Under the pieces are notes generated by a model that had not been told where the DNA came from, did no database searches, and saw only the letters and a program-made list of their open reading frames with translations. A DNA stretch of 64,000 bases. Source: an uncultured Opitutia bacterium (GTDB lineage: Bacteria > Verrucomicrobiota > Verrucomicrobiia > Opitutales > Opitutaceae). A program made the position numbers and the translations under genes. Numbering within the stretch: position 1 is the first letter of the stretch; each line of letters starts with the position of its first letter. Location: assembly GCA_903877135.1 (NCBI GenBank), contig CAIRCN010000038.1, positions 1 through 64,000 of the forward strand. The letters run 5' to 3'. Shown one piece after another: positions 1 to 64,000 of the stretch.

Positions 1-904
1 ACCGTATTTGCAACGACGTGGCGGCGGGCATCCGGCAGAGGTGGGGTGTTTATCCCGAACTGGGGGGCGTTTTAGAAACAGGGGATTCCACGAGTCTGAG
101 CTCCAACTAAAACAGAACTCTTGGCAGTTCTTTCAGGCCACGATTTCACTCTTGGCCGATCTTTCGCGCGGATGCCATTTCGCCCGCCTCGCTACGGGCG
201 ATTTTTGTTTGCAGATCATTTTGGCGAAACGCCGCAAGTCATTTTGTCAGTGCCCACTTGGGCGCAGATGAAACTTCTGCGGCGGACCTGGTTGATCTCG
301 TGCCGGTCGCTGGCGGGGTTTGCGAATGGCACTAGACCCTCCCGTCGCCCGCGGGGTGGATAGACATAGAGAACGCGCATTGACGCTGATCTAGGTTGTG
401 TTGGCAATCGCATGCGCCGCAGTTGGACTCACCGTCGGTGCATGCGGCTACCGAGGTTACACCGACTTTGCCCGTGCGACAACCGCTTCGCTCGTTGAAT
501 CGACGACCGTCAAGTATGCCGCCGCGGCCGGGTCTCGCCACGATCCGGATCCTGGTGTCTGCTCAGGCGGTGATTGACGCACTCGATCCACACGCCCCTC
601 CCGGGCAATGAGCCTCCCTGTTTATACGTCCAGCGAGACCTATTGTTATCAGGCCGGTGTGGACATCGCCGCACACTATGAAATAATCGCAGGGGCTTTT
701 TCGTGTCCCTTGGGAATTGACCTCCCCGCGGCGCAGGGCCTTCATTCGCACATGCTAGGAAATAGCCAACTAGCCCATCAGGTCCGTTGCCACTAAAATG
801 TCACTACCTTCCCTTTTTTGCGGGTTTTGGCGTGTTTTGGCACGTAGTGACATTTCGGGTGCGGAGACAAAAACCCCGTAACCACTTGGATACAGGGCTT
901 AAAC
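1..904. other. Intergenic stretch without a supported gene
   Basis: I see no convincing coding sequence here. Open frames are short, overlap on both strands and have no recognisable domains. The only clear structure is the 12-bp inverted repeat listed at 796-855, just beyond the 3' end of tRNA-Asp. Confidence 0.6.
796..855. repeat. Perfect 12-bp inverted repeat downstream of tRNA-Asp
   Basis: AAATGTCACTAC (796-807) is matched exactly by GTAGTGACATTT (844-855), with a 36-base centre rich in T and G runs. It lies 50 bases past the CCA end of the leftward tRNA-Asp gene. It could be a large hairpin in the tRNA transcript, an operator pair, or the scar of an element that used the tRNA as attachment site. 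The sequence alone does not decide. Confidence 0.6.
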
Positions 905-981
905 TGGCGGGATGGACGAGACTCGAACTCGCGACCTTCTGCGTGACAGGCAGACGCTCTAACCAACTGAGCTACCACCCC
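905..981 (-). tRNA. tRNA-Asp (GTC)
   Basis: The minus strand folds into a full cloverleaf. The acceptor stem GGGGTGG pairs with CCATCCC, the D-stem is GCTC/GAGC, the anticodon loop carries GTC, and the T-arm has TTCGAGT. Discriminator G is followed by a genomically encoded CCA (905-907). The total is 77 nt. Confidence 0.96.
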
Positions 982-1088
982 GGGAGAGAGGAAAGGAGGC
1001 GGACCGTAGAATCCGAGTTAGGCAAGTCAAGCGTGGTTTTGGCCTTGTCGACGTTACACGTGCGCACTAGCGGTCCAATGCGCTTTTT

Positions 1089-1165
1089 GCGGTGGTAGCT
1101 CAGCTGGATAGAGCAGCGGTTTTCTAAACCGCCGGTCGGGTGTTCGAGTCACCTCCACCGCGCCA
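1089..1165 (+). tRNA. tRNA-Arg (TCT)
   Basis: A full cloverleaf is visible. The acceptor GCGGTGG pairs with CCACCGC, the D-stem is GCTC/GAGC, and the anticodon stem GCGGT/ACCGC encloses loop TTTCTAA with anticodon TCT. The T-loop is TTCGAGT and CCA is encoded at 1163-1165. The gene is oppositely oriented to tRNA-Asp and separated from it by about 107 bases. Confidence 0.96.
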
Positions 1166-1239
1166 TCTTACGTAAAGCATGGCCAATCCGACACGACTTT
1201 GTGTCAGTTGCCCCACGTCCGTTCTTTGGGGATGGTCTT

Positions 1240-1257
1240 TTACAATTCATCTTGTAA
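1240..1257. promoter_or_regulatory. Palindromic operator candidate of the toxin-antitoxin pair
   Basis: TTACAA and TTGTAA form a perfect inverted repeat around a 6-base spacer and end 8 bases before the antitoxin ATG at 1266. Phd/YefM-type antitoxins repress their own operon through such palindromes. Binding here is inference. Confidence 0.5.
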
Positions 1258-1265
1258 TATCTGAC

Positions 1266-1538
1266 ATGCAACTGCCCGTAATCACCGTCACCGAAGTCTC
1301 CCGGAACCTGTCCGACTTCTTCAGTCGCGTCCACTACCAGGGCTCAGGGGCTTTGGTGGTCAAAGGCGGCAAGCCGCTGGTCAAGGTTACGCCTGCTCGC
1401 CGGTTCAAGACTTGCGGGGAACTGGCGGCCCTCTGGCCAACCCTGCCCCAAATCCCACCAATGGAAGCAGTCCGCTTCGAGCGCGACCTGAAGGTGGCCA
1501 AACGTAATTTCATCCCGATGGCTGCCAAATGGGACTAA
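1266..1538 (+). CDS. Phd/VapB-like antitoxin
   Basis: This 90-residue protein starts MQLPVITVTEVSRNLSDFF, the usual opening of Phd/YefM-fold antitoxins, where the N-terminal part binds DNA as a dimer and the C-terminal tail wraps the toxin. A longer frame opens at 1179, but it would run through the operator palindrome at 1240-1257. The ATG at 1266 aligns with the family start. The stop overlaps the start of the PIN toxin at 1529 by ten bases, so the two are translationally coupled. Expected role: neutralise the downstream RNase and repress the operon. The family is clear from layout and N-terminus, and the exact subfamily is not. Confidence 0.82.
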   Translation: MQLPVITVTEVSRNLSDFFSRVHYQGSGALVVKGGKPLVKVTPARRFKTCGELAALWPTLPQIPPMEAVRFERDLKVAKRNFIPMAAKWD

Positions 1539-1945
1539 TTATCGACAGTTCGCTCTTCATCGGGGAGGAACGAAAGACTTTCAATCTGGCTGCCTTCTTC
1601 GCTGCCCATCCCCAAGAGACGCCTTACATGGCAGCCATCACTGCCGCAGAGTTGCTGCATGGCGTGGAGCGAGCCACGCCGGAGCACCGGGCCATCCGCT
1701 CCCTCCGGGTTGAACAGTATCTTGCCTCGGTTGAAGTGATAGACTTCGACCTCGCCGTCGCCCGCCGCTACGCTTCCATCTGGGTGGCCATGGAGGCGGC
1801 AGGCAACAAGCCGGACGCGCACAACCTCCTCATCGCCGCGACGGCCCTGCACTTCGGGTTCGATGTGGCCACAATCAATACGCGGCATTTCGTTCCTATC
1901 CTTGGGATTCGACTGCTCGACACCAAACCGTATCGGTTGAAGTGA
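1529..1945 (+). CDS. vapC: VapC-type PIN-domain toxin
   Basis: The protein has 138 residues, the normal length for VapC. The acidic residues of the PIN nuclease site are visible: Asp6 in LIIDSS, Glu41 in TAAELLHG, Asp96 in KPDAHNLLIAATAL, followed by the TINTRHF segment that ends the fold. These coordinate magnesium for single-strand RNA cleavage, usually of tRNA or rRNA. It overlaps the antitoxin gene by ten bases, so it would be made only with its antidote. Nothing looks truncated. The target RNA cannot be read from sequence. Confidence 0.9.
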   Translation: MGLIIDSSLFIGEERKTFNLAAFFAAHPQETPYMAAITAAELLHGVERATPEHRAIRSLRVEQYLASVEVIDFDLAVARRYASIWVAMEAAGNKPDAHNLLIAATALHFGFDVATINTRHFVPILGIRLLDTKPYRLK

Positions 1946-2371
1946 GCCGCGACCTGCCTTGTCACACCTTCCACCAGGCTGGGCAAGCGGGAAATTTCCT
2001 TCCCGACAGGAGCCACGTGGGGGCGCATTTTCCCTGATCCCTAACGCCATGCCACCCCGTGTCGCCCAAAAAAGTTGCGAAAATCCGCAACTTCAGGCCC
2101 GAGCCCATGGTTCGCTCCGCCTTCGAGGGGATGACGTTGCGGGGCCCGCAAAGCCCTCTTCTTTCACGGACGGCGGAGAGTCAAATTCGCCACCAATCTT
2201 GCCTCAGGTCCTCCGAAATTCCCGAATCCGCTGCCAAGGCGACACTCTGGGAAGCTCAGGTGGACTTTCCCCTCGCGGGCGAGGATTACACAGCCTTGGG
2301 TGCGGTCCAGGCGGACGCCGTTTTTGGCCTTGCGGTGCAAGCGCCCCTCGATTGCATCGCGACTTTTTCCA
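1946..2371. other. Intergenic stretch without a supported gene
   Basis: No frame here looks like a protein. The only clear element is the hairpin listed at 2066-2093. The stretch separates the toxin gene from the PEP-CTERM gene. Confidence 0.5.
2066..2093 (-). terminator. Intrinsic-terminator-like hairpin (minus strand)
   Basis: AAGTTGCG and CGCAACTT form a perfect 8-bp stem around AAAATC. On the minus strand the stem is followed by a run of six Ts. No minus-strand gene precedes it, so it may be a relic or serve as a bidirectional stop for the VapC transcript. Confidence 0.4.
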
Positions 2372-3346
2372 ATGCCCAGAATCATCCCGCGCATTTTGAC
2401 AGGTGTTCTGCTCTCAGCCCTTGTCCTGGTTGCCCACGGCCAGGTCTTTGTCACCAACACCTATTCGCCCTTCTCTGTCGGCGAATTCAGCCCGTCGGGG
2501 ACGCTGGTCAACGCCACGCTGCTCAATGGGACCAATTCCTCCCTGGGCCTGAATCCGTATGGCATCGCCGTCTCCGGCTCGACCTTGTTTGTCGCCAACT
2601 ACGGCCTCGGCACCGTCGGCGAATACACGACCTCGGGCGGGCTCATCAACAGCACCTTGGTCACCGGTCTGGCCAACCCTACGGGCATCGCCGTCTCCGG
2701 CTCGACCCTTTATGTGGTCAGCAACATCACCGCGAGCGTCACCGCCTACACCGTCTCTGGGAACTCGGCTACTCCCCTCGCCGGCTTCACCACCATCTCG
2801 GGACTGGGCAACTCCCTGGGTATCGCGGTGTCAGGCAACAACCTTTACGTCTCCAATTACGCCGACAGTTTTGGCAACACTCCTAACACTGGCTCGATCA
2901 GCGTCTATGACGCCATGACTGGGGCGACGCTGAACCTCAATGCCGTCTCCGGGCTGGATGCCCCGGTGGGCCTCGCGGCCTCCGGCACGACCGTCTATGC
3001 TGCCATGAACTGGGGCCAATCGGTGGGCGCCTACACCATTTCGGGATCGAACCTCACGAACGGCAACAATGCCTTCATTACAACGGGCTATGGGAATGGG
3101 GCCTACGGCGTCGCCTTGGGAAGCTCGGGACTGTATGTTCTCACCCAGAATTCATATGGTGGAGGCACTATCGGGCTCTACAACCCCACGACCGGCGTGG
3201 GCGGCATCATCGACTCGAGTTACCTGAGCTATCCGGTCGGGATCGCGGCCATCAATGCCGTGGCCGTGCCCGAGCCGGCAACCTGGAGCACGATAGCCGG
3301 GGCCCTGGGGCTTCTCGTCGTGGGCCTGAGGCGCCGCCAGCGCTGA
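2372..3346 (+). CDS. PEP-CTERM-anchored beta-propeller protein
   Basis: The protein has 324 residues. It opens with MPRIIPRILTGVLLSALVL and a signal-peptide cleavage context after AHGQ. The body carries repeated blades with the motif GIAVSGSTLFVANYG and variants (at least five copies), as in NHL/SBBP-type propellers. The C-terminus, from about residue 299, is VPEPATWSTIAGALGLLVVG followed by RRRQR, which is the PEP-CTERM signal (PEP motif, membrane helix, basic tail) recognised by exosortase. The predicted location is the cell surface or exopolysaccharide matrix. An upstream in-frame ATG at 2300 lacks a signal peptide context, so 2372 is preferred. No exosortase gene is in the window. Function beyond surface display is unknown. 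Confidence 0.88.
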   Translation: MPRIIPRILTGVLLSALVLVAHGQVFVTNTYSPFSVGEFSPSGTLVNATLLNGTNSSLGLNPYGIAVSGSTLFVANYGLGTVGEYTTSGGLINSTLVTGLANPTGIAVSGSTLYVVSNITASVTAYTVSGNSATPLAGFTTISGLGNSLGIAVSGNNLYVSNYADSFGNTPNTGSISVYDAMTGATLNLNAVSGLDAPVGLAASGTTVYAAMNWGQSVGAYTISGSNLTNGNNAFITTGYGNGAYGVALGSSGLYVLTQNSYGGGTIGLYNPTTGVGGIIDSSYLSYPVGIAAINAVAVPEPATWSTIAGALGLLVVGLRRRQR

Positions 3347-4048
3347 CCGTAGCAACGTGCGGGCAGGGTCACCTGGCCCGCCTGATCGTGGCAGGGCTAC
3401 AGCGTGAAATCGAGCCAGACCCAGACCAAGCCCGCCGCGACGGGAGCCTGCGGTGCGCTCACCCAACCTCCTTGCCGACAGGCGCACCCCAAATTTCGTC
3501 AGAGGGCACCACTAGCCGCACCGGCTCGCGGATCTTACCCCTGACCAGCACCATCTCCTCCTTTAACACCCCAACCTGTCCAGACATCCCGTGCCCGCAG
3601 ACCACGCCATGGCGATGACTGGACCTGTCGTCATTCTGGTCTCTCCCGTTCTTCACAGGGTTTACCTTTTTCCAGTCCTGATAGCCTTCACCTTCAGAGA
3701 AGAGGTTCGGCTCCATAGGGCCTTTGAAATCATCGGGGCTCATCAAGATGGGCTTCACTTTCGTTACGGGCTGCCTGCCTTGCTTTCGGTTGCTCTCCAC
3801 GCCCCCTCACGGGAACGAGGTTACCGGGTATTTTCCGCTAAATGACGTAATCGGCGGAGACGTTGTTTTCATACGTGGGTTGTGGTTTTCGGGAGCGCGA
3901 TCCCCGACGTTCTATTTGAAAACACGGCCCTTGCTCAAGCGTCCCCGAACGCGATTTTCAATATCCCGTTTATCAAGTCTCACCAACTACAGCGAAGGAT
4001 TACGCGCCGACTGTCGTGTATCTGTATGAAAACGAAACCGAGAACCAC
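3347..4048. other. Intergenic stretch, mostly non-coding
   Basis: About 700 bases lie between the PEP-CTERM gene and the STN protein. The only frame with a protein-like composition is the minus-strand frame described at 3459-3800. Otherwise I see no RNA gene or repeat. Confidence 0.4.
3459..3800 (-). CDS. Unrecognised protein or gene remnant
   Basis: This frame has 113 codons (94 from an internal MSPDDFKGP start). The product is hydrophilic with no signal peptide and no family I recognise. Its stop overlaps a GTG (GTGA) that opens a 21-codon frame ending in LVWVWLDFTL. This could be a frameshifted C-terminal tail of the same gene. Composition is ordinary rather than shadow-like, but there is no supporting neighbour or motif, so it may be a decayed gene or chance. 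Confidence 0.22.
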   Translation of the reverse strand: MESNRKQGRQPVTKVKPILMSPDDFKGPMEPNLFSEGEGYQDWKKVNPVKNGRDQNDDRSSHRHGVVCGHGMSGQVGVLKEEMVLVRGKIREPVRLVVPSDEIWGAPVGKEVG

Positions 4049-4798
4049 ATGAAAAAACTCGCCTACCTCCTCGCCGCCCTTGCGGCGCTTTCGCTCACTT
4101 CGCTCTTCGGTCAGAACGCGCCCCCCTCTGGGGACAATGCGCGCGCGACTGTGACACCCGACGAATTGAAAGCGCGACCGCGGGCAGTCGAAAATACCGA
4201 GCCGCACCTCACCAAGTTCGATCTCGACTTTCTTGGCGGCACCGCGAGCGAACTCGTCGCGGCGATTGGGAAAGCGATGAACCGACCGCTGAACGTCGTA
4301 ATTCCGGTCGAGGCCGCGAGCTGTAAACTGCCTCCGTTGAAAATGAAAGGGGTGACCGTGGCGCAATTGTTTCGGGCGATGGAGCAGCCCGGGATCTCCA
4401 TCATAATGGTAGCTACAGAGAATGGTTCTTATCGGGCGCGCCAAATCACATATAGCTTCCAGCAGTCGGAGGGTCGGCCGTCTGATGACACAGTCTGGTA
4501 TTTTAATGTGAGAGGCGTGGAACCGACGCCGAAAGTCTCGCGATTTTACTACCTCGCGCCTTATTTGGACGGGGGCTTGACGGTGGACGACATCACGACC
4601 GCCATCCAGACCGGCTGGCGGTTGCGTGGCGACACGATGCTGCCCGCACTCAGCTTTCATAAGGAGACGAAACTACTCATCGCCGTCGGCGACTACGGCG
4701 GGCTCGATGTGATTGACCAGGTGCTCAAGGCACTCGATGCCGTGAAGACCAAGCCCGGGGCGGATAAAATGGCGGCCGAGCCCAAAACTAAACCATGA
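4049..4798 (+). CDS. Secreted STN (secretin/TonB short) domain protein
   Basis: The 249-residue protein opens with a clear signal peptide (MKKLAYLLAALAALSLTSLF, cleavage near FGQN). Residues about 50-110 (DLDFLGGTASELVAAIGKAM ... LPPLKMKGVTVAQLFRAMEQ) match the STN pattern found at the N-terminus of secretins and FecA-type receptors. The C-terminal part (ITTAIQTGW ... KLLIAVGDYGGLDVIDQVL) resembles the secretin N1-type fold. No beta-barrel follows, so it is a stand-alone periplasmic sensor-like protein. It precedes an ECF-type sigma factor and a small membrane protein, a set typical of Verrucomicrobia and Planctomycetes. An upstream in-frame start at 4016 lacks the signal sequence at its tip. 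Confidence 0.75.
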   Translation: MKKLAYLLAALAALSLTSLFGQNAPPSGDNARATVTPDELKARPRAVENTEPHLTKFDLDFLGGTASELVAAIGKAMNRPLNVVIPVEAASCKLPPLKMKGVTVAQLFRAMEQPGISIIMVATENGSYRARQITYSFQQSEGRPSDDTVWYFNVRGVEPTPKVSRFYYLAPYLDGGLTVDDITTAIQTGWRLRGDTMLPALSFHKETKLLIAVGDYGGLDVIDQVLKALDAVKTKPGADKMAAEPKTKP

Positions 4799-4832
4799 CT
4801 TTGGCCGGTCCGCGCCTCACGCTTTCGCCCGC

Positions 4833-5444
4833 TTGGAACTTCAGCTGCACCATCCGAGCGACCGCTCGACCCCGGCACCCGACCACGCGCGCCCTTCACT
4901 TGATGTCGCCACGTTGACCCGGCGGCTCGTCACAGGAGACGACATGGCCTACCGCGCTTTCCACGAGGCTTATTGCACGCGACTCTCACGCTACCTGCTC
5001 GTGGTCTCCGCGGGCAATGAGGAGGCGATGCGCGAAGCGTTGCAGGAGACGTATCGGCGCATGGTGAAATATATCCGCGTATTCTCCGATGAGGCGACGT
5101 TCTGGAGCTGGCTGACGGTGCTCGCGCGCAGCGCGCTTGCCGACGAAGGCCGGAAGCGGCGGCGCTACCTTGCGTTTCTGGATCGCTTCACCCGCCATGC
5201 TGCCGTCGCCCCTGCCGGGCGGGGGGGTGATCCGCTGGGCGAGACACTCGAACGAAACCTGGCGGGCCTGCCGGCTGACGAGCGCACACTGCTCGAAGCG
5301 AAATACTTCGAGCGTCAATCCGTGAGTGCCATCGCGGCGCGGCTGCAAACGACCGAGAAGGCCGTTGAGTCTCGGCTCACACGCCTCCGGCAAAAACTCA
5401 AGGCGGCTGTGCTGGCCGATTTGCACCATGAACCGCCTGCCTGA
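4833..5444 (+). CDS. ECF-type sigma-70 factor
   Basis: The 203-residue product has the two ECF regions. Region 2 is about residues 28-100 (YRAFHEAYCTRLSRYLL ... ATFWSWLTVLARSALADEGR). Region 4 is about residues 140-195 (LPADERTLLEAKYFERQSVS ... TTEKAVESRLTRLRQKLK), containing the helix-turn-helix for the -35 element. The start is a TTG at 4833, as no ATG lies before region 2 in frame. It lies 34 bases after the STN gene and overlaps the following membrane-protein gene by 17 bases. It probably directs a small regulon under control of that membrane protein. The target promoter is unknown. Confidence 0.82.
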   Translation: MELQLHHPSDRSTPAPDHARPSLDVATLTRRLVTGDDMAYRAFHEAYCTRLSRYLLVVSAGNEEAMREALQETYRRMVKYIRVFSDEATFWSWLTVLARSALADEGRKRRRYLAFLDRFTRHAAVAPAGRGGDPLGETLERNLAGLPADERTLLEAKYFERQSVSAIAARLQTTEKAVESRLTRLRQKLKAAVLADLHHEPPA

Positions 5445-5913
5445 ACACGACAACCTGCTCGATGACCTGCTGGCCGATTCCGCGCCCGCAGATTTTCGCG
5501 ACGCACTGCTCACCAGCACGCTGAACCATGTGCGGTGCCGGCGCTGGACTCGGCGCGCCGGCCGCGCGGCGCTCGCGGCAGCGGCGTGCGTGATTGGATT
5601 GCTCGTGTGGCGAAACTCGCCGCGCAACGCGGAGACGGTCTTGACCACGGCTGTTTGCACGGTCGTCCGCACACAGCCGTTCCCGGTGGGCGCCATTGTG
5701 AGCACGCGATCGTTTGGCCCCGAGCGTGTCGTCGCGACGTTCGCGAGCGGCGTCGTCGTGCGCACTAAGCCCAACGCGGGAAGCCTCCGAGTCATCAACG
5801 ACGACGAGTTGCTCGCCCTTGCGGCGCCAGGGCTCCCGGCACTGGTGCGCACCGGTCCGCAAACGCAGGAACTTATCTTTTTAGCCCTGGCCGAGCCCGA
5901 CGAACGCAGGTGA
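5428..5913 (+). CDS. Single-pass membrane protein, putative anti-sigma regulator
   Basis: The protein has 161 residues, starting MNRLPEHDNLLDDLLADSAP. A short N-terminal cytoplasmic segment with an acidic LLDDLLAD stretch is followed by one membrane helix (about residues 46-62, RAALAAAACVIGLLVW) and an extracytoplasmic tail. It overlaps the sigma-factor gene by 17 bases, so the two are translated together. Small membrane proteins in this position usually hold the sigma factor inactive, but I see no ZAS zinc motif. Anti-sigma function is therefore inferred from position only. Confidence 0.65.
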   Translation: MNRLPEHDNLLDDLLADSAPADFRDALLTSTLNHVRCRRWTRRAGRAALAAAACVIGLLVWRNSPRNAETVLTTAVCTVVRTQPFPVGAIVSTRSFGPERVVATFASGVVVRTKPNAGSLRVINDDELLALAAPGLPALVRTGPQTQELIFLALAEPDERR

Positions 5914-6246
5914 ATTGAACCCCGGCTGGATGGGTCCCGATAGCACCCCGTTAAGCACTGTCCTAAGGACCGTCCGCGGGACGGCGGTGATGTCGCGTGA
6001 AAGGCACACTCCGTGGAGCGCAAATTCGGACTCTGTGCACTCTCATGGTCACCCATCAGCTCATACCGGGTCTGGAAAATTTCAGCACGTTTTGGTCGAT
6101 GTATAATATCCCCTCGGGGGAGCCTCTGCCACTCTGGCGCCCAATCCTGACCCATTTAACCCGGCGGCGGGACGTTTCGTCGCCCGTGTAGAGCCGGTCG
6201 TCCTATTGGCTTTGCGGTCGGACGGACAGACGCCTGTGCTGTCGCC
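5914..6246. other. Intergenic stretch carrying a dispersed repeat
   Basis: There is no supported gene in these 333 bases. They hold one copy of the palindromic repeat family (5969-6031) and a small CCCCTCGGGGG hairpin near 6112. Confidence 0.55.
5969..6031 (+). repeat. Dispersed palindromic intergenic repeat, copy A
   Basis: Left block: TCCGCGGGACGGCGGTGAT. Right block: AAGGCAC.CTCCGTGGAGCG then CAAATTCGG, with a CTCC/GGAG hairpin. The same blocks recur at 10586-10629, 15463-15530 and (left block only) 16541-16567. It resembles REP-type elements spread by a RAYT transposase, but none is in the window. Confidence 0.7.
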
Positions 6247-7767
6247 ATGCTCTCCTGGCTACCCCGCTCCGTGCCTTTTCCCGGTCTCCTCGGCCGCACC
6301 CTGCCCACCCTCGGTCTGCTTCCCTTCCTCGCCGTTGCCGACCCCGCGTCCCGTCCGGCGGCTGTTCAGCCCGATCCGGTTGAGGGCGTCTGGGCGGGAA
6401 CCGTAACGGCCCCGCAGGGCTCCGTCGCGGAATTAGGCCTAGAGTTTTTCCGTACCAAGGGCGGCACGCTTATATTCCGCCTGAACTTTCCAGAGATGTT
6501 CACCCACCGCGTCATTTTCCCCATCCCCGTCGAGAGCGATGCGGCGGGTAACTACACCATCACCCCCGCCTTCGATCTCCACCTCCACCGGAGTGACGAC
6601 CGGCTCACCGGCACCTTCGGACTGGGCCGTCTCCCGGTGGAATTACACCGCGGTGGCTCCTGGCCGGAACCACCGCCGGCTCCGGTGCATTCCGCCGCCC
6701 CAGCCCCCCTCTGGCGCCATGATCTCGGCGCCCCGACATGGGCACCGCCCGTGGTGGCCGGCGATACTATCTATGTCGGCACGGAACGGGGCGCGTTCCA
6801 CGCCGTTCGCGCCGCCGACGGCGGCACGGTCTGGACCTGGTCCGGACCGCATCGCATCGACGGCGCTGCGCTGGTCGCGGGGGATCGCGTCTATTTCATC
6901 GACGGCGCGGTTGATTTGGTTTGTCTCGACCGTCTGTTGGGGGCGCTAGTCTGGCGGACTCCCCTGTATGATGCCGGCCTGTCGGGGAGACCGGCTCCAG
7001 ACAATCCGACATTCAATCACCGCTGCGCCACCCCGCTGCTGGCCGAAGGGGTGCTGTATGCGGGATCCAGTGACGGTGGCATTTATGCCCTCGAAGCTTC
7101 CACCGGTAAAAAACTTTGGCGCCACGATGCACATGCCCCGGTCTTTTCTGGCATCGCCAGAGACGGGGAGGACATCCTCGCTTTTGGCACGATGGACGGC
7201 TCCGCTATCCTGCTTAACCGCCACACCCGGCGTGAGCTGTTGCGAGTAAAGACGGGCGGCGGCGTGGTGACCACCCCACTCCTTGCGGCGGGCTGTCTCA
7301 TTGTCGGTAGCCGCGATTATGAACTGCATGCCTTCCACCTGCCTGGCGGCACAGAAGCTTGGCGCTATTCCTACTGGTTCTCGTGGGTGGAGTCTTCCCC
7401 GGTGTTGTGCGACGGCCTCATCTATGTGGGCGCCTCGGATTACCGGCGGGTCACTGTGCTGGAGCCCGCAACGGGCAAAGTGCGCTGGAGCACAGAAGTG
7501 CACGGGATGAACTGGGGCACGCCGCTCGTGACCGCCAACCGGGTCTTTACCGGCACGGTGAATCAGAACATCCCCGGAACCGCCATCATGCACACCGCCG
7601 GTCTCCTGGCCCTCGACCGGGCCTGCGGGACCGTGCTCTGGCAACTCGTGCTGCCGAAGTCCGCGGAAGGCGGTTTTGCCGGTTTCGCCGGCTCACTGGC
7701 CCTCGCGGGTGACAAGGTCATCGCCGCGGGGTTTGACGGTGGGCTCTACGCCTTCCCAGCCAACTGA
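6247..7767 (+). CDS. Secreted PQQ-like beta-propeller protein
   Basis: The protein has 506 residues. An N-terminal hydrophobic segment (residues about 10-32, PFPGLLGRTLPTLGLLPFLA) acts as signal peptide. From residue about 150 there are repeated propeller blades with the quinoprotein signature: LYAGSSDGGIYALEASTGKK, IYVGTERGAFHAVRAADGG, LIYVGASDYRRVTVLEPATG. BamB and PQQ dehydrogenases share this fold. The calcium/PQQ-binding residues and disulfide of true dehydrogenases are not evident, so a structural or binding role is more likely than PQQ catalysis. Residues about 45-130 form an extra N-terminal beta domain. No operon partner is visible. Confidence 0.8.
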   Translation: MLSWLPRSVPFPGLLGRTLPTLGLLPFLAVADPASRPAAVQPDPVEGVWAGTVTAPQGSVAELGLEFFRTKGGTLIFRLNFPEMFTHRVIFPIPVESDAAGNYTITPAFDLHLHRSDDRLTGTFGLGRLPVELHRGGSWPEPPPAPVHSAAPAPLWRHDLGAPTWAPPVVAGDTIYVGTERGAFHAVRAADGGTVWTWSGPHRIDGAALVAGDRVYFIDGAVDLVCLDRLLGALVWRTPLYDAGLSGRPAPDNPTFNHRCATPLLAEGVLYAGSSDGGIYALEASTGKKLWRHDAHAPVFSGIARDGEDILAFGTMDGSAILLNRHTRRELLRVKTGGGVVTTPLLAAGCLIVGSRDYELHAFHLPGGTEAWRYSYWFSWVESSPVLCDGLIYVGASDYRRVTVLEPATGKVRWSTEVHGMNWGTPLVTANRVFTGTVNQNIPGTAIMHTAGLLALDRACGTVLWQLVLPKSAEGGFAGFAGSLALAGDKVIAAGFDGGLYAFPAN

Positions 7768-7840
7768 AATGGGCCGGACAAAACAGCAGGGGCGCAACAG
7801 TCCCAGATTGTCTCTGACTGCAAACATTGGGAGGTCGTGC

Positions 7841-7905
7841 CGTTATGGTTCGATTGGGACGTGCTATTTCCGGCGCAAACGTGACCAAGACTACGAAGAG
7901 GCGAT
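7841..7905 (+). repeat. Second dispersed repeat module, partial copy
   Basis: GTTATGGTTCGATTGGGACG followed by TTTCCGGCGCAAACGTGACC parallels 15549-15595 (CTATGGTTCTCTTGGGACAC, then TTCCGGGCAATTGTGACC). It is diverged but colinear, so it is probably a decayed copy of the same element. Confidence 0.5.
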
Positions 7906-7925
7906 TAGCGACTGGTTTAGTCGGT

Positions 7926-8306
7926 TCAGGTTGAGCATGCTGAACGCTCGACTAAGTGCGGCCCATGCTGATTGGCCAAGGACTTGATCCTATTGTAGAA
8001 CTTCATTGTTCGAGATTGACGGGGCACAATGCCAAGGAGCCGTGAGCACCAGTGGTTGATTCTGCTCGGGTCGTTGTAGTAGTAGAAAAACGCCTCCTCG
8101 ATGTCTGCCGATGATGCGCAATTGGCGATATCCTCGATAAGGCAGAACTCGGCCGTAAGCCGATTTCCTCCGATGAGCACGCGGCTGCGATCAGCTACAC
8201 GGGAATGCCATGCAAGAATGCCGTATCTTATTACATGATATATCTTCGCCTCAGGCACTCCGGTGGAAATCAGCATCTCACGAATACTGGCTTGTTTCAT
8301 GGTCAT
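7926..8306 (-). CDS. Hypothetical protein, unrecognised
   Basis: The frame has 126 codons in a stretch of lower GC than the neighbouring genes. The product is balanced in composition, starts MTMKQASIREMLISTGVP and contains an aromatic patch EEAFFYYYNDPSRINHWC. It has no signal peptide, no membrane segment and no family I recognise. The N-terminal third could form a small helix-turn-helix (IREMLISTGVPEAKIYHVIR), but this is weak. It stands alone without an operon partner. It may be a recently acquired orphan or a remnant. Confidence 0.4.
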   Translation of the reverse strand: MTMKQASIREMLISTGVPEAKIYHVIRYGILAWHSRVADRSRVLIGGNRLTAEFCLIEDIANCASSADIEEAFFYYYNDPSRINHWCSRLLGIVPRQSRTMKFYNRIKSLANQHGPHLVERSACST

Positions 8307-8669
8307 GGCAGAATTGAATCTAGGTGGTATACCCTATATTCCTCCGTAGGGTGCAGTCCGTGTATAATTAGCAAGCCAATTAGCTGTGCATCTATTGGTA
8401 TTAGTGTACCTAACTCTAATATGCAACGTTCGCCGACATTTTGTCGATACCACATTCAACAGGAAGACAATGATTGCCAGTAGGATGACAGGCGTAGTTG
8501 CTCACTACTTTTGTTCCCAACAGCAGAGCTGTTTCTGTTGTCACTTCTGAAACGCGCAAAAATCCTGGTTTCGCATCGCATGCTCTGATCGGGGCATTAT
8601 GAACTCACCAGCCGCGGCGACTCATTTTTGGTCTTCCGCCTTACTTTATCTCGTGCCGAGTAATTTGAG

Positions 8670-8684
8670 CCCCCCCCCCCCCCC
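8670..8684. repeat. Poly-C tract (15 Cs)
   Basis: An uninterrupted run of C lies between GTAATTTGAG and GACGCC. Such tracts slip during replication and are error-prone in sequencing. No gene or recognisable promoter adjoins it. Confidence 0.8.
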
Positions 8685-8737
8685 GACGCCGGTCGCTCTC
8701 GTTGGAGCTTGTTCGCGGAATTAGTCACCCGACCTTT

Positions 8738-8761
8738 CCCGACAAGTGCGTCGGGGTTTTT
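8738..8761 (+). terminator. Intrinsic-terminator-like hairpin
   Basis: CCCGAC and GTCGGG form a 6-bp stem with loop AAGTGC, then G and five Ts. No plus-strand gene clearly ends upstream, so it may belong to a lost gene. Confidence 0.4.
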
Positions 8762-8840
8762 GCCGTTTGTCGTTTTCGTGGTGCTCGTCCCCGGTCACAT
8801 TGTCATCGGCGCGTATGTGCGAGTCTGGTCGCTTAGCATG

Positions 8841-8936
8841 ATAGATAAGGAGAGGCGGATAGCTATGGCAGAGTCGCCTCTCGGCATCGCAGTTGTCTTC
8901 GTCTAGTGCTTCTGTTTTCTCTCTTGGTATCTGGCA
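8841..8936 (+). repeat. Second dispersed repeat module, partial copy
   Basis: CTCGGCATCGCAGTTG, TCTTCGTC and CTTCTGTTTT occur in the same order and spacing as at 15632-15672. Upstream bases (AAGGAGAGGCGGATAGCTA) also parallel 15600-15618. Confidence 0.6.
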
Positions 8937-8978
8937 TCGAGGACTTCCACCTCGTCAGTTCACGCTCATCTATATATC

Positions 8979-9281
8979 ATGAATTTCACACTTGAGATCG
9001 GGGAGAACGAGAAACACCGGATTGACTACTACCGGAATTGGTTTTTCGGCACAGAGCGACTTCGGGCTGACGGAGCGATTGTTGCCAGCCGGAGTGTTGT
9101 TTCGCTGTCGAACTATGTCAGCATTCCGCTTTGCAGACGCTACGAGTTTAGCGTCGGCACTTCCGAGCCACATTCCGTCGTTTTCGAGAAGGAGCGACCA
9201 TTGCTTTTCGCGGGATTTCGTCGGCACAAGTACCGAGTTATTGTAGATGGCAAGCTAGCTCACGAGCAGCAGGGATTTTGA
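8979..9281 (+). CDS. Small conserved-looking hypothetical protein
   Basis: The protein has 100 residues and is probably all-beta: alternating hydrophobic and charged strands, with YYRNWFFGTERLRADG near the N-terminus and LLFAGFRRHKYRVIVDGKLA near the C-terminus. The spacing suggests a compact beta-sandwich with an internal pseudo-repeat, since both halves contain an R/Y-V-DG strand ending. There is no signal peptide. It precedes a sialidase-fold gene by 61 bases on the same strand. Function is unknown. Confidence 0.6.
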   Translation: MNFTLEIGENEKHRIDYYRNWFFGTERLRADGAIVASRSVVSLSNYVSIPLCRRYEFSVGTSEPHSVVFEKERPLLFAGFRRHKYRVIVDGKLAHEQQGF

Positions 9282-9342
9282 AATGAGATACCAGCCACCT
9301 AACCTACGATCTAACTGATTCGACGGAGGGCGCATTGGACAT

Positions 9343-10458
9343 ATGAGTAAATTACAATGGGAAATTGGGAATGCGGTTGTTACGGAAATCAATGAGGTTA
9401 ACGGCGTGCATCCCGACTGTGTGCCCGCTTTATGCCGGGATGGAGAAGGCAGCCTATGGGCCATCGCGGGTCACTCGGGTTATGGTAAATTCGGCGTCTT
9501 TAAGGGTCGGAATGCCCACAACCTTAATAAGCTCTATGATGCCGAACTATTATTTCAAACCGGACCCGCAGGCACGGCGTTCGGCGGTCAAAAACATCCT
9601 TATCCGGACGGGCCTCTGCCTCGCGGCGAGGTCTGGGCGACTGGGCTTTGGATAGTGCCTGAGAACGCCACCAAGTATCCAGGTCGGTTTTACGCTCTGG
9701 TGCACAACGAAACCGGCTGGGGAGCTGGTTCTACCGGCTACACGGCCTACGCTCAGGAGGAGGGGGAACCAGATTTCAGGCATATCGGCCTGACGTCGTC
9801 CGACGACCGGGGAAAGACCTGGGACTTTCTCGGCTGGGTCATCACCGCTGCCGAGCCTTGTTACACCGAGCGATATAGACCGGATGGCATTAGCACCGGG
9901 GGGCAGAAAGCAGATATTATCAATCTTGGCGCCGGAGATTTATCGGTTTACTTCAATCACGACGAAAAGATGCTATACTGCTTCTATTCGATGATTTGGT
10001 ATAATATGGATAACCGCAGCGTGGTATCGGACAAGATTTATGTCGCCCGAGCCAAAGTGCAGAAAACCGGCGAGCTGGGTGAGTTTGAAAAGTATCATCA
10101 GGGTAGCTTTTGCACACTGGGGAACGGCGGAGCTGAAACGGCGGTGATGTCCGGTGGAGCCGAGCCATGTGTTGCCTATCACAAGCCCATCGGTCGTTAT
10201 CTCATGACAACTTATAACCGTGCTTATTGGGGCAAAGGCCCAACCCTGCAGGTCTGCTGCAGCGACAATCTGACGGACTGGACGGAGCCTGTCCGCATCG
10301 TGGAGACGCACAGCGAATTGAGCATGCCCTATTACGCTCTTTGTGGCTGCGAACCTAGCCAGCCGCATAATTTCCTGGGAGAGGAATTCGATTTACTGGT
10401 TTGTTCGAACAATACCGATATAAGGCGGCATAGAGTGAAAACTAGAAGTGATGAGTGA
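9343..10458 (+). CDS. Sialidase/glycosidase-fold beta-propeller protein
   Basis: The 371-residue cytoplasmic protein has no signal peptide. Asp-box-like turns are visible (TSSDDRGKTWDFLGW; CSDNLTDWTEPVRI), with blade patterns of the sialidase/GH43-like five- or six-bladed propeller. Other features are a GRFYALVHNETGWG strand near residue 120 and CVAYHKPIGRYLMTTYNR near residue 280. Such proteins bind or hydrolyse glycans, but I cannot assign a catalytic triad confidently. The start at 9343 (ATGAGTAAATTACAATGG) is the only good one. The gene uses more A/T-ending codons than neighbours, suggesting acquisition with the low-GC stretch before it. Confidence 0.65.
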   Translation: MSKLQWEIGNAVVTEINEVNGVHPDCVPALCRDGEGSLWAIAGHSGYGKFGVFKGRNAHNLNKLYDAELLFQTGPAGTAFGGQKHPYPDGPLPRGEVWATGLWIVPENATKYPGRFYALVHNETGWGAGSTGYTAYAQEEGEPDFRHIGLTSSDDRGKTWDFLGWVITAAEPCYTERYRPDGISTGGQKADIINLGAGDLSVYFNHDEKMLYCFYSMIWYNMDNRSVVSDKIYVARAKVQKTGELGEFEKYHQGSFCTLGNGGAETAVMSGGAEPCVAYHKPIGRYLMTTYNRAYWGKGPTLQVCCSDNLTDWTEPVRIVETHSELSMPYYALCGCEPSQPHNFLGEEFDLLVCSNNTDIRRHRVKTRSDE

Positions 10459-10960
10459 AATGCTGGGATATGACTGATAGGAAACCGGGTGGGAAGGGCG
10501 CTGGCCTAAAAAGGCCATCGCGGTTGCACCGACCCCTGAATTCTTGCTGTGCGGGTTGGACATGGAGGCCTAATCACCACGCTCAGCGATTTCCGGGGAA
10601 AGGCACGCTCCGTGGAGCGCAAATTCGGGCTTTAGCCGGGAGATCGTGCCGATTTTGTTCCTTTTGGCACACGCGAATTTCATCAGCGCAATCCGGTAAG
10701 CTGGGTACCCAGTGGTCCCGTCACCACTTCCCGGGGTTCCAGATCGCGATCTCCTTCGGCGGCATCACCATCGTCATGCGAAAACACTGGTTGTGTGCGG
10801 CCTCGCTGCTCGCCGGTCTGCCGAGATGTTGCAACTGGCCATCGTGATGTGGAAAATGTAACGCGGACGACCGGCCGGCTGCAGCGACTCGCTTTTGCCC
10901 CGCCGCCCACTTTGATGGCACCTCGCTGGTGTGGCGGGGTCTGACCGGCGGGTCCAACGT
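10459..10960. other. Intergenic stretch with repeat copy B
   Basis: No supported gene lies in these 500 bases. They contain one copy of the palindromic repeat (10586-10629), and the remainder shows no recognisable feature. Confidence 0.5.
10586..10629 (+). repeat. Dispersed palindromic intergenic repeat, copy B
   Basis: GCGATTTCCGGGGAAAG is followed by GCACGCTCCGTGGAGCGC and AAATTCGGG. The GCTCC-GT-GGAGC hairpin is perfect here. It is nearly identical to the right block of copies A and C. Confidence 0.75.
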
Positions 10961-13900
10961 GTGAGAATTTTCCGACTTCTTCTAATCTGGCTGGTGGTGG
11001 CGGCGGTTTTGGCCGTCCTGGTGCTTGGTGCCGTGTTTTCTCCTATCGTTCAAACATGGTATGTCGAGTGGTCGTTCAACAACCGACCTGGAGTCCATGC
11101 GACCATCGAGTCGGTGTCGGCGGGTTTGTCCGACGTGGAGTTCACCAATCTGCGACTGGAGTTCGACGGCGGAGTTCTGACGCTGCCGTCGCTCAAGGCG
11201 AAACTGCCGGTAAAGGCCGCCGTGTGGAACCAGGAGGCGTTGGTCGGAGCCTTGGTGGCCAAGGGCTGGACCCTCGACCTGGCCCACCGGCCGGCCGCGG
11301 TTGCCGTGGCGGCCTCCGGCGCCGGCCGGGCGGTCGTGGTCCCGGCCGGCGAGAGAGAGGCAGCGGCGCCCGTGCCCGACGCGGTGCTGCAGTTCGCGCG
11401 CGCGCTGCGCCGCTTGGTCAACGGTTGGGAATTGCACGGCGCACTCTCGCTCGACGGCGCCGATTTGGAGGGCGACATCCTGATGGCCCTCGTGCCCGGC
11501 GATGAGCCCGCCCGCGTGCACCTGACGCTCAAAGGCGGCGGTCTCGCCGCCGGCCAGGCGGGCGACTTTGCGCTCGACGCCACCGGCTCCGCGCCGACTA
11601 CGGAGCGTCGGCTCAACGCCCTTTCCGTCCACGGTCGGCTCACGGTCGGGATGGGCTCGGCCCGGACTTTCAACCGCATCGAATACAAGGGCAGCCTCTC
11701 CTCCCTTGATGGATTGCTGCCCGAGGACCTTCTGGTAACGGCCGCCATCGCGGCGGCTCCGGGCCACGCGCAGGCGAGCACCCTCACGCTGGACCTTGCC
11801 CGCTGTGATCGTCACGTTGTTACCCTGGCCGCGAGTTTTCCGGCGGAGAAACACCGCGTGTCCGGCACCTGGAAGCTGGATTTGCGCGATTCGGATGTCG
11901 GGCAACTATTTCCAAACAGCAGCAGGGTGCCTGCGTTCACTGCGACCGGCGAGGGGCGCTTCGACACCGATCCGGCACTCGCCCGCGTGCATGCGAGCGG
12001 GCGCTGGCAGGCCACCGCCAGTCACATGGCAGCACTGGCGCCGCAATTCGCCAATGTCGGCGCCGTGCTGCTCACGGGCGAGTTCGACGCCAGGCAGCGC
12101 AGTCACTCCCTGCACGTGGACCGGCTCGATTTTGCGATCGCCGGAGCGCGGCCGGCCGCAACCGTGCACTTGGCGCAACCCTTCGATTTTGATGAGCGGA
12201 CCAGCGGGTTGAAGCCGGAGAATCCCGCCACCTCCTGGCTGCAAATCTCCCTGAAAGGACTGCCGCTGGCGTGGCTCCCGACCTTGCCGGCGGGGATCGT
12301 GCTCGCGGGGGGCGATGCGACGGGAGACTTTTCTGTCGGGGCGGCCGGCGACGGTTTCCAGGTGCGCGGCGCGGTGCCGTTGACCGCGACCGGAGTGACG
12401 GCGCGGCGTGCGGACCGGGTGCTCGGGCTGGGGCTCGACCTTTCGCTCAGGCAGCGCGCCGACTACTCGCCTGCGCTAGGATGGCAGTGGGAGGCGACGC
12501 CGCTGACGGTCACGCGCGCCGGCCGGCAGCTGGCCAAGCTTGAGGTCAAGCTGACGCCGGATGCGGAGATGGGGCCCGGGGTGCTGGCCATGGCCGGCAC
12601 GTGGAGCGCCGACCTTGAAGCCTTGGCCGCGCAGCCGGAGAACGAGGGCCTCCGCTGGTTGCGGGGCCGTTCCGTCTCGGGCGATTTTGCCGTCAAACTC
12701 GGGACGGCGGCGGAGCTGAAGGGCAAACTCACGGTGGTCGGTCACGACCCCACGCACACGGTGACGGCGAGCGGCAGCGGTTTCGTTGATAACAACGGTG
12801 CAATTTCGTTCAACGCGCCGGTCAGCGTGGCGTTCGGCAAGGACGTTTCGGAGTTCACCGCCGACGGATCATGGATGACAGACCAAGGAAGGCCGCACTT
12901 GGAACTGACGTTGACGGCCGTGAAGGTGGCGGCCGAATCCCTCGGGTTTATGGCGGCGGCGCTGCCCATCGCCGGAAGCGCGCCACTCGCCGCCGTGCGC
13001 ACCGCCTGGAACGGCGGGGCCGTGGAGGCCGGGCTTCCGCGCCACGAAGACCGGCATCCCTTCTGGGATGCTCTGACCGGCCATGTCAGGTTCGATTTCT
13101 ATGAGGTGACGATGGGTGGGCGGTCCTACCACAAAGTGGCAGGGATGCTCGAACTCACCCCGGCATCCATCACCCTGAAGGATGGACATGGCACCTTCCT
13201 TCAGCGGCCCGTCACGAAGGTCGATCCGTTCAACGGTCAGAAAAAGACGGAGACGCTGACCAGCACGGTCACAGGTGAGGGTACGATCGCTTTCGATGGT
13301 GCGGCGCAGTCGCCCTACCGACTCAAAGCCACCGTGGCCATCGACCGAATCGATCCCGACTCGTGCTTCGGCGTGCCGGTCGAGGGGAAGGATCCGGTCT
13401 TCGAAGGCAGCTGGAACGAGACTGTCACGTTCACGGGCGACGGCGTGAACCTCGCCGACCTCGCTGCCCGCCGGAAGGAAGAGTTCAAGCTGATGAGCAA
13501 GGACGGAATCATCCGGCTGCTGAAGACCGACGTGGCGGATGCGATTCCGCAGCAGGAGACGCCGATGCTCGACATGCTCGACACCGTGGGGTCGGCGATG
13601 GGCAGGCTGATCGGGCACAAGAATGGGTCTTTTTCCTCGGGCGAAAATCCCCTCAGCAAGCCTGCCGCGGCCGTGCTCGACTTCACTTATCAGGTGGCGG
13701 AGATCGCCTACGATTCGATCGCGGTCACCGCAGTGCGCGGGGCCGACCGCAACCTCCGGCTGGCAGACATCGAACTCAGCGCCCTCAACGAGCATCTGAC
13801 CGGCTCCGGCTTGATTGCGGATTTCGAAGGACGGCCGCTGCGGGCGCGGCCCTTCATCATGGATTTGCGGATGGGATTCAGCGGCCCGATCAGCAAGAAG

Positions 13901-14062
13901 CTGGCAACGGCCGGCCTGCTTTCCTCGGAACGGGATGTGAAGGGCTTCGCGTTGCTGCGCCGGCCGATCCATTTCGGCGGCACGCTGGAAAAAATGGACA
14001 TCAGCGATTGGCACGAATTCCTGGCCAAGGCCGCTGCTGTGCCGGTCGAAACGAAAAAATAG
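10961..14062 (+). CDS. AsmA/YdbH-like large envelope protein
   Basis: The protein has 1033 residues from the GTG at 10961 (an alternative GTG at 10931 adds ten). It starts MRIFRLLLIWLVVAAVLAVL, an uncleaved membrane anchor. A very long beta-rich body follows, with repeated amphipathic strands and DUF-type segments such as SVSAGLSDVEFTNLRLEF early and IELSALNEHLTGSGLIADFE late. This architecture fits the AsmA/TamB/YdbH group, whose members span the periplasm and move phospholipids to the outer membrane. The C-terminal segment mentions FGGTLEKMDISDWHEFL, as in AsmA-like ends. It has no operon partner. Family level is moderately sure, and the exact homologue is not. Confidence 0.65.
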   Translation: MRIFRLLLIWLVVAAVLAVLVLGAVFSPIVQTWYVEWSFNNRPGVHATIESVSAGLSDVEFTNLRLEFDGGVLTLPSLKAKLPVKAAVWNQEALVGALVAKGWTLDLAHRPAAVAVAASGAGRAVVVPAGEREAAAPVPDAVLQFARALRRLVNGWELHGALSLDGADLEGDILMALVPGDEPARVHLTLKGGGLAAGQAGDFALDATGSAPTTERRLNALSVHGRLTVGMGSARTFNRIEYKGSLSSLDGLLPEDLLVTAAIAAAPGHAQASTLTLDLARCDRHVVTLAASFPAEKHRVSGTWKLDLRDSDVGQLFPNSSRVPAFTATGEGRFDTDPALARVHASGRWQATASHMAALAPQFANVGAVLLTGEFDARQRSHSLHVDRLDFAIAGARPAATVHLAQPFDFDERTSGLKPENPATSWLQISLKGLPLAWLPTLPAGIVLAGGDATGDFSVGAAGDGFQVRGAVPLTATGVTARRADRVLGLGLDLSLRQRADYSPALGWQWEATPLTVTRAGRQLAKLEVKLTPDAEMGPGVLAMAGTWSADLEALAAQPENEGLRWLRGRSVSGDFAVKLGTAAELKGKLTVVGHDPTHTVTASGSGFVDNNGAISFNAPVSVAFGKDVSEFTADGSWMTDQGRPHLELTLTAVKVAAESLGFMAAALPIAGSAPLAAVRTAWNGGAVEAGLPRHEDRHPFWDALTGHVRFDFYEVTMGGRSYHKVAGMLELTPASITLKDGHGTFLQRPVTKVDPFNGQKKTETLTSTVTGEGTIAFDGAAQSPYRLKATVAIDRIDPDSCFGVPVEGKDPVFEGSWNETVTFTGDGVNLADLAARRKEEFKLMSKDGIIRLLKTDVADAIPQQETPMLDMLDTVGSAMGRLIGHKNGSFSSGENPLSKPAAAVLDFTYQVAEIAYDSIAVTAVRGADRNLRLADIELSALNEHLTGSGLIADFEGRPLRARPFIMDLRMGFSGPISKKLATAGLLSSERDVKGFALLRRPIHFGGTLEKMDISDWHEFLAKAAAVPVETKK

Positions 14063-14318
14063 AACGCCAGGCACCCGGTTGCGCCAGATCGATAGCGGCC
14101 CTGAATATCCTCATAAGCGGAAGCGCTCTGCCGCGGATTACTTCGCTGTGGGCAGTTATCCGCGGGTCCTGGCGTCGCAGGAGCCGATCGCCCTAAGCAC
14201 GTAGGATATTTCGGAGTCCAACTAGAATTTTAGTAAAAGCGGATCTACGCGCCAATCCATCGGTGCGACTACCGTAGTGAGCCGCCAGTGGACCTTTGAA
14301 CAAACCTGGGGCCCGGAT

Positions 14319-15359
14319 TCAGCTGCATTCTCTAGCGGCGGCGACCATGGCCTTGAGATTCTCGGGCTTAGTATTCCGCCCCAGCGCGCAACCGGAACTG
14401 AGAAACAGCCCGCGTCCGCCTGTAGCCGCGATGATCTGACGCGCCGCCGAAATGACCTGTTGTGGCGTGCCCAGGACCAGAGGGTCGCTCGGATTGATGT
14501 TCCCCATGAGCACGGTGGTCGCCGGCACTTTGCGCCGAGCTTCGGCCATGTCCAGTTGCCAGTCCACCTCCAGGATCCTGGCACCGGTTTTCCCCATGTC
14601 GCCGATAATCTGGTTGGTCCGGCCGCAAATGTGGATCGATAACGGGATACCAGCGGCCTGGATCTCCTGCGTCAGCTTAGTTTCTGGGCCGAGCGCAAAG
14701 CGCTGAAACAGCTGGGGCGAAATCAAGCTGGGGCCGGCAAAGGAATCACCGATCGAAGTGGCGTGCGCGCCAGCCTGCTGTTGCGCCTTCGCAAAAAGGG
14801 TGCACGCCTGCCGGCAATACTCGATCAGGCGGTCAACGTGCGGATGATTCTCTTCGTCCAACAAGTCCATCATCAGTTGCTCCGGGCCACGCAGCAGGCA
14901 GGCCAGGCTGAAGGGTCCTTGATCCGCCCGTCCCATGATCCAGACATGATCACCGATCCGGTCGACCAGCTCTCGCGTGGCCTCGAGCCAAACGGGTAGC
15001 CGGCCATCCCGCCAGGGATCGGGCAATACCAGCCGGTCCAAGTCGTGCCAGTTCTGCACCACCGGCTCGGCGTCGTCGACAATGGCGGGGTCCTCGGCGC
15101 GATAGATCACCTTGGCGCCACACGCCTCCGCCAGTGAGGCATCGTCGAAGTCAATGACACAGCCGTCGTAGTCGTATTTGGCCTGGCTGACCACCTGAGC
15201 TTCCACCATTTTTGGGGCACTGCGGGCCAGGGCACCTATCTTGATACCGGCTGTTTCGGCGGCAAACATGAATGTCTGGGGCACGACGGGGACGCGATCG
15301 GGTGTTTTGCCGTCCAACACCGCCAGACAGCGTTCGAGGGGTGTCATTGGTTTGATCAT
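14319..15359 (-). CDS. Uroporphyrinogen-decarboxylase-family methyltransferase (MtbA/CmuA-like)
   Basis: The protein has 346 residues and starts MIKPMTPLERCLAVLDGKTP, the standard opening of the URO-D superfamily branch of cobamide methyltransferases. Three zinc ligands of that branch are visible: His243 and Cys245 in SIHICGRTN and Cys324 in SSGCALGRNTKPENL. True UroD enzymes lack this His-x-Cys...Cys set, so methyl transfer to or from a corrinoid protein is more likely than heme synthesis. No corrinoid protein or activating ATPase lies next to it. The frame extends upstream to 15518 through a palindromic repeat (15463-15530), but that extension has no family match, so 15359 is chosen. Confidence 0.82.
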   Translation of the reverse strand: MIKPMTPLERCLAVLDGKTPDRVPVVPQTFMFAAETAGIKIGALARSAPKMVEAQVVSQAKYDYDGCVIDFDDASLAEACGAKVIYRAEDPAIVDDAEPVVQNWHDLDRLVLPDPWRDGRLPVWLEATRELVDRIGDHVWIMGRADQGPFSLACLLRGPEQLMMDLLDEENHPHVDRLIEYCRQACTLFAKAQQQAGAHATSIGDSFAGPSLISPQLFQRFALGPETKLTQEIQAAGIPLSIHICGRTNQIIGDMGKTGARILEVDWQLDMAEARRKVPATTVLMGNINPSDPLVLGTPQQVISAARQIIAATGGRGLFLSSGCALGRNTKPENLKAMVAAARECS

Positions 15360-15462
15360 GCCGGATCCTGATCGGCTTTCAGCGCGGACAGAAGCCCTGA
15401 ATGCGATGAACCGGAAGTCCGCACGCGCTGGAAACCGTGGCAGCCTTATCGCTTGTGCCAAC

Positions 15463-15530
15463 GGACCCTCCGCCGGTCGGCGGTGATTTCCGGGGAAAGC
15501 ACGCTCGGTGGAACGCAAAATTCAGGTCCC
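15463..15530 (+). repeat. Dispersed palindromic intergenic repeat, copy C
   Basis: CTCCGCCGGTCGGCGGTGAT and TTCCGGGGAAAGCACGCT, then CGGTGGAACGCAAAATTCAG. It has the same two blocks as copies A and B with a few substitutions that weaken the central hairpin. It is followed directly by the second module at 15549-15690. Confidence 0.7.
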
Positions 15531-15548
15531 AGCAGCGAGGCTGTTTCG

Positions 15549-15690
15549 CTATGGTTCTCTTGGGACACCGCTTTTTTCCGGGCAATTGTGACCAAGTTGG
15601 AGAAGAAGTCGGTTGCTACGGCGGAAGGTGCCCTCGGCATCGCAGTTGCCTTCGTCAAGAGCTTCTGTTTTCCCTTTGGGTAGCTGCCTA
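15549..15690 (+). repeat. Second dispersed repeat module, longest copy
   Basis: This is the longest version of the module seen in part at 7841-7905 and 8841-8936. It ends 10 bases before the ATG of the PEP-CTERM gene at 15701, so it must contain or replace that gene's promoter region. Confidence 0.6.
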
Positions 15691-15700
15691 TAGAATCATT

Positions 15701-16333
15701 ATGTCGACCTTCATGCCCCGGTTGTTCCTACTCGCCGCCCTCGGCTATTTCCTGTCGACGGACAATTCGCTCAGCCAGTCATTGGTGCAGGTCTCGACGG
15801 GTTACTATGATGTGGGCCCGGGAAGCGGCGGGAGCAATCTTCCCCTGCCCAATCCATGGAATGGCAGCCCCAATACGGTATTTTTCGGCAGCAATGCGAT
15901 TTTGTCCTCGGGCGATCCCGATGTTAACGCGATCCTCCTCCAAAACCTTGGTACGTCTCCGCTGACCCTCTCTGCGCTGAACGTCGGGGGTACCATCGAT
16001 CTCTTCTCCTCGCCCTACGATAACATCACCGGAACGGTGACCTTGAGTCCCGGCATCAATTATATTTTCGAGGGTTTCGACGGTTCCGATGTCAGTTTTA
16101 CAGGTGTCGTCAAGCTGACGCTCAACTCCCAACTTTACTCCTATAACGACGCAATCAACGCGACGTATTATCCGAACGGGGTGTTGTATGGCTTTCCAAG
16201 CAGCACCGATGAGACCATCCCATGGATCGCCATCTACACCCCCATCCCCGAACCCGCCACCTACACCGCACTCTTCGGTTTGGTAGCTTTGGGCTTCGCC
16301 GCGTATGGCAGACGGCGTCGGCAACTGGGCTGA
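15701..16333 (+). CDS. PEP-CTERM-anchored secreted protein
   Basis: The 210-residue protein has a signal peptide at residues 1-24 (MPRLFLLAALGYFLS core) and a serine/asparagine/glycine-rich beta-type body. The exosortase signal is IPEPATYTALFGLVALGFAA followed by YGRRRRQLG at the end. The body shows no catalytic motif and may be a matrix or polysaccharide-associated protein. The longer upstream frame runs into the dispersed repeat, so the ATG at 15701 is the start. The gene is not in an operon. This is the second PEP-CTERM substrate in the window, implying an exosortase elsewhere in the genome. Confidence 0.85.
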   Translation: MSTFMPRLFLLAALGYFLSTDNSLSQSLVQVSTGYYDVGPGSGGSNLPLPNPWNGSPNTVFFGSNAILSSGDPDVNAILLQNLGTSPLTLSALNVGGTIDLFSSPYDNITGTVTLSPGINYIFEGFDGSDVSFTGVVKLTLNSQLYSYNDAINATYYPNGVLYGFPSSTDETIPWIAIYTPIPEPATYTALFGLVALGFAAYGRRRRQLG

Positions 16334-16370
16334 ATCTGGCTGCCGGGTGTAGCTGTTGCTTCGACGTTGA

Positions 16371-16466
16371 TTAAAGAAACAGCGGAAATTCGGGACGCAC
16401 CAGTGCCACCCGCTGGAACTCGTTGGCGACATCTGCGAGGCAGCCCTCCGGGGTCGTGATATACAT
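16371..16466 (-). CDS. Very small frame or C-terminal gene remnant
   Basis: The frame has 31 codons: MYITTPEGCLADVANEFQRV followed by ALVRPEFPLFL. Composition is protein-like, but it has no ribosome-binding site and no recognised family. It may be the surviving end of a lost gene. Confidence 0.2.
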   Translation of the reverse strand: MYITTPEGCLADVANEFQRVALVRPEFPLFL

Positions 16467-16540
16467 TGCTGGTGGGGGGCCTCGTAGTGGGAATTAGTGG
16501 CCCTCAGAGAATCTGACGAACGCCTGCGCGTTTCTAGGTC

Positions 16541-16567
16541 GACCATCCGCGGGACGGCGGTGATTTC
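16541..16567 (+). repeat. Dispersed repeat, left block only (copy D)
   Basis: GACCATCCGCGGGACGGCGG followed by TGATTTC matches the left block of copies A and C, then identity stops. The repeat supplies the stop codon of the CBM48 gene that ends at 16566. Confidence 0.6.
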
Positions 16568-16901
16568 ACAACAGGTCTGCTCTGTCGTCCAATCCCACCA
16601 CGAGAACCGAATTGAGACCTCCATATGGATTGACTGCGCTCCGCGTGGTCTGCGGATCGTCAGTCCAGACGCCGTCCACGACGAAACGATACTCATACTG
16701 GCCGGACTTGAGCACCAACCGGGCGGACCACTCTCCAGATCCCGTGTGTTCGAGCGGGTTGGCCTCCGGGTGCCAACCGTTGAAAGTGCCGGCCACCTGC
16801 ACCACCTTGGCCTCGGGAGCGTAAAACGTGAGCCCAATTTCTTGTACTTCCAAAGCGGGGAACCGCTTCGAAATCGGTTGGATTGGCGGCGGCAGTTTCA
16901 A
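16566..16901 (-). CDS. Lone glycogen-binding (CBM48/AMPK-type) domain protein
   Basis: The protein has 111 residues. Residues about 22-100 form an early-set immunoglobulin-like CBM48 domain: VQVAGTFNGWHPEANPL with the glucan-binding Trp, then GEWSARLVLKSGQYEYRFVV and DGVWTDDPQTTRSAVNPYGG. This is the usual AMPK-beta/isoamylase N-domain pattern (G.FN.W ... Y.Y.F.VDG.W..DP). No catalytic domain follows. It probably binds glycogen or regulates a glycogen enzyme. The gene ends inside the repeat copy D, so the last few residues may have been altered by that insertion. Confidence 0.85.
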   Translation of the reverse strand: MKLPPPIQPISKRFPALEVQEIGLTFYAPEAKVVQVAGTFNGWHPEANPLEHTGSGEWSARLVLKSGQYEYRFVVDGVWTDDPQTTRSAVNPYGGLNSVLVVGLDDRADLL

Positions 16902-17188
16902 ATTATCCTTTTCCTACCGGAGCCGCTTTTCTTACCCCCGCCTGTGAGCTTGTTGACGGTAGCCCAAGCCCGTGCTTCTGCGGTTTTCGTGCTAAACTTA
17001 GTTCGGTTTGTAGGCGCTCGATTTTGTGCACGAAACCGTGATTAAGTCGGAGCGGCTTTCGTGTATCCGCGACTTCACTCGGCTCATGGCTTCGAGGTAA
17101 AGCATTGCCGGGCCATATCGGCCATCGACCAAAGGTCCTGATTTACCTCGGACGGGAACCTGCGCGGGTGCGGGCTGTCACGGGTTCG

Positions 17189-17377
17189 ATGTCGATTGAC
17201 AAAGAGAGCAGCGGGTTTCCCAAGGTGAATGTGCACCGACCTACAACAAAAGTGAATTTGTGGATGATCGCGGGAATCTTGATGTTTCTTGTCGTGGGGG
17301 CTGCGACGGCATTCTGGATTTCGCAGGACGCGGCATCGCCGACCGGCGTTCCGCTGAGCGCGATGGAGATGAAGTAA
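17189..17377 (+). CDS. Small single-pass membrane protein
   Basis: The protein has 62 residues from the ATG at 17189. One strong transmembrane helix (residues about 26-45, MIAGILMFLVVGAATAFWIS) is flanked by a lysine/arginine N-terminal side, predicting an inside N-terminus, and a short extracytoplasmic tail. No family is recognised. An upstream in-frame start at 17105 would give 90 residues with an unlikely N-terminus. It is not linked to a neighbour. Confidence 0.42.
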   Translation: MSIDKESSGFPKVNVHRPTTKVNLWMIAGILMFLVVGAATAFWISQDAASPTGVPLSAMEMK

Positions 17378-17728
17378 ACGCGCCGTTCGCCCGCCCCAGT
17401 CTCACGGCGATGTATCGGTTGGCGCCCGCGTTTTCGCCGACATGCTCGTTCATGGCATCGAGGCCGATGGGGTGCGTTGCTCTGAAATCGTGCAACGCTC
17501 GCTAATGCTGGTCACCGCGTTGGTTCCTTCCTTCGCGTGCAGTGGACGCACCTGCCGGCCGGCGAACCTTCGCCGCAATTCGTCGAATCGGTGAAACACC
17601 TCCTCTTGATGCCGCGCAAGCCTGTAGCAGGTCGTCTGGCCAACACTGCTAATTGCATCAAAAGTTGATGCGCAATTCGACAAAGCAGAGAGTCAGTCTG
17701 ACGGTTCCGTTACATAAAAAGCCATTCT
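17378..17728. other. Intergenic stretch without a supported gene
   Basis: A minus-strand frame of 77 codons (17450-17683) has no recognisable features. The clear element is the hairpin at 17651-17677. Confidence 0.45.
17651..17677. repeat. Inverted repeat upstream of the gene at 17729
   Basis: AATTGCATCAA and TTGATGC.GCAATT pair around AAG with only a 2-base bulge. It sits 52 bases before the start codon and could be an operator or leader hairpin. Confidence 0.5.
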
Positions 17729-18763
17729 ATGTTGGAATCACCACAAAGTCCGGAAGACTTGGTCGACTTCCCCGTGCTGCCCAGGGTTCAGGCAATTGAT
17801 CATAGTCCCGTGAGGGGACTGCCGGTCATTGAGTTCCGGCCCTATGATATCCAGACTTTTTTTGCGAATATGCCCGAGGAAGTTAAGGATCTGCTCATCC
17901 GGGAGGCCTATATGGCGAAGGCCGCGCAAATGATCGGTGAGCGGCAAGAAGAAAACCGCAAACTGCTCGCCCAAGCCGAGGCGGCGCGGCCGCCCTTGCT
18001 CCTGGCATGGAGGAAGGAGGTCATGGCCCGGTATAAGGCGAGCGTCGCGGCCGCGGCGTCCGAGGTGGATGAGTTTGCCAAGGCGTTGGCGCAAAATGAG
18101 CGGGCCATGGAAAACCTGCGTCATTCGGCGCGAAGGGAGTTGGAATTATGGCTGCGCAATCATGACACCACTTACCAGCAAGGAATGGCGAATGAGCAAT
18201 TTGTGGCGGATTGGCGTAACGCGGTGGCGTTGGTCCGGAAAATCCTGCTGGATTTCATTCAGTCCGTTGGTGAGGCCCGCAACATCATGGTCTCGGGGTA
18301 TAAGAGGGAAACGAATGAGCATTCGCCCCAGGCGGCAGAATTGTTGCTGCGGGCAGTGAAGATTGGCAACGCCTTGGAAGAAGACATGGCGTCCGTCAAT
18401 TTGCTGGCGGAAGAACACGACAAGCGTTTTCGCGGCACGGTGTTTGAAAATCCCTTTCCCCGTCTGCCCGTCTTTGCCGCCGGCGAACTCACGAACAACG
18501 CCATCAAGCGGCCGATCGCCCTCCTCCAGCAACATTTCGACCGGATAAAACGATACTGCGAAGAATTATGCGTCGTGGGTATTGCGGCGCTTAGTGCGGC
18601 GATTGACCAGGCGGAAAAGCGGCATACTGCCCAACAGGACAGCTATATGACGACGCTGTGGGCAGGACTGAGTGTGCTCGCGCAGCAGCAAGTTGACCCC
18701 AACCTCCTGTCTGATAAAGTAAGAGAGACGGAAGAAAGGTTCATGCGGGGAGAATACGCTTGA
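17729..18763 (+). CDS. Helical hypothetical protein
   Basis: The 344-residue protein is almost entirely alpha-helical and rich in Ala, Glu, Gln, Arg and Lys. Coiled-coil character is strongest between residues about 70 and 150 (MIGERQEENRKLLAQAEAAR; SEVDEFAKALAQNERAMENL) and again near the C-terminus. There is no signal peptide and no membrane helix. The N-terminal 45 residues are proline-rich and probably extended. I recognise no family. It stands alone, preceded by a strong inverted repeat (17651-17677). A cytoplasmic structural or toxin-like helical-bundle role is possible, but nothing supports a specific one. Confidence 0.65.
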   Translation: MLESPQSPEDLVDFPVLPRVQAIDHSPVRGLPVIEFRPYDIQTFFANMPEEVKDLLIREAYMAKAAQMIGERQEENRKLLAQAEAARPPLLLAWRKEVMARYKASVAAAASEVDEFAKALAQNERAMENLRHSARRELELWLRNHDTTYQQGMANEQFVADWRNAVALVRKILLDFIQSVGEARNIMVSGYKRETNEHSPQAAELLLRAVKIGNALEEDMASVNLLAEEHDKRFRGTVFENPFPRLPVFAAGELTNNAIKRPIALLQQHFDRIKRYCEELCVVGIAALSAAIDQAEKRHTAQQDSYMTTLWAGLSVLAQQQVDPNLLSDKVRETEERFMRGEYA

Positions 18764-19201
18764 TACGCGCGCGATAATGGCTCCCTCGCGGGAGCTGCCA
18801 GTTATCCTTTCCCGATTACCATCCCAGCGAAAAACTGGTGCAGTTGGGTGGGGTCGTTTCACATTGGTTCCTATTCGAACAAGCGAATCTGTCTTGAGAT
18901 GGTAAGGGAAACGCTGGCGGAATAACTGGTCGAACTTCACGAACCCACTCGAGTCTGTTCGGGCTGACCTAGCGGCCGTGATTCACATCGGCAGTATTTT
19001 CTGACGCTGAATCGTTGACGCATTAAGGGGTCGGGCGGAGGACACGGCAGACAATTAGACTTTGGTTAGCCCTTTTGGCCCTGTGAGTTGTGTGAAGCTG
19101 ATTTTTTTGGCCTATGGCTTGCTCACTCACAGGCGCCGAAGCCGCAACGCCCGGCCAACTCGTTTCACGCCACTCCCTCCAGTATCCAAGCACCCTCTCT
19201 C
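18764..19201. other. Intergenic stretch without a supported gene
   Basis: About 440 bases contain no recognisable gene, RNA or repeat. Confidence 0.45.
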
Positions 19202-19876
19202 ATGACCACCTCCTTAGGCGCTGCGCCGGCCCACGATGCGCTCACCTTTATCGCCAAGCCGACTCCGCAATTGCGCACGACGGTCGTCGCTCAGGAAGCG
19301 CTGCTTCCATCAACCGAGTTCGCCGCCCTGCTCAGTTGCATCCAAAGTGTGTTCGATAAATTTACAGCCAAACTCATGGAATTCCCACCCGGAGTCGAGC
19401 GGGCCACCGCCTTGCACGAGATGATGGACCAGGAAGTTGGTGTCGTTGCCGCCCTGCCCCTCAGTTGCCGGATGGGGTGTTCTGGCTGCTGTCACTATGA
19501 GGTCGAAATCACGCATGACGAGGCGGAGGTGCTTTGCGCGATTGTGCAAAACGGATTTCCGATCGACCGCCACCGTCTGAACGAACAAGCGGAGAGGGAA
19601 AGAACGGATGCTGCTTGGGGTCGCTTGGGCAGTCCGGCGAACAGATGCGTCTTCCTTGGCCAAGCCGGGGCGTGCCAAACCTATCAGCATCGCCCTGCCA
19701 TCTGTCGCAAACATCTGGTGACAAGTCTGCCCAGTTTATGCACGACACCCGGAGGTTCGGTCCTGCCGGTCCATGTCATCATGGCCGAGATCCTACTGAG
19801 CGCCGCGACGAGCCTCGAAGGAGCGACTTTGGGGTCTTTACCGAAGATGCTGCGTGCCGCACTCGAAGAAAGTTGA
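19202..19876 (+). CDS. YkgJ-type zinc/iron-chelating cysteine-cluster protein
   Basis: The protein has 224 residues from the ATG at 19202. The cysteine cluster of the UPF0153/YkgJ family is clear: SCRMGCSGCCHYEVEIT (C-x3-C-x2-CC), then CVFLGQAGACQTYQHRPAIC ending in RKH. These residues bind a metal ion or Fe-S cluster in this family, whose biochemical role is unsettled. The N-terminal 90 residues are helical. A frame continuing upstream to 19088 (TTG) has no support. No operon partner is seen. Confidence 0.82.
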   Translation: MTTSLGAAPAHDALTFIAKPTPQLRTTVVAQEALLPSTEFAALLSCIQSVFDKFTAKLMEFPPGVERATALHEMMDQEVGVVAALPLSCRMGCSGCCHYEVEITHDEAEVLCAIVQNGFPIDRHRLNEQAERERTDAAWGRLGSPANRCVFLGQAGACQTYQHRPAICRKHLVTSLPSLCTTPGGSVLPVHVIMAEILLSAATSLEGATLGSLPKMLRAALEES

Positions 19877-20343
19877 CTGCAAGTTCAGCTGGTTTGGCCC
19901 GTTTGTGTCTAGGGCGAGGCTGGCTCTCGGCTGGCTGCGTCGGGCCCACTGTGGCCTTCGCTGCTGTCGTTCCCAATAGCTTGCTATCTGGGACGCGTAT
20001 TTTCTCGGTAATAACGGTGCCAGAACCCACCGTATCTGGCACAAGACGAAGATCAGCGCTTTGCGTATATCTTCCGACCACGTAACTCATTGACTGAAGT
20101 CTTGGGGAAAAGACCTGTGCCGATAACGTATGGGGACAGAAACACTATTCTGGCGGCTGTTCCGGATTGGTCACATTTCGCTGGTGCTGTGAGCGTTCAA
20201 TGTAGCTTCTCTCTCGGCTTGAGGCAGGCCTTCGGCCGTTTGCCGGCTTAAGCCGCATGGGAGGGGCGGCTTTCAAAACTGTCCGATGACCCGTTTCGTG
20301 GGTGCCTCGGAGAAGCGTCTCCTCCCAAAAACTTTGCTTCGCG
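19877..20343. other. Intergenic stretch with two strong hairpins
   Basis: There is no supported gene. Two adjacent palindromes (19969-19995 and 20017-20042) dominate the stretch. Confidence 0.5.
19969..20042. repeat. Tandem pair of palindromes
   Basis: The first is TCCCAATAGC-TT-GCTATCTGGGA with one bulged base (arms of about 10). The second is GTGCCAGA and TCTGGCAC as a perfect 8-bp stem with a 10-base loop. They lie between convergent genes and could form a bidirectional stop or a REP-like unit, but no T-run follows either. Confidence 0.55.
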
Positions 20344-20892
20344 TTAAACCATCGGCGTGGCGGCGAGGAGTACTTCGTATTCGGCCTTGAGCTTGGCGTG
20401 CATCGGCCAGAATGGCGGACGCTCCGCGCCTTCGAGCTGCGCTATGAGCTGCGCGAGGTGCGTGTGCCAACCGGATGCGTAGCCGGTGATGAACGGGAGA
20501 TCCGGCCCGCGGCTGCGGTGCGTAAGCACCAACACAACTTTCGTGCCCTGCGGCGTGAGCTCGAAGGTCACGTCCGAATCTTCGTCGAATGTGTAGCTGA
20601 GCACGTGCGGTGGTTCCCAGCGCAGCACGGTAGCCGGCATGGTGAAGCCGGGATCCTGCACGTGCTTCATCTTTTCCGGCGGCGTCTCGTTAGGCGCGAT
20701 GTTCTTATGCTGAAAAAAGAGTTCCAGCTTCCCGCCCTTCTTTGGCTCCATCGGGCCGCCGGCAAACCAGCGCGCGCGCTTTTCGGGATCGACCAGGTAA
20801 TCCCAGATGCGTTCGATCGGCCCTGGCAACGTGCGCACGAGCCGCACTTCGGCCGGGGTGGTGAACTTTCCGTGTTGATCGTTGGTGCTCAT
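20344..20892 (-). CDS. SRPBCC (AHSA1-like) domain protein
   Basis: The protein has 182 residues. The START/SRPBCC fold is recognisable: VRLVRTLPGPIERIWDYLVD, then EKRARWFAGGPMEPKKGG, and the late SGWHTHLAQLIAQLEG helix. These proteins bind hydrophobic ligands or act as Hsp90-activator-like chaperones. It overlaps the upstream ArsR-family gene by four bases (ATGA), a very common pairing in which the regulator and SRPBCC protein are co-transcribed. The ligand is unknown. Confidence 0.88.
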   Translation of the reverse strand: MSTNDQHGKFTTPAEVRLVRTLPGPIERIWDYLVDPEKRARWFAGGPMEPKKGGKLELFFQHKNIAPNETPPEKMKHVQDPGFTMPATVLRWEPPHVLSYTFDEDSDVTFELTPQGTKVVLVLTHRSRGPDLPFITGYASGWHTHLAQLIAQLEGAERPPFWPMHAKLKAEYEVLLAATPMV

Positions 20893-21230
20893 GAGGAAGA
20901 TTTCTTTTTTTTGACCTTCGCGTTCCGCTCGTCCTCCGCGCGCAGCTCGCGCTCCAAGGCGTCGAGCCGGCTGGACCAGATGGACCGGGTTTTCTGTAAC
21001 CAGGCTTCGAGATCATCGAAACCGTCGGGATTGAGCGCCTGGATGCGCGACTGGCCATCGGCGCGGGTCTTCACGAGTCCGGCCGCTCGCAGCACGTTCA
21101 GGTGCTGGGAAATCGCCGGCGCGCTCATATCGAATTCCTCGACAAGTTCGCCGGCGGTCCGCTCGCGCACGGCGAGCAGTTCGACAATGCGCCGCCGCGT
21201 CGGGTCGGCGATGGCAACGAGACTTTGCAT
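20889..21230 (-). CDS. ArsR-family winged-helix regulator
   Basis: The protein has 113 residues. It starts MQSLVAIADPTRRRIVELL, the hallmark opening of ArsR-type regulators paired with SRPBCC proteins. The recognition helix lies in MSAPAISQHLNVLRAAGLVK, followed by a beta-wing (TRADGQSRIQALNPDGF). No cysteine metal site is visible, so it is not a metal sensor of the ArsR/SmtB kind. The C-terminus is lysine-rich (KVKKKKSSS). It is probably autoregulatory and drives the SRPBCC gene with which it overlaps. Confidence 0.92.
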   Translation of the reverse strand: MQSLVAIADPTRRRIVELLAVRERTAGELVEEFDMSAPAISQHLNVLRAAGLVKTRADGQSRIQALNPDGFDDLEAWLQKTRSIWSSRLDALERELRAEDERNAKVKKKKSSS

Positions 21231-21458
21231 GTCGGCCAGTTATTCAGACTACGCTTAATTAAGCAAGTCCTAAACTACATTCCCTCAAGAATCATGATCG
21301 CCTATCCCGGATGGTTCCTATTCGGCACGGGCGAGAATCTGGGGCCGAAGAGTGGTCGCCTTCCGCGCTTTGGTCAATTGTGAGATCTTGAGAAATCCGC
21401 GGGAACCGCTCGCGGTCAAATGCACTATTGCTGACGGTCCCAGCCAGTCGGCCGCGAC

Positions 21459-21926
21459 TCAGGACGTGGGGCTCGCTTTTACTTTTTCGTAGGCGGCCTG
21501 CACGCTATCCCAGGAACGGGCGACCTTTTCCTTCGCGTTGTCCCAAGTGTCGGCGGTGCCGGTGCGCAGGTCGGCGAGCAGGGATTTCAGGTAGGTATGG
21601 GCTTCAGCGAACTCCTTGTTTGTGTTATCCCGCTCCTTGGCTGCAGACTCCGTCAGACCGGTGACTTTGGCGTTCATCTCGCGGACTTCGACTTCCAGTA
21701 TTCCTGCCATGCGCTCGAGACTAGCGGCAAAAGCGTCGCGTTTCCCGTAGGTGTAATCCTTGATGCTATCCCAAGAATCGGAAACGGTGGCTTTGGCGGC
21801 GAGTTCCTTGGCAGGGACCTTCGTGGTTTGCGCGGCTGGTTGGACGGCGTCGGGCTGTGCCCAGGCTGAGAGGGAGAGACCGCCGACGATGACTGCACCA
21901 GCGAGGAGGTTGAATTTCAGTTTCAT
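21459..21926 (-). CDS. Exported helical protein
   Basis: The protein has 155 residues from the ATG at 21926. Signal peptide MKLKFNLLAGAVIVGGLSLS ends at AWAQ. The mature part is one long helical coiled coil (TYGKRDAFAASLERMAGILE; GLTESAAKERDNTNKEFAEA) with two similar SWDSIKDYTY / TWDNAKEKVARSWDSVQ segments, as in apolipoprotein-like or late-embryogenesis-like periplasmic proteins. A longer frame starts at 21965 but places the signal peptide internally. The function is probably periplasmic and stress- or envelope-related, but this is not established. Confidence 0.72.
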   Translation of the reverse strand: MKLKFNLLAGAVIVGGLSLSAWAQPDAVQPAAQTTKVPAKELAAKATVSDSWDSIKDYTYGKRDAFAASLERMAGILEVEVREMNAKVTGLTESAAKERDNTNKEFAEAHTYLKSLLADLRTGTADTWDNAKEKVARSWDSVQAAYEKVKASPTS

Positions 21927-22689
21927 AAGTTTTTTTGTGGGTCTTGGACTGTGCGGTATTTGCACCTAGTGGTGCGGGCCGCGAGACGCTGAGCGATTGT
22001 TTTTGCGCTCGAATCGGCCCACAGCTTTCCGCCACCGGACTGTAGGCGGCAACCCGTGTGTGTGCCATGGGGTGTAACCCGACTGAATAATTTCATTCCA
22101 TACTCAACAAGACACAGAAGGGCCGTGTCGGCTATCGCCGTGTTAATGTGGCCATGTTTGGGATATGGCGGATTGTTGCATCCCCGGCCTCACAATCCTT
22201 CTCATCCTTGGGCTAAACCAGACGGTTGACAGCCCAGCGCTGCGGTGCCTTACCCTCCCATAGATGAAGGCATGTAGAACTCCAATGTTGATTGGCATCT
22301 GTCTATATCATGCAGCGCACTGACGCGGAGTTCACGCATGGCATATGCCCGACGTGCTTGGAGATGTATTTTCCGGGATATGAGGCCATGGAGAAATGAT
22401 ATTGGCGAGCGAACACACGAACGAGGAGGCAAAATAGGCCAAACACCGCAGCAGGCAATGTAACGGAAGCGACGGTTGTGAATCCCTGCGTGTTGGCGTT
22501 CGAAGGGCGTTGAGTGAGTGAAATGGCCAACAGATCTTGTATTTGTGGTCGTATAATATCCTTACGGAGACTGGTTAGCCGGATAATTATTTTTTGGATT
22601 CGAGTGTTTTACTATTTCCGAGCTGGAGTTTCTTCGCATGGTGATACGCAACCCAGCCAAGGGGTCGCCTGAAATTTGAACCCCCACCG
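21927..22689. other. Intergenic stretch with a decayed regulator fragment
   Basis: There is no intact gene in these 760 bases. The only recognisable content is the fragment at 22301-22399 related to the C-terminal domain of the response regulator at 25152. Confidence 0.55.
22301..22399 (+). pseudogene. Fragment of a response-regulator C-terminal domain
   Basis: Read in frame, this stretch encodes VYIMQRTDAEFTHGICPTCL and EMYFPGYEAMEK then a stop. It aligns without gaps to the end of the regulator at 25152-25769 (VYIMQHTGAKFTHGMCPECV, RKYFQGYGAKEKT). Upstream of 22301 the similarity fades and a stop interrupts the frame. It is therefore a decayed paralogue, located just before the kinase gene. 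It may be left from a duplication of the two-component locus. Confidence 0.75.
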
Positions 22690-25125
22690 ATGCAAAAACC
22701 GGAATCCACCTTCCACGCTTTGACCCGCTCCCGCAACGCACCATTTTTGTGGCGCCTGGAGTTTTGGCTTGGTATTGGTTACATTGGATGGCTGCTGACC
22801 GCCCCGGAAAAGACGCGGCCAACACGGTTGGCCAGTGTCGGCTTTCTTGCTGCTCTTAATTTCGTTGTCGCATGGGCACTTGGTCGCGCTGCCCAGAGGC
22901 AGACGCTGCCGGGCAGAGTGCAAAAGGCGCTTAGGTTTATCGCGTCGGGTCTGGCGACAACTGGCTTGGGTGGAGCTTATCTCTTGATCGAGGTGCTGCT
23001 TAATCCGAGTTACCAAAGCACTTTCAGCGTGGCTGATGGGCTTTTTCTGCTCAGCTATCCACTGATCGTGGTCGGATTGGCGCAGTTCCCATTGGGCGAG
23101 CAACCGATGGCTAGTAGGTGGCGCATTGCACTCGACGGGGCGGCTTGTGTAGTTGGTGTGGGCATTCCGCTGTGGCTCGGCGCAGTCGCCCCGGCGTGGA
23201 GAGAAGCCACAGGCATGGATGCCATGCTCATCGTAATTTGGCCATGTGTGGCATTTATCGGACTTGTGGTGGTAAACACGGCATTGCTGACCCGTGCTCC
23301 GCTGCCGACATGCGGCGCAGTGTGGTTTTTGTTGGCCGGAATCGGGGTATCGTGGCTAGCAGATTTGATTTTTTCACTCGATGCGTCTGCTCTCGTCATT
23401 CGACGCAGCGCGATCAACTGGATCAATGTGGCAAATGCCGTGGCGTTGTGCCTTAGCCTCATCGCGGCTTGGCGCTTTCAATCTGACCCCATTTCCGCGC
23501 ATCCAAGGATGCGACCAGCGTCAATCAGTCCGGTGCCGGTGGCTACGATGCTGATTGTGGCTGCGTGGCTTATCGTGCTATCCATCGCGAGCACTTCGGA
23601 CCCGCAGATGCTTCACCGGATTTTGCCGGGGTTGATCATATTGTTCTTTGTCTTGCTCGTGCGGGAAATGCTCGTGCTTCGGGACACGGTGAATTGGATG
23701 GGTATGGCATATCAACGTGAAAGCCGTGCGCGAATCGAGGCGATGGTTCGCCACTCGTCGGACGTTTTGATGGTGGTAGATGCTCAGTGTCTGATCAAAT
23801 TTGCGAGCCCATCCCTCACAGCAATAGTCGGCTTGGACGCAGAACGACTCGTTGGACAGTCATTACTGCAGTTTCTCCATTCGGAGGACATTCCCCAAGC
23901 TCAAGGATTCTTGCACGAATTGCTGCAAAATCCCGCCGCTGTCGCCACCATTCAGTGGCGACTACGCCACGCCGACGGGACTTATCGCCACTTTGAAACC
24001 TCGGGCAGTAACGCTTTCCGTGAACCCATGGTTGGTGGCCTCGTCCTCAATTCTCGAGACATCACCGAGCGCAAGCAGGCTGAAAAGGAAATCCTGCGGT
24101 TGGCTCGCGAGCAGCAAATTATTGTCGAGAATGCCAATATCGGGATATCGTTGGTCCGTGACCGAAGGCAAGTATGGTTAAATGACAAGGCGTCAGAAAT
24201 GTTTGGATATCCCAGAGCGGAACTAGAGGGCCAGACTACCCGGAAGCTTTATCCTTCTCAGGAAGCATACGACAAACTGGGCCGCGACGCCTATCCCAAG
24301 CTCGCTGAGGGCGGGAGCTACGAGACCCTGCAAGAACTTGTCCGCGCTGACGGCACACACATTTGGGTCAGGTATAACGGCAAGACCATCGATCCAGAAG
24401 ACATGTCCAAAGGCGCTCTTTGGCTGCTGGAGGACATCACCGAGCGGGTCGAGCAACAGCAGGCTGTGCAGAACATGCTCAAGCAGACGGAGCAGGACGC
24501 ACGGACTAAGGCTGAATTGCTGCGCGAGGTGAACCACCGCGTGGCGAACAACCTGACGGCGGTGCTGGGCCTGATGGCCTTTGAGAAGAGCCACGCCCGG
24601 AGTGACCCCCAATCCATTACGACAGCCTTGGCGCGGCTTGACCAGCGCATCCGGGGGCTCCTGCAAGTCCATCGAATGTTGTCGCACTCGGCGTGGGCTC
24701 CAGTCCCAGTGCATCAATTGGCAGGGGAAATCATCCATGCCGCCCTGCAAGCGGCCCATTGGCAGCAATCGGCGGTGGTGACTGTAAGGCCCGGCGAGGA
24801 ACGAGTGTCACCGCGGCAGGCCGGGGCTCTGGCAATGGTGATCAACGAACTGACCACCAACACGGTGAAGTATGGCAACCCGGCAGGGGGCTCAGTGACG
24901 ATTGCGTTTGAGGCGGAGAGTGATCCGGAGGGCATGACACTGTGCTACCGGGATAATGGCCCGGGCTATCCGTCCGAGGTGCTGGCGCAGGAGCGATCCA
25001 ACATCGGACTCAAGCTGATCAAGGAACTAGTGCAAGGGAGCCTCGGTGGACAGGTTGCCCTCGCCAACGACCACGGAGCGGTGACGACCCTGCGCATCCG
25101 GTTGGAGGAGGAAACCCGCACCTAG
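22690..25125 (+). CDS. Membrane sensor histidine kinase, PAS-PAS-HisKA_2
   Basis: The protein has 811 residues. The N-terminal third (about residues 15-330) has eight to nine hydrophobic helices, a MASE-like membrane sensor. Two PAS domains follow, about residues 350-465 (MVRHSSDVLMVVDAQCLIKF to LVLNSRDITERKQAEKE) and 470-590 (NANIGISLVRDRRQVWLNDK to LLEDITERVEQ). The kinase core is of the HisKA_2/HWE class with phospho-acceptor His616 in LLREVNHRVANNLTAVLG. Its ATPase has the N-box AMVINELTTNTVKYGN and GLKLIKELVQGSLGG. It is 26 bases from the response-regulator gene, its probable partner. The signal sensed is unknown. Confidence 0.9.
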   Translation: MQKPESTFHALTRSRNAPFLWRLEFWLGIGYIGWLLTAPEKTRPTRLASVGFLAALNFVVAWALGRAAQRQTLPGRVQKALRFIASGLATTGLGGAYLLIEVLLNPSYQSTFSVADGLFLLSYPLIVVGLAQFPLGEQPMASRWRIALDGAACVVGVGIPLWLGAVAPAWREATGMDAMLIVIWPCVAFIGLVVVNTALLTRAPLPTCGAVWFLLAGIGVSWLADLIFSLDASALVIRRSAINWINVANAVALCLSLIAAWRFQSDPISAHPRMRPASISPVPVATMLIVAAWLIVLSIASTSDPQMLHRILPGLIILFFVLLVREMLVLRDTVNWMGMAYQRESRARIEAMVRHSSDVLMVVDAQCLIKFASPSLTAIVGLDAERLVGQSLLQFLHSEDIPQAQGFLHELLQNPAAVATIQWRLRHADGTYRHFETSGSNAFREPMVGGLVLNSRDITERKQAEKEILRLAREQQIIVENANIGISLVRDRRQVWLNDKASEMFGYPRAELEGQTTRKLYPSQEAYDKLGRDAYPKLAEGGSYETLQELVRADGTHIWVRYNGKTIDPEDMSKGALWLLEDITERVEQQQAVQNMLKQTEQDARTKAELLREVNHRVANNLTAVLGLMAFEKSHARSDPQSITTALARLDQRIRGLLQVHRMLSHSAWAPVPVHQLAGEIIHAALQAAHWQQSAVVTVRPGEERVSPRQAGALAMVINELTTNTVKYGNPAGGSVTIAFEAESDPEGMTLCYRDNGPGYPSEVLAQERSNIGLKLIKELVQGSLGGQVALANDHGAVTTLRIRLEEETRT

Positions 25126-25151
25126 CCGACGGCCACGGCCGCCTCTTGCCC

Positions 25152-25769
25152 ATGAAAACCAACCGCGATACCCGCATCTTGATTGCCGAAGACGATGCCA
25201 TGATTGCGAGCCTGATCCAGGCGGAGCTCGAATCGATTGGCCTGACCGTCGTTTGCACCGCAGGTGATGGCAGGGAGGCGGTGGCGCTGACCTCGGAGCT
25301 GAAACCCGATGTCGTGCTGATGGACATCACCATGCCCTACCTGAACGGAATCGACGCGGCGGCGGCCATTCAGGTGGGCTGCCCCACGCCGGTGGTGATC
25401 CTCACGGCGCACAACGAGACCGATTTGGTCGTCAAGGCGACCGCCGCGGGCGTGGGGGCGTTTGTCCTCAAGCCGCCGCAGGCGGTGGAACTCGAACGGG
25501 CGATCACCATCGCGATGGCGCGCCACGCCGATCTGATGGAACTGCGCCGGGTGAACCGCAATCTGCAACAGACGCTCGCCGAGGTGAAGACGCTGAAAGG
25601 GCTTCTGCCCATCTGCTGCGGCTGCAAGAAAATCCGGGACGAAAAGAATTATTGGAGCGAGGTGGAAGTCTACATCATGCAGCACACCGGCGCGAAGTTC
25701 ACGCACGGCATGTGCCCGGAGTGCGTGAGGAAATATTTTCAGGGATATGGGGCCAAGGAGAAAACTTGA
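25152..25769 (+). CDS. Response regulator with C-terminal cysteine-motif domain
   Basis: The protein has 205 residues from the ATG at 25152. The receiver domain (1-125) has acidic pocket EDD at 13-15, phospho-acceptor Asp58 in VVLMDITMPYLNG, and the conserved Thr and Lys in VVILTAHNE and FVLKPPQ. After a short coiled coil (MELRRVNRNLQQTLAEVKTL) comes a small domain with LLPICCGCKKIRDEKNYW and THGMCPECVRKYF, where the four cysteines probably bind a metal. This domain recurs after receivers or PAS domains in many bacteria and is not a DNA-binding output. It is co-transcribed with the kinase upstream. A decayed copy of the end domain lies at 22301-22399. Confidence 0.9.
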   Translation: MKTNRDTRILIAEDDAMIASLIQAELESIGLTVVCTAGDGREAVALTSELKPDVVLMDITMPYLNGIDAAAAIQVGCPTPVVILTAHNETDLVVKATAAGVGAFVLKPPQAVELERAITIAMARHADLMELRRVNRNLQQTLAEVKTLKGLLPICCGCKKIRDEKNYWSEVEVYIMQHTGAKFTHGMCPECVRKYFQGYGAKEKT

Positions 25770-25933
25770 ACGACTTGGGGGCAGCAGACGAAAAATTCGC
25801 CAGAGGCGATTCCCGCACTAGTTCAAAAATCGGAACGAACCGTCTAATTTCGCGAAACAAAGTGTCTGCCGAGTTGGCTCACGACGACAGGTTCAACACC
25901 TGTCACGGTCTCCAAATCTCACGAAGTTCTATT

Positions 25934-26018
25934 TGGTGCCCGGGACAGGACTCGAACCTGCACGCCTTACGGCACACGCCCCTCAAACGTGTGTGTCTAC
26001 CAATTCCACCACCCGGGC
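25934..26018 (-). tRNA. tRNA-Leu (GAG)
   Basis: This is an 85-nt class II tRNA on the minus strand. The acceptor GCCCGGG pairs with CCCGGGC, the D-arm contains GGAATTGGTAGAC, and the anticodon stem CACGT/GCGTG encloses TTGAGGG (anticodon GAG). It has a long variable arm (TGCCGTAAGGCG), T-loop TTCGAGT and encoded ACCA end. Confidence 0.95.
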
Positions 26019-26119
26019 AGTTAAAAACAAGGGAAGGCGGACTAAGATGTAACGCCCACGGGTTGTAAAGCCCCGAAATGACCGGCCATTTTTCGCTCCG
26101 CAGAACCCCAGCAAAGGTT

Positions 26120-27202
26120 TCATTTCCGCTGCCGATCTGACAGTGCCCGGGCAAGCTGCGCCGCGAAAAAAGGTCCACGGTAAATCATGCCCGTATACAC
26201 CTGCACCAGCGTCGCGCCCGCATCGAGTTTCTCGGCGGCGCCCGCGGCATCCGTGATACCTCCCACCCCGATGATCGGCAGCCGCCCTGAGGTGGCGCGG
26301 GCGATGTAGTTGATGATGGCGGTCGAGCGACAGCGTAGCGGAGCCCCACTGAGCCCGCCCGTCTCGCTGATCGCGGCAAATCGCCCGGGTCGCTCCAGCG
26401 TGGTGTTGGTCGCGATGACTCCATCAAGCGCAAATTCCTCGATCACACCAAGCAGGCGGTCGATCTGCGGCCATGTAAGATCGGGCGCGATCTTGAGCAG
26501 CAACGGCACGCGGCCTTTGGCGGGTTTACCTGCCTCACCCCGACACACTTCGCGAGCGCGGTTCGCCTCGGCAATCGCGCTCAAAAGCACGCGCAGATGC
26601 GCCTCATCCTGCAGTTGGCGCAGACCAGGCGTGTTGGGACTGCTCACGTTCAGCACGAGATAATCTGCGTGGTCGGCAAGCAGTCCGAAACTCACCAGAT
26701 AGTCTTCCGGGGCTTTCTCGAGATCGGTGACTTTGGATTTGCCCAGATTGATGCCCAGGGGAATACGCCGCTTTCCAGGACCGGGCTGGTGGGCGAGCCG
26801 GGCGGCCACCGCCGCCGCACCGCGGTTGTTGAACCCCATGCGGTTGATCACCGCCTCCGCCGCCGGGTAGCGAAACATGCGCGGCCGTGGATTACCCGGC
26901 TGCGCCAAGGCCGTGACGGTCCCGATCTCAACGTGGCCGAAGCCGAGCGCCGCCGCCGCCGGCCACGCCAGCGCATTCTTGTCGAAACCGGCCGCCAGCC
27001 CCACCGCATTCGGGAACCGCAGCCCAAACGCCTCGATAGACCGCACTCCGGACTCGGGCAATTGATCGCACCTCTCCAGCACCCAACGCAGCGGCGCCAC
27101 TAGGCCGAGCAAGGCCATGGCCCCGACTCCCACCTCGTGAGCGCGCTCCGATTCCAGCTGAAAAAGAGCCGGACGGACCAGTTTCTCGTAAAAAGAGCCC
27201 AT
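26120..27202 (-). CDS. pyrD: Dihydroorotate dehydrogenase (quinone), class 2
   Basis: The protein has 360 residues. It oxidises dihydroorotate to orotate in pyrimidine synthesis, with electrons passed to membrane quinone. The N-terminal helix MGSFYEKLVRPALFQLESER is the membrane-associated extension of class 2 enzymes. FMN-barrel motifs are VGLAAGFDKNALAWPAAAAL, GHVEIGTVTALAQPGNPRPR, INRMGFNN and LNVSSPNTPGLR, where the catalytic base Ser of class 2 lies. The C-terminal phosphate loop is LPIIGVGGITDAAGA and LVQVYTGMIYRGP. The start at 27202 is chosen over the one at 27247 because it begins at the family's first helix. It stands alone. Confidence 0.96.
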   Translation of the reverse strand: MGSFYEKLVRPALFQLESERAHEVGVGAMALLGLVAPLRWVLERCDQLPESGVRSIEAFGLRFPNAVGLAAGFDKNALAWPAAAALGFGHVEIGTVTALAQPGNPRPRMFRYPAAEAVINRMGFNNRGAAAVAARLAHQPGPGKRRIPLGINLGKSKVTDLEKAPEDYLVSFGLLADHADYLVLNVSSPNTPGLRQLQDEAHLRVLLSAIAEANRAREVCRGEAGKPAKGRVPLLLKIAPDLTWPQIDRLLGVIEEFALDGVIATNTTLERPGRFAAISETGGLSGAPLRCRSTAIINYIARATSGRLPIIGVGGITDAAGAAEKLDAGATLVQVYTGMIYRGPFFAAQLARALSDRQRK

Positions 27203-27377
27203 GCGGGCACACTGGAATCGGCACGCCGAAAGGCAAGATCGACGCAAACGCTAAATGTCGCGCGCGAAGGCTTTTCCGCACAGAAAATACTTCACGCCCA
27301 TTCCCTGAGCAATTCGGTTTTTTGTGCTTGTTTTTCAAGAATCCATTCCCACGCTGCGCCTCAAATTTCCCCGCTAC

Positions 27378-28166
27378 ATGGCCAAAGCTACTTCTACTCT
27401 TGATTGGTGCATCGTCCGCCTCGGCGAGGACCACAACTGGTGGGTTCACGAGACCAGCGACCCCGTTCGCTGGGATGTCGACGGACTCAGCATCATCGAT
27501 CCCCGCCAGCTCGACCACTTGATCGAGCTGGTTGATCCGCTGCGCGATTACGGGTTCGACCAAGACCTGATGGAGCGCGCCTTCATTCTTTTCCGCATCG
27601 AGAAGGACCTCGGCACCGGCAACGTGAAACTGAAGCGCACGAAAGAGTCGTTCTTCGAGTCCGACGAGAAACTTTTTGCTCTGGCCGACACTTTGGACGA
27701 GGAGAACGGGCCCTACGCGGACCTGCTCGACCATCTCACGCGCTGCCGCGTGAAGATGCTCAACGACCTTTTCGAATTCGAGTCCAAGCTCACCGTCGAC
27801 GAGGTCGAGGACGAGCTTCGCGAGGAGCAGAACAGCCATTTCATCGAGGGCAAAGCCGTTCACACCTTCGACGAACTCATCGCCATCCTCGACTTCATGC
27901 CCGCAGGCTACGAATCGGACGACGAGCAACCGGCCAAACGCCTCGACGTCGAGGAAGACGACGATCTGCCCGAACTCGACGAGGCTGAGGAGGAAAAACT
28001 CAAAAACGACGAGTCACTCAAATGGGACGAGGACGACGACGACGAGGAAGATGACGACGAAAAAAAGAAAGACGAGGACGAGGAGGAGGGCGACGACGAA
28101 AAGGAAAAGTCGTCCGATGAAGAGGAGACCGCGAAACCTCGGCGCAGCTCCAAGGGCAAACGTTGA
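27378..28166 (+). CDS. Conserved-looking protein with a very acidic C-terminal tail
   Basis: The protein has 262 residues. The first 190 form a folded-looking domain (WCIVRLGEDHNWWVHETSDP; LDHLIELVDPLRDYGFDQDL). The last 70 are almost all Asp, Glu and Lys (for example EDDDDEEDDDEKKKDEDEEE), an intrinsically disordered acidic tail ending in a basic RRSSKGKR. Such tails bind basic partners such as ribosomal or nucleoid proteins. There is no signal peptide. It is divergent from pyrD. No family is recognised. Confidence 0.7.
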   Translation: MAKATSTLDWCIVRLGEDHNWWVHETSDPVRWDVDGLSIIDPRQLDHLIELVDPLRDYGFDQDLMERAFILFRIEKDLGTGNVKLKRTKESFFESDEKLFALADTLDEENGPYADLLDHLTRCRVKMLNDLFEFESKLTVDEVEDELREEQNSHFIEGKAVHTFDELIAILDFMPAGYESDDEQPAKRLDVEEDDDLPELDEAEEEKLKNDESLKWDEDDDDEEDDDEKKKDEDEEEGDDEKEKSSDEEETAKPRRSSKGKR

Positions 28167-28273
28167 GCGGGCCTCACTGGGCAAATTCTATTTTCGGGCG
28201 GGCCTCGTGCCCGCCTTTTGTTTTCGATCAACACAACATTGCCTTTGTCCCGCCCCGCCAGCAATCCTCGCGC

Positions 28274-28558
28274 ATGGTCTTGCCGCTTCGTGCGAAGTTG
28301 GTCAGTTTTGCCCTCACCCTCCTATCATTTCTGGCGGGCTGCGTTACCGACGGCGGTGCAAAGGCCAATTCGCCAGTGCCCGCGGCCAACTCTTCTGCAA
28401 TGCCCCGTTCGGGCGACAGCATGACGATCGTGCGCGAGGCAAAAGCCTACCCGATTGACGTGAAACTGGCGCAGAAAAAAACCGGCACAGGATCCCAGAG
28501 TGATGCCAGGCGATTCGATTCAGGTTCCACGTTCACCTTTCTAAATAATCCCTCCTAA
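28274..28558 (+). CDS. Small putative lipoprotein
   Basis: The protein has 94 residues from the ATG at 28274. Basic MVLPLRAK is followed by a hydrophobic stretch and lipobox FLAGC, giving Cys as the lipidated first residue of a 72-residue polar tail. It lies 23 bases before the permease gene on the same strand. Function is unknown. Confidence 0.62.
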
Positions 28559-28581
28559 TCGCGCCGCGCCCCATTTACACC

Positions 28582-30042
28582 ATGAGTCTATTCCAAACCA
28601 AATCCGTCGAGCAACTTCAGGTCGAAGCTTCCAGTGAGCACGGCCTTCGCCGCAGCCTCACGCCCCTCAACCTCGTCAGTCTCGGCATCGGCGCCATCAT
28701 CGGCGCCGGCATCTTTGTGCTCACGGGCCAGGCCGCCGCCCAATACGCCGGTCCCGCGATCGCCATCTCCTTCCTCATTTCCGGGCTCGGCTGTCTCTTC
28801 GCGGGCCTTTGCTACGCGGAATTCGCCGCAATGATTCCGATCGCCGGCAGCGCCTACACCTACGCCTACGCCACCATGGGCGAGTTTCTCGCCTGGATCA
28901 TCGGCTGGGATCTCATCCTCGAATATCTCTTCTGCGGCCCGACCGTCGCCGTCGGCTGGTCCGGCCACTTCGTTGCTTTCCTCAAGGAGTTTGGCCTCGT
29001 GATCCCGCACCAACTCACCAACGGCCCGCTCGCCTACGTCAACGGCCACCTCGTGGCCACCGGTGATCTGCTAAACCTGCCCGCAATGGGCATCATCATT
29101 CTGCTCACCGCGCTCCTTTACATCGGCATCAAGGAGTCGGCCACGTTCAACAACCTGATGGTAATCACCAAGGTCTCAGTGCTCCTCGCCGTCATCGGCT
29201 TCGGCGCGTGGTGGATCTTCGGTCACCCGGCGCTCGCCGCGAAAAACTGGACGCCCTTCATCCCCGCCAACACCGGCACCTTCGGCCAGTTTGGCTGGAG
29301 CGGCATCTTCAAGGGTGCCGCGGTGATCTTTTTCGCCTACATCGGCTTCGACGCCGTCTCCACCTCCGCGCAGGAGGCGAAAAACCCGCAGAAAGACATG
29401 CCCATTGGCATCCTCGGCTCGCTCGCCGTGTGCAGCGTCATCTTCGTCGCCATTTCGCTCGTCCTCACCGGCATGTCGAAATACACCGACCTCAACAACT
29501 CCGCCCCGGTCGTCAACGCCCTCCAGGCCGCTGGCGCCCCCGTCGCCCTGCGCTTTGTCGTCGAGATCGCCGCCCTTGCCGGCCTCAGCTCCGTCATACT
29601 CGTTATGCTCATGGGTCAGCCCCGCATTTTCTTCTCGATGGCCAACGACGGTCTCCTGCCCGCCACGTTCGCCCGGGTGCATCCGCGCTTCAAGACCCCC
29701 TATGTCACCACCGTGGTCACCGGCGTCCTCGCCGCGATCATCGGCGGCATCCTCCCGCTGGCCCTGCTCGGCGAACTTGTCTCCATCGGCACGCTGTTCG
29801 CCTTCGTGATCGTGTGCATCGGCATCATCATCCTGCGCAAGAAACGCCCCGAGGCGGCGCGGCCGTTCCGCACGCCGTGGGTGCCGCTGATCCCGATCCT
29901 CGGCGCGGTCACCTGCCTCGCGCAAATGGTGTCGCTCCCCGGTGACACCTGGCTCCGGCTCGTCATCTGGATGGCCATCGGCCTCGCGATTTATTTCTTC
30001 TACAGCCGCCACCACAGCAAGCTGAACGCGAAAAGCGGTTGA
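28582..30042 (+). CDS. APC-superfamily amino acid permease
   Basis: The protein has 486 residues with 12 predicted transmembrane helices. The APC signature is at the first helix, [20 protein letters not shown], with the unwound GAIIGAGIF substrate loop, followed by [20 protein letters not shown] and [20 protein letters not shown]. These are typical of the cationic amino acid transporter (CAT/YfnA) group, which imports amino acids with protons. Helix 6 reads [20 protein letters not shown]. The substrate cannot be settled from sequence. It follows a small lipoprotein gene and converges with hemB. Confidence 0.93.
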
Positions 30043-30058
30043 CCGCGCCGCGCCCGCC

Positions 30059-31072
30059 CTACCCTCGCAGCACCGCCGCCATCTCCTTCGCAAAATACGA
30101 CAGGATCATGTCGGCGCCGGCCCGCTTGATCGCGAGCAGCGATTCGTGTCGGCAACGCGCGAGATCAAGCCAGCCTAGCCGCGCTGCCGCGTGAATCTGC
30201 GCGTATTCGCCGGAAATCTGGTAGGCCGCCACCGGTTTCCGCGTCACCTCGCGCACATCGCGGATGATGTCGAGATACAGTCCCGCCGGCTTCACCATCA
30301 GAATGTCTGCGCCCTCCGCCTCGTCGAGCAACGCCTCGGCGATCGCCTCGCGACGGTTCGCCGGGTTGAGCTGGTAGGTCGCCTTGCTGAGCAGCCGCGT
30401 GCCCGCCGCCTGCGCGCTGCCCACCGCCTCGCGGAACGGACCATAATAACCTGAGTTGAACTTAGCCGAGTAGGCCATGATCCCGGTGCCCGTGAAACCA
30501 GCCGCGTCGAGCGCCTTGCGAATTGCGCCAATACGACCGTCCATCATGTCGGATGGCGCGACCAGATCCACGCCCGCCTGCGCCTGCAGCACCGCCATCT
30601 GGCCCAAAAGTCCGACCGTGCGGTCGTTGTCCACGTCGTCGCGCTCCGGCGTGAGAACGCCATCATGCCCGTGGCTGGTGTAGGGATCGAGCGCCACATC
30701 AGTGAGAATCGTCAGTTCCGGCACAGCCTTCTTCACGGCCCGCACCGCCCGCAGCACGAGCGCTTCCTCGCTGAGCGCCATCGTGCCCTCGTCGTCCTTC
30801 AGCCCCGGGTCGAGCTTCGGAAACAGCGCTACGGCCGGCACGCCCAGCTTGTGCAATACGCGGCACTCCCTCACGAGGTCGGCGATATTCAGTCGATACA
30901 CCCCCGGCATCGACTTGATCTCCACCGGCGCGGGTTTGCCATCGACCACGAAAAGCGGCGCGATGAAATCCGCCGGGCGCAGCACGGTCTCCTCAACCAT
31001 GGCGCGCAGGCTGGCAGTGCGACGCAGGCGCCGCGGACGGTGGATCAGATCAAGCTTGAAGTTCGCAGACAT
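30059..31072 (-). CDS. hemB: Delta-aminolevulinic acid dehydratase (porphobilinogen synthase)
   Basis: The protein has 337 residues. It joins two 5-aminolevulinate molecules to porphobilinogen in tetrapyrrole synthesis. The two Schiff-base lysines are visible in MAYSAKFNSGYYGPFREA and DILMVKPAGLYLDII. The metal-site segment reads LTDVALDPYTSHGHDGVL, with Asp/Ala/Asp rather than three cysteines, so this is a magnesium-dependent, non-zinc type. The first residues SANFKLDLIHRPRRLRRTAS match the family N-terminus, so the start is the ATG at 31072, not 31102. It follows the cysteine-motif protein gene by 84 bases. Confidence 0.96.
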   Translation of the reverse strand: MSANFKLDLIHRPRRLRRTASLRAMVEETVLRPADFIAPLFVVDGKPAPVEIKSMPGVYRLNIADLVRECRVLHKLGVPAVALFPKLDPGLKDDEGTMALSEEALVLRAVRAVKKAVPELTILTDVALDPYTSHGHDGVLTPERDDVDNDRTVGLLGQMAVLQAQAGVDLVAPSDMMDGRIGAIRKALDAAGFTGTGIMAYSAKFNSGYYGPFREAVGSAQAAGTRLLSKATYQLNPANRREAIAEALLDEAEGADILMVKPAGLYLDIIRDVREVTRKPVAAYQISGEYAQIHAAARLGWLDLARCRHESLLAIKRAGADMILSYFAKEMAAVLRG

Positions 31073-31156
31073 GTTGGTGACAGGGAGCCTAGAACACTTC
31101 ATGGCCTCGCTGCCATCCGTTTCTCTGTCTTTCGCGGCCGCCGGCCTTTTTGACCG

Positions 31157-33205
31157 CTACGGCGCACCGCGGTCCGTCAATGCCCAATGGCCGGCACCGT
31201 GGCAATCAGGACATTCCTTCGGAATTTTCCGTTTTCCCCCGGTGCAATCCGGGCACGGCACCTGGCCGTGCTTGCATGCTGTGCAATCCTTTCGCGTCAC
31301 GCTGTCATGACCCCGGCCCGTGCCATCGCACGCCGAACACTTCACGCGCCGTCCCTCCTGCAGGACAGTCCCCGCACCGCCGCAGGTCGGGCACGGCGGC
31401 GGCCCCGGCGATAACGTGTAGCCGCGCCCCCCGCACAAACCGCAAGGAATTTCCCCTTTACTACCGCAGGTCGGACACGGCATCTCGACCTGTATCTTGC
31501 CGGTCCCACCACACGTCTCGCACGGATGACTGAGCGTCAACTCCGCGCGCCTTCGCGCCACTGCCGGATCGCTTTTCGCCGCCGCCCCATAAAACCGCGC
31601 CGCCGCACCGAACTGCCCCATCTGATCGAGCCGCTTTGCGAGCAGGGTCCGCAGCCGGCTCTCGCCCGGCACCTCCACTCGCGACTCTTGGTAGCCTTTA
31701 CCCGCCGCGACATTCTCGCACTCGAACATCGCCTGCACTGCGCCCGTCGCCTTCTCCGGCTCACTTTCCATCAGCTCGATCAAAATTGGCACCGACCTTT
31801 CGCGTGCGCCCGCCACAAATGCCCGCGCTGCCCACTCCAGCGCTTGCCCGTCATCCTTCGCAATGCCTGTGCCGCGCAAGCAGCAACGCGCCACCTCCGG
31901 CCATGCCGGCACATGTCCCTTTTCTGCTGCGCGTGAGTAACACGCGAACGCCTTTGCCGCCGAAGCTGGCACACTTTGGCCGCTTTCATACAGCCGGCCC
32001 AGCAGCAAGTCCGCATTCGGTGGCGCATCCGGTGCGCTGACGATGCGCTGCAGCACCCCGGCTTCGCGCGCCGCATCTCGAGTCACCACGGCTGCGTCCA
32101 TCGCGTAGAGCTTGAGCAACTGGGGCACCGAACCGGTTTCGCCGTCAACCACGGCAACCTCGAGCCGTCGTAAAGCTTCCGCATATCGTCCCTGGGCCAC
32201 GTCCTCTTCCGTTACCCATGCGCGCGCCTCCCGGTCGCCCGCCGCCGCCGCCTCCTCCAGATAAGGATACGCCTCGCCCTTCTGCTCCGGGCCGCACTTC
32301 ATCAGCGTCCGGCCATACGCCGCGCGGAACGGCTGCCGCGTCCGCACCGTCGTGCGCAGGATCGACTGCATGTGTGCGGCTGCAGTCTGCCATTCCTGCA
32401 AGCGGATCGCGCGCTTCGCCGAGCGCCAGTGTGCGAGCACCCCTCCATCGGCGTTTTCAAAATAATCGGCCGCCGCCGCCAACGCCGCCCAGTCCGCCAG
32501 CACCGGATCGTCGGCTGGCACCACAGCGCTGAGCAATTCGACTTCGAGCATCTGCTGCACGCTGACCGTGTCCAGGTCCTCGGCTGCAAGCTTTGTCCGC
32601 AAAGCCGCAATATCTTCCTTCGCCGCCTCTGGCTCCTGCTGCTGAAACACCCGGTAAGTCGCCGGCGTCTGCCGGCTCGTCGCCGCCAGTGGGCCCAGAT
32701 AACAGTCCCGTTGCAGCTTTAGAAACTCCGTCGGGCTTGGAAAACTGATTACTGGCACTTGTGAAGCCAAGGCACGCGCTTCCACAAACCTGCTTTCTGC
32801 GCAAAGCTGCTCTATTTTTTCGCTCAATATGGCCAAATCCCATTCCTGCCCCGACTGATCACACCGCAACACCAGCGCATCAAAAAGCCTTGCGCGCTGC
32901 TTGCCCCAGGATTTTTCCGCCTCGGTGATCTGCGCGTCAGTCCACTCATGGATTTTTCCTGCCCGCCACCGCAAGTTTTGCATGTGGCCGCGATAATCGC
33001 CCAGGGCTGTTGTCTTGGCTGCTACTTCCGCACGCACTGCGCTGGCCTGCTTGTTCCGTGTCAAGTTATCGCTCCTGTTCTTGAGTGCCACCCCAAGCAG
33101 CACGACCGCCCCGAATATCGCGATCACGACTGGCGTGAAAGTCATGGGCGCGCCTACAGTTGCCGGGGCGCTCGGCACCGGCTCATCGTTATTCTCCATC
33201 GGCAT
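31157..33205 (-). CDS. Membrane-anchored TPR/Sel1-like protein with DnaJ-type zinc fingers
   Basis: The protein has 682 residues. One N-terminal membrane helix (about residues 22-41, FTPVVIAIFGAVVLLGVALK) is followed by a long helical region with Sel1/TPR-like repeats (LLLGRLYESGQSVPASAAKA; CYSRAAEKGHVPAWPEVARC). The last 130 residues contain eight CxxC pairs, five as CxxCxGxG: CETCGGTGKIQ, CPTCGSKGEI, CGLCGGRGY, CPTCGGAGTV, CSACDGTGRG, CTACKHG, CPDCTGG, CPDCHGAGHW. This resembles the DnaJ central zinc region, but no J domain is present. It may bind unfolded proteins at the membrane. It is divergent from cysS, with hemB downstream. Function is inferred from motifs only. Confidence 0.75.
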   Translation of the reverse strand: MPMENNDEPVPSAPATVGAPMTFTPVVIAIFGAVVLLGVALKNRSDNLTRNKQASAVRAEVAAKTTALGDYRGHMQNLRWRAGKIHEWTDAQITEAEKSWGKQRARLFDALVLRCDQSGQEWDLAILSEKIEQLCAESRFVEARALASQVPVISFPSPTEFLKLQRDCYLGPLAATSRQTPATYRVFQQQEPEAAKEDIAALRTKLAAEDLDTVSVQQMLEVELLSAVVPADDPVLADWAALAAAADYFENADGGVLAHWRSAKRAIRLQEWQTAAAHMQSILRTTVRTRQPFRAAYGRTLMKCGPEQKGEAYPYLEEAAAAGDREARAWVTEEDVAQGRYAEALRRLEVAVVDGETGSVPQLLKLYAMDAAVVTRDAAREAGVLQRIVSAPDAPPNADLLLGRLYESGQSVPASAAKAFACYSRAAEKGHVPAWPEVARCCLRGTGIAKDDGQALEWAARAFVAGARERSVPILIELMESEPEKATGAVQAMFECENVAAGKGYQESRVEVPGESRLRTLLAKRLDQMGQFGAAARFYGAAAKSDPAVARRRAELTLSHPCETCGGTGKIQVEMPCPTCGSKGEIPCGLCGGRGYTLSPGPPPCPTCGGAGTVLQEGRRVKCSACDGTGRGHDSVTRKDCTACKHGQVPCPDCTGGKRKIPKECPDCHGAGHWALTDRGAP

Positions 33206-33385
33206 CGGTTTTCTCTAATCGGTCCAATCCTGGCCAACTGGAGCGCACTCGGCAAACAAGCGCACCAGTGGCTTTTCAGGATTGTTGACCGGCCTTTCGT
33301 CGCAACTATCTGCGTGCGTCCGCAAAAACAGCATTCCGCTCCGGCGGATTTTCCCTCAGCCTCTCACTCTCCATCATTCCCTTTC

Positions 33386-34762
<1,377 letters not shown>

Positions 34763-34804
34763 CTTGGCTTTCACCCTTCGCCCGTCAACCATCTCTCTTC
34801 TGTG

Positions 34805-36742
34805 ATGACTCCGCTCGAAGAACTCCGCCACTCCGCCTCGCACATCCTTGCGACTGCCGTCCTCCGCGTCTTTCCAGACGCCAAGCTCGACATCGGCCCG
34901 CCGACCGACACCGGCTTTTACTACGACTTCGATCTCGACCACAAATTCACCCCCGACGACCTCGTCAGAATCGAGGCCGAGATGAAAAAGGTCGCCGACG
35001 AGAACCAGGCGTTCTTCCGCAAGGAGGTTTCCCGCGAGGAGGCCGTCGAGATCATCAAGTCCCGCGGCCAGGAGCGCTACAAGCTCGGTCGTCTTGCCGA
35101 CATTCCCGCCGACGAGAAGATCTCGTTCTACCAAAACGGTGAGTTCATTGACCTCTGTGCCGGCACGCACGTCCGCTATTCCTCGAAGCTGAAGGCGTTC
35201 AAGCTCCTCTCCATCGCCGGCGCCTACCACCGCGGCGACGAGAAGAACAAGCAGCTCCAGCGCATCTACGGCACTGCCTTTCCGACGAAGGACGAGCTAG
35301 CCGCCTACCTCACCCAGCTCGATCAGGCCAAGCTCCGAGACCACCGCAAGCTTGGCAAGGACTTGAAACTCTTCGTCATCGACGAGGATGTCGGCCAGGG
35401 CCTCATCCTCTGGACGCCGAACGGCGCGATCATCCGTCAGGAGTTGCAAAATTTCATCAGCGCGGAGCTACGCAAACAGGGTTACTCGCAGGTCTTCACC
35501 CCGCACATCGGCAAACTCGAGCTCTACAAGACCAGCGGCCACTTCCCCTACTACAAGGAGTCGCAATTCTCGCCCGTGATTGAAAACGAATCGCTCGCCA
35601 AAATCCTCGCCGAGGGCTGCTCCTGCACCGAGGTTTACGCCCGCCTCGACGCCGTCTCTGCCCAGCTCGCCGCGCAGGTCAACGCCCGCACCGGCAAGGA
35701 GACCATCACCGTCGACCGCGTGCGCCCCGACGACCAGTTGCTCGACGGCTTCATGCTGAAGCCGATGAACTGCCCACACCACATCAAGATCTTCGCCTCG
35801 CAGCCGCACAGTTACCGCGACCTGCCCGTGCGCCTCGCGGAGTTCGGCACCGTTTACCGCTGGGAACAATCCGGCGAACTCAACGGCATGACGCGCGTCC
35901 GCGGCTTCACACAGGACGACGCCCACCTCTTCTGCACCGAGGAACAGGTCGCCGCCGAGGTGCTCGGCTGTCTCTCGCTCGTCAAGATCGTGCTCTCCAC
36001 CCTCGGCATGAGCGATTATCGCGTCCGCGTCGGCCTCCGCGACCCGGATGGAAAGAAATTCGCCGGCGATCCCGCGAAGTGGGACGTGGCCGAAGCGGCC
36101 TGCCGCACCGCCGCAGCCACGCTCGGCGTGCCGTTCACCGAGGAGCCTGGCGAAGCCGCGTTCTACGGCCCGAAGATCGACTTCGTCATCAAGGACATGA
36201 TCGGCCGTGAGTGGCAGCTCGGCACCGTGCAGGTGGACTACGTGCTCCCCGTGCGCTTCGACCTCACCTACATCGGCGCCGACAACCAGTCGCACCGTCC
36301 CGTGATGATCCACCGCGCGCCTTTCGGCTCGATGGAGCGTTTCTGCGGCGTGCTGATCGAGCATTTCGGCGGCGACTTCCCCGTCTGGCTCGCCCCCGAA
36401 CAGGTGCGCCTCGTGCCGATCAGCGACAAGGTCAACGAGTATGGCACAACTCTCCTCGCCCAGCTCAAGGCCGCCGGCGTCCGCGCCTCGCTCGACGGAC
36501 ACAGCGACAAACTCGGCGCGAAAATCCGCCGCGCAGAGCTCGACAAGGTGCCCTACATCCTCGTGCTCGGCGCAAAGGAAGCGGAAACCCAGTCCGTCAG
36601 CGTCCGCTCCCGCGCCAAGGGCGACGAAGGCGTGCAGCCCTTCGCCGCCTACCTCGAGCGCGTGAAATCCGAGATCGCCACCCGCGCCCTGCCGGAAAAG
36701 AAAGTAACGACGACTGTCCCCAGCCGCCCTCAGGGCACGTAA
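34805..36742 (+). CDS. thrS: Threonyl-tRNA synthetase lacking the TGS domain
   Basis: The protein has 645 residues from the ATG at 34805 (a GTG at 34802 adds one). It starts directly in the editing (N2) domain, LEELRHSASHILATAVLRVF with HxxxH metal residues and later CAGTHV. The TGS domain that opens E. coli ThrRS is absent. The class II core has zinc ligands in MLKPMNCPHHIKIF, TQDDAHLFC and MIHRAPFGSMERF. There is an insertion of about 55 residues between FPYYKESQF and DGFMLKPMN. The C-terminal anticodon-binding domain is VRLVPISDKVNEYGTTLLAQ onward. It is co-directional with cysS and probably co-transcribed. Function is not in doubt. Confidence 0.96.
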   Translation: MTPLEELRHSASHILATAVLRVFPDAKLDIGPPTDTGFYYDFDLDHKFTPDDLVRIEAEMKKVADENQAFFRKEVSREEAVEIIKSRGQERYKLGRLADIPADEKISFYQNGEFIDLCAGTHVRYSSKLKAFKLLSIAGAYHRGDEKNKQLQRIYGTAFPTKDELAAYLTQLDQAKLRDHRKLGKDLKLFVIDEDVGQGLILWTPNGAIIRQELQNFISAELRKQGYSQVFTPHIGKLELYKTSGHFPYYKESQFSPVIENESLAKILAEGCSCTEVYARLDAVSAQLAAQVNARTGKETITVDRVRPDDQLLDGFMLKPMNCPHHIKIFASQPHSYRDLPVRLAEFGTVYRWEQSGELNGMTRVRGFTQDDAHLFCTEEQVAAEVLGCLSLVKIVLSTLGMSDYRVRVGLRDPDGKKFAGDPAKWDVAEAACRTAAATLGVPFTEEPGEAAFYGPKIDFVIKDMIGREWQLGTVQVDYVLPVRFDLTYIGADNQSHRPVMIHRAPFGSMERFCGVLIEHFGGDFPVWLAPEQVRLVPISDKVNEYGTTLLAQLKAAGVRASLDGHSDKLGAKIRRAELDKVPYILVLGAKEAETQSVSVRSRAKGDEGVQPFAAYLERVKSEIATRALPEKKVTTTVPSRPQGT

Positions 36743-36767
36743 GGATGCGACCCCCTACCACCCATTA

Positions 36768-38345
36768 CTACCGCGTCCACTCGCCGTTCACCAGCCGCCG
36801 CAGGCCTAGGGGATTCCCATTCTGCAACTCCGGCGGGAGCAGGCTGTCGGTGAAATTTTGGTAGCACACCAGCCGTGCCCAACGGTTGAGCGCGCGGGTG
36901 CCGACCGAGGTGCTCCGTCCGCCGTCGCTCGCGGCGGGATAAGGCCCGCCATGGACGATCGCGGAACTCACCTCCAGACCGGTAGGAAATCCATTGAAAA
37001 TCACACGGCCGGCCTTCACGGCCAGGACGTCGGTCAGCTCGCCCAGACCTGTGGCTTCCGCCGCGTCGGCGTGAATTGTCGCCGTCAGGCTGCCTTCAAG
37101 GTGGCCAGCCACGCGCAGCATCTCGATTGCATCGCGGCACCATACAACCAGCGCACTCGGACCGAAAATTTCCTCCAACAGTGTGGCGTTGCCGAGAAAA
37201 TCGAGCGCGTCGGTCTCGAACCATACCGGCACGGCGCCGCAGCTTACAGTCGCGGCCCGCTGCGTCAGAATCCTTACGCCAGCCTGCCGTGAAAGTGTTT
37301 CGACGCCAGTGCGGAAATTCCGCGCGATGCTCGCGGTAAGCATCATGCCTTCCGGGGTGCCCGCGAGTTTCTCCGCGAGCGTTTTCACCCATTTCTCTGC
37401 AGCCGGCGAGCGCTGCACCACGATCAGACCGGGATTCGTGCAGAACTGGCCGACGCCCACCGTGGCCGAAGCATGCAAGCCCTCCGCCAAGGCCGCCGCG
37501 CGCTCAGCAATGGCGCCGGGCAGGACGAAGACCGGGTTGATGCTGCCCATCTCGGCGTAAACGGGAATCGGCTCGGGCCGCGCCGCTGCGAGATCGGTCA
37601 GCGCGCGTCCGCCCTGGAGCGAGCCGGTAAAGCCCACCGCCTTCACGAGAGGGTGTTTGACCAGCGCCTGCCCGACTTCGAACCTAGCGTCGAGCAGGAG
37701 CGAGAACGTGCCCTCGGGCAGTCCGCAATCGCGGACGGCATGCAGAATCAGCCGGCCCACGAGTTCGCTCGTGCCGGGGTGCGCGGGATGGGCCTTCACG
37801 ATCACCGGACAGCCAGCCGCAAAAGCGGATGCGGTGTCGCCGCCCGCGACCGAATAGGCGAAGGGAAAATTGCTGGAGCCGAACACCACGACCGGGCCGA
37901 GCGGCCGCAGCATCGAGCGGTGGTCGGGCTTGGGCAACGGCTTGCGCGCGGGGTCGGCTGTTTCTATCCGCGCATCGAGCCAGTCGCCGCGCTTGGCCGT
38001 CTCGCCATAGAGCCGGAGCTGGCCACAGGTGCGGGCGAGTTCGCCGCGCAACCGCGCTTCCGGCAGCGCAGTCTCCTGCTTGGCGCGCGTCACGAGATCG
38101 TCGGCTTTCCGCTCGAGATTCGTGGCAATGGCGCGGAGAAACTGGCCGCGGGCACTGCCGGACAATTTAACCCATACCGGTGCCGCTGCGGCGGCGAGTT
38201 CGGCAGCGAGCGCGATGTCGTCCGCAGTGGCCGAGGCAAACGCAGGTTCGAACTCGGCATTGCGGACCGGGTCGAAGGCCAGGAACGTGCGTCCGCCGGG
38301 GGCGCCGGAGCCAAAACCGATCAGAGAGCCGCCGTCAGGTTTCAT
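36768..38345 (-). CDS. Alpha-ketoglutarate semialdehyde dehydrogenase (hydroxyproline pathway)
   Basis: The protein has 525 residues of the aldehyde dehydrogenase superfamily. The catalytic cysteine lies in VGVGQFCTNPGLIVV and the general-base glutamate in VYAEMGSINPVFVLPG. The cofactor-binding region is VVVFGSSNFPFAYSVAGGDT. This variant motif set (SSNFPFA, GQFCTNPG) marks the group acting on 2,5-dioxovalerate with NADP. It catalyses the last step of hydroxyproline degradation, giving 2-oxoglutarate. It is the final gene of a four-gene operon, one base after the deaminase gene, and converges with thrS. Confidence 0.92.
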   Translation of the reverse strand: MKPDGGSLIGFGSGAPGGRTFLAFDPVRNAEFEPAFASATADDIALAAELAAAAAPVWVKLSGSARGQFLRAIATNLERKADDLVTRAKQETALPEARLRGELARTCGQLRLYGETAKRGDWLDARIETADPARKPLPKPDHRSMLRPLGPVVVFGSSNFPFAYSVAGGDTASAFAAGCPVIVKAHPAHPGTSELVGRLILHAVRDCGLPEGTFSLLLDARFEVGQALVKHPLVKAVGFTGSLQGGRALTDLAAARPEPIPVYAEMGSINPVFVLPGAIAERAAALAEGLHASATVGVGQFCTNPGLIVVQRSPAAEKWVKTLAEKLAGTPEGMMLTASIARNFRTGVETLSRQAGVRILTQRAATVSCGAVPVWFETDALDFLGNATLLEEIFGPSALVVWCRDAIEMLRVAGHLEGSLTATIHADAAEATGLGELTDVLAVKAGRVIFNGFPTGLEVSSAIVHGGPYPAASDGGRSTSVGTRALNRWARLVCYQNFTDSLLPPELQNGNPLGLRRLVNGEWTR

Positions 38346-38346
38346 A

Positions 38347-39240
38347 TCACAATTTGGGACGATCCCGCAGCGCTTTAGCCAGCACCGCCTTCGCCTGTGC
38401 CAAATCAGCTCCGGCGAGCGGCAGCCGCGGCGGGCGGATCACAGGCGTGCCGCGGCCCACCTCGGCCTGAACCCATTTGATGTATTGCACGAACTTCGGG
38501 ACCGTATCGAGGCGCAGCAGCGGGAGGAACCACTCGTAGAGCGCCGCCGCCCGCGCCTTGTCGCCGCGGCTCGCGAAATCGAAGAGCGCCACCGACTCCA
38601 CGGGAAACGCATTGACGAGGCCCGCGATCCAGCCGAAGGCCCCGCTGTAAATGCCCTCGACGATGGCGTCATCCATGCCGACGAGAACTTGCAGGCGCTG
38701 GCCGGTGAGCGCCTTGATCGCCGTGACACGCCGCGTGTCGCCGCTGGATTCCTTGACGGCGGCGAGATTGGGATGCTCCGCGGCGAGCTCGGCGATCTGC
38801 TCCGGCGTGAAGTCGGTCTTGTAGGCAGGCGGGTTGTTGTAGAGCAGGCCCGGGAGATTCGTCGCGCGCAGCACGGCGGCAACGTGCACCTTCATCTCGC
38901 GCCAGTCGGTCGAGTAAACGTAGGGCGGCAGCACCATCAGGCCGGAGCAGCCGGCCTTCGCACCGGCCTTCGCGAGCGCCACGGCCTCGCCGGTAGACAG
39001 CGACGCAATGCCGAGCACGACAGGGGCGCGCCGGCCCACGGCCTTCATGCAGGTCGCCGCCACGGCGATTTTTTCCTCGAACGACAGCGTGGCCGCCTCG
39101 CCGAGCGAGCCGCAGCACACGATTCCTGTGCAGCCGCTGTTGATCATCCAACGGCAATGCCGCGCGAGCGCAGCGTGATCGACCGCGCCGTTGGCGCGGA
39201 GATTGGTCGTGATGGCGGGTATAACTCCGATCCAGTTCAT
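38347..39240 (-). CDS. 1-Pyrroline-4-hydroxy-2-carboxylate deaminase (DapA family)
   Basis: The protein has 297 residues of the dihydrodipicolinate synthase/NAL superfamily. The TIM-barrel motifs are GCTGIVCCGSLGEAATLSF, LLYNNPPAYKTDFTP with the catalytic Tyr, and HPNLAAVKESSGDTRRV with the Schiff-base Lys in AVKESSG. By context it removes ammonia from 1-pyrroline-4-hydroxy-2-carboxylate to give 2-oxoglutarate semialdehyde. The DapA assignment by itself would be ambiguous, and its place between D-hydroxyproline oxidase and the semialdehyde dehydrogenase settles it. The start at 39240 (MNWIGVIPAITTNL) leaves 11 bases to the upstream gene. Confidence 0.88.
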   Translation of the reverse strand: MNWIGVIPAITTNLRANGAVDHAALARHCRWMINSGCTGIVCCGSLGEAATLSFEEKIAVAATCMKAVGRRAPVVLGIASLSTGEAVALAKAGAKAGCSGLMVLPPYVYSTDWREMKVHVAAVLRATNLPGLLYNNPPAYKTDFTPEQIAELAAEHPNLAAVKESSGDTRRVTAIKALTGQRLQVLVGMDDAIVEGIYSGAFGWIAGLVNAFPVESVALFDFASRGDKARAAALYEWFLPLLRLDTVPKFVQYIKWVQAEVGRGTPVIRPPRLPLAGADLAQAKAVLAKALRDRPKL

Positions 39241-39251
39241 GCGAAAAATTA

Positions 39252-40514
39252 TCAGGCAAAACGGTCGGGACTCATCAGGGACAGATCGACGCTTGGCTTC
39301 CTGCCCGTGAGCAACTCGGCGACGACGCGCCCTGTGACCGGCGCGAGCGTGATGCCCAGCATGGCGTGGCCGCACGCCGCGGTGAGGTTGGCCTGCCGCG
39401 CGAAGCGGCCAATGTAGGGCATTCCATCGGGCGACACGGGGCGGTAGCCGAACCACGGCTTGATGCCAGCGAAATCTTCGGGGCGCATGTCCGGAAAATA
39501 AAACTGCGCCGCCGCCACGATTTGCTCGATGCGCTCCGGACGGCCGTTGTCGGAGTGCCCGCTGATCTCCATCGTGCCGCCGAAACGCAGCGTGTCGCCC
39601 ATTGGCGTGACGGCCACGCGGCGCTCCGAGAGGATCATTGGCTTTTTCAGCCGGAAACGCGGCCGTTCGATCGTGAGGCTGTAACCCTTGCCCGCCTGCA
39701 TGGGCAGGCCTAGACCGAGCCCGCGGAGGGTGTCGGATGCCCACGAACCGGTCGCCAGCACGTATTCGTCCGCGACGATTTCCCCGGCGCTGGTCGCGAG
39801 GCCCGTGACGCGTCCGCCCTCGCTGCGCCAGCCGAGCACGCTCGTGCCCCAGTGGAACTTTACTCTCTGCTGTTTCAGTAGCGCGACGAGCGCAGGCATG
39901 AACTTTCGCGGCGAGATGTGCGCGTCGATCGGGAAGTAGACCGCGCCGGCGATATCCATGCGTGCGCCGGGCTCGAGTTCGGCGACCTGCTTCGGCGTCA
40001 GGATCTTCGCTTCGACGCCAACGGAGTTCGCGAGCGCCGCGAGGCCCCTTTCATATTTCGCGACCGACTCGGGCGTCTTGCAGAGGTTGAACAGGCCTTG
40101 CTGCTGAAACTCGAAACTGTTGCCCGTCTTCTCGGCGAGCTCGGCAAAGAGCCTGCGGCTCTCGAGGCAGTGTTGTGCCAGCACCGGCGCGGCGCGTAGG
40201 CGGTGCTCTGGCGTGCAGTGGCGCGCGAAAAGCCAGCCCCAGCGCAGCAACGCGGGATCGAGGCGCGGCTGGACGTAGAACGGACTGCGTGAACTCAGCA
40301 TCCATTTTAGCCCCTGCCAGACCATGCCCGGCGCGGAGATCGGCTCGACGTGGCTCGGCGACACATAGCCTGCGCTGCCCTGCGCACAGGAGTCGGCGCC
40401 TTCGGCGTTGCGCTCGACAACGGTGACGGCGAACCCCTCGCGGGCGAGATAGTGCGCGGTGCAGAGGCCGACGATGCCGCCACCGCAGACGACGATGTGT
40501 TTTTCTTGTGCCAT
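39252..40514 (-). CDS. FAD-dependent D-hydroxyproline (D-amino acid) dehydrogenase
   Basis: The protein has 420 residues of the DadA/DAO family. The N-terminal Rossmann dinucleotide site is HIVVCGGGIVGLCTAHYLA with ERNAE closing the FAD loop. The C-terminal FAD contact is TAACGHAMLGITLAPVTGR. Substrate-domain motifs are DSCAQGSAGYVSPSHVEPI and FGYRPVSPDGMPYIGRF. By context it oxidises cis-4-hydroxy-D-proline to 1-pyrroline-4-hydroxy-2-carboxylate. The start MAQEKHIVVCG at 40514 is 5 bases after the epimerase stop. A small frame extension to 40538 is not needed. Confidence 0.92.
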   Translation of the reverse strand: MAQEKHIVVCGGGIVGLCTAHYLAREGFAVTVVERNAEGADSCAQGSAGYVSPSHVEPISAPGMVWQGLKWMLSSRSPFYVQPRLDPALLRWGWLFARHCTPEHRLRAAPVLAQHCLESRRLFAELAEKTGNSFEFQQQGLFNLCKTPESVAKYERGLAALANSVGVEAKILTPKQVAELEPGARMDIAGAVYFPIDAHISPRKFMPALVALLKQQRVKFHWGTSVLGWRSEGGRVTGLATSAGEIVADEYVLATGSWASDTLRGLGLGLPMQAGKGYSLTIERPRFRLKKPMILSERRVAVTPMGDTLRFGGTMEISGHSDNGRPERIEQIVAAAQFYFPDMRPEDFAGIKPWFGYRPVSPDGMPYIGRFARQANLTAACGHAMLGITLAPVTGRVVAELLTGRKPSVDLSLMSPDRFA

Positions 40515-40519
40515 GTTGT

Positions 40520-41461
40520 TTAACGGATGCCCCAGCAAAACGGGTCGCGCGGGTCGAGCAACTGTTCCGTCTCAGCAATTATGTGCGCCGTGCCCGTGAT
40601 TGTCGGGGCGACTTCGCCCTTCCCCTGGTCGAGCCAGCGGTAGCGTCCACGAAACACACTGCCGATGATGCTCTCCTGCACCCACTCCGCACCCTCCGTC
40701 AGTTTCCCGTCGGCTGCCAGGCACGCGAGCTTGGCGCTGGTGCCGGTGCCGCAAGGCGAACGGTCGTAGGCCTTGCCGGGGCAGAGCACGAAATTGCGGC
40801 TGTGCGCCCCGGCGCGCGGCGACGGCGCGAGCAGTTCCACATGGTCAACCTCGGGAAAACCCTGCGTGTTGACCGCCTGCCGGACGCGCCAGGTGAAATC
40901 GGTGAGTCCCTCGATGTTCGCCAGTTCCAGCGCGTGACCGTGCGCTTCCACGAGGAAAAACCAGTTGCCGCCCCACGCCACATCGCCGCGCACTTCGCCG
41001 TGCCCGGGAACGGTCACCGCGACAGCCCGCGCTTTCCGGTAACTCGCGATATTCTCGACCGAAACCTCGCCAGTGCAGTGCAGCTCTGCCTCGACTGGGC
41101 CAACCGGGGTGTCGATCCGCACGCGACCGGGGGCAATCTGTCCGAGGTGCGATAGCGAGGCCACGAGCCCGATGGTGCCGTGGCCGCACATGCCGAGGCA
41201 GCCGACGTTGTTGAAAAAAATCACCCCGAACCGGCAATCGGCCCGATGCGGCGGCACGAGCAGCGCGCCAACCATCACATCGGACCCGCGTGGCTCGTTC
41301 ACGACGGCCGAGCGAAACTCATTGTGCTCCGCCCGAAACCGCCGAGCGCGCTCTTGCAACGGACCGTCGCCCAGTTCTGGAGCGCCCGCCAACACCAGTC
41401 GCGTAGGCTCGCCACCGGTGTGCGAGTCGAGGATGCGAATGCGTCGTTGGGGATAGGTCAT
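40520..41461 (-). CDS. 4-Hydroxyproline 2-epimerase (proline racemase family)
   Basis: The protein has 313 residues. It epimerises trans-4-hydroxy-L-proline to cis-4-hydroxy-D-proline, the first step of the pathway. Both active-site cysteines of true epimerases are present: GCLGMCGHGTIGLVASL and DRSPCGTGTSAKLACL. A Thr in place of the second Cys would have meant a dehydratase. The start is MTYPQRRIRILDSHTGGEPT. It is the first gene of the operon and has a perfect palindrome (41481-41494) 19 bases upstream of its start codon. Confidence 0.95.
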   Translation of the reverse strand: MTYPQRRIRILDSHTGGEPTRLVLAGAPELGDGPLQERARRFRAEHNEFRSAVVNEPRGSDVMVGALLVPPHRADCRFGVIFFNNVGCLGMCGHGTIGLVASLSHLGQIAPGRVRIDTPVGPVEAELHCTGEVSVENIASYRKARAVAVTVPGHGEVRGDVAWGGNWFFLVEAHGHALELANIEGLTDFTWRVRQAVNTQGFPEVDHVELLAPSPRAGAHSRNFVLCPGKAYDRSPCGTGTSAKLACLAADGKLTEGAEWVQESIIGSVFRGRYRWLDQGKGEVAPTITGTAHIIAETEQLLDPRDPFCWGIR

Positions 41462-41480
41462 GCCTTGGCAGAGCGAAACA

Positions 41481-41494
41481 GAACAGACCTGTTC
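41481..41494. promoter_or_regulatory. Palindromic operator candidate of the hydroxyproline operon
   Basis: GAACAG-AC-CTGTTC is a perfect inverted repeat 19 bases before the epimerase start. No regulator gene lies in the operon, so the protein binding here would be encoded elsewhere. It is not a LexA box because the GAAC...GTTC spacing is six, not four. Confidence 0.45.
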
Positions 41495-41512
41495 ACCGCA
41501 AGCGCCTCCTAA

Positions 41513-41552
41513 AGCACAAAAACCAGCCCTTTGAAAGGCTGGTTCCTGTGCT
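41513..41552 (-). terminator. Intrinsic terminator after glnK
   Basis: AACCAGCC (41521-41528) pairs with GGCTGGTT (41537-41544), with a further outer GCACA/TGTGC pairing. On the minus strand the inner stem is followed by five Ts. It separates the amtB-glnK unit from the hydroxyproline operon. Confidence 0.75.
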
Positions 41553-41578
41553 GAAGCGAATCCTGTAAAAGCAGAGTG

Positions 41579-41920
<342 letters not shown>

Positions 41921-41935
41921 TTAAATGGATTGAGG

Positions 41936-43384
41936 TTAGGTGACGTAACCTTCTTCGCCGTGTTCGTTGATGTCCAGACCCTGGCGCTCGACCTCTTCGG
42001 TCGGCCGCAGGCCGATGACCGCCTTGACAAGGTAGGCGATGATGACGGTGGCTACTATGGCGAGCACGAGAGTGATCGCGATGGCCTTGAGTTGCGCGAG
42101 CCAGAGACCGCCGCTCGTCACGAGCTTGGCCAGGCCGTTCTTGACTGCGGGCGCTCCGGTGAGGTTGGCGTTGACCGAAGCGGTGGCAAGAAATCCGGTG
42201 GTAAGTGCGCCAATCGTTCCGCCGACGGCGTGGACGCCGAAGGTGTCGAGCGCGTCGTCGTAGCCGAACTTGGCCTTCAACTTCGTGCAAGCGAGATACG
42301 GCACGACCGCCGCGAGCACGCCGATGATCACCGCTCCGGTGCTGTCGACAAAGCCGCACGCCGGGGTGATAACGACGAGGCCGGCCACGGCTCCCGAGCA
42401 AAAGCCTAGGATCGAGGCGTGGCCGCGAAAGATGCGCTCGATCGCGCCCCAGGTGAGCGCGGCCACGGCGGTAGCAAGCGTGGTGGTGGTGAAGGCGTTG
42501 GCCGCAATCCCGTCGGCACCGACCGCAGAGCCGGCGTTAAAGCCATACCAGCCGACCCACAGCATGCCGGTGCCAACCATGCAGAGCACCATGCTGTGTG
42601 GCGCCATCTTCTCCCGGCCAAACCCGATGCGCGGCCCAAGGATCAGGCACAGGATCAGGGCCGACCAACCCGAGGACATGTGCACCACTGTGCCGCCGGC
42701 GAAGTCTATCGCGGTGATCTTGGCGTCGCCGTTCCACACACCATTCATCAACCCGGTCGAGCCCCAGACCATATGGGCGAGCGGAAAGTAGACGACGAAC
42801 ATCCAGACAGTGACGAAGGCGATGATGGAGGTGAACTTCATGCGTTCGGCAATCGCGCCCACGATCAGCGCGGGCGTGATGATCGCGAACATCATCTGAT
42901 ACATCGCAAAGACGTTGTGCGAAACCCAGTAGGCGTAGTCGGTGTTGGGCGCCGACGTCACCCCCTTGAGGAAGAAATACTCTGACCCGCCAAAATATGG
43001 GCTGTTGAAGCTCTTGCCAAAAACGAGGCTATAACCGAACGCCCACCAGAGGACGGCCACCACACCGGTGATGCCCAGGCACTGGGCCAGCACCGAGAGC
43101 ACGTTCTTCCGGCGCACGAGGCCGCCGTAGAAAAGCGCCAGGCCGGGCAGCGTCATGAAGAGCACCAGTGCGGTGCTGGTCATCATCCAGGCGTTGTGAC
43201 CGGGGCCGGCGACACCCGTGAGGCTCTTGCCGGGATCGCCGTTGTTGATATAGGCCTCAAGTGCCGCAAGGCGCTCGTCGGTGGTGGGAGCAGCAGGGGG
43301 AGTCTGTGCTACGGCGGTCAGGCTGCAGACGCAGGCCAGACACGCGAACATGGAGGTTCGCAGGAATCGAAGAAGTTTTGGCAT
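41936..43384 (-). CDS. amtB: Ammonium transporter
   Basis: The protein has 482 residues with a cleavable signal peptide (residues 1-27, ending TAVAQT), an N-terminal linker, then 11 membrane helices. Amt signatures are LALFYGGLVRRKNVLSVLAQ, DFAGGTVVHMSSGWSALILC with the first pore histidine, and FGVHAVGGTIGALTTGFLAT with the second. It moves ammonium across the inner membrane. The C-terminal tail (LRPTEEVERQGLDINEHGEE) is the P-II-interacting segment. glnK follows 18 bases later, the reverse of the usual glnK-amtB order. Confidence 0.95.
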   Translation of the reverse strand: MPKLLRFLRTSMFACLACVCSLTAVAQTPPAAPTTDERLAALEAYINNGDPGKSLTGVAGPGHNAWMMTSTALVLFMTLPGLALFYGGLVRRKNVLSVLAQCLGITGVVAVLWWAFGYSLVFGKSFNSPYFGGSEYFFLKGVTSAPNTDYAYWVSHNVFAMYQMMFAIITPALIVGAIAERMKFTSIIAFVTVWMFVVYFPLAHMVWGSTGLMNGVWNGDAKITAIDFAGGTVVHMSSGWSALILCLILGPRIGFGREKMAPHSMVLCMVGTGMLWVGWYGFNAGSAVGADGIAANAFTTTTLATAVAALTWGAIERIFRGHASILGFCSGAVAGLVVITPACGFVDSTGAVIIGVLAAVVPYLACTKLKAKFGYDDALDTFGVHAVGGTIGALTTGFLATASVNANLTGAPAVKNGLAKLVTSGGLWLAQLKAIAITLVLAIVATVIIAYLVKAVIGLRPTEEVERQGLDINEHGEEGYVT

Positions 43385-43447
43385 AGGCGGCTACCACTAA
43401 GCAGCACCCATGCCATTATCAGCCCATTTTCATCCCGCTGTGGGCGC

Positions 43448-43472
43448 AAAAAAACCTGCCCGAATCGGGCCG
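43448..43472 (-). terminator. Intrinsic terminator between the second P-II gene and amtB
   Basis: GCCCG-AAT-CGGGC stem at 43458-43470. On the minus strand it is followed by AGG and seven Ts. It ends the transcript of the P-II gene at 43498, so amtB needs its own promoter between 43385 and 43447. Confidence 0.75.
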
Positions 43473-43497
43473 GCTGAAAAACCATGGCGCAGGAAGA

Positions 43498-43905
<408 letters not shown>

Positions 43906-45681
43906 TTACTCCGGCATCACAGTCGCGATGTGCAGTTCCTTTAGCTGCTTCGGGGTGACGGGGGTCGGGCTCTGCGCCATGAGATCCTGGCCTTTTTGCG
44001 TTTTGGGAAAGGCAATCACGTCCCGAATGCTCGTGGTGCCGCAGAGCAGCGCAACCATGCGGTCGAGCCCGAACGCGATGCCGCCATGCGGAGGCGCGCC
44101 GTAAGTGAACGCCTTGAGCAGGTAGCCGAAGCGGCTCTCGACGACATCAGCCGGTATCTTCAGCACATCTTCGAAAACTTTTTTCTGCAATGCCGGCTGG
44201 TGGATGCGGATCGAGCCGCCGCCGAGTTCCATGCCGTTGAGGACAACGTCGTAGTGCTGGCCTCGGACCTTCTTGGGGTCGCTGTTGAGCAGCGCCGCGT
44301 CCTCGGGCACCGGCGCGGTGAAAGGATGGTGCGTGGCCGCGTAGGCCCCGCGCTCCTCGTCATAGGACATGAGCGGAAAGTCGATCACCCAAAGAAATTT
44401 CCAGTCATCGGGACGGATGGTAAGCTTACCACGCTTCACGAGGAGCTGCGCCGCCTCCAAACGGATACGCCCGAGGATGGCGCACGCTTTCTCCCACGGC
44501 GCCGCCGCGAAGAACACCATATCGCCCTCCGCGATGCCGAGCCGCTCTGTCAGTGCCGCTTTCTCGGCGGCGGAAAAGAATTTCACGATTGGCGATTTCC
44601 ACTCGCCGCCCTCGACTTTGATGAAGGCGAGACCCTTCGCCCCGAGGGATTTGGCGGTCTCCTCCAGCTTGGCGATTTCGCCCTGGGTCAGGTCGGCGAG
44701 GCCCTTGGCGTTGAGCGCCTTCACCGCTCCGCCGGAAGTCGCCGTGCTGGCGAACACTTTGAAGCCCGACGTGCGGAACGTCTCCGTGAAGTCGGCCAGT
44801 TCCAGGCCAAAGCGCATGTCCGGCTTGTCCACGCCGAAGCGGTTCATCGCATCTTGAAAGGCCAGCCGCAGGAACGGGGTCTGAATGTCCGTGCCGAGGA
44901 CATCCTGCCACAGTTTCTTCAGCATGCCCTCGAACAAGGCGTAGATATCCTCGCGCGTGACGAACGACGCCTCGACGTCCACCTGAGTGAACTCCATCTG
45001 GCGGTCGGCGCGCAAATCCTCGTCACGGAAGCAGCGGGCGATCTGGAAGTATTTCTCCACGCCCGCGACCATCAGGATTTGCTTGAACTGCTGCGGTGAC
45101 TGCGAAAGCGCGTAGAACTGCCCCGGGTGGATGCGCGACGGCACGAGGTATTCGCGCGCGCCCTCCGGCGTGCTCTTGAACAGCGCCGGCGTCTCCACCT
45201 CGATGAATTCCTGCCCGTCGAAGTAATCGCGGATCGACTTCGTGGCCTTGTGACGCACGAGAAGATTCTTGCGCATCTTCGGCCGGCGCAGGTCCAGGTA
45301 GCGGTAGGTCAGGCGCAGGTCTTCGTTGACCTTGTCGCCGCCGGCGTCGTCGAGCGGGAACGGCGGCGTGTCGGAAATATTGTGCACTTCCAGTTCGGTC
45401 GCATCGACCTCCACCTCGCCCGTCGGCAAGTTCTTGTTCACCATGTCGGCCGGGCGCACCTCGACCTTGCCGCTGATGCCAATGACCGACTCGTCCTTCA
45501 GGTGCGCAGCCTGCTCGCGGAGGCTCGAATCGAATTTCACTTGCGTGATGCCCTTGCGATCACGCAGATCGACAAAGATGATACCGCCGTGGTCGCGGAT
45601 GGAGTCCACCCAGCCGAGCAGCGACACGGTCGCACCGAGGTCGGATTTGGTGAGTTGGGCGCAATGATGGGAGCGGTGCAT
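43906..45681 (-). CDS. aspS: Aspartyl-tRNA synthetase, bacterial type
   Basis: The protein has 591 residues, normal for the bacterial enzyme with the GAD insertion. The N-terminal OB-fold anticodon domain is LGATVSLLGWVDSIRDHGGI. Class II motif 2 is FQIARCFRDEDLRADRQMEF and motif 3 is YGAPPHGGIAFGLDRMVALL. It charges tRNA-Asp, and possibly tRNA-Asn if the organism lacks AsnRS. The start MHRSHHCAQL at 45681 is preferred to 45765 because the extension is not conserved-looking. It lies just left of the mobile element and is transcribed away from it. Confidence 0.96.
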   Translation of the reverse strand: MHRSHHCAQLTKSDLGATVSLLGWVDSIRDHGGIIFVDLRDRKGITQVKFDSSLREQAAHLKDESVIGISGKVEVRPADMVNKNLPTGEVEVDATELEVHNISDTPPFPLDDAGGDKVNEDLRLTYRYLDLRRPKMRKNLLVRHKATKSIRDYFDGQEFIEVETPALFKSTPEGAREYLVPSRIHPGQFYALSQSPQQFKQILMVAGVEKYFQIARCFRDEDLRADRQMEFTQVDVEASFVTREDIYALFEGMLKKLWQDVLGTDIQTPFLRLAFQDAMNRFGVDKPDMRFGLELADFTETFRTSGFKVFASTATSGGAVKALNAKGLADLTQGEIAKLEETAKSLGAKGLAFIKVEGGEWKSPIVKFFSAAEKAALTERLGIAEGDMVFFAAAPWEKACAILGRIRLEAAQLLVKRGKLTIRPDDWKFLWVIDFPLMSYDEERGAYAATHHPFTAPVPEDAALLNSDPKKVRGQHYDVVLNGMELGGGSIRIHQPALQKKVFEDVLKIPADVVESRFGYLLKAFTYGAPPHGGIAFGLDRMVALLCGTTSIRDVIAFPKTQKGQDLMAQSPTPVTPKQLKELHIATVMPE

Positions 45682-45847
45682 GGAAACGTGAGCCGGACAG
45701 GACAACGCACCGCCACCGCCGAGCGCAAACAGATTCTCAGTCCGTCCGTGACATGGGTCAACCACGGCCGCTATTTCTGCTTGCCGTTGACTTTCGCGTG
45801 CGCGTAGTAGCTCTCCCCCGTTCCGCAGCGGAGCGGATTGGGGTCAG

Positions 45848-45884
45848 GGCGCGGTAGCCAAGTGGTAAGGCCGAGGTCTGCAAA
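45848..45884 (+). repeat. Left attachment site (attL core)
   Basis: These 37 bases are identical to nucleotides 1-37 of tRNA-Cys (53799-53835), from the acceptor start to the end of the anticodon loop. Identity stops exactly where the anticodon 3' stem would begin. It is the displaced original 5' half of the tRNA gene. Confidence 0.92.
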
Positions 45885-45968
45885 GCATTATACAACAGTG
45901 GCTTACGAGTGATAATTCTGGACTAAAAAGGACTCAAAAGGACAGAAAAAGACCCTATTTTCGGCCAA

Positions 45969-45991
45969 GTTGTAGACAAGGGTTGTAGACA
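45969..45991 (+). promoter_or_regulatory. Left arm-type direct repeats
   Basis: GTTGTAGACA occurs at 45969-45978 and 45982-45991, 13 bases apart. The same decamer, with the same spacing and orientation, occurs at the right end (53741-53763). These are probable integrase or excisionase arm-binding sites. Confidence 0.7.
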
Positions 45992-46020
45992 CATTCTTAA
46001 ACCGTATCCTAGTTTTTCCC

Positions 46021-46533
46021 ATGCCTCGGCAGAAGAAAAAACCACTCACTGAAGCTGAAAAGGAACACTTGCGGAGGAATCCCCCGGAGGTTCTGAGTCT
46101 GAGTGAGGCGGCAATTTTCATTGGTTATTCGGAAAAGACCGTGCAGCGGTTGATCGATACCGGATATCTGCGAAAGTTACCTCCGCGGATCATAAGAATC
46201 CCGCTGAAAAACATCCGTGATTTTCTGGACGATCCCGATCGCCACCAATTCATTCTGCTCAGCGAAAAAATGCGGCTTGGGAAGCGCGGCCTCGCGGCCA
46301 TATTGCTGGAGACTCAAGCCATTCCACTCGGTGTGTTCAAAAAGTTTTTACTGGTCCACCGGAAATCAAGTTTGGCTGTTCAGTTGGACAGGTTCTGGCC
46401 GCTGGAAGACTGGCCGTCCAAGACGAGGAAGGCGTCCGATGAGCAGAAAAAGACTTGGCTGCGCCTTCGACTTGCATACGCGGAGGTGGCCAAGATGAAC
46501 AGCCATCAGATTGCAGATTTTTTCTCGAAGTAA
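46021..46533 (+). CDS. Helix-turn-helix protein, possible excisionase/regulator
   Basis: The protein has 170 residues. The N-terminus is basic (MPRQKKKPLTEAEKEHLRR). Residues about 26-75 form a MerR/Xis-type winged helix: EVLSLSEAAIFIGYSEKTVQ, RLIDTGYLRKLPPRIIRI and PLKNIRDFLDD. This is the HTH_17 pattern of excisionases. The C-terminal 90 residues are helical without a recognised domain. It is the first gene inside attL, 30 bases after the arm-type repeats, which could be its own operators. Excisionase function is inferred from domain and position, and the size is larger than typical Xis. Confidence 0.7.
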   Translation: MPRQKKKPLTEAEKEHLRRNPPEVLSLSEAAIFIGYSEKTVQRLIDTGYLRKLPPRIIRIPLKNIRDFLDDPDRHQFILLSEKMRLGKRGLAAILLETQAIPLGVFKKFLLVHRKSSLAVQLDRFWPLEDWPSKTRKASDEQKKTWLRLRLAYAEVAKMNSHQIADFFSK

Positions 46534-46590
46534 TGTCGAGAACATCAGCACCGCCCTCGACCGCACGAGTGTGAGTGTAGCTGGAGTCGC

Positions 46591-46616
46591 AAAAAGAGGG
46601 GGCCCCATGGCCCCCG
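46591..46616 (-). terminator. Intrinsic terminator of the gene at 46620
   Basis: GGGGGCC (46598-46604) pairs with GGCCCCC (46609-46615) around CCAT. On the minus strand the stem is followed by TCTTTTT. It ends the leftward transcript of the gene at 46620-46991. Confidence 0.75.
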
Positions 46617-46619
46617 GCG

Positions 46620-46991
46620 CTAATCCTCATGCGGAAGCATAATAGTCAAAACGGGCTCAGCGGTGTCGCCGGGACCGATGTGGAGTTTGAGGCTTTTGGT
46701 AGCGCGTCCGATCACGACGGTGAAGTGTATCATGGCTTGTCCGGGTGCCGCCCGGCGGATCGCGAGTTTGGCCACGACCGAGATGTCGTGCATGATCCCC
46801 TCGAAGTCCTTTCCGTGCTGTTGGACAGCGTATTCGATAGAGCACCACACGGTGTCCGTGCAAGCAACGGGGGTTATCCAGTGCTCACGGATGGTTTGAA
46901 ACTGGCTGAGATCGACCAAAACCCCGTCGGCGATCGCCTGTGCGCGGGAGTAGGAGTAGATGACTTCTCCGAACGGACTATTCGTTTCCAT
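46620..46991 (-). CDS. DUF6573-like mobile-element protein
   Basis: The protein has 123 residues from the ATG at 46991. The N-terminal motif FGEVIYSYSRAQAIADGVLV followed by DLSQF resembles the small DUF6573 family, common on conjugative and integrative elements and of unknown function. The second half (VCSIEYAVQQHGKDFEGIMH-type helix, then beta strands) fits its length. It ends at a strong terminator. Its start overlaps a 71-codon frame (46978-47193) by 14 bases. The family match is by memory of the motif, so moderate. Confidence 0.65.
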   Translation of the reverse strand: METNSPFGEVIYSYSRAQAIADGVLVDLSQFQTIREHWITPVACTDTVWCSIEYAVQQHGKDFEGIMHDISVVAKLAIRRAAPGQAMIHFTVVIGRATKSLKLHIGPGDTAEPVLTIMLPHED

Positions 46992-47193
46992 AGTTATTGC
47001 CGTTCGGCGGGTTGGTCGTGTGTGCGTTTTGCACCTGATCGACCTCACTGCCGATTGGCGGTTTCGCCACACCCACGAAAGTCAAAGGGGTGCGGAGCGC
47101 CGAGGAGCGGTGAAGGCTCACCCGACGAGGGGGAAGCGCAGGATTCCCCGTGGTGGAGGCCCCGTAGGGCACGACCTTGACCGTGGGTATCAT
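46978..47193 (-). CDS. Possible small protein overlapping a structured region
   Basis: The frame has 71 codons starting ATG at 47193: MIPTVKVVPYGASTTGNPAL and ending NPPNGNNYGNE. It overlaps the next gene's start by 14 bases, as in coupled pairs. However, the DNA also carries two hairpins and a nick-like ATCCTG, so the open frame may only reflect conserved DNA structure. Confidence 0.3.
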   Translation of the reverse strand: MIPTVKVVPYGASTTGNPALPPRRVSLHRSSALRTPLTFVGVAKPPIGSEVDQVQNAHTTNPPNGNNYGNE

Positions 47194-47614
47194 TTATGAA
47201 ACAGCGGCTGGCAGTAGGCTAAAAAAAATCGAGCGCCAGCGAGCATCATCATTCCAGGGTGCGAACCGAGCGGAGACCCTCACGAGGTCGGAGCGAGTGA
47301 GCGGGAGGGCGGGCATCTTGTCGGGACGGCTGGTGCAGCGGGTAAAGCAGTCTTTGAGGAGCCGGAGACGCAGCAAAGTGCAGCCAGAGGAGGCGGCGAC
47401 GCATCGGAGCTGATGACGATGGCGCAACGTCGCGCAGGCGAGCACCGGAGAAGTCTGCGCCGCGGAGCCGACGGCGAACAGTTCCCGCACTTTGACGGAG
47501 GACTCGTCCGGAGGCAAAAGGGCGGGATATGTGAGCCGCGCCGGTGACAAATATGCATTTGAAGAGGGAGGATTTTACTTGCACGTAAATATATCGGGGT
47601 ATATGGCTTGATTC
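46992..47614. other. Non-coding structured stretch inside the element, candidate oriT or RNA
   Basis: About 620 bases lack a convincing gene apart from the possible 71-codon frame. The plus strand is purine-rich from 47230 to 47520. Hairpins include GGGGAA-GCGCAGGA-TTCCCC (47131-47149), GCCC-CGTA-GGGC (47159-47170) and GGCG-GTTT-CGCC (47058-47069). The minus strand carries ATCCTG at 47144-47139, the core shared by RP4-like nick sites, inside the first hairpin. No function can be fixed from sequence. Confidence 0.45.
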
Positions 47615-47944
47615 ATGCCTCGCTTACCTGAAAGTCCTCTTGGTGTTCGCCGTCTTGTCGCTGCAGCTCTGGACAAAGATCAGTATGCCGCAATCCAGGC
47701 GGCACGAATTTCTGGTCATTCGAAGCAACAAATGGTGATCAAAGCGCTCCCGAGCTTAAAGATTGCGGATTTGGAACCACAGGCAGCGTGGGGAACCGGA
47801 AGGAAGTTGTCTCAGTTTAGGCTACCTCCGGAAGTCGCAGAATTGCTCAAGCAGCGATGCGCGGAATGGGGCGCTACGAATGCCCAAGTAGTTTCTGCCT
47901 GCGCAAGAGCTTTGGGGCGAATTCGGCAAAGCAATAATAGTTAA
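47615..47944 (+). CDS. Small protein with ribbon-helix-helix-like C-terminus
   Basis: The protein has 109 residues. The second half reads LSQFRLPPEVAELLKQRCAE followed by WGATNAQVVSACARALGRI, a strand plus two helices as in ribbon-helix-helix DNA-binding proteins. The first half (VRRLVAAALDKDQYAAIQAA) looks like a diverged second copy of the same unit. It may repress element promoters that carry TATAGC palindromes. It is preceded by TATATG at 47600-47605, which would make the transcript nearly leaderless. Only fold-level evidence is available. Confidence 0.55.
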   Translation: MPRLPESPLGVRRLVAAALDKDQYAAIQAARISGHSKQQMVIKALPSLKIADLEPQAAWGTGRKLSQFRLPPEVAELLKQRCAEWGATNAQVVSACARALGRIRQSNNS

Positions 47945-47982
47945 TTTGATACGAAGTCACATAAAATGAGGGCACTTTACTG

Positions 47983-48010
47983 TTGACACATATAGCCGGT
48001 TATGTAACTT
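47983..48010 (+). promoter_or_regulatory. Sigma-70-like promoter with palindrome in the spacer
   Basis: TTGACA (47983-47988), 16 bases, TAACTT (48005-48010). The spacer holds ATAGCCGGTTAT (47992-48003), an imperfect palindrome. It is the same design as the mobC promoter at 52196-52224. Confidence 0.4.
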
Positions 48011-48016
48011 AGATAC

Positions 48017-48083
48017 CATGCTCTTTTTATCGAGTCATTCTGCCAATAATGGCCTCAGCCCTCACGAGAGGGCATATTTTTTT
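48017..48083 (+). ncRNA. Possible short RNA ending in a strong terminator
   Basis: A transcript from the promoter at 47983 would start near 48017 and stop at 48083, giving about 65 nt with no gene. The candidate is defined only by promoter and terminator. Confidence 0.28.
48058..48083 (+). terminator. Intrinsic terminator
   Basis: GCCCTC-ACGA-GAGGGC is a perfect 6-bp stem followed by ATA and seven Ts (48077-48083). It ends transcription entering from the gene at 47615 or from the short-RNA promoter. Confidence 0.8.
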
Positions 48084-48109
48084 AACCCATACATATAGCC
48101 AGCTATAAC
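48081..48109 (+). promoter_or_regulatory. Promoter/operator candidate for the gene at 48136
   Basis: TATAAC (48104-48109) is a good -10 box with a weak TTTAAC -35 at 17 bases. The perfect palindrome TATAGC-CA-GCTATA (48094-48107) overlaps the -10, a natural repressor site. Confidence 0.45.
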
Positions 48110-48135
48110 TATTAGCACAGCAATCTATCCTAGCC

Positions 48136-48795
48136 ATGAAAAATACCATGCCAGCAATCACCCACAACTGCCCACAAAAGGGATATAAATCGATACGGAC
48201 AAACCAGCCGTGCGCCGAAGCTCGGAGAAGGGCCAACCGCCAAGTAAAGTTCCGTCCGCATTGGCCTCAACCGGCGGGGTCACCTGACTACCCCCTAGTC
48301 GCCGAAAACGGACTAATTGAAATCGGGCTCTCCTCAGACGGGCGTCGGGTTTTTGACCGTCCTCGGTCCCATCACAAGCTGGAGCAACGCCTGCTCAGCT
48401 CGGTCCTCAGTCGAGTCAGACTCACAGGTCGGCGGTTTGTCCGTGAGCTGATTGAATTCGGGTCCGAGATCGGGTTGACGACCTGTGTTGCGACATTCCC
48501 CGAGGATCAAATCGTCTATGCCCGGCGTCCGGGCCGCTTCGGGGCGACTAGGTTTGTCGTGAATCGCTGTGCCGAACCGTGCTCAAGCGTCGTGGCGATC
48601 TTCAAGCAGATGGAGGAGCGGCCAGACTGCCACCTCTTGATCACGGCATTCATCGGCGGCCTCCCCGAACCAGAGCCCTGGGACAGGAACGCCACTGCCG
48701 CCTCGCATGACTTCTGGGCGAATCACGCGCTGATCTGGGGATCGTGTGAAGTGCTCCCCGAAACTCAGACCAGTGATTGTCCGTGGAAACTGTAA
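48136..48795 (+). CDS. Element-borne protein of unknown function
   Basis: The protein has 219 residues (MKNTMPAITHNCPQKGYKSI). A folded-looking core runs from about residue 90: GSEIGLTTCVATFPEDQIVY, then ARRPGRFGATRFVVNRCAEP, and a late EPEPWDRNATAASHDFWANH with ALIWG. The last motif (EPWD...FW..HAL) looks like a conserved catalytic or binding patch. The N-terminal 80 residues are basic and probably flexible. I recognise no family. Its 3' half overlaps, on the opposite strand, the end of the frame at 48583-49107. The core motifs argue this strand is the genuine one over 48583-48795. Confidence 0.6.
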   Translation: MKNTMPAITHNCPQKGYKSIRTNQPCAEARRRANRQVKFRPHWPQPAGSPDYPLVAENGLIEIGLSSDGRRVFDRPRSHHKLEQRLLSSVLSRVRLTGRRFVRELIEFGSEIGLTTCVATFPEDQIVYARRPGRFGATRFVVNRCAEPCSSVVAIFKQMEERPDCHLLITAFIGGLPEPEPWDRNATAASHDFWANHALIWGSCEVLPETQTSDCPWKL

Positions 48796-49107
48796 CTCAC
48801 GAAGAAGATCCCCATACCGTTTAACCAGTCCGCTCCAAGAGCTCTTTAGTTCGCCTGCAGACTTCTTGGAAGTGGAGAGTAGATTTTCGACGCCGTGTTG
48901 AAACGCGTGCGTCAGCGGATCGATCACAAAGGGCTTCTTGGCTTTCTGCGAAACAAAGGTCGAAATCGCGGCTGGCATGTGCGCCACCATGTTCGCTCCG
49001 ATCACGAGTTGGTCATAGCCAGGCGCAAACTCATCCAGAAGGTATTTCTGATCCCCAGCGATACCGTAACGCACCCAATGCAGTCCGTGGATTCCAAGAT
49101 TAGCCAT
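48583..49107 (-). CDS. Unknown protein, probably 3'-truncated
   Basis: The frame has 174 codons. The first 105 residues look genuine: MANLGIHGLHWVRYGIAGDQ, LVIGANMVAHMPAAISTFVS and KKPFVIDPLTHAFQHGVENL, suggesting a compact alpha/beta fold. The remainder (after about 48795) lies antisense to the plus-strand gene at 48136 and looks like read-through. The true C-terminus was therefore probably lost when the two segments were joined. It overlaps the preceding nuclease-like gene by eight bases, so it is the last cistron of the leftward operon. No family is recognised. Confidence 0.5.
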   Translation of the reverse strand: MANLGIHGLHWVRYGIAGDQKYLLDEFAPGYDQLVIGANMVAHMPAAISTFVSQKAKKPFVIDPLTHAFQHGVENLLSTSKKSAGELKSSWSGLVKRYGDLLRELQFPRTITGLSFGEHFTRSPDQRVIRPEVMRGGSGVPVPGLWFGEAADECRDQEVAVWPLLHLLEDRHDA

Positions 49108-49492
49108 GGAGACGACGACTGGACGTTAAGAGAGTGCTGAGTGAATCCCGCGCAAATGGAGAAGTGATGGTTGACGGCGAGGCATCGACCGCCGTCTGAA
49201 AAGGCCACTCTGCACCTTCGACAAAGATAAACAGCCCCACGCCTGATTGTTTGGCGGCGAGTTTTAGTTCGGCAGAATTGTTCTCCCTCGGAAGGCAGAT
49301 ATAAGAGAAGTCGCTACCGATCTGATGGTCGCGCGCCTGGCCCAGCGCCCGTCGCCAATCGCGCAGTTTGAATTCAACGGAAATGAGACTGCCATCCTGC
49401 AGGAAGACCAGATCAATACTTCGGCCAAGGAGCGGAGCCTCTCGGCGGGACAAAATCCCCATCGCCTTGAGCCGTTTGTGCGCATCCAGCAC
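49100..49492 (-). CDS. PD-(D/E)XK nuclease-like protein, probably frameshifted at its start
   Basis: The frame has 130 codons from a GTG at 49492. A restriction-nuclease-type core is visible: GRSIDLVFLQDGSLISVEFK with Asp and the E-x-K pair (EFK), then ALGQARDHQIGSDFSYICLP. This pattern (D...ExK, then an A-x2-QA helix) is common to Mrr-like and related PD-(D/E)XK proteins. Upstream the same frame continues to a TAG near 49541 with family-like residues (ETVAKARKRKRSENAY). A better start, ATGTCGCTGAAT at 49554, follows the previous gene's stop at once but in another frame. One missing G near 49540 would join them as MSLNR-ETVAKARKR. It is thus either a damaged gene or a sequencing error. Confidence 0.6.
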   Translation of the reverse strand: MLDAHKRLKAMGILSRREAPLLGRSIDLVFLQDGSLISVEFKLRDWRRALGQARDHQIGSDFSYICLPRENNSAELKLAAKQSGVGLFIFVEGAEWPFQTAVDASPSTITSPFARDSLSTLLTSSRRLHG

Positions 49493-49554
49493 ATAGGCAT
49501 TTTCAGAACGCTTCCGCTTGCGCGCCTTTGCGACAGTTTCCTATTCAGCGACAT

Positions 49555-50391
49555 TCAGTTCTGGGCGGCAGAGTGAGCCAAGCCCAACCGTTCAGCGGCC
49601 GAGCCCACGAGGAATTTCAGCAGGTCCGAATACGGTCGGTCCATTGCGCGAATCGCGTGCATGAAACTGGTGTGAGCGGTGAGATGCGGCTTGCACGTCA
49701 CTTCCATCACTTTCGCTTCGCCCGCTGCTGACACACGGAAGTCGATCCGAGCGGGACCGGTGAAGCCCAATCCGGCATAGGCTCGTTGCGCGATATCCTT
49801 TATCCGTGTCGCGGTTTCACCGTTCTCGTCTGCGAAATCATAGAACGAATACTGCCTGATGACGTCAGCGCTCAGGCCGGCGGCAAAGTGGTTGGGCTCA
49901 CGGCTCGCTAGAATCCTTTTCAGAAACGCCATCCGGTCAGCCGTGGCGATCTCGACCAGTGGGGTGACGATATATGCCATATCAGACAATGCGAACCAAA
50001 ATGCCTTCCTCCTCCATCCCGCAGCCAGTAAGTCGTCCCACTGTGCCAGGATTAGCCTGGACGGCGTTTGAAAGCCAACGAACCGTGCTGGGATGTCGAG
50101 CAGTAGGTCCGGTATGAACTGCGTGGAAACTGGGAGATCGGGTGCACTGCGTATGTCGGTGATGCTCGGGATGGCGATCGGCAAACCAGACGGCTCAACG
50201 GGGAGCCCTACTTGGAGGGTAAGAGCACGCCGCGATAGGAAATCAGGAAGGAGCTGCAGCAGTGATTCTCCGCGCACGACGATGTTGCCCAGTGTGGTGA
50301 CGACGAGCATGCCACGGACGTTCCACTCAACCCGGATAATTTCAGCGTCGGGGATGACCATGCTGCCGATGATATGGTGGACGGGTTTCAT
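49555..50391 (-). CDS. ATP-grasp-like protein (D-Ala-D-Ala-ligase-like C-terminal half)
   Basis: The protein has 278 residues. The C-terminal 110 read like the second ATP-grasp subdomain of D-Ala-D-Ala ligases: QYSFYDFADENGETATRIKD, AYAGLGFTGPARIDFRVSAA, then VMEVTCKPHLTAHTSF and YSDLLKFLVGSAAERLG. The D in ARIDF and E in VMEV match the magnesium ligands. The third ligand Asn (E-x-N) is replaced, here E-V-T. The N-terminal half does not show the usual ATP-binding loop, so activity is uncertain. Its start overlaps the membrane-protein gene by four bases and its stop abuts the nuclease gene. A nucleotide-dependent ligase within element cargo is plausible but unproven. Confidence 0.6.
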   Translation of the reverse strand: MKPVHHIIGSMVIPDAEIIRVEWNVRGMLVVTTLGNIVVRGESLLQLLPDFLSRRALTLQVGLPVEPSGLPIAIPSITDIRSAPDLPVSTQFIPDLLLDIPARFVGFQTPSRLILAQWDDLLAAGWRRKAFWFALSDMAYIVTPLVEIATADRMAFLKRILASREPNHFAAGLSADVIRQYSFYDFADENGETATRIKDIAQRAYAGLGFTGPARIDFRVSAAGEAKVMEVTCKPHLTAHTSFMHAIRAMDRPYSDLLKFLVGSAAERLGLAHSAAQN

Positions 50392-50753
50392 TTGAAGATG
50401 GCAATGATCGCCACTGCGCCAACGCCCACGAGCAGCGTGAGGATCACGATAAAATAGAAGCAGAGCCCGGTAAGCTGGCGGTCGATCTGAGCGGTGATAG
50501 ACTCTAGGTGCTTATTGATGACCGTCCCAGTCGCCTGATGCCGCGCAGCTATGCTGGCGTCAATTACGGCAATTTGCTCGGTGATTTTACGCTGAATTTC
50601 CTCACGGACGAGCTTGTCGAGAGTGGCCGTTGCCTGGGCGTTAGCAGTAATCTGCTGCTTAAGTTCGCCGAGTAGAACAGTTAATTTAGCGATGAGCATG
50701 GCCGCCTGTTTGTCGGGGTCATCGCCGGGAGTTTGGGTTGGGTTTGTATTCAT
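50388..50753 (-). CDS. Coiled-coil membrane protein
   Basis: The protein has 121 residues. A hydrophilic N-terminus is followed by a coiled coil (residues about 20-92: LIAKLTVLLGELKQQITANA; EIQRKITEQIAVIDASIAAR) and one strong C-terminal membrane helix (CFYFIVILTLLVGVGAVAII then AIFK). It is tail-anchored with the bulk in the cytoplasm. It overlaps the relaxase stop and the ATP-grasp start by four bases each (ATGA). Related layouts occur near mobilization genes (MobB-like), but I cannot assign it. Confidence 0.7.
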   Translation of the reverse strand: MNTNPTQTPGDDPDKQAAMLIAKLTVLLGELKQQITANAQATATLDKLVREEIQRKITEQIAVIDASIAARHQATGTVINKHLESITAQIDRQLTGLCFYFIVILTLLVGVGAVAIIAIFK

Positions 50754-51871
50754 ATGGGAAGTCGATTTCGGGGCCTTGTCGTGGGTCTGCGTCGGCGCAT
50801 GTGGAGGCGAATACCGGCGCCACCGCCTCCACCACCGCCATCGCCGCCACTTAGGTTGGCGAGAGCAAAGAGTATGAGAACAAGCAGGGATGTGCCGCGG
50901 TGGATTATTTCATCTCGTCTATCTTGGCCTGAATCAGGTCGAGGATACGCTTCTGCTCCGCCAGTGCCTTCGCATCCGCCGTCCGAAGGGAGTTGGCCAG
51001 CTCGGTCAGCAACATATGGAGTTGCTGCAACTGAGGCGTGAGTTGTCCGGCAATCTGCCAGGCGATTTCTGCCGCTAATTCCTTTTGCCAAGGAGGGAGC
51101 TGTGCTTGTTGGGTCAATTCTTGAGTTGTCATGGGAAAATCGTGAACGGACTGATTTGAGCGGCATGCCGATCGATGAGCCGCTGAACGCTTGGCCGTCT
51201 AAGCCGAAGCTGATGCCGACAATCACGCCATCTTTGACCCGATTGCGCATGGCGATCCCTTGCTGTGCCAATAACGCTTCAAATTCGGTTTCGCTGCTGG
51301 CCTGGGCGCATGCCGCCAACACAAATTCGCGAACCAGAATCTTGGCCGGTATTGGCGTCTTGGCTTTGCCCTCGGCAAACAGTCTCTGTGCTCGCTCGAT
51401 CTCCTCTTTGCCAACGGAGGGGAGGTCTGAAACGGCACGCGTGCGGGTCAGGCCGTAGCGTATTTCCTGTGCATTCGCCGTGGCCCTGAGTTTGACCCTG
51501 TCTTGTCGTTGCGCCCAAGTGCGGCCATCGGATAAGACGGCGTTGACCACGATATCGGCGTGGTCGTGGGCACGGTCCCGATGAAGCACGGCGACATATT
51601 GGTCGAAACCCAGAGCTTGGGCATCCTCCTTTATGCAGGCTGACCATTGTTCGTCAGAGAGGTGCTCACCGGGTGCCAACGATTTGACGTAATGATAAAC
51701 TCGTTCCTTCACGCGCCAATTACGTGAGGCCTGTAGCTCGAACTCGGTGGCCCAATGCGTCGGGTCCAGCGTCTTCAGTGTTGTGCATAGGACGTGGGGC
51801 TGCTTGTTAGCCATGAGCGCATAGGCAAGGACACCACGGAAACAATTACCCTTTGTGATCCTGGTGATCAT
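50750..51871 (-). CDS. MOB_P-type relaxase
   Basis: The protein has 373 residues. It nicks one strand at oriT and pilots it during conjugative mobilization. The N-terminus MITRITKGNCFRGVLAYALM holds a candidate catalytic Tyr17. Motif II-like YHYVKSLAPGEHLSDEQW is at 59-76. Motif III is LHRDRAHDHADIVVN with His97, Asp99, His102, His104 and Asn110. The position that is normally a third metal His is Asp106. The relaxase domain ends near residue 235 (GQAFSGSSIGMPLKSVRSRF). The remaining 138 residues overlap the small gene at 50905-51132 in another frame and include a hydrophobic LLVLILFALANLSGG and a glycine run. It overlaps MobC by four bases. Confidence 0.85.
   Translation of the reverse strand: MITRITKGNCFRGVLAYALMANKQPHVLCTTLKTLDPTHWATEFELQASRNWRVKERVYHYVKSLAPGEHLSDEQWSACIKEDAQALGFDQYVAVLHRDRAHDHADIVVNAVLSDGRTWAQRQDRVKLRATANAQEIRYGLTRTRAVSDLPSVGKEEIERAQRLFAEGKAKTPIPAKILVREFVLAACAQASSETEFEALLAQQGIAMRNRVKDGVIVGISFGLDGQAFSGSSIGMPLKSVRSRFSHDNSRIDPTSTAPSLAKGISGRNRLADCRTTHASVAATPYVADRAGQLPSDGGCEGTGGAEAYPRPDSGQDRRDEIIHRGTSLLVLILFALANLSGGDGGGGGGGAGIRLHMRRRRPTTRPRNRLPI
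50905..51132 (-). CDS. Small helical protein nested inside the relaxase gene
   Basis: The protein has 75 residues, starting MTTQELTQQAQLPPWQKELA. It is amphipathic and coiled-coil-prone throughout (QLQQLHMLLTELANSLRTAD; ALAEQKRILDLIQAKIDEMK). The gene lies wholly within the relaxase frame, offset by one register. Composition is more protein-like here than the relaxase tail it overlaps. IncQ plasmids nest mobB in mobA in a comparable way. It may be a mobilization accessory protein. Confidence 0.6.
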   Translation of the reverse strand: MTTQELTQQAQLPPWQKELAAEIAWQIAGQLTPQLQQLHMLLTELANSLRTADAKALAEQKRILDLIQAKIDEMK

Positions 51872-52188
51872 CGCACCCCTCCGATCAGCGCAGCTCGCAA
51901 TGCGGCTAGTTCCGATGTGAATGCAGCAAGTGACACCTCGTCGACGCTGCCGGGCAATGCCTTGAGAACGGCGGACTCAAGATTAACCAGCCTAGTCCAT
52001 CCATCCTGGTTCAAACGGGGGACACAGGTGCCCTTCAAACGGCTACGGAGGAGGGCGGTGCGAACAAAGGTGCCGACGGGCACACCGGCTGCATCGGCCC
52101 GTGATTTGAGGCGGGCAGCCTCTGGGGCCGTTAGCTTCGTGCTGACGGCTGTTGTCCTATAGAGATTGCCTGTATTCGATGCTGGCAC
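51868..52188 (-). CDS. mobC: MobC-like relaxosome accessory protein
   Basis: The product has 106 residues from the GTG at 52188. A longer frame from TTG at 52209 would begin inside the promoter -10 box, so the GTG is preferred. The transcript would then be almost leaderless. The core VSTKLTAPEAARLKSRADAA followed by GVPVGTFVRTALL is the strand-helix-helix of MobC/ribbon-helix-helix relaxosome proteins, which bind and open oriT. The rest is a helical tail (LVNLESAVLKALPGSVDEVS). It overlaps the relaxase start by four bases. Confidence 0.75.
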   Translation of the reverse strand: MPASNTGNLYRTTAVSTKLTAPEAARLKSRADAAGVPVGTFVRTALLRSRLKGTCVPRLNQDGWTRLVNLESAVLKALPGSVDEVSLAAFTSELAALRAALIGGVR

Positions 52189-52191
52189 ATA

Positions 52192-52224
52192 CAGGATTAT
52201 ATAGCGCAAGAAGCGCTATGTCAA
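52192..52224 (-). promoter_or_regulatory. Consensus promoter of the mob operon with operator, and candidate oriT
   Basis: On the minus strand this is TTGACA (52224-52219), exactly 17 bases, TATAAT (52201-52196): a perfect sigma-70 consensus. The spacer is a palindrome, ATAGCGC-TTCTT-GCGCTAT. Three bases after it comes ATCCTG (52197-52192), the core of RP4/MOB_P nick sites, which sit just beyond an inverted repeat in the same way. Promoter, repressor site and oriT could therefore share 33 bases. Confidence 0.65.
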
Positions 52225-52596
52225 GGTAATGTAGTGAATTAAAGCGAGAATACCTCGCTCTATCTTGCTATGTATAGAGATTGATGGCTCAGTATAGCGA
52301 TTTCTTGATCTAGGTATACTTGCAGGGAAACTTATGGATATACATTCGCACCTGCTGACGGTGGATAGTGGGCGCCGCTGCATGAGCTGCGTGAGCCTGA
52401 GTCAGCCCGATAACTAGCCAATTTTCCAAAACGATTTGTATACAGCTCCCTTGCTGTAATACCTGTAACTAGTAAAGGCGCGGGTGCCGTTCCAGTGCCG
52501 TTGGAATTTGTAACCAGAGAAGTTGGATTTCATGGTGCTGTATTAGGGGTTATTGGATCGTGATGCTCAAGGGGCAGCCGGTCAGACTCGGTCAGA
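52225..52596. other. Intergenic stretch between integrase and mob operon
   Basis: There is no supported gene. An inverted repeat AGCGAG-AATAC-CTCGCT (52243-52259) has the same 6-5-6 geometry as the palindrome in the mob promoter. Further TATAG(A/C)GATT repeats occur near 52274 and 52293. They may be extra binding sites for MobC or a repressor. Confidence 0.5.
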
Positions 52597-53751
52597 CTAG
52601 AATTTCACAAGTGATGCTTGTTGTTTCGCGTGCTCATCACGCAGATGTCCGTAAGTTCTCAGAGCGAGCATTCCTCCATCTGCGTGACCGAGCCAACGAG
52701 ATAAGGTTGGGATCTGTACTCCGCTTTCTATGCAAATTGTCGCGAAGTAGTGCCGTAGATCATGATGTGTTAAGGCGGGTACGCCGACTTTCAGACAGGC
52801 GCGTTTAAGAGAAATCAAAGCCTTTGCCACCCGCGCAACTTGGTCCGTTGCTGCCTTTGTGGCCCGCCGTGCCGCGATCTTCTGCAGTAATGACTCCAGT
52901 GGTGCAATCATCGGAATGGTTCGTCGACTTGTAGCTGATTTCGTCCCTCGAATGTCGAGTTCTTTGAGGTCAAAATGGACGTCCCCCCAAGTAATTGCAG
53001 CGGCTTCAGCCTTCCGAGCTCCAGAGTATGCCATCAAACGGCAGAAATCAGCGATTTCCAGCCCCCAGTGTCCCTTGCCACTATTCATCTCAATTTCTGA
53101 GAGAACCGCACGGAAATCATCCAGGGATGGCAAGCGCAGGCGTTTCGGGGCGACTTGGTGCTTCAGGCCTTTTGTCCGTACGGGATTCTGGTGAATGGCG
53201 CCAGCTTCGACGCCAATTGCAAAAATAGACTTAAGCCCGTCAATCGCCTTATTGAAGCTGCTTTGGCTGTTTCCGGTCCAGATTTTGGACGCCCCTTTGG
53301 GCTTGAACTGGGTGCCTCTTGACCTGAAACGAGCGGCCCAAGATTGAACCTCGGAGGTGGTCACATCTTGCGGTCGGCGTGGCATCAACTCTGGCCAAGT
53401 CTTAAGGATTTTCTTTAGGCCGATATGGCGGGCCTTCTTGCTGCTTTCAGCAATCGGTAAACCGGCAATTTGAATTCGATAAAGTTCGACCAGTTGGGCA
53501 ACCGTGCCCGTGCCGGACAGGGTGGCGGCTTGTGCTGAGCGCTTTAGGTCCTGCTCGCTGAGCCAGACCCTTTGACGTAGTTTGGCCGTTGAAAGCACGG
53601 TTGTCCGGTGACTGTGCCAAAGGGGCTTGCCATTGACTTGGGCCCGCCCGTAATACTTTCCGCTTCGGTTGTCGCGGAGCAAACCCGGTTCTCTGGTGGT
53701 GCTCCATCGCGTGTTCTTTTCTTGAGTTGACTGCTTCACGGTTGTAGACAT
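52597..53751 (-). CDS. Tyrosine recombinase (integrase)
   Basis: The protein has 384 residues. The catalytic set is complete: Arg246 in YSGARKAEAAAITW, Lys271 in GTKSATSRR, His330 and Arg333 in THHDLRHYFAT, His356 in WLGHADGG, and nucleophile Tyr367 in LRTYGHL. An N-terminal arm-binding region (residues 1-80) and a SAM-like core-binding domain (about 85-215) precede it. It lies 47 bases from tRNA-Cys and is transcribed away from it, leftward. It carries out insertion and excision between the 37-bp repeats. It seems intact. Confidence 0.95.
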   Translation of the reverse strand: MSTTVKQSTQEKNTRWSTTREPGLLRDNRSGKYYGRAQVNGKPLWHSHRTTVLSTAKLRQRVWLSEQDLKRSAQAATLSGTGTVAQLVELYRIQIAGLPIAESSKKARHIGLKKILKTWPELMPRRPQDVTTSEVQSWAARFRSRGTQFKPKGASKIWTGNSQSSFNKAIDGLKSIFAIGVEAGAIHQNPVRTKGLKHQVAPKRLRLPSLDDFRAVLSEIEMNSGKGHWGLEIADFCRLMAYSGARKAEAAAITWGDVHFDLKELDIRGTKSATSRRTIPMIAPLESLLQKIAARRATKAATDQVARVAKALISLKRACLKVGVPALTHHDLRHYFATICIESGVQIPTLSRWLGHADGGMLALRTYGHLRDEHAKQQASLVKF

Positions 53752-53763
53752 TGGTTATAGACA
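53741..53763 (+). promoter_or_regulatory. Right arm-type direct repeats
   Basis: GTTGTAGACA (53741-53750) and GTTATAGACA (53754-53763), 13 bases apart, repeat the left pair (45969-45991) in sequence, spacing and orientation. They overlap the integrase start region, so integrase may repress itself by binding them. Confidence 0.7.
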
Positions 53764-53798
53764 ATCTGAAGCATACGAGGTGATCCTCCCTCGTCAAT

Positions 53799-53873
53799 GG
53801 CGCGGTAGCCAAGTGGTAAGGCCGAGGTCTGCAAAACCTCTATGCGTCGGTTCAATTCCGACCCGCGCCTCCA
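53799..53873 (+). tRNA. tRNA-Cys (GCA), element attachment site
   Basis: This is an intact 75-nt gene including CCA. The acceptor GGCGCGG pairs with CCGCGCC, the anticodon stem GAGGT/ACCTC has loop CTGCAAA (GCA), the T-loop is TTCAATT, discriminator is T and CCA lies at 53871-53873. Nucleotides 1-37 (53799-53835) are duplicated at 45848-45884. The 5' half here is probably element-derived, so the gene's upstream region now belongs to the element. Confidence 0.95.
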
Positions 53874-53910
53874 ATTTCCCGGGACTTTCCGGCCAAGCCG
53901 GCGCCTCGGC

Positions 53911-55782
53911 CTATCGCGCGCGTTGCCCGCGACTCAGGGCCTCGACATGGCGGGCCAGCATCACAGCGGTGGCGTCATCGAGATATTCGCGGCCAGCCAT
54001 CGGCGTGCCGGGCACGCCGAACTTGATGATCCGCGTCAACGCGAGCACGCGGTCGGGTTCGTCGGCGCGCACTTGACGCCAGGCTTCGCGGGTGAAATCA
54101 GGCGGCTTCAGCGCCAACTGCCCCGCGAGCATTCCGTCGCCGCGAAACTCCGGGCCATGACACGAGGCGCACAACCGGACGAACTGTTGCCGCGCGGCCG
54201 GTCCATTGAAAGGAGCCAGCATCGCCTCCGCAGCCGGCTTCCAGCCGGCGATCTGCTGCCGCCGGACCGCCATGGTCTCGGCGCCCAACTCCCCCAGATA
54301 GGCCACCAACGCCTCGCCACGTCTGTCGCCCGCGCGAAACAAATGCGCGTAGCCCGGCATCCGCGAACCGGGCGACACCGTGCGTGGCGCGATCAGGTGC
54401 AGACGCTGCCAGTCGGGCGAGCGCCGGTTGCCGACGTTCATGAGATCAGGCCCCTGCCGGCGCAGCCCGATCAGCGGCGGCGTTTCGGCTAGATTAGCCG
54501 CCAGTGGCCGCGCCGGCCCCCACCACAACACCTCCTGCAGCACGCCGGGCCGCACGTATTGCGAGTGACAGTTGATGCAGCCCTCCGCAATATAAACTTC
54601 GCGGCCGAGCGCGACGGTCGCATCCTCCGCCGAAACCATGCGTGGACCGAGGCAAAGCGCCGCCACGCCAACCGTCAGCACCGCTTCCGACCGACGCAAC
54701 TGGCGTGAGCGCACGGCCAGCGCCCCGAAAACCACAACGCCGGCGAGAGCGATGAACCACTCCGGAATCGCGTGCAAATCCTGCACCATCCCGATCCCGA
54801 GCGCCGAGCCCAGCCAGCCGGCCACAGAAAAAATTCCCGCCACCACCCACGGTCGCGCCCCAAACGCCGGATAATGCACCAGGGCCACTGAGTAGGCCGA
54901 CACGCCAATCGTGTAGAGCATCCGCGTCCCGGCAAATCCGCCCGCGCCCTGACCCAGCAGCAGGTCCGCGACTCCCAGAAAAACCAAGGCCACGAATGCC
55001 GTGCCGCCGAGGCGCCGCGCGTCAAGCGCGCAGCCCGCAACCACAGCGCTGAGCAGATGCGTGAGCGCGTTGCCATATAGAATCAACGGCCCGCTCCACG
55101 TCTGCGCCCGCAGTTCGGGCGTGTGTTGCAGAATGTAGAAACCCGCCGAATCGAGCCACACCAGCGCCAGAAAAATCGCGCCCCACACGAGCCAGTCGCG
55201 CCGTTCGCCGTCGCTCGCCTCGACTGCTCCCACCACTTCCGGCTGCATCCGCCCCGCGGCCAATATCCCCACGAAGGTGAAACCCAGTGCGATCGCCGCC
55301 TGCGCCTGCGGCGTCGCCTCGAAGACCGCCGGCAGATTGCCCACCGCATAAGCCAGCCCCGTGCCGAGGCCGCACCAGAGCCCGAGCCGCCGGGCGCCGG
55401 CGACCGCGCGCAACCCCGCCGACAAGGTCACGGTCGTCCAGCCCAGACTCAGCCCCGTCGCGCCCGCCGCAAACCACAGCCCCGGGCGTCCGCCGGAGAG
55501 CGACACCGCAGCCGAGACCGCGCACGCCGCAAACCCGCCGGCCAGCGCGCCGCGAAAACGCCTGAGGTCAAAGCGCCATGCAGCGAGCAGACTGCCCGCG
55601 ACGCCGCCCGCCCCCAGCACGGCCAGCAACGGCCGCAGCGCGCGTTCCCCGCCGAACAGCGGTTTCGCCAGCTCCAGCAATGCGAACTCCCCGAACAGCA
55701 GAAAAAAACCATATGTCGCCGCGATGGCGAGAATCGCGGCCACCACCGGCACCGTGCGCGAGGGGTTGGGGTTATTCGGCAT
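53911..55782 (-). CDS. Polytopic membrane protein fused to two cytochrome c domains
   Basis: The protein has 623 residues from the ATG at 55782 (MPNNPNPSRTVPVVAAILAI). The first about 390 residues are hydrophobic with 11-12 membrane helices of the MFS type. A short linker leads to the first heme site, VYIAEGCINCHSQYVRPGVL, whose GC..CHSQ.VRP is the signature of CcoO, subunit II of cbb3 oxidases. A second heme site, VRLCASCHGPEFRGDGMLAG, follows with PDFTREAW as in CcoP-like domains. The haems would face the periplasm. It overlaps the oxidase-like gene upstream by 11 bases. The pairing suggests an electron-delivery subunit. Confidence 0.75.
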   Translation of the reverse strand: MPNNPNPSRTVPVVAAILAIAATYGFFLLFGEFALLELAKPLFGGERALRPLLAVLGAGGVAGSLLAAWRFDLRRFRGALAGGFAACAVSAAVSLSGGRPGLWFAAGATGLSLGWTTVTLSAGLRAVAGARRLGLWCGLGTGLAYAVGNLPAVFEATPQAQAAIALGFTFVGILAAGRMQPEVVGAVEASDGERRDWLVWGAIFLALVWLDSAGFYILQHTPELRAQTWSGPLILYGNALTHLLSAVVAGCALDARRLGGTAFVALVFLGVADLLLGQGAGGFAGTRMLYTIGVSAYSVALVHYPAFGARPWVVAGIFSVAGWLGSALGIGMVQDLHAIPEWFIALAGVVVFGALAVRSRQLRRSEAVLTVGVAALCLGPRMVSAEDATVALGREVYIAEGCINCHSQYVRPGVLQEVLWWGPARPLAANLAETPPLIGLRRQGPDLMNVGNRRSPDWQRLHLIAPRTVSPGSRMPGYAHLFRAGDRRGEALVAYLGELGAETMAVRRQQIAGWKPAAEAMLAPFNGPAARQQFVRLCASCHGPEFRGDGMLAGQLALKPPDFTREAWRQVRADEPDRVLALTRIIKFGVPGTPMAGREYLDDATAVMLARHVEALSRGQRAR

Positions 55783-57043
55783 CGTCGTGCCGCGCCTCCT
55801 CGCGCCCGGAAATACCCCGCCACCACAGCACCGAGGCCAGCAACATCGCGACGCCGGCCGCGAGCCGCGCCGCGTAGATCGCCTGCGTCCATGGCTCCGA
55901 CAAAAACAGCTCCGCCGCGTGGCCCGTTTCCAGCCAGCCGAGCGCCAGCAGCACCGCCACCTGCGCGACACAGGCCGCTTGCCAAAGCCAGAAACCCCGC
56001 GGGGCGTACAGCGCCCGCAATTCCACCAGCACGGCCAGATTCGCGCTCGTCACCAGCCCCGCCATGGCGAGGTGCGCGTGCGCCACCATGCCGTTCGTGA
56101 ATTTCAACCGCTCGGACACTCCTGGCAAAAACGTCCACAGCCCCGCGCCCACCAGCGCCGCCCACCAGGCAAACGCCGCGCCCCACCACCGCCGCGCCGT
56201 CGGCGCCCCGATGCCGCCGCGGAAATACAGCCACGCCAGCGGCAGCCAGCCGAGCAGTGTCGCCAAGCCGACAACCTGCAGGACTTCGTGATGCGACGCG
56301 TTGCCGTGCTCGATGCCGGCGCAGACCGCCACCGAGAAAACAAAATAGCCCCAAAACCATCCACGCCGGCCCGGTCGGCTCACGCCCAGCACCTCGGCGA
56401 TGAACCCGTAGATCGCCACGATCCCGAGCGTCGAGCCCAGCAGTCGCGCCCCCGTCGCGCCGCCGCTGTCGGGGTTCACGCTCGGATAAACCTCGCGCCC
56501 CGCCGACCAGTAGAGCGCCGCCGGCACGAGCGCGAACGCGAGCAGCGCGAGCACCCGCGCCGCTTTGGTGCCACCGCCCAATTCGTCGCGCCGCCACCAC
56601 ACATGCGCCGCCAGCACCGTCCAAAGCAGCGTCATCGCCGCCGGCAGCAGCGGCCGCGCCCAGTCGTGCCATTCGAGAAACATTTTTCCGCTCGTCACAC
56701 CGCCGAGCCACGCCAACCCGCCGAGCGCCAGCGCCAGCGACCACGCACCCAGCACGACCCGGGTGTGTGCAACCGCGCCCAGCTGCCGCGCGTCGAGGCA
56801 CCAGGCCAGCAGCACGCCCACCAGCGGCAGTGCGCACCAGCCGTACAGCTGCCAGTCGAGGTGCAGCGGCAGCCAGCGCCCGTAGGTCAGCGACCCCAAC
56901 AGTTCATCATTGAGGTCCGGCCAGAGCAGTAACACCGCCAGCAGCACACCCACCGCATTCGCCGCCACGAGCCAGCCGAGCGCATGCCGCGCCAGCACCC
57001 GCGCGACCTCCGCCTGCGTCCCGGGTTTCGGCGCCGGATTCAC
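55772..57043 (-). CDS. Heme-copper-oxidase-like subunit I (cbb3/NorB-related)
   Basis: The protein has 423 residues from a GTG at 57043 that overlaps the ATPase stop. There are about 11 membrane helices. Candidate heme ligands are His in WLPLHLDWQLYGW (helix II) and the HAH pair in GMVAHAHLAMAGLVTSAN (helix X). Adjacent histidines in GIEHGNASHHEVLQVV could be the CuB pair. I do not see the usual helix VI histidine, and the protein is shorter than CcoN or NorB. It may be an atypical oxidase or NO reductase, or a non-catalytic relative. It sits in an operon with the cytochrome fusion and an ABC exporter. Confidence 0.62.
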   Translation of the reverse strand: MNPAPKPGTQAEVARVLARHALGWLVAANAVGVLLAVLLLWPDLNDELLGSLTYGRWLPLHLDWQLYGWCALPLVGVLLAWCLDARQLGAVAHTRVVLGAWSLALALGGLAWLGGVTSGKMFLEWHDWARPLLPAAMTLLWTVLAAHVWWRRDELGGGTKAARVLALLAFALVPAALYWSAGREVYPSVNPDSGGATGARLLGSTLGIVAIYGFIAEVLGVSRPGRRGWFWGYFVFSVAVCAGIEHGNASHHEVLQVVGLATLLGWLPLAWLYFRGGIGAPTARRWWGAAFAWWAALVGAGLWTFLPGVSERLKFTNGMVAHAHLAMAGLVTSANLAVLVELRALYAPRGFWLWQAACVAQVAVLLALGWLETGHAAELFLSEPWTQAIYAARLAAGVAMLLASVLWWRGISGREEARHDDAE

Positions 57044-57717
57044 GCCTGACTCACCTTCCCGGCGCGCACCCGCAGCCGCCGGTCGCACGCCTCGGCAAAA
57101 CGCCGCTCGTGCGTCGCCAGCACCACGGCGATGCCGTCGCGCGCCGCCAGTTCCCTGAGCAGCGTAAAAACCAGATCGCCCGTCTCCTCGTCGAGCGAGC
57201 CCGTCGGCTCGTCCGCCAGCAGCAGGCGCGGCGCGTTCATCAGCGCCCGGCAGATGGCCACGCGCTGCCGTTCGCCGCCGGACAAATCCTGGATGCGGTG
57301 ACCGAGCCGGTGTGCGATCCCCACCTCCCCGGCCAGCCGCTCCAGTCGCGCCGACGTTTCCGCCCTCGGCCGGTCCACGGCCAGGGCCGGCACGCGCAGA
57401 TTCTCCGCCACTGTCAGATCGGGGATGAGATTGTGCAGTTGGAAAACGAATCCCAGGTGCCGCCGCCGCAGTTCGAGCCGGTCCGCCTCGGCGCGCGGAT
57501 CGAGTCCGCACACCCGCAGGTCGCCCCGGTCGGGCAGGTCCAGCCCGCCGAGCAGGTGCAGCAACGTGCTCTTGCCCGAGCCCGACGCGCCCCACAACGC
57601 CACCACCTCGCCGGCGCGCACGTCGAGCGACGCGCCTTGCAGCACCGGCACACGGCCGTCGTCGTAGGCCTTCCACAGGTCGCGTGCCGTCACAAGCAGT
57701 TCCGCCGCATCACTCAT
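57040..57717 (-). CDS. MacB/LolD-type ABC transporter ATPase
   Basis: The protein has 225 residues. Walker A is LWGASGSGKSTLLHLLGGLD, the Q-loop is FVFQLHNLIPDLTVAENL, and the ABC signature is LSGGERQRVAICRALM. Walker B is RLLLADEPTGSLDEETG and the H-loop is VVLATHERRF. It belongs to the LolD/MacB/FtsE group that works with FtsX-like permeases on lipoproteins or export. It overlaps the permease by eight bases and the oxidase-like gene by four, so it is tightly co-translated with both. Confidence 0.93.
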   Translation of the reverse strand: MSDAAELLVTARDLWKAYDDGRVPVLQGASLDVRAGEVVALWGASGSGKSTLLHLLGGLDLPDRGDLRVCGLDPRAEADRLELRRRHLGFVFQLHNLIPDLTVAENLRVPALAVDRPRAETSARLERLAGEVGIAHRLGHRIQDLSGGERQRVAICRALMNAPRLLLADEPTGSLDEETGDLVFTLLRELAARDGIAVVLATHERRFAEACDRRLRVRAGKVSQA

Positions 57718-58822
57718 AGCGCAACGCCTCCGCCGGCTGGATGCGCGCCGCGAACCGTGCCGGATAAATCGCCCCGCACACGGCCGTCACCAGCGCCGTG
57801 AGCACGATGCCTGCCATGACCGCCGGCCGCACCTCCGCCTGAACGTAACCCTGGAACTGCGGCACCTGCGGCAGCACGGCCAGCACTGCGGCGCCGAGCG
57901 CGAAACCCAGCGCGAGGCCCGCCGCCGCCACCAACACCGCCTCGCCGAAAATCAGCGCCGCCACCTGCCGCTCCGAAAACCCGCACACCCGCAGCACCGC
58001 GATCTCGCGGATGCGGCTGAAGACCGACAGCAACATCGTATTCGCCACGCCCAGTCCGCCGAGGAGAAACGCGCACAGTCCCACGGCCCACGCCGTCGTT
58101 TTCAGGATACGGAACGAGTGGTAGCTCTGGTTGAACTCGCGGTTTTCGAGCGCGATCAACCCGGGATGCGCCGTCTCGACCGCGCGCTTGAACTCCGCGC
58201 CCGCCGTCCGGTCGTGCAGCGTCACCGCCACCACCGAACTCACCCCGGCGCGGTGGAACAGCGCCTGCGCCGCCGCCAGTGGCAGGAACACGCCGCCGTC
58301 CTCGAACCCGTTCTCGGTTTTCAAAATTCCCGCCACGCGCAGCGCCGACGCCCCGACCGGCACGGTTTCCCCGAGGCGCGCGTGCAGAAACTCCGCCGCC
58401 CGCTGCCCGAGGAAGATTTCGCCCGGTCGCCGCCCGAAATCCGCGCGCCCGCCCGCCCGCCACTCAGCCCGCGCCAGCCGCGGATCGTCGGCCTCGACGC
58501 CAAAACAAGTGATCACGGGGTAGCCCGGCGACGACACGATGCCGAACAGGAGCGGATGCGCCGACGCCACCCCCGGCAGCGCGCGGATCGCCGCGGTTTC
58601 CTCGTCGCGCACCGCGCTGAAGAACAGGTCCGACACGTTTTTCTCCAGCACGAGGTAATGGCTGTCGGTGGACAGGATGCGCTCGAACATCCCGATGGCC
58701 CCGTTGACTATGCCCAGAATCGTGAGCATCGCCGCCACGCCGAACCCGATACCGGCGACACCGATCAGTGCCCGCAACCTGTGGCGCCGGAGATTGACCA
58801 GAACGAGCGACAGGAAACGCAT
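57710..58822 (-). CDS. MacB/FtsX-type ABC transporter permease
   Basis: The protein has 370 residues and starts MRFLSLVLVNLRRHRLRALI. It has one N-terminal helix, a periplasmic MacB-like domain (residues about 45-230), then three helices. The FtsX motifs are LCAFLLGGLGVANTMLLSVF, REIAVLRVCGFSERQVAALI and AVCGAIYPARFAARIQPAEA. It is the partner of the ATPase at 57040. This type of transporter extracts or inserts envelope proteins by mechanotransmission and does not move small solutes through a pore. Confidence 0.92.
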   Translation of the reverse strand: MRFLSLVLVNLRRHRLRALIGVAGIGFGVAAMLTILGIVNGAIGMFERILSTDSHYLVLEKNVSDLFFSAVRDEETAAIRALPGVASAHPLLFGIVSSPGYPVITCFGVEADDPRLARAEWRAGGRADFGRRPGEIFLGQRAAEFLHARLGETVPVGASALRVAGILKTENGFEDGGVFLPLAAAQALFHRAGVSSVVAVTLHDRTAGAEFKRAVETAHPGLIALENREFNQSYHSFRILKTTAWAVGLCAFLLGGLGVANTMLLSVFSRIREIAVLRVCGFSERQVAALIFGEAVLVAAAGLALGFALGAAVLAVLPQVPQFQGYVQAEVRPAVMAGIVLTALVTAVCGAIYPARFAARIQPAEALRYE

Positions 58823-58894
58823 GTCAGGCGGCGAGCGAACCGTAACCGCCGGGCGCGCGCAGATGCGACCCCGTCTCCCACCCGGCGTGCGTCC

Positions 58895-59461
58895 TCATGG
58901 CGCCGCCGTCGTGCCCGTCAGATGGAAACGCACTGTCACGAGAGGATCGACCTTGAGCAGGGCGAATTTGCGGATCACCGGCAGCCCGAACAGCCGGGTG
59001 TCCACCACCGCCTCGCCCTCGACCGTCGCCACGGCGCCGGCGCGCACCACTGTTACCGGGAACGCCAGCTCGCGCGTCACCCCGTGCAGCGTGAGCCCGC
59101 CCCGCGCCGTCAACTTGCCGTCTGCCGCCGGCTGCAGGGCCTTGAGCGTGAAGTCGCCGTCGGGAAATTTCTCCGTCTGCTGCCAGATGTGCATCTCGCG
59201 GTCGCGTTTCTCGTTGCCCGTCTTCACGTCGGTGAAATGAAACGCGAGCTTCGCCGCCGTCACCTGGCCCGTCGCGGCGTCGAACCGGACGTCCGCGGTG
59301 TAGGCGGCGAGTTTGGTGACAAAGGAATCCACCGTCGCCTTCACGGCGATCTCCACACGGGAATTCGCCTTGTCCACCGTCAGCGTCTGCGCCGCGGCCG
59401 GCAATGGGATCGTCGCCAAAACCGAGGCGAGGAGAAGGGGAAGCAGTCGGTGCGTTTTCAT
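58895..59461 (-). CDS. YceI-family periplasmic protein
   Basis: The 188-residue protein has signal peptide MKTHRLLPLLLASVLATIPL ending AAAQ. The lipocalin-like YceI fold is clear: LTVDKANSRVEIAVKATVDS, TADVRFDAATGQVTAAKLAF and RDREMHIWQQTEKFPDGDFT. These proteins bind polyisoprenoids or amphiphiles in a barrel. It is the first gene of the operon with the ABC exporter and oxidase-like genes, suggesting a lipid or quinone role there. Confidence 0.9.
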   Translation of the reverse strand: MKTHRLLPLLLASVLATIPLPAAAQTLTVDKANSRVEIAVKATVDSFVTKLAAYTADVRFDAATGQVTAAKLAFHFTDVKTGNEKRDREMHIWQQTEKFPDGDFTLKALQPAADGKLTARGGLTLHGVTRELAFPVTVVRAGAVATVEGEAVVDTRLFGLPVIRKFALLKVDPLVTVRFHLTGTTAAP

Positions 59462-59695
59462 GTTGTTAGATTAATAAGGTACTCCGTGCGCGGCTATGTC
59501 ACAAGTAAAGACCCGGTGACATCGCTGCCAGTGCGGGAGGAAATGGTGGATGAAGCTGGCAAGCTGGAGACGAGGCCGTTGCGACTGTCAACGGCGGCGC
59601 AAGTTCCTCGCGGCGTCCAATTCGGCCAACCTGCGTCCACGCAACGCGCCGCTTGCAGCGGCGCGCCAAGTGCGCAACCTCCGTCCACCCATCCC

Positions 59696-61333
59696 ATGAT
59701 CCGTCCACCCCTCCGCCTCGCGCTCGCCCTCGCCACCGTTTCACTCGCCGCCGCGCAAAACCCAACGCCGGCCCCTCTCCATGCGGGTTCCGCGATGGCC
59801 GGCCCAGTGTTCAACCAGGACAGCACCCAGTTTTTTTTCGAGCGCTCGGCCGACGAGATCAGCGCCAGGCAGGTCAGCGACTACATCGACCAGTTGGCGG
59901 ACAGCGGAGTCCGCACTTTCGTCTCCAACGTCAACGCACAGCGCGCAAACTACGCCAGCCGCGTCTGGGAGACCGACTGGACCGGTTACGATCCGAAGGG
60001 CCCCGACGATCAGCCGATTCTGCGCCATCTCGCCCCCGCTGCTGTGGCGCCGACGCGGCGGCGTCTCGACTCCGCCAAACGCCTCGCCGATCTCGACGTG
60101 AATTTCCACCAAGTGGCACTGGCGCGCTGCCGCGCGCGGGGCCTCGGCGCCTGGGTCAGCGTCCGCATGAACGACATGCATGACTGCATGCTCGAAGATT
60201 CACCGCTGCTCAGCACCTTCTACAAATCGCAGCGCGCCGCCAACCAGCTCCGCGCGCCCCACCGCGGTCCCTCGTGGTCCGACCGGGAGCTCAATTGGGA
60301 ACAGCCCGAGGTGCACGAGCACTATTTCAAACTCGTTATGGAGCAACTCGACACACTCGACCTCGACGGGCTGGAGCTGGACTGGATGCGCTTCCCCTAC
60401 CATTTCCGCCCAGGCCACGAACTCACCGGCGGTCGCATCATCACTGATTGGATGTGGCGGGTGCGAAAGGAATGCGACCGCGCCGCCCTCCGGCTGGGCC
60501 ATCCAGTGCACCTCGGCGTCCGCGTGCCCTCGCTCCCCGAAACCGCCCGGCGCTGCGGGCTCGACGCCGCAGCCTGGGCACACGCAGGGCTCGTGGACGT
60601 CGTGGTCGCCACGCCATTTTGGGCGACGGCCGATCTTGATATGCCGATGCTCGAGTGGAAACGCCTCCTCGCCGGCACCAAGGCGCAGCTCGCTGGCGGC
60701 CTCGAAATTCGTTACCAACCCGTCCCCGACGGCCCGGCCACGACAATGACGGCGGAACTCGCCACGGGTGGGGCGCTCACCATCCTTCAGCAGGGCGCCG
60801 ACCTCGTTTATCTCTTCAACTATATGCCGGAGCGCCCGGATGCTTCTGGGAAAATTTGGGAAAGCACCCTCATGCGCTCGTGGGGCGGCCCCGCGCGTTT
60901 CCGCGATGTCATCCGCTCGATGCAATCGGTGGCGGCGCTCGACCGCCTGCCCCGCGTCCACGCCATCACCTACCGCGACATCCGCGCGCCGGGCGAAGCG
61001 CAAGATAACACCCTCCCCGCCACCGACCACCGCGGGCAGGACATGCCCTGGCCGCCGGGTTGCGCCCTGCGCCTGCCCACCGGCCCGAAGCCGGTTGGCC
61101 GCGCGGTTTCACTCAACCTGGAATTCTCCGCCGCCACCGCGTCGCCAGAAAAACTGCACGTCTATGTGAACGGCACTGAATGCGCCCACCCGACGCTGGC
61201 CAGCGGTCGCGTGCTTTCCTACGCCGTGCCCAACGCCATCCTTGAAGACGAAGCCCAAGTCATCGAGGTGATCGGCCGGGAAAACCAGACCTTCGCCATC
61301 GTGCGGCTCGAAATTGCCATCGCCGCCAAGTAG
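59696..61333 (+). CDS. Secreted glycoside-hydrolase-like TIM-barrel protein
   Basis: The protein has 545 residues from the ATG at 59696. Signal peptide LRLALALATVSLAAAQ is at residues 6-21. A TIM barrel follows with GLGAWVSVRMNDMHDCMLED (strand with Asn/Asp), then LDLDGLELDWMRFPYHFRPG, whose E-x-D resembles an acid/nucleophile pair in GHL10-like or GH-A-type barrels. The C-terminal 110 residues form a beta-sandwich (AVSLNLEFSAATASPEKLHV). It sits 83 bases before a sugar ABC transporter on the same strand, so it probably processes the sugar that the transporter imports. The substrate is unknown. Confidence 0.75.
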   Translation: MIRPPLRLALALATVSLAAAQNPTPAPLHAGSAMAGPVFNQDSTQFFFERSADEISARQVSDYIDQLADSGVRTFVSNVNAQRANYASRVWETDWTGYDPKGPDDQPILRHLAPAAVAPTRRRLDSAKRLADLDVNFHQVALARCRARGLGAWVSVRMNDMHDCMLEDSPLLSTFYKSQRAANQLRAPHRGPSWSDRELNWEQPEVHEHYFKLVMEQLDTLDLDGLELDWMRFPYHFRPGHELTGGRIITDWMWRVRKECDRAALRLGHPVHLGVRVPSLPETARRCGLDAAAWAHAGLVDVVVATPFWATADLDMPMLEWKRLLAGTKAQLAGGLEIRYQPVPDGPATTMTAELATGGALTILQQGADLVYLFNYMPERPDASGKIWESTLMRSWGGPARFRDVIRSMQSVAALDRLPRVHAITYRDIRAPGEAQDNTLPATDHRGQDMPWPPGCALRLPTGPKPVGRAVSLNLEFSAATASPEKLHVYVNGTECAHPTLASGRVLSYAVPNAILEDEAQVIEVIGRENQTFAIVRLEIAIAAK

Positions 61334-61416
61334 CCGGCGCGATCCGCTCCCGGCGATTTCGCTTTTCGCCGCGCGGTTTCTTCGCACGTTGGCGCCTGCA
61401 CCCCTCCACCTGCGCC

Positions 61417-62787
61417 ATGCTGCGATCGTTTTCCCCCGGAGTCTGGTTGGTTCTCCTCCTGGCCCTCGGCTCGACCCTGCTGATCGCCTTCCTGCCCATC
61501 GCGCCTCGGCCGGGAATGGATCTGTGGGTATTCGACCGCAACCACGCCGAGACCGCCAACCTCATCGCCGCCGATTGGAACCGCGCGCACCCGGAAATCC
61601 CCGTGCAGGTCAGCCTCCTCGCCGGCGGCGCCATCCAGGCCCGCATGCTAAGCGCGTTCTACTCCGACACTCCCGTGGGCGACATGATCGAGGTTGAGCG
61701 TTCGATGATCGGGCAGATCTTCGCCGGACCGATCGAGGATGTCGGCTTCACCGACCTGACCGGCCGTCTGAACTGCGGCGGCCTGCGGGACAAAATCAAC
61801 GCGCCCTCCTTTAGCCCGTGGACTCGGCAGGGCCACGTTTTCGGCCTGCCGCACGACGTCCACCCAGTCATGCTCCTCTACCGCTCCGACCTCGTCGAGG
61901 CCGCAGGAATCGACGTCTCGCAGATCGAAACGTGGGACGACTATTTCCGCCTGATGCGCCCGCTCCAGGTCGATCTCGACGGCGACGGCCGCCCCGACCG
62001 CTACCTGCTCGCCTCCTCCCCGACGAACCTGTTTAACCACGAACTGCTCCTCATGCAGGCGGGCGGCGGTTTCTTCGACGCCAACGCGCGCCCCACCCTC
62101 AACGCCCCCCTCAACGCCCGCGTCATCGCCCGGCTCGCGACCTGGTATGCCGGCCCCGGCCGCGTCACCAACGAGGCCACGGCCGGCACCGCCTCCGCGC
62201 TGCGCCTGATCCTTGACGGCTACGTCGTCGGCATCCTCTGCCCCGACTGGATGGCCGGCACCCTCCGCACCAGCCTGCCCGAGCTCGCTGGCAAATTCAA
62301 ATTCATGCCCCTGCCCGCTTGGGAAAAAGGCGGCCGGCGCACCTCCGTCCTCGGCGGCACCATGCTCGGCATCACCAAGGCCAGCCCGCATCAGGAGGCC
62401 GCGTGGGCCTTCGCCCAGCAGCTCTACCTCTCGCCGACGACCGCGGCCCGGCTCTTCGAGCACGCCCTCATCGTCACGCCGATCAAGGCCAACTGGTCCG
62501 CCGCGATCTACGACCGGCCCGATCCCTATTTTAGCAAACAGCCCGTCGGCCGCATGTTCCTCAACCTCGCTCCCGACGTCCCCGTGCGCACCTCCTCGCC
62601 CTTCTACACGCAGGCCCAGGGCGCCTTCAACCTCGCCGTCATCCAGCTCTGCCATTACACCGACGCGCACCACATCAGCGACCCCGCGCTGCTCGTGCCC
62701 GAGGCCCAGCGCCTCCTCGACGGCGCACAGGCTGAGCTCCTGCGCCTCATCCACCGCAACATTTTTCTCCGCCCCGCCAGCCCATGA
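61417..62787 (+). CDS. Extracellular sugar-binding protein of an ABC transporter
   Basis: The protein has 456 residues. Its N-terminal helix (VWLVLLLALGSTLLIAFLPI) acts as signal anchor. The type I solute-binding fold (family 1) is visible: WVFDRNHAETANLIAADWNR, LPHDVHPVMLLYRSDLVEAA and ETWDDYFRLMRPLQVDLDGD. The last is the usual sugar-binding hinge, followed by LGGTMLGITKASPHQEAAWA. It captures an oligosaccharide in the periplasm for the permeases. It overlaps the first permease by four bases (ATGA). Confidence 0.92.
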   Translation: MLRSFSPGVWLVLLLALGSTLLIAFLPIAPRPGMDLWVFDRNHAETANLIAADWNRAHPEIPVQVSLLAGGAIQARMLSAFYSDTPVGDMIEVERSMIGQIFAGPIEDVGFTDLTGRLNCGGLRDKINAPSFSPWTRQGHVFGLPHDVHPVMLLYRSDLVEAAGIDVSQIETWDDYFRLMRPLQVDLDGDGRPDRYLLASSPTNLFNHELLLMQAGGGFFDANARPTLNAPLNARVIARLATWYAGPGRVTNEATAGTASALRLILDGYVVGILCPDWMAGTLRTSLPELAGKFKFMPLPAWEKGGRRTSVLGGTMLGITKASPHQEAAWAFAQQLYLSPTTAARLFEHALIVTPIKANWSAAIYDRPDPYFSKQPVGRMFLNLAPDVPVRTSSPFYTQAQGAFNLAVIQLCHYTDAHHISDPALLVPEAQRLLDGAQAELLRLIHRNIFLRPASP

Positions 62788-63674
62788 AAGCCTCCCGCTC
62801 CTTCTCCGAATGGACGCCGTGGCTCTTCCTCGCGCCCTACCTGCTGATCTTCGGCACCTTTGTCGCGTGGCCCCTCACGCGCTCGCTCGTCCTCGCCTTC
62901 GAGCAGACCTACGGCCCCAAGACCACTGCCTTCGTCGGCCTGCTGAATTTCCAATTCGTCCTGCACGACCCGCTCTTCTGGACCGCCGTGCGCAACACCG
63001 TCCTTTTCACGCTCGCCGCCGCCGTCACCCAGATCCCCGCCGCGCTCGGCCTTGCCCTCCTCCTCAACCGCCCCGACATCCGCGGCCGGCGCCTCTTTCG
63101 GCTGATCTTTTTCACCCCGTCGATCGTCGGCCTCGCCTTCGTTGCGATCATCTTCACACTCCTGCTCGAAAAACGCACCGGCTTCGTCAACAGCTCGCTG
63201 CACTCCCTGTTTCCCGTCTGGGACCCCGACTTCCCCTGGCTCGAATCCTACGTGATGCCCTCGCTCATCGCTGCCGCGCTCTGGCTCTCCGCCGGTTTCT
63301 ACATGGTCTATTTTCTCGCCGCGCTCCAAAACGTCCCCGCCGAACTGATCGACGCCGCCCACATCGACGGTGCCGGTCCCTGGCAGCGATTCCGCCACGT
63401 CACGCTCCCCGAAATCCGCCCGGTGCTCAACATCATCACGCTCCTCGTCGTCACCGGCAGCCTCCAACTCTTCGAACTGCCCTACCTGTTTTACAATGAC
63501 ACCGCCGGCAACGGCCCCGAGAACCACGCGCTCACCATCGTCACCTACCTCTACCAAACCGGCTTCCGCACTGGCGACCTCGGCTACGCCAGCGCCATCG
63601 GCTGGGTTCTCACCCTCGTGCTCGTCGGCTTCGCCCTGCTCCAGCGCCGCATGACGCAAAGGGGGGAGTCATGA
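62784..63674 (+). CDS. Sugar ABC transporter permease, MalF/UgpA type
   Basis: The protein has 296 residues with six membrane helices. It starts MKASRSFSEWTPWLFLAPYL, the classic opening of this family. The EAA motif that docks the ATPase is LIDAAHIDGAGPWQRFRHVT followed by LPEIRPVL. It forms the first half of the pore. It overlaps both the binding-protein gene and the second permease by four bases. Confidence 0.94.
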   Translation: MKASRSFSEWTPWLFLAPYLLIFGTFVAWPLTRSLVLAFEQTYGPKTTAFVGLLNFQFVLHDPLFWTAVRNTVLFTLAAAVTQIPAALGLALLLNRPDIRGRRLFRLIFFTPSIVGLAFVAIIFTLLLEKRTGFVNSSLHSLFPVWDPDFPWLESYVMPSLIAAALWLSAGFYMVYFLAALQNVPAELIDAAHIDGAGPWQRFRHVTLPEIRPVLNIITLLVVTGSLQLFELPYLFYNDTAGNGPENHALTIVTYLYQTGFRTGDLGYASAIGWVLTLVLVGFALLQRRMTQRGES

Positions 63675-64000
63675 GCCCCCGCCCCGGCGACCGCGCCTCC
63701 CTCACCAGCCGGCTGCTGATTTACGGTCTGCTGGTGGTCTTCGGCCTGATGACGCTCCTGCCCTTCATCTGGATGCTCTGCGCCTCAATCAAGACCAAGG
63801 GAGATTTCTACACCTCCCAATTTCTCCCGCCCGGCCATGGCTTCCTCGGCGTGGCGTGGGACCGGCTCACGCTCTCGCAATTCGCGCAGCTCTTCCGCGA
63901 CCTCCCCGTCGCCCGCGCCATGCTCAACTCCGTCTTTCTCGCCTCGGTCTGCAGCGTGGTCGCCACGCTGTGCTGCGCCGCCGGCGGCTACGGACTCGCC
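63671..64000 (+). CDS. Sugar ABC transporter permease, MalG/UgpE type (cut by window end)
   Basis: The first 110 residues are present. The opening RLLIYGLLVVFGLMTLLPFI and WMLCASIKTKGDFYTSQFLP with ARAMLNSVFLASVCSVVATL are typical of the second permease of oligosaccharide transporters. The EAA loop and remaining helices lie beyond the window. The ATG at 63671 overlaps the previous stop by four bases. The ATPase MsmX/UgpC-type partner is not in view. Confidence 0.93.
   Translation, partial: MSPRPGDRASLTSRLLIYGLLVVFGLMTLLPFIWMLCASIKTKGDFYTSQFLPPGHGFLGVAWDRLTLSQFAQLFRDLPVARAMLNSVFLASVCSVVATLCCAAGGYGLA

Follow-up and report, generated by a model that had tools for sequence, protein, structure and literature searches.

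The window, a stretch of 64,000 nucleotides from an uncultured Opitutia bacterium, contains an integrated mobilizable element of 7.95 kb that is bounded by two copies of a 37-bp repeat (45848-45884 and 53799-53835; Table 1). The repeat is the 5' half of a tRNA-Cys gene (53799-53873, + strand), and an unoccupied tRNA-Cys site is found in a genome of the same genus (G001, L075). Integrase, att repeats and relaxase are all present, and the four genes considered below sit on this element in tRNA-Cys. The relaxase shares 33-34% identity with those of sister elements. Among the element proteins scanned, none was recognized as conjugation machinery.

Table 1. Features of the element and of the genes it carries, in window coordinates
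Feature	Position	Strand	Basis or remark
Integrated mobilizable element	45848..53835	.	37-bp direct repeat at both ends
Conserved convergent protein, function unassigned	48136..48795	+	Persicobacter match, PHROG 23674
Gene 4 ORF tail, probably non-coding	48583..48807	-	Mostly antisense to the + strand ORF, no homology
Gene 4, real part: N-terminal ~100 residues of a ~464-aa TIM-barrel-like protein	48808..49107	-	Homology to L029:6401-7795
Gene 3, predicted PD-(D/E)XK nuclease frame	49100..49540	-	Homology, AF2, Foldseek, VIA
Gene 2, putative chimeric ORF	49555..50391	-	N-terminal part ~49880-50391 mob-like; C-terminal part 49582-49854 ATP-grasp-like
Gene 1, mob-operon coiled-coil-like protein, C-terminal TM helix	50388..50753	-	Place and topology as in L013, L014
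MobA/VirD2-type relaxase	50750..51871	-	PF03432 2.6e-23
NikA/MobC-like relaxosome protein	51868..52209	-	PF21983 1.5e-5, 25.4 bits; cut-off of 27 just missed
Tyrosine integrase	52597..53751	-	PF00589 1.9e-15

Downstream of the relaxase follow four leftward ORFs, genes 1 to 4, joined by tight junctions, as the sequence-only reading had described. Genes 1 and 2 overlap by 4 bases (50388-50391), the TGA of gene 2 (49555-49557) abuts an ATG (49552-49554), and gene 3 overlaps gene 4, whose whole ORF spans 48583-49107, by 8 bases (49100-49107). That reading had proposed the four as one candidate cargo system consisting of a membrane coiled coil, an ATP-grasp-like ligase, a nuclease and a protein of no recognized family. 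The TM segment of gene 1 is indeed strong (hydropathy 3.0 over 19 residues) and C-terminal, but its place in a cargo system is not supported: in the mob operons of the sister elements L013 and L014, a TM coiled coil likewise lies directly 3' of the relaxase. Gene 1 is assigned to the mob operon by position and topology; the similarity of its sequence to the sister proteins is weak, the score being reached by 444 of 1000 shuffles for L013 and by 44 of 1000 for L014.

Gene 2 is, judged from its alignments, a chimera of two unrelated gene pieces. Its Pfam ATP-grasp match is confined to residues 190-262 and to positions 131-203 of a profile of 204; full-length Ddl-like ATP-grasps of 359 aa match it only via their last 75-84 residues, and the last ~95 residues of gene 2 match nothing but the C-terminus of these proteins, with 29-39% identity to the C-termini of the ATP-grasps of pMRAD01 and a Paenibacillus plasmid. 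A complete ATP-grasp domain is excluded, as the last quarter of such a protein alone is present. With two full-length relatives as tblastn queries, no further ATP-grasp sequence was found upstream of 49854, which rules out a full-length gene masked by a frame break. What had been read as an ATP-grasp-like ligase is the last quarter of one, behind a mob-like N-terminus. A plasmid search with gene 2 returned two matches only, both partial and C-terminal, and a search of IMG/VR with the ATP-grasp of L016 returned none.

Residues 1 to ~170 of gene 2 resemble, with moderate confidence, the third mob-operon protein of the sister elements. The best alignment of residues 4 to ~134 is to the third mob protein of L013 (E 6e-5, but E 0.057 when more proteins are searched and composition is not adjusted for), and the score of residues 1-175 was reached by 2 of 1000 shuffles against L013 and by 6 of 1000 against L014; in the control, the ATP-grasp end against L013, the figure was 43 of 1000. 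The third mob proteins of L013 and L014 are themselves not alike above shuffles (259 of 1000).

Gene 3 can be assigned with confidence, from its predicted structure, to the PD-(D/E)XK nucleases, in agreement with the earlier proposal, and metal-dependent DNA cleavage is predicted for it. The AF2 model (pLDDT 92.4) contains the alpha-beta-beta-beta-alpha-beta core of the superfamily; its best structural match in Foldseek and VIA is 3dnx (E 5.8e-7, Z 13.2, rmsd 3.2 over 126), and it also matches the Pyrococcus repair endonuclease 2vld (Z 10.2) and EndoMS 5gke (Z 10.1). The core strands carry an acidic residue and then E-x-K (SIDLVF, then VEFK), and E and K of the ExK motif are invariant across 11 nuclease sequences. 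A PDB sequence search with the nuclease profile gave no match, and IMG/VR holds no direct relatives of gene 3. The nuclease of locus L029 shares 45% identity with it (E 5.9e-32). The ATG at 49552-49554, where the relative of gene 3 starts, lies in another frame, and the first in-frame starts (ATG, GTG or TTG), GTG 49492 and ATG 49462, would truncate the first helix of the fold; the start of gene 3 is therefore damaged, as the sequence-only reading had suspected.

The last gene is damaged as well. Gene 4 matches the 464-aa protein L029:6401-7795 with 66% identity over 96 aa (E 9e-44), the tblastn match spanning 49095-48808, and homology to this intact relative stops at 48808, so that about 100 of the 464 barrel residues are present. 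The convergent + strand ORF ends 12 bases from the end of this homology; it matches a Persicobacter protein (37.5% identity, 2e-20, residues 62-219) and PHROG 23674 (3.9e-20), and its homology continues through the overlap with the gene 4 tail. The E-values of genes 3 and 4 against their L029 relatives together indicate more than chance. In L029 the nuclease is followed directly by the relative of gene 4 and then by a SIR2-like gene (3.5e-6; 22.1 bits, below Pfam's cut-off of 24.5), and the nuclease and barrel fragment of the window are adjacent in the same order. Direct relatives of gene 4 were not found in plasmids, and a search of 288 genomes of the phylum returned its own copy only; with the 464-aa protein as query, the window was the only match among 318 genomes of the phylum, and IMG/VR gave none.

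By homology, genes 3 and 4 are the broken remains of a real and widespread module of a nuclease and a TIM-barrel-like protein, usually accompanied by a Ser/Thr kinase. In the stretches fetched for 19 loci found via the nuclease, the barrel is present in 16 and the kinase in 15; the barrel is missing from L025, L037 and L032, the last of which is a stretch that ends shortly beyond the nuclease, where a kinase has just begun. The module is seen in Verrucomicrobiota, Actinomycetota, Bacteroidota, Pseudomonadota, Bacillota and one haloarchaeon. This co-occurrence is supported directly, as are defence genes near some copies: in six loci, chosen by eye and checked with PADLOC for neighbours, these are type I R-M (L024, L025), a type IIG/DrmMI-like gene (L028), the BREX genes PglZ and BrxL (L037), PDC-S05 (L034) and a helicase (L039). 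Co-occurrence elsewhere near defence genes, the check named beforehand, thus holds for genes 3 and 4. The kinase HMM finds no kinase within 45001-54500 of the window. Apart from the kinase, no curated model of Pfam, NCBIfam or PADLOC 2.0.0 was hit by the representatives scanned, and PHROGs has no model for the module in a scan of two barrels and the window ORFs. A keyword search of the open PMC subset, preprints excluded, gave no description of the module among the matches listed, a result that does not establish its absence from print; the nuclease-barrel-kinase module is apparently undescribed.

A barrel HMM built without the barrels of L018, L027 and L030 recovered them at 2.3e-19, 2.6e-17 and 1.9e-25. 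The link of the window-type barrels (L029, L042) to the kinase-type barrels is distant: hhalign gives 72% (E 3.3e-5), single-sequence comparisons give 40% and 0.2%, and with an HMM restricted to kinase-type barrels, L029 scores only 0.11 and L042 is not listed. Gene 4 itself has no profile match to the kinase-type barrels and is linked to them through L029 only. A PDB sequence search with the barrel profile gave nothing better than E 0.19. The barrel of L040 has no match in phage records, and plasmid searches with the barrels of L042 and L035 returned one record each, that of L042 being its own.

Structure prediction suggests that the barrel is tRNA-guanine-transglycosylase (TGT)-like. TGT ranks first in both Foldseek and VIA for the L029 barrel model, which is of low confidence (pLDDT 49.8), and its Z of 13.9 is tied with the 13.7 of isopropylmalate synthase and with other TIM barrels. 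CxCxxC is the zinc-site motif of TGT; it occurs in 2 of 17 barrel sequences (L029 and L027), one of the 17 being partial. Over the CxCxxC region, the Priestia barrel matches a model of ArcS (archaeosine synthase) at E 0.043, which is not significant. Homology to TGT was not found at the sequence level: PF01702 matches none of four barrels and hhalign of four barrel alignments against 7 TGTs (those passing a motif filter, out of 29 TGT loci) stays under 1%.

In our opinion, the stretch is probably a mosaic on a mobilizable element, in which genes 3 and 4 are what is left of a module associated with defence and the copy in the window is very probably inactive. A mob operon (NikA-like protein, relaxase, TM coiled coil and third mob protein) would run into a piece of about 1 kb of other origin that is truncated at both ends; in it, the 3' end of an ATP-grasp gene is followed by a nuclease gene without its start frame and by a TIM-barrel-like gene of which the 5' end is left. 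The pieces and their truncations are supported directly, as is the nuclease fold as a prediction. The sequence-only reading had allowed that the copy might be decaying, which the broken nuclease start and the truncated last gene bear out; it is most likely dead. Its broader suggestion of a conflict or defence system on a mobile element survives in that relatives of genes 3 and 4 lie near defence genes, but not as an intact four-gene system.

That genes 1-4 form a true cargo system after all, with the ATP-grasp-like protein acting alongside the nuclease as a divergent ligase, is very improbable and largely refuted. The frames are continuous and the junctions tight, two plasmids carry full-length relatives of the gene 2 C-terminus next to an AAA/STAND-type ATPase, and since the gene 2 stop abuts an ATG, an ATP-grasp gene may once have preceded the nuclease. 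Nevertheless, the ATP-grasp match covers the last quarter only, behind a mob-like N-terminus, gene 1 sits where sister mob operons have its counterpart, and 20 other module loci (220 kb) hold no ATP-grasp relative at tblastn E 0.01 or family HMM E 1; the ATP-grasp HMM search found both full-length copies and the window. Gene 2 might instead be a functional mob accessory protein that has acquired an ATP-grasp C-terminal lobe as a binding domain, a reading we consider unlikely. The fusion is in frame, with 278 open codons and a third-position GC of 0.67 on either side, yet no second copy was found: 5 of 56 other genomes matched weakly (best 2.2e-6) and in the C-terminal part only, the genome contig collection searched held no relatives, and the neighbouring genes 3 and 4 are broken. 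The draft state of the assembly (87 contigs) might suggest that the nuclease frame break and the chimera arose in sequencing or assembly and that the organism itself carries intact genes. This is hardly credible, since no point error would make the gene 4 homology stop at residue ~100 of 464, next to a conserved convergent gene, or fuse two unrelated proteins.

A further reading concerns the kinase-free form nearest the window, which may be toxin-antitoxin-like, with a Panacea-like antitoxin neutralizing a toxic nuclease or barrel. A Panacea-like gene immediately precedes the nuclease in L029 and is found two genes upstream of it in L042, and the two match PADLOC PDC-M19A at 4.1e-9 and 1.9e-10; PanA antitoxins are described in PMC10440598 as neutralizing toxins from multiple families. 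Against this, the Panacea Pfam scores (16.6 and 16.3) fall below the cut-off of 25.7, two loci only are involved, and tblastn with the L029 protein (E 0.05) finds no such gene at 45000-54500 of the window. We regard this reading as rather doubtful.

Under the mosaic explanation, the nuclease of intact copies would be a DNA-cutting effector, restrained or directed by the barrel, which may be a base enzyme of the TGT kind or a sensor derived from one. The Ser/Thr kinase would be the usual switch; in the form closest to the window, which has no kinase, a Panacea-like protein would take its place. We infer a defence function for the module and control of its nuclease by barrel and kinase. In its boldest form, the proposal is that the intact relatives constitute an undescribed, widespread defence system of a TGT-like barrel and a PD-(D/E)XK nuclease under Ser/Thr kinase control, with a kinase-free Panacea-/SIR2-like branch of which the window holds a broken copy; this we put forward tentatively, as possible rather than probable.

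The copy in the window is debris, and its value is as a pointer to a recurring module in which a nuclease and a TIM-barrel-like protein are usually joined by a Ser/Thr kinase. If the module protects against phage, kinase-linked systems would gain a member, and the TGT fold perhaps a further role in immunity. The case is also a caution that ORFs closely packed in one direction on a mobile element may be no more than truncated genes pieced together.

Several known systems bear comparison. The window shares the ATP-grasp C-terminus (29-39% identity) with the pair of Ddl-like ATP-grasp and AAA/STAND-type ATPase found on pMRAD01 and a Paenibacillus plasmid, but holds the last quarter only, and tblastn with the pMRAD01 protein finds no such ATPase at 45000-54500. 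The Panacea-like genes of L029 and L042 recall the PanAT toxin-antitoxin network, from which these loci differ by their extra genes (barrel, SIR2-like or membrane protein) and by Panacea scores below the Pfam cut-off. The module may be compared with Dpd, the 7-deazaguanine DNA modification and restriction system, and with TGT enzymes, in that a barrel next to a nuclease would suit a mark-and-cut logic, whereas the barrel has no sequence link to TGT and a low-confidence model; a TGT is described in another, BREX-related system (PMC12839542). As for the PD-T4-6 and MAD6 Ser/Thr-kinase defence proteins, the module nucleases and free-standing barrels tested match no PADLOC model and the window is without a kinase (45001-54500), whereas the kinases of intact modules match the models of these proteins strongly, at 4.9e-45 in Kocuria and 9.6e-37 in L038.

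The four leftward ORFs that follow the relaxase gene (genes 1-4) lie inside a 7.95-kb element inserted in the 5′ half of tRNA-Cys. The element is flanked by two copies of a 37-bp repeat corresponding to that half, and the intact tRNA remains at its right end. The empty site is found in a genome of the same genus (G001, locus L075), in which the left flank and a complete tRNA-Cys are contiguous: positions 1501-1608 of this locus match 45780-45884 of the window, and 1572-1655 match 53799-53881. Synteny on the left is lost past about 70 bases, the aspS match of G001 being on a separate contig. Third-position GC is 0.57-0.67 in genes 1-4, the relaxase gene and a plus-strand ORF convergent with gene 4, and 0.82 in the adjoining aspS. 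The element encodes an integrase, a NikA-like protein (score just below its cut-off) and the relaxase; no conjugation genes were recognized among the scanned element proteins. It should be noted that the same element also carries genes for DUF6573 and excisionase-like proteins, and that a small ORF nested in the relaxase gene recalls the nested mob genes of small plasmids.

Features of the element (window positions)
Feature	Position	Strand	Match	Remark
Left repeat copy	45848-45884			37 bp
Excisionase-like HTH protein	46021-46533		PHROG 66	near DUF6573 protein
DUF6573 protein	46620-47072	-	6.1e-15	
Convergent conserved ORF	48136-48795	+	PHROG 23674 (3.9e-20)	Persicobacter conservation through overlap
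Gene 4	48583-49107	-		
Gene 3	49100-49540	-		
Gene 2	49555-50391	-		
Gene 1	50388-50753	-		
75-aa coiled-coil-like ORF	50905-51132	-		nested, other frame, 3′ part of relaxase gene
Right repeat copy	53799-53835			37 bp
tRNA-Cys	53799-53873			

The sequence-only reading treated genes 1-4 as one cargo system. Comparison with sister mob operons argues against this for genes 1 and 2. A related relaxase (at E 1e-8) occurs in 3 of 372 genomes of the order, namely the window's own and those of loci L013 and L014. In both loci, the relaxase gene overlaps by 4 bases a gene whose product has a C-terminal TM helix and, by eye, is coiled-coil-like; this gene in turn overlaps by 4 bases a third one (227 or 237 residues). 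The window has the same arrangement. Gene 1, assigned from position and topology, is a mob gene. Its similarity to the L013 and L014 TM proteins is weak (score reached by 444 and 44 of 1000 shuffles, respectively), and these two resemble each other (3 of 1000). In L014, from the same genus, different genes (331 and 193 aa) adjoin the mob operon (sister module, 5676-7252), which suggests that this element type swaps cargo beside the third mob gene.

Gene 2, previously taken for an ATP-grasp-like protein, is best read as a mob gene fused to the 3′ end of an ATP-grasp gene. Moderate evidence from sequence comparison indicates that its front is probably the third mob gene: the best-aligning part against the L013 third protein is residues 4 to about 134 (E 6e-5, or 0.057 when a larger set was searched with composition adjustment off), and the score of residues 1-175 is reached by 2 of 1000 shuffles against L013 and 6 against L014. 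As a control, the score of the ATP-grasp end against L013 was reached by 43 of 1000; the L013 and L014 third proteins are themselves not above shuffles (259 of 1000). The remainder of gene 2 is debris. The Pfam match to a D-Ala-D-Ala ligase domain is confined to residues 190-262. Of the 359-aa full-length relatives on Methylobacterium pMRAD01 and a Paenibacillus plasmid, just 75-84 C-terminal residues align with the window, at 49854-49582. On these Methylobacterium and Paenibacillus plasmids (L016:4128-7659, L017:4206-7734), the Ddl-like ATP-grasp is convergent with an 816- or 818-aa AAA/STAND-type ATPase, with a tyrosine recombinase near each; this recurring pair looks like a separate candidate system.

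The nuclease assignment of gene 3 stands. The product as it is, folded from 49510, gives a confident model of a PD-(D/E)XK fold (pLDDT 92.4). Among the solved structures it matches are 3dnx (E 5.8e-7; Z 13.2), repair endonuclease 2vld (Z 10.2), EndoMS (Z 10.1), Can2 and restriction enzymes, and all of 11 aligned sequences keep the E and the K of the ExK motif. The suspected damage to its start is also borne out. The frame has no ATG at the start position of the relative in L029, a Limisphaerales genome bin; the ATG touching the gene 2 stop belongs to another frame, and within the nuclease frame the earliest ATG/GTG/TTG starts are GTG 49492 and ATG 49462. Most likely, a frame break lies near the gene start. 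Likewise, residues 5-100 of gene 4 are 66% identical to a 464-aa L029 protein, and this homology ends at 48808, 12 bases from the stop of the plus-strand ORF; the remaining gene 4 ORF is mostly antisense to the latter. The plus-strand ORF has relatives on two Persicobacter plasmids and no Pfam match; its C-terminal half looks like a putative small toxin-type domain. The window copy is rated as decay, as had been suspected.

The relatives of genes 3 and 4 do occur together. In L029, a 45% identical nuclease directly precedes the 464-aa protein, between a Panacea-like and a SIR2-like protein (both under Pfam cut-offs). The mobilizable Arthrobacter plasmid pSI-1 has four genes in a row downstream of a relaxase gene; their products are Panacea-like, by eye a membrane protein, a nuclease of 148 aa and a relative (409 aa) of that 464-aa protein (24%, 2e-17). 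In pairwise comparison the pSI-1 nuclease is only weakly similar to that of the window (E 0.16), and its HMM match is not independent since it was included in the nuclease HMM. Beside most other nuclease relatives are TIM-barrel-like proteins of about 400 aa and Ser/Thr kinases, fused in Kocuria and Priestia. Among 19 distinct loci outside the window found via the nuclease (L015, L018, L024-L040; not counting the duplicates L008 and L021-L023 or six loci derived from the window), the fetched stretch contains a barrel in 16 and a kinase in 15. The barrel is absent from L025, L037 and L032 (whose record ends soon after the nuclease), and the kinase from L029, L025, L037 and L030 (record cut off within the barrel); a kinase is also missing from L042, which was reached via the barrel. 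Since most counted sequences went into training the HMMs, leaving sequences out is a stricter test; such a model recovers the barrels of L018, L027 and L030 at 2.3e-19, 2.6e-17 and 1.9e-25. The link between kinase-type and window-type barrels is a distant one: comparing their profiles gives 72%, E 3.3e-5, but the kinase-type HMM alone scores the L029 barrel at 0.11.

Searches of 20 module loci (220 kb) with tblastn (E 0.01) and with an HMM (E 1) gave no ATP-grasp relative; known copies and the window were the positive controls of the HMM search. Since the stop codon of the ATP-grasp piece abuts the ATG in front of the nuclease, an ancestral ATP-grasp-nuclease-barrel operon is possible, although no example of it was seen. 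The four genes are thus not one system, given this absence and the mob assignments; genes 3 and 4 are the debris of a real, defence-associated module.

Kinship of the barrel to TGT is a lead only. The L029 barrel model is poor overall (pLDDT 49.8), with eight strands alternating with helices; for this low-confidence model TGT is ranked first by Foldseek and VIA (E 1.7e-3; Z 13.9), tied with unrelated TIM barrels. Two of 17 barrels have a CxCxxC motif, and over this motif the Priestia protein gives a non-significant match to the ArcS model (E 0.043); profile comparison of the barrels with seven TGTs gave no match.

Proximity to known defence genes was seen in six loci picked by eye, and so not an unbiased survey, with L025 and L037 among the barrel-less loci. 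Each of the ten neighbour proteins scanned has a PADLOC match with an E-value of 1e-10 or lower: type I R-M (L024, L025), DrmMI/type IIG (L028), BrxL and PglZ (L037), PDC-S05 (L034) and a helicase (L039). In L037 (365-6063), where the fetched stretch contains neither barrel nor kinase, the nuclease relative adjoins BREX PglZ and BrxL and may be used alone. The nuclease-barrel module is, in our opinion, worth testing.
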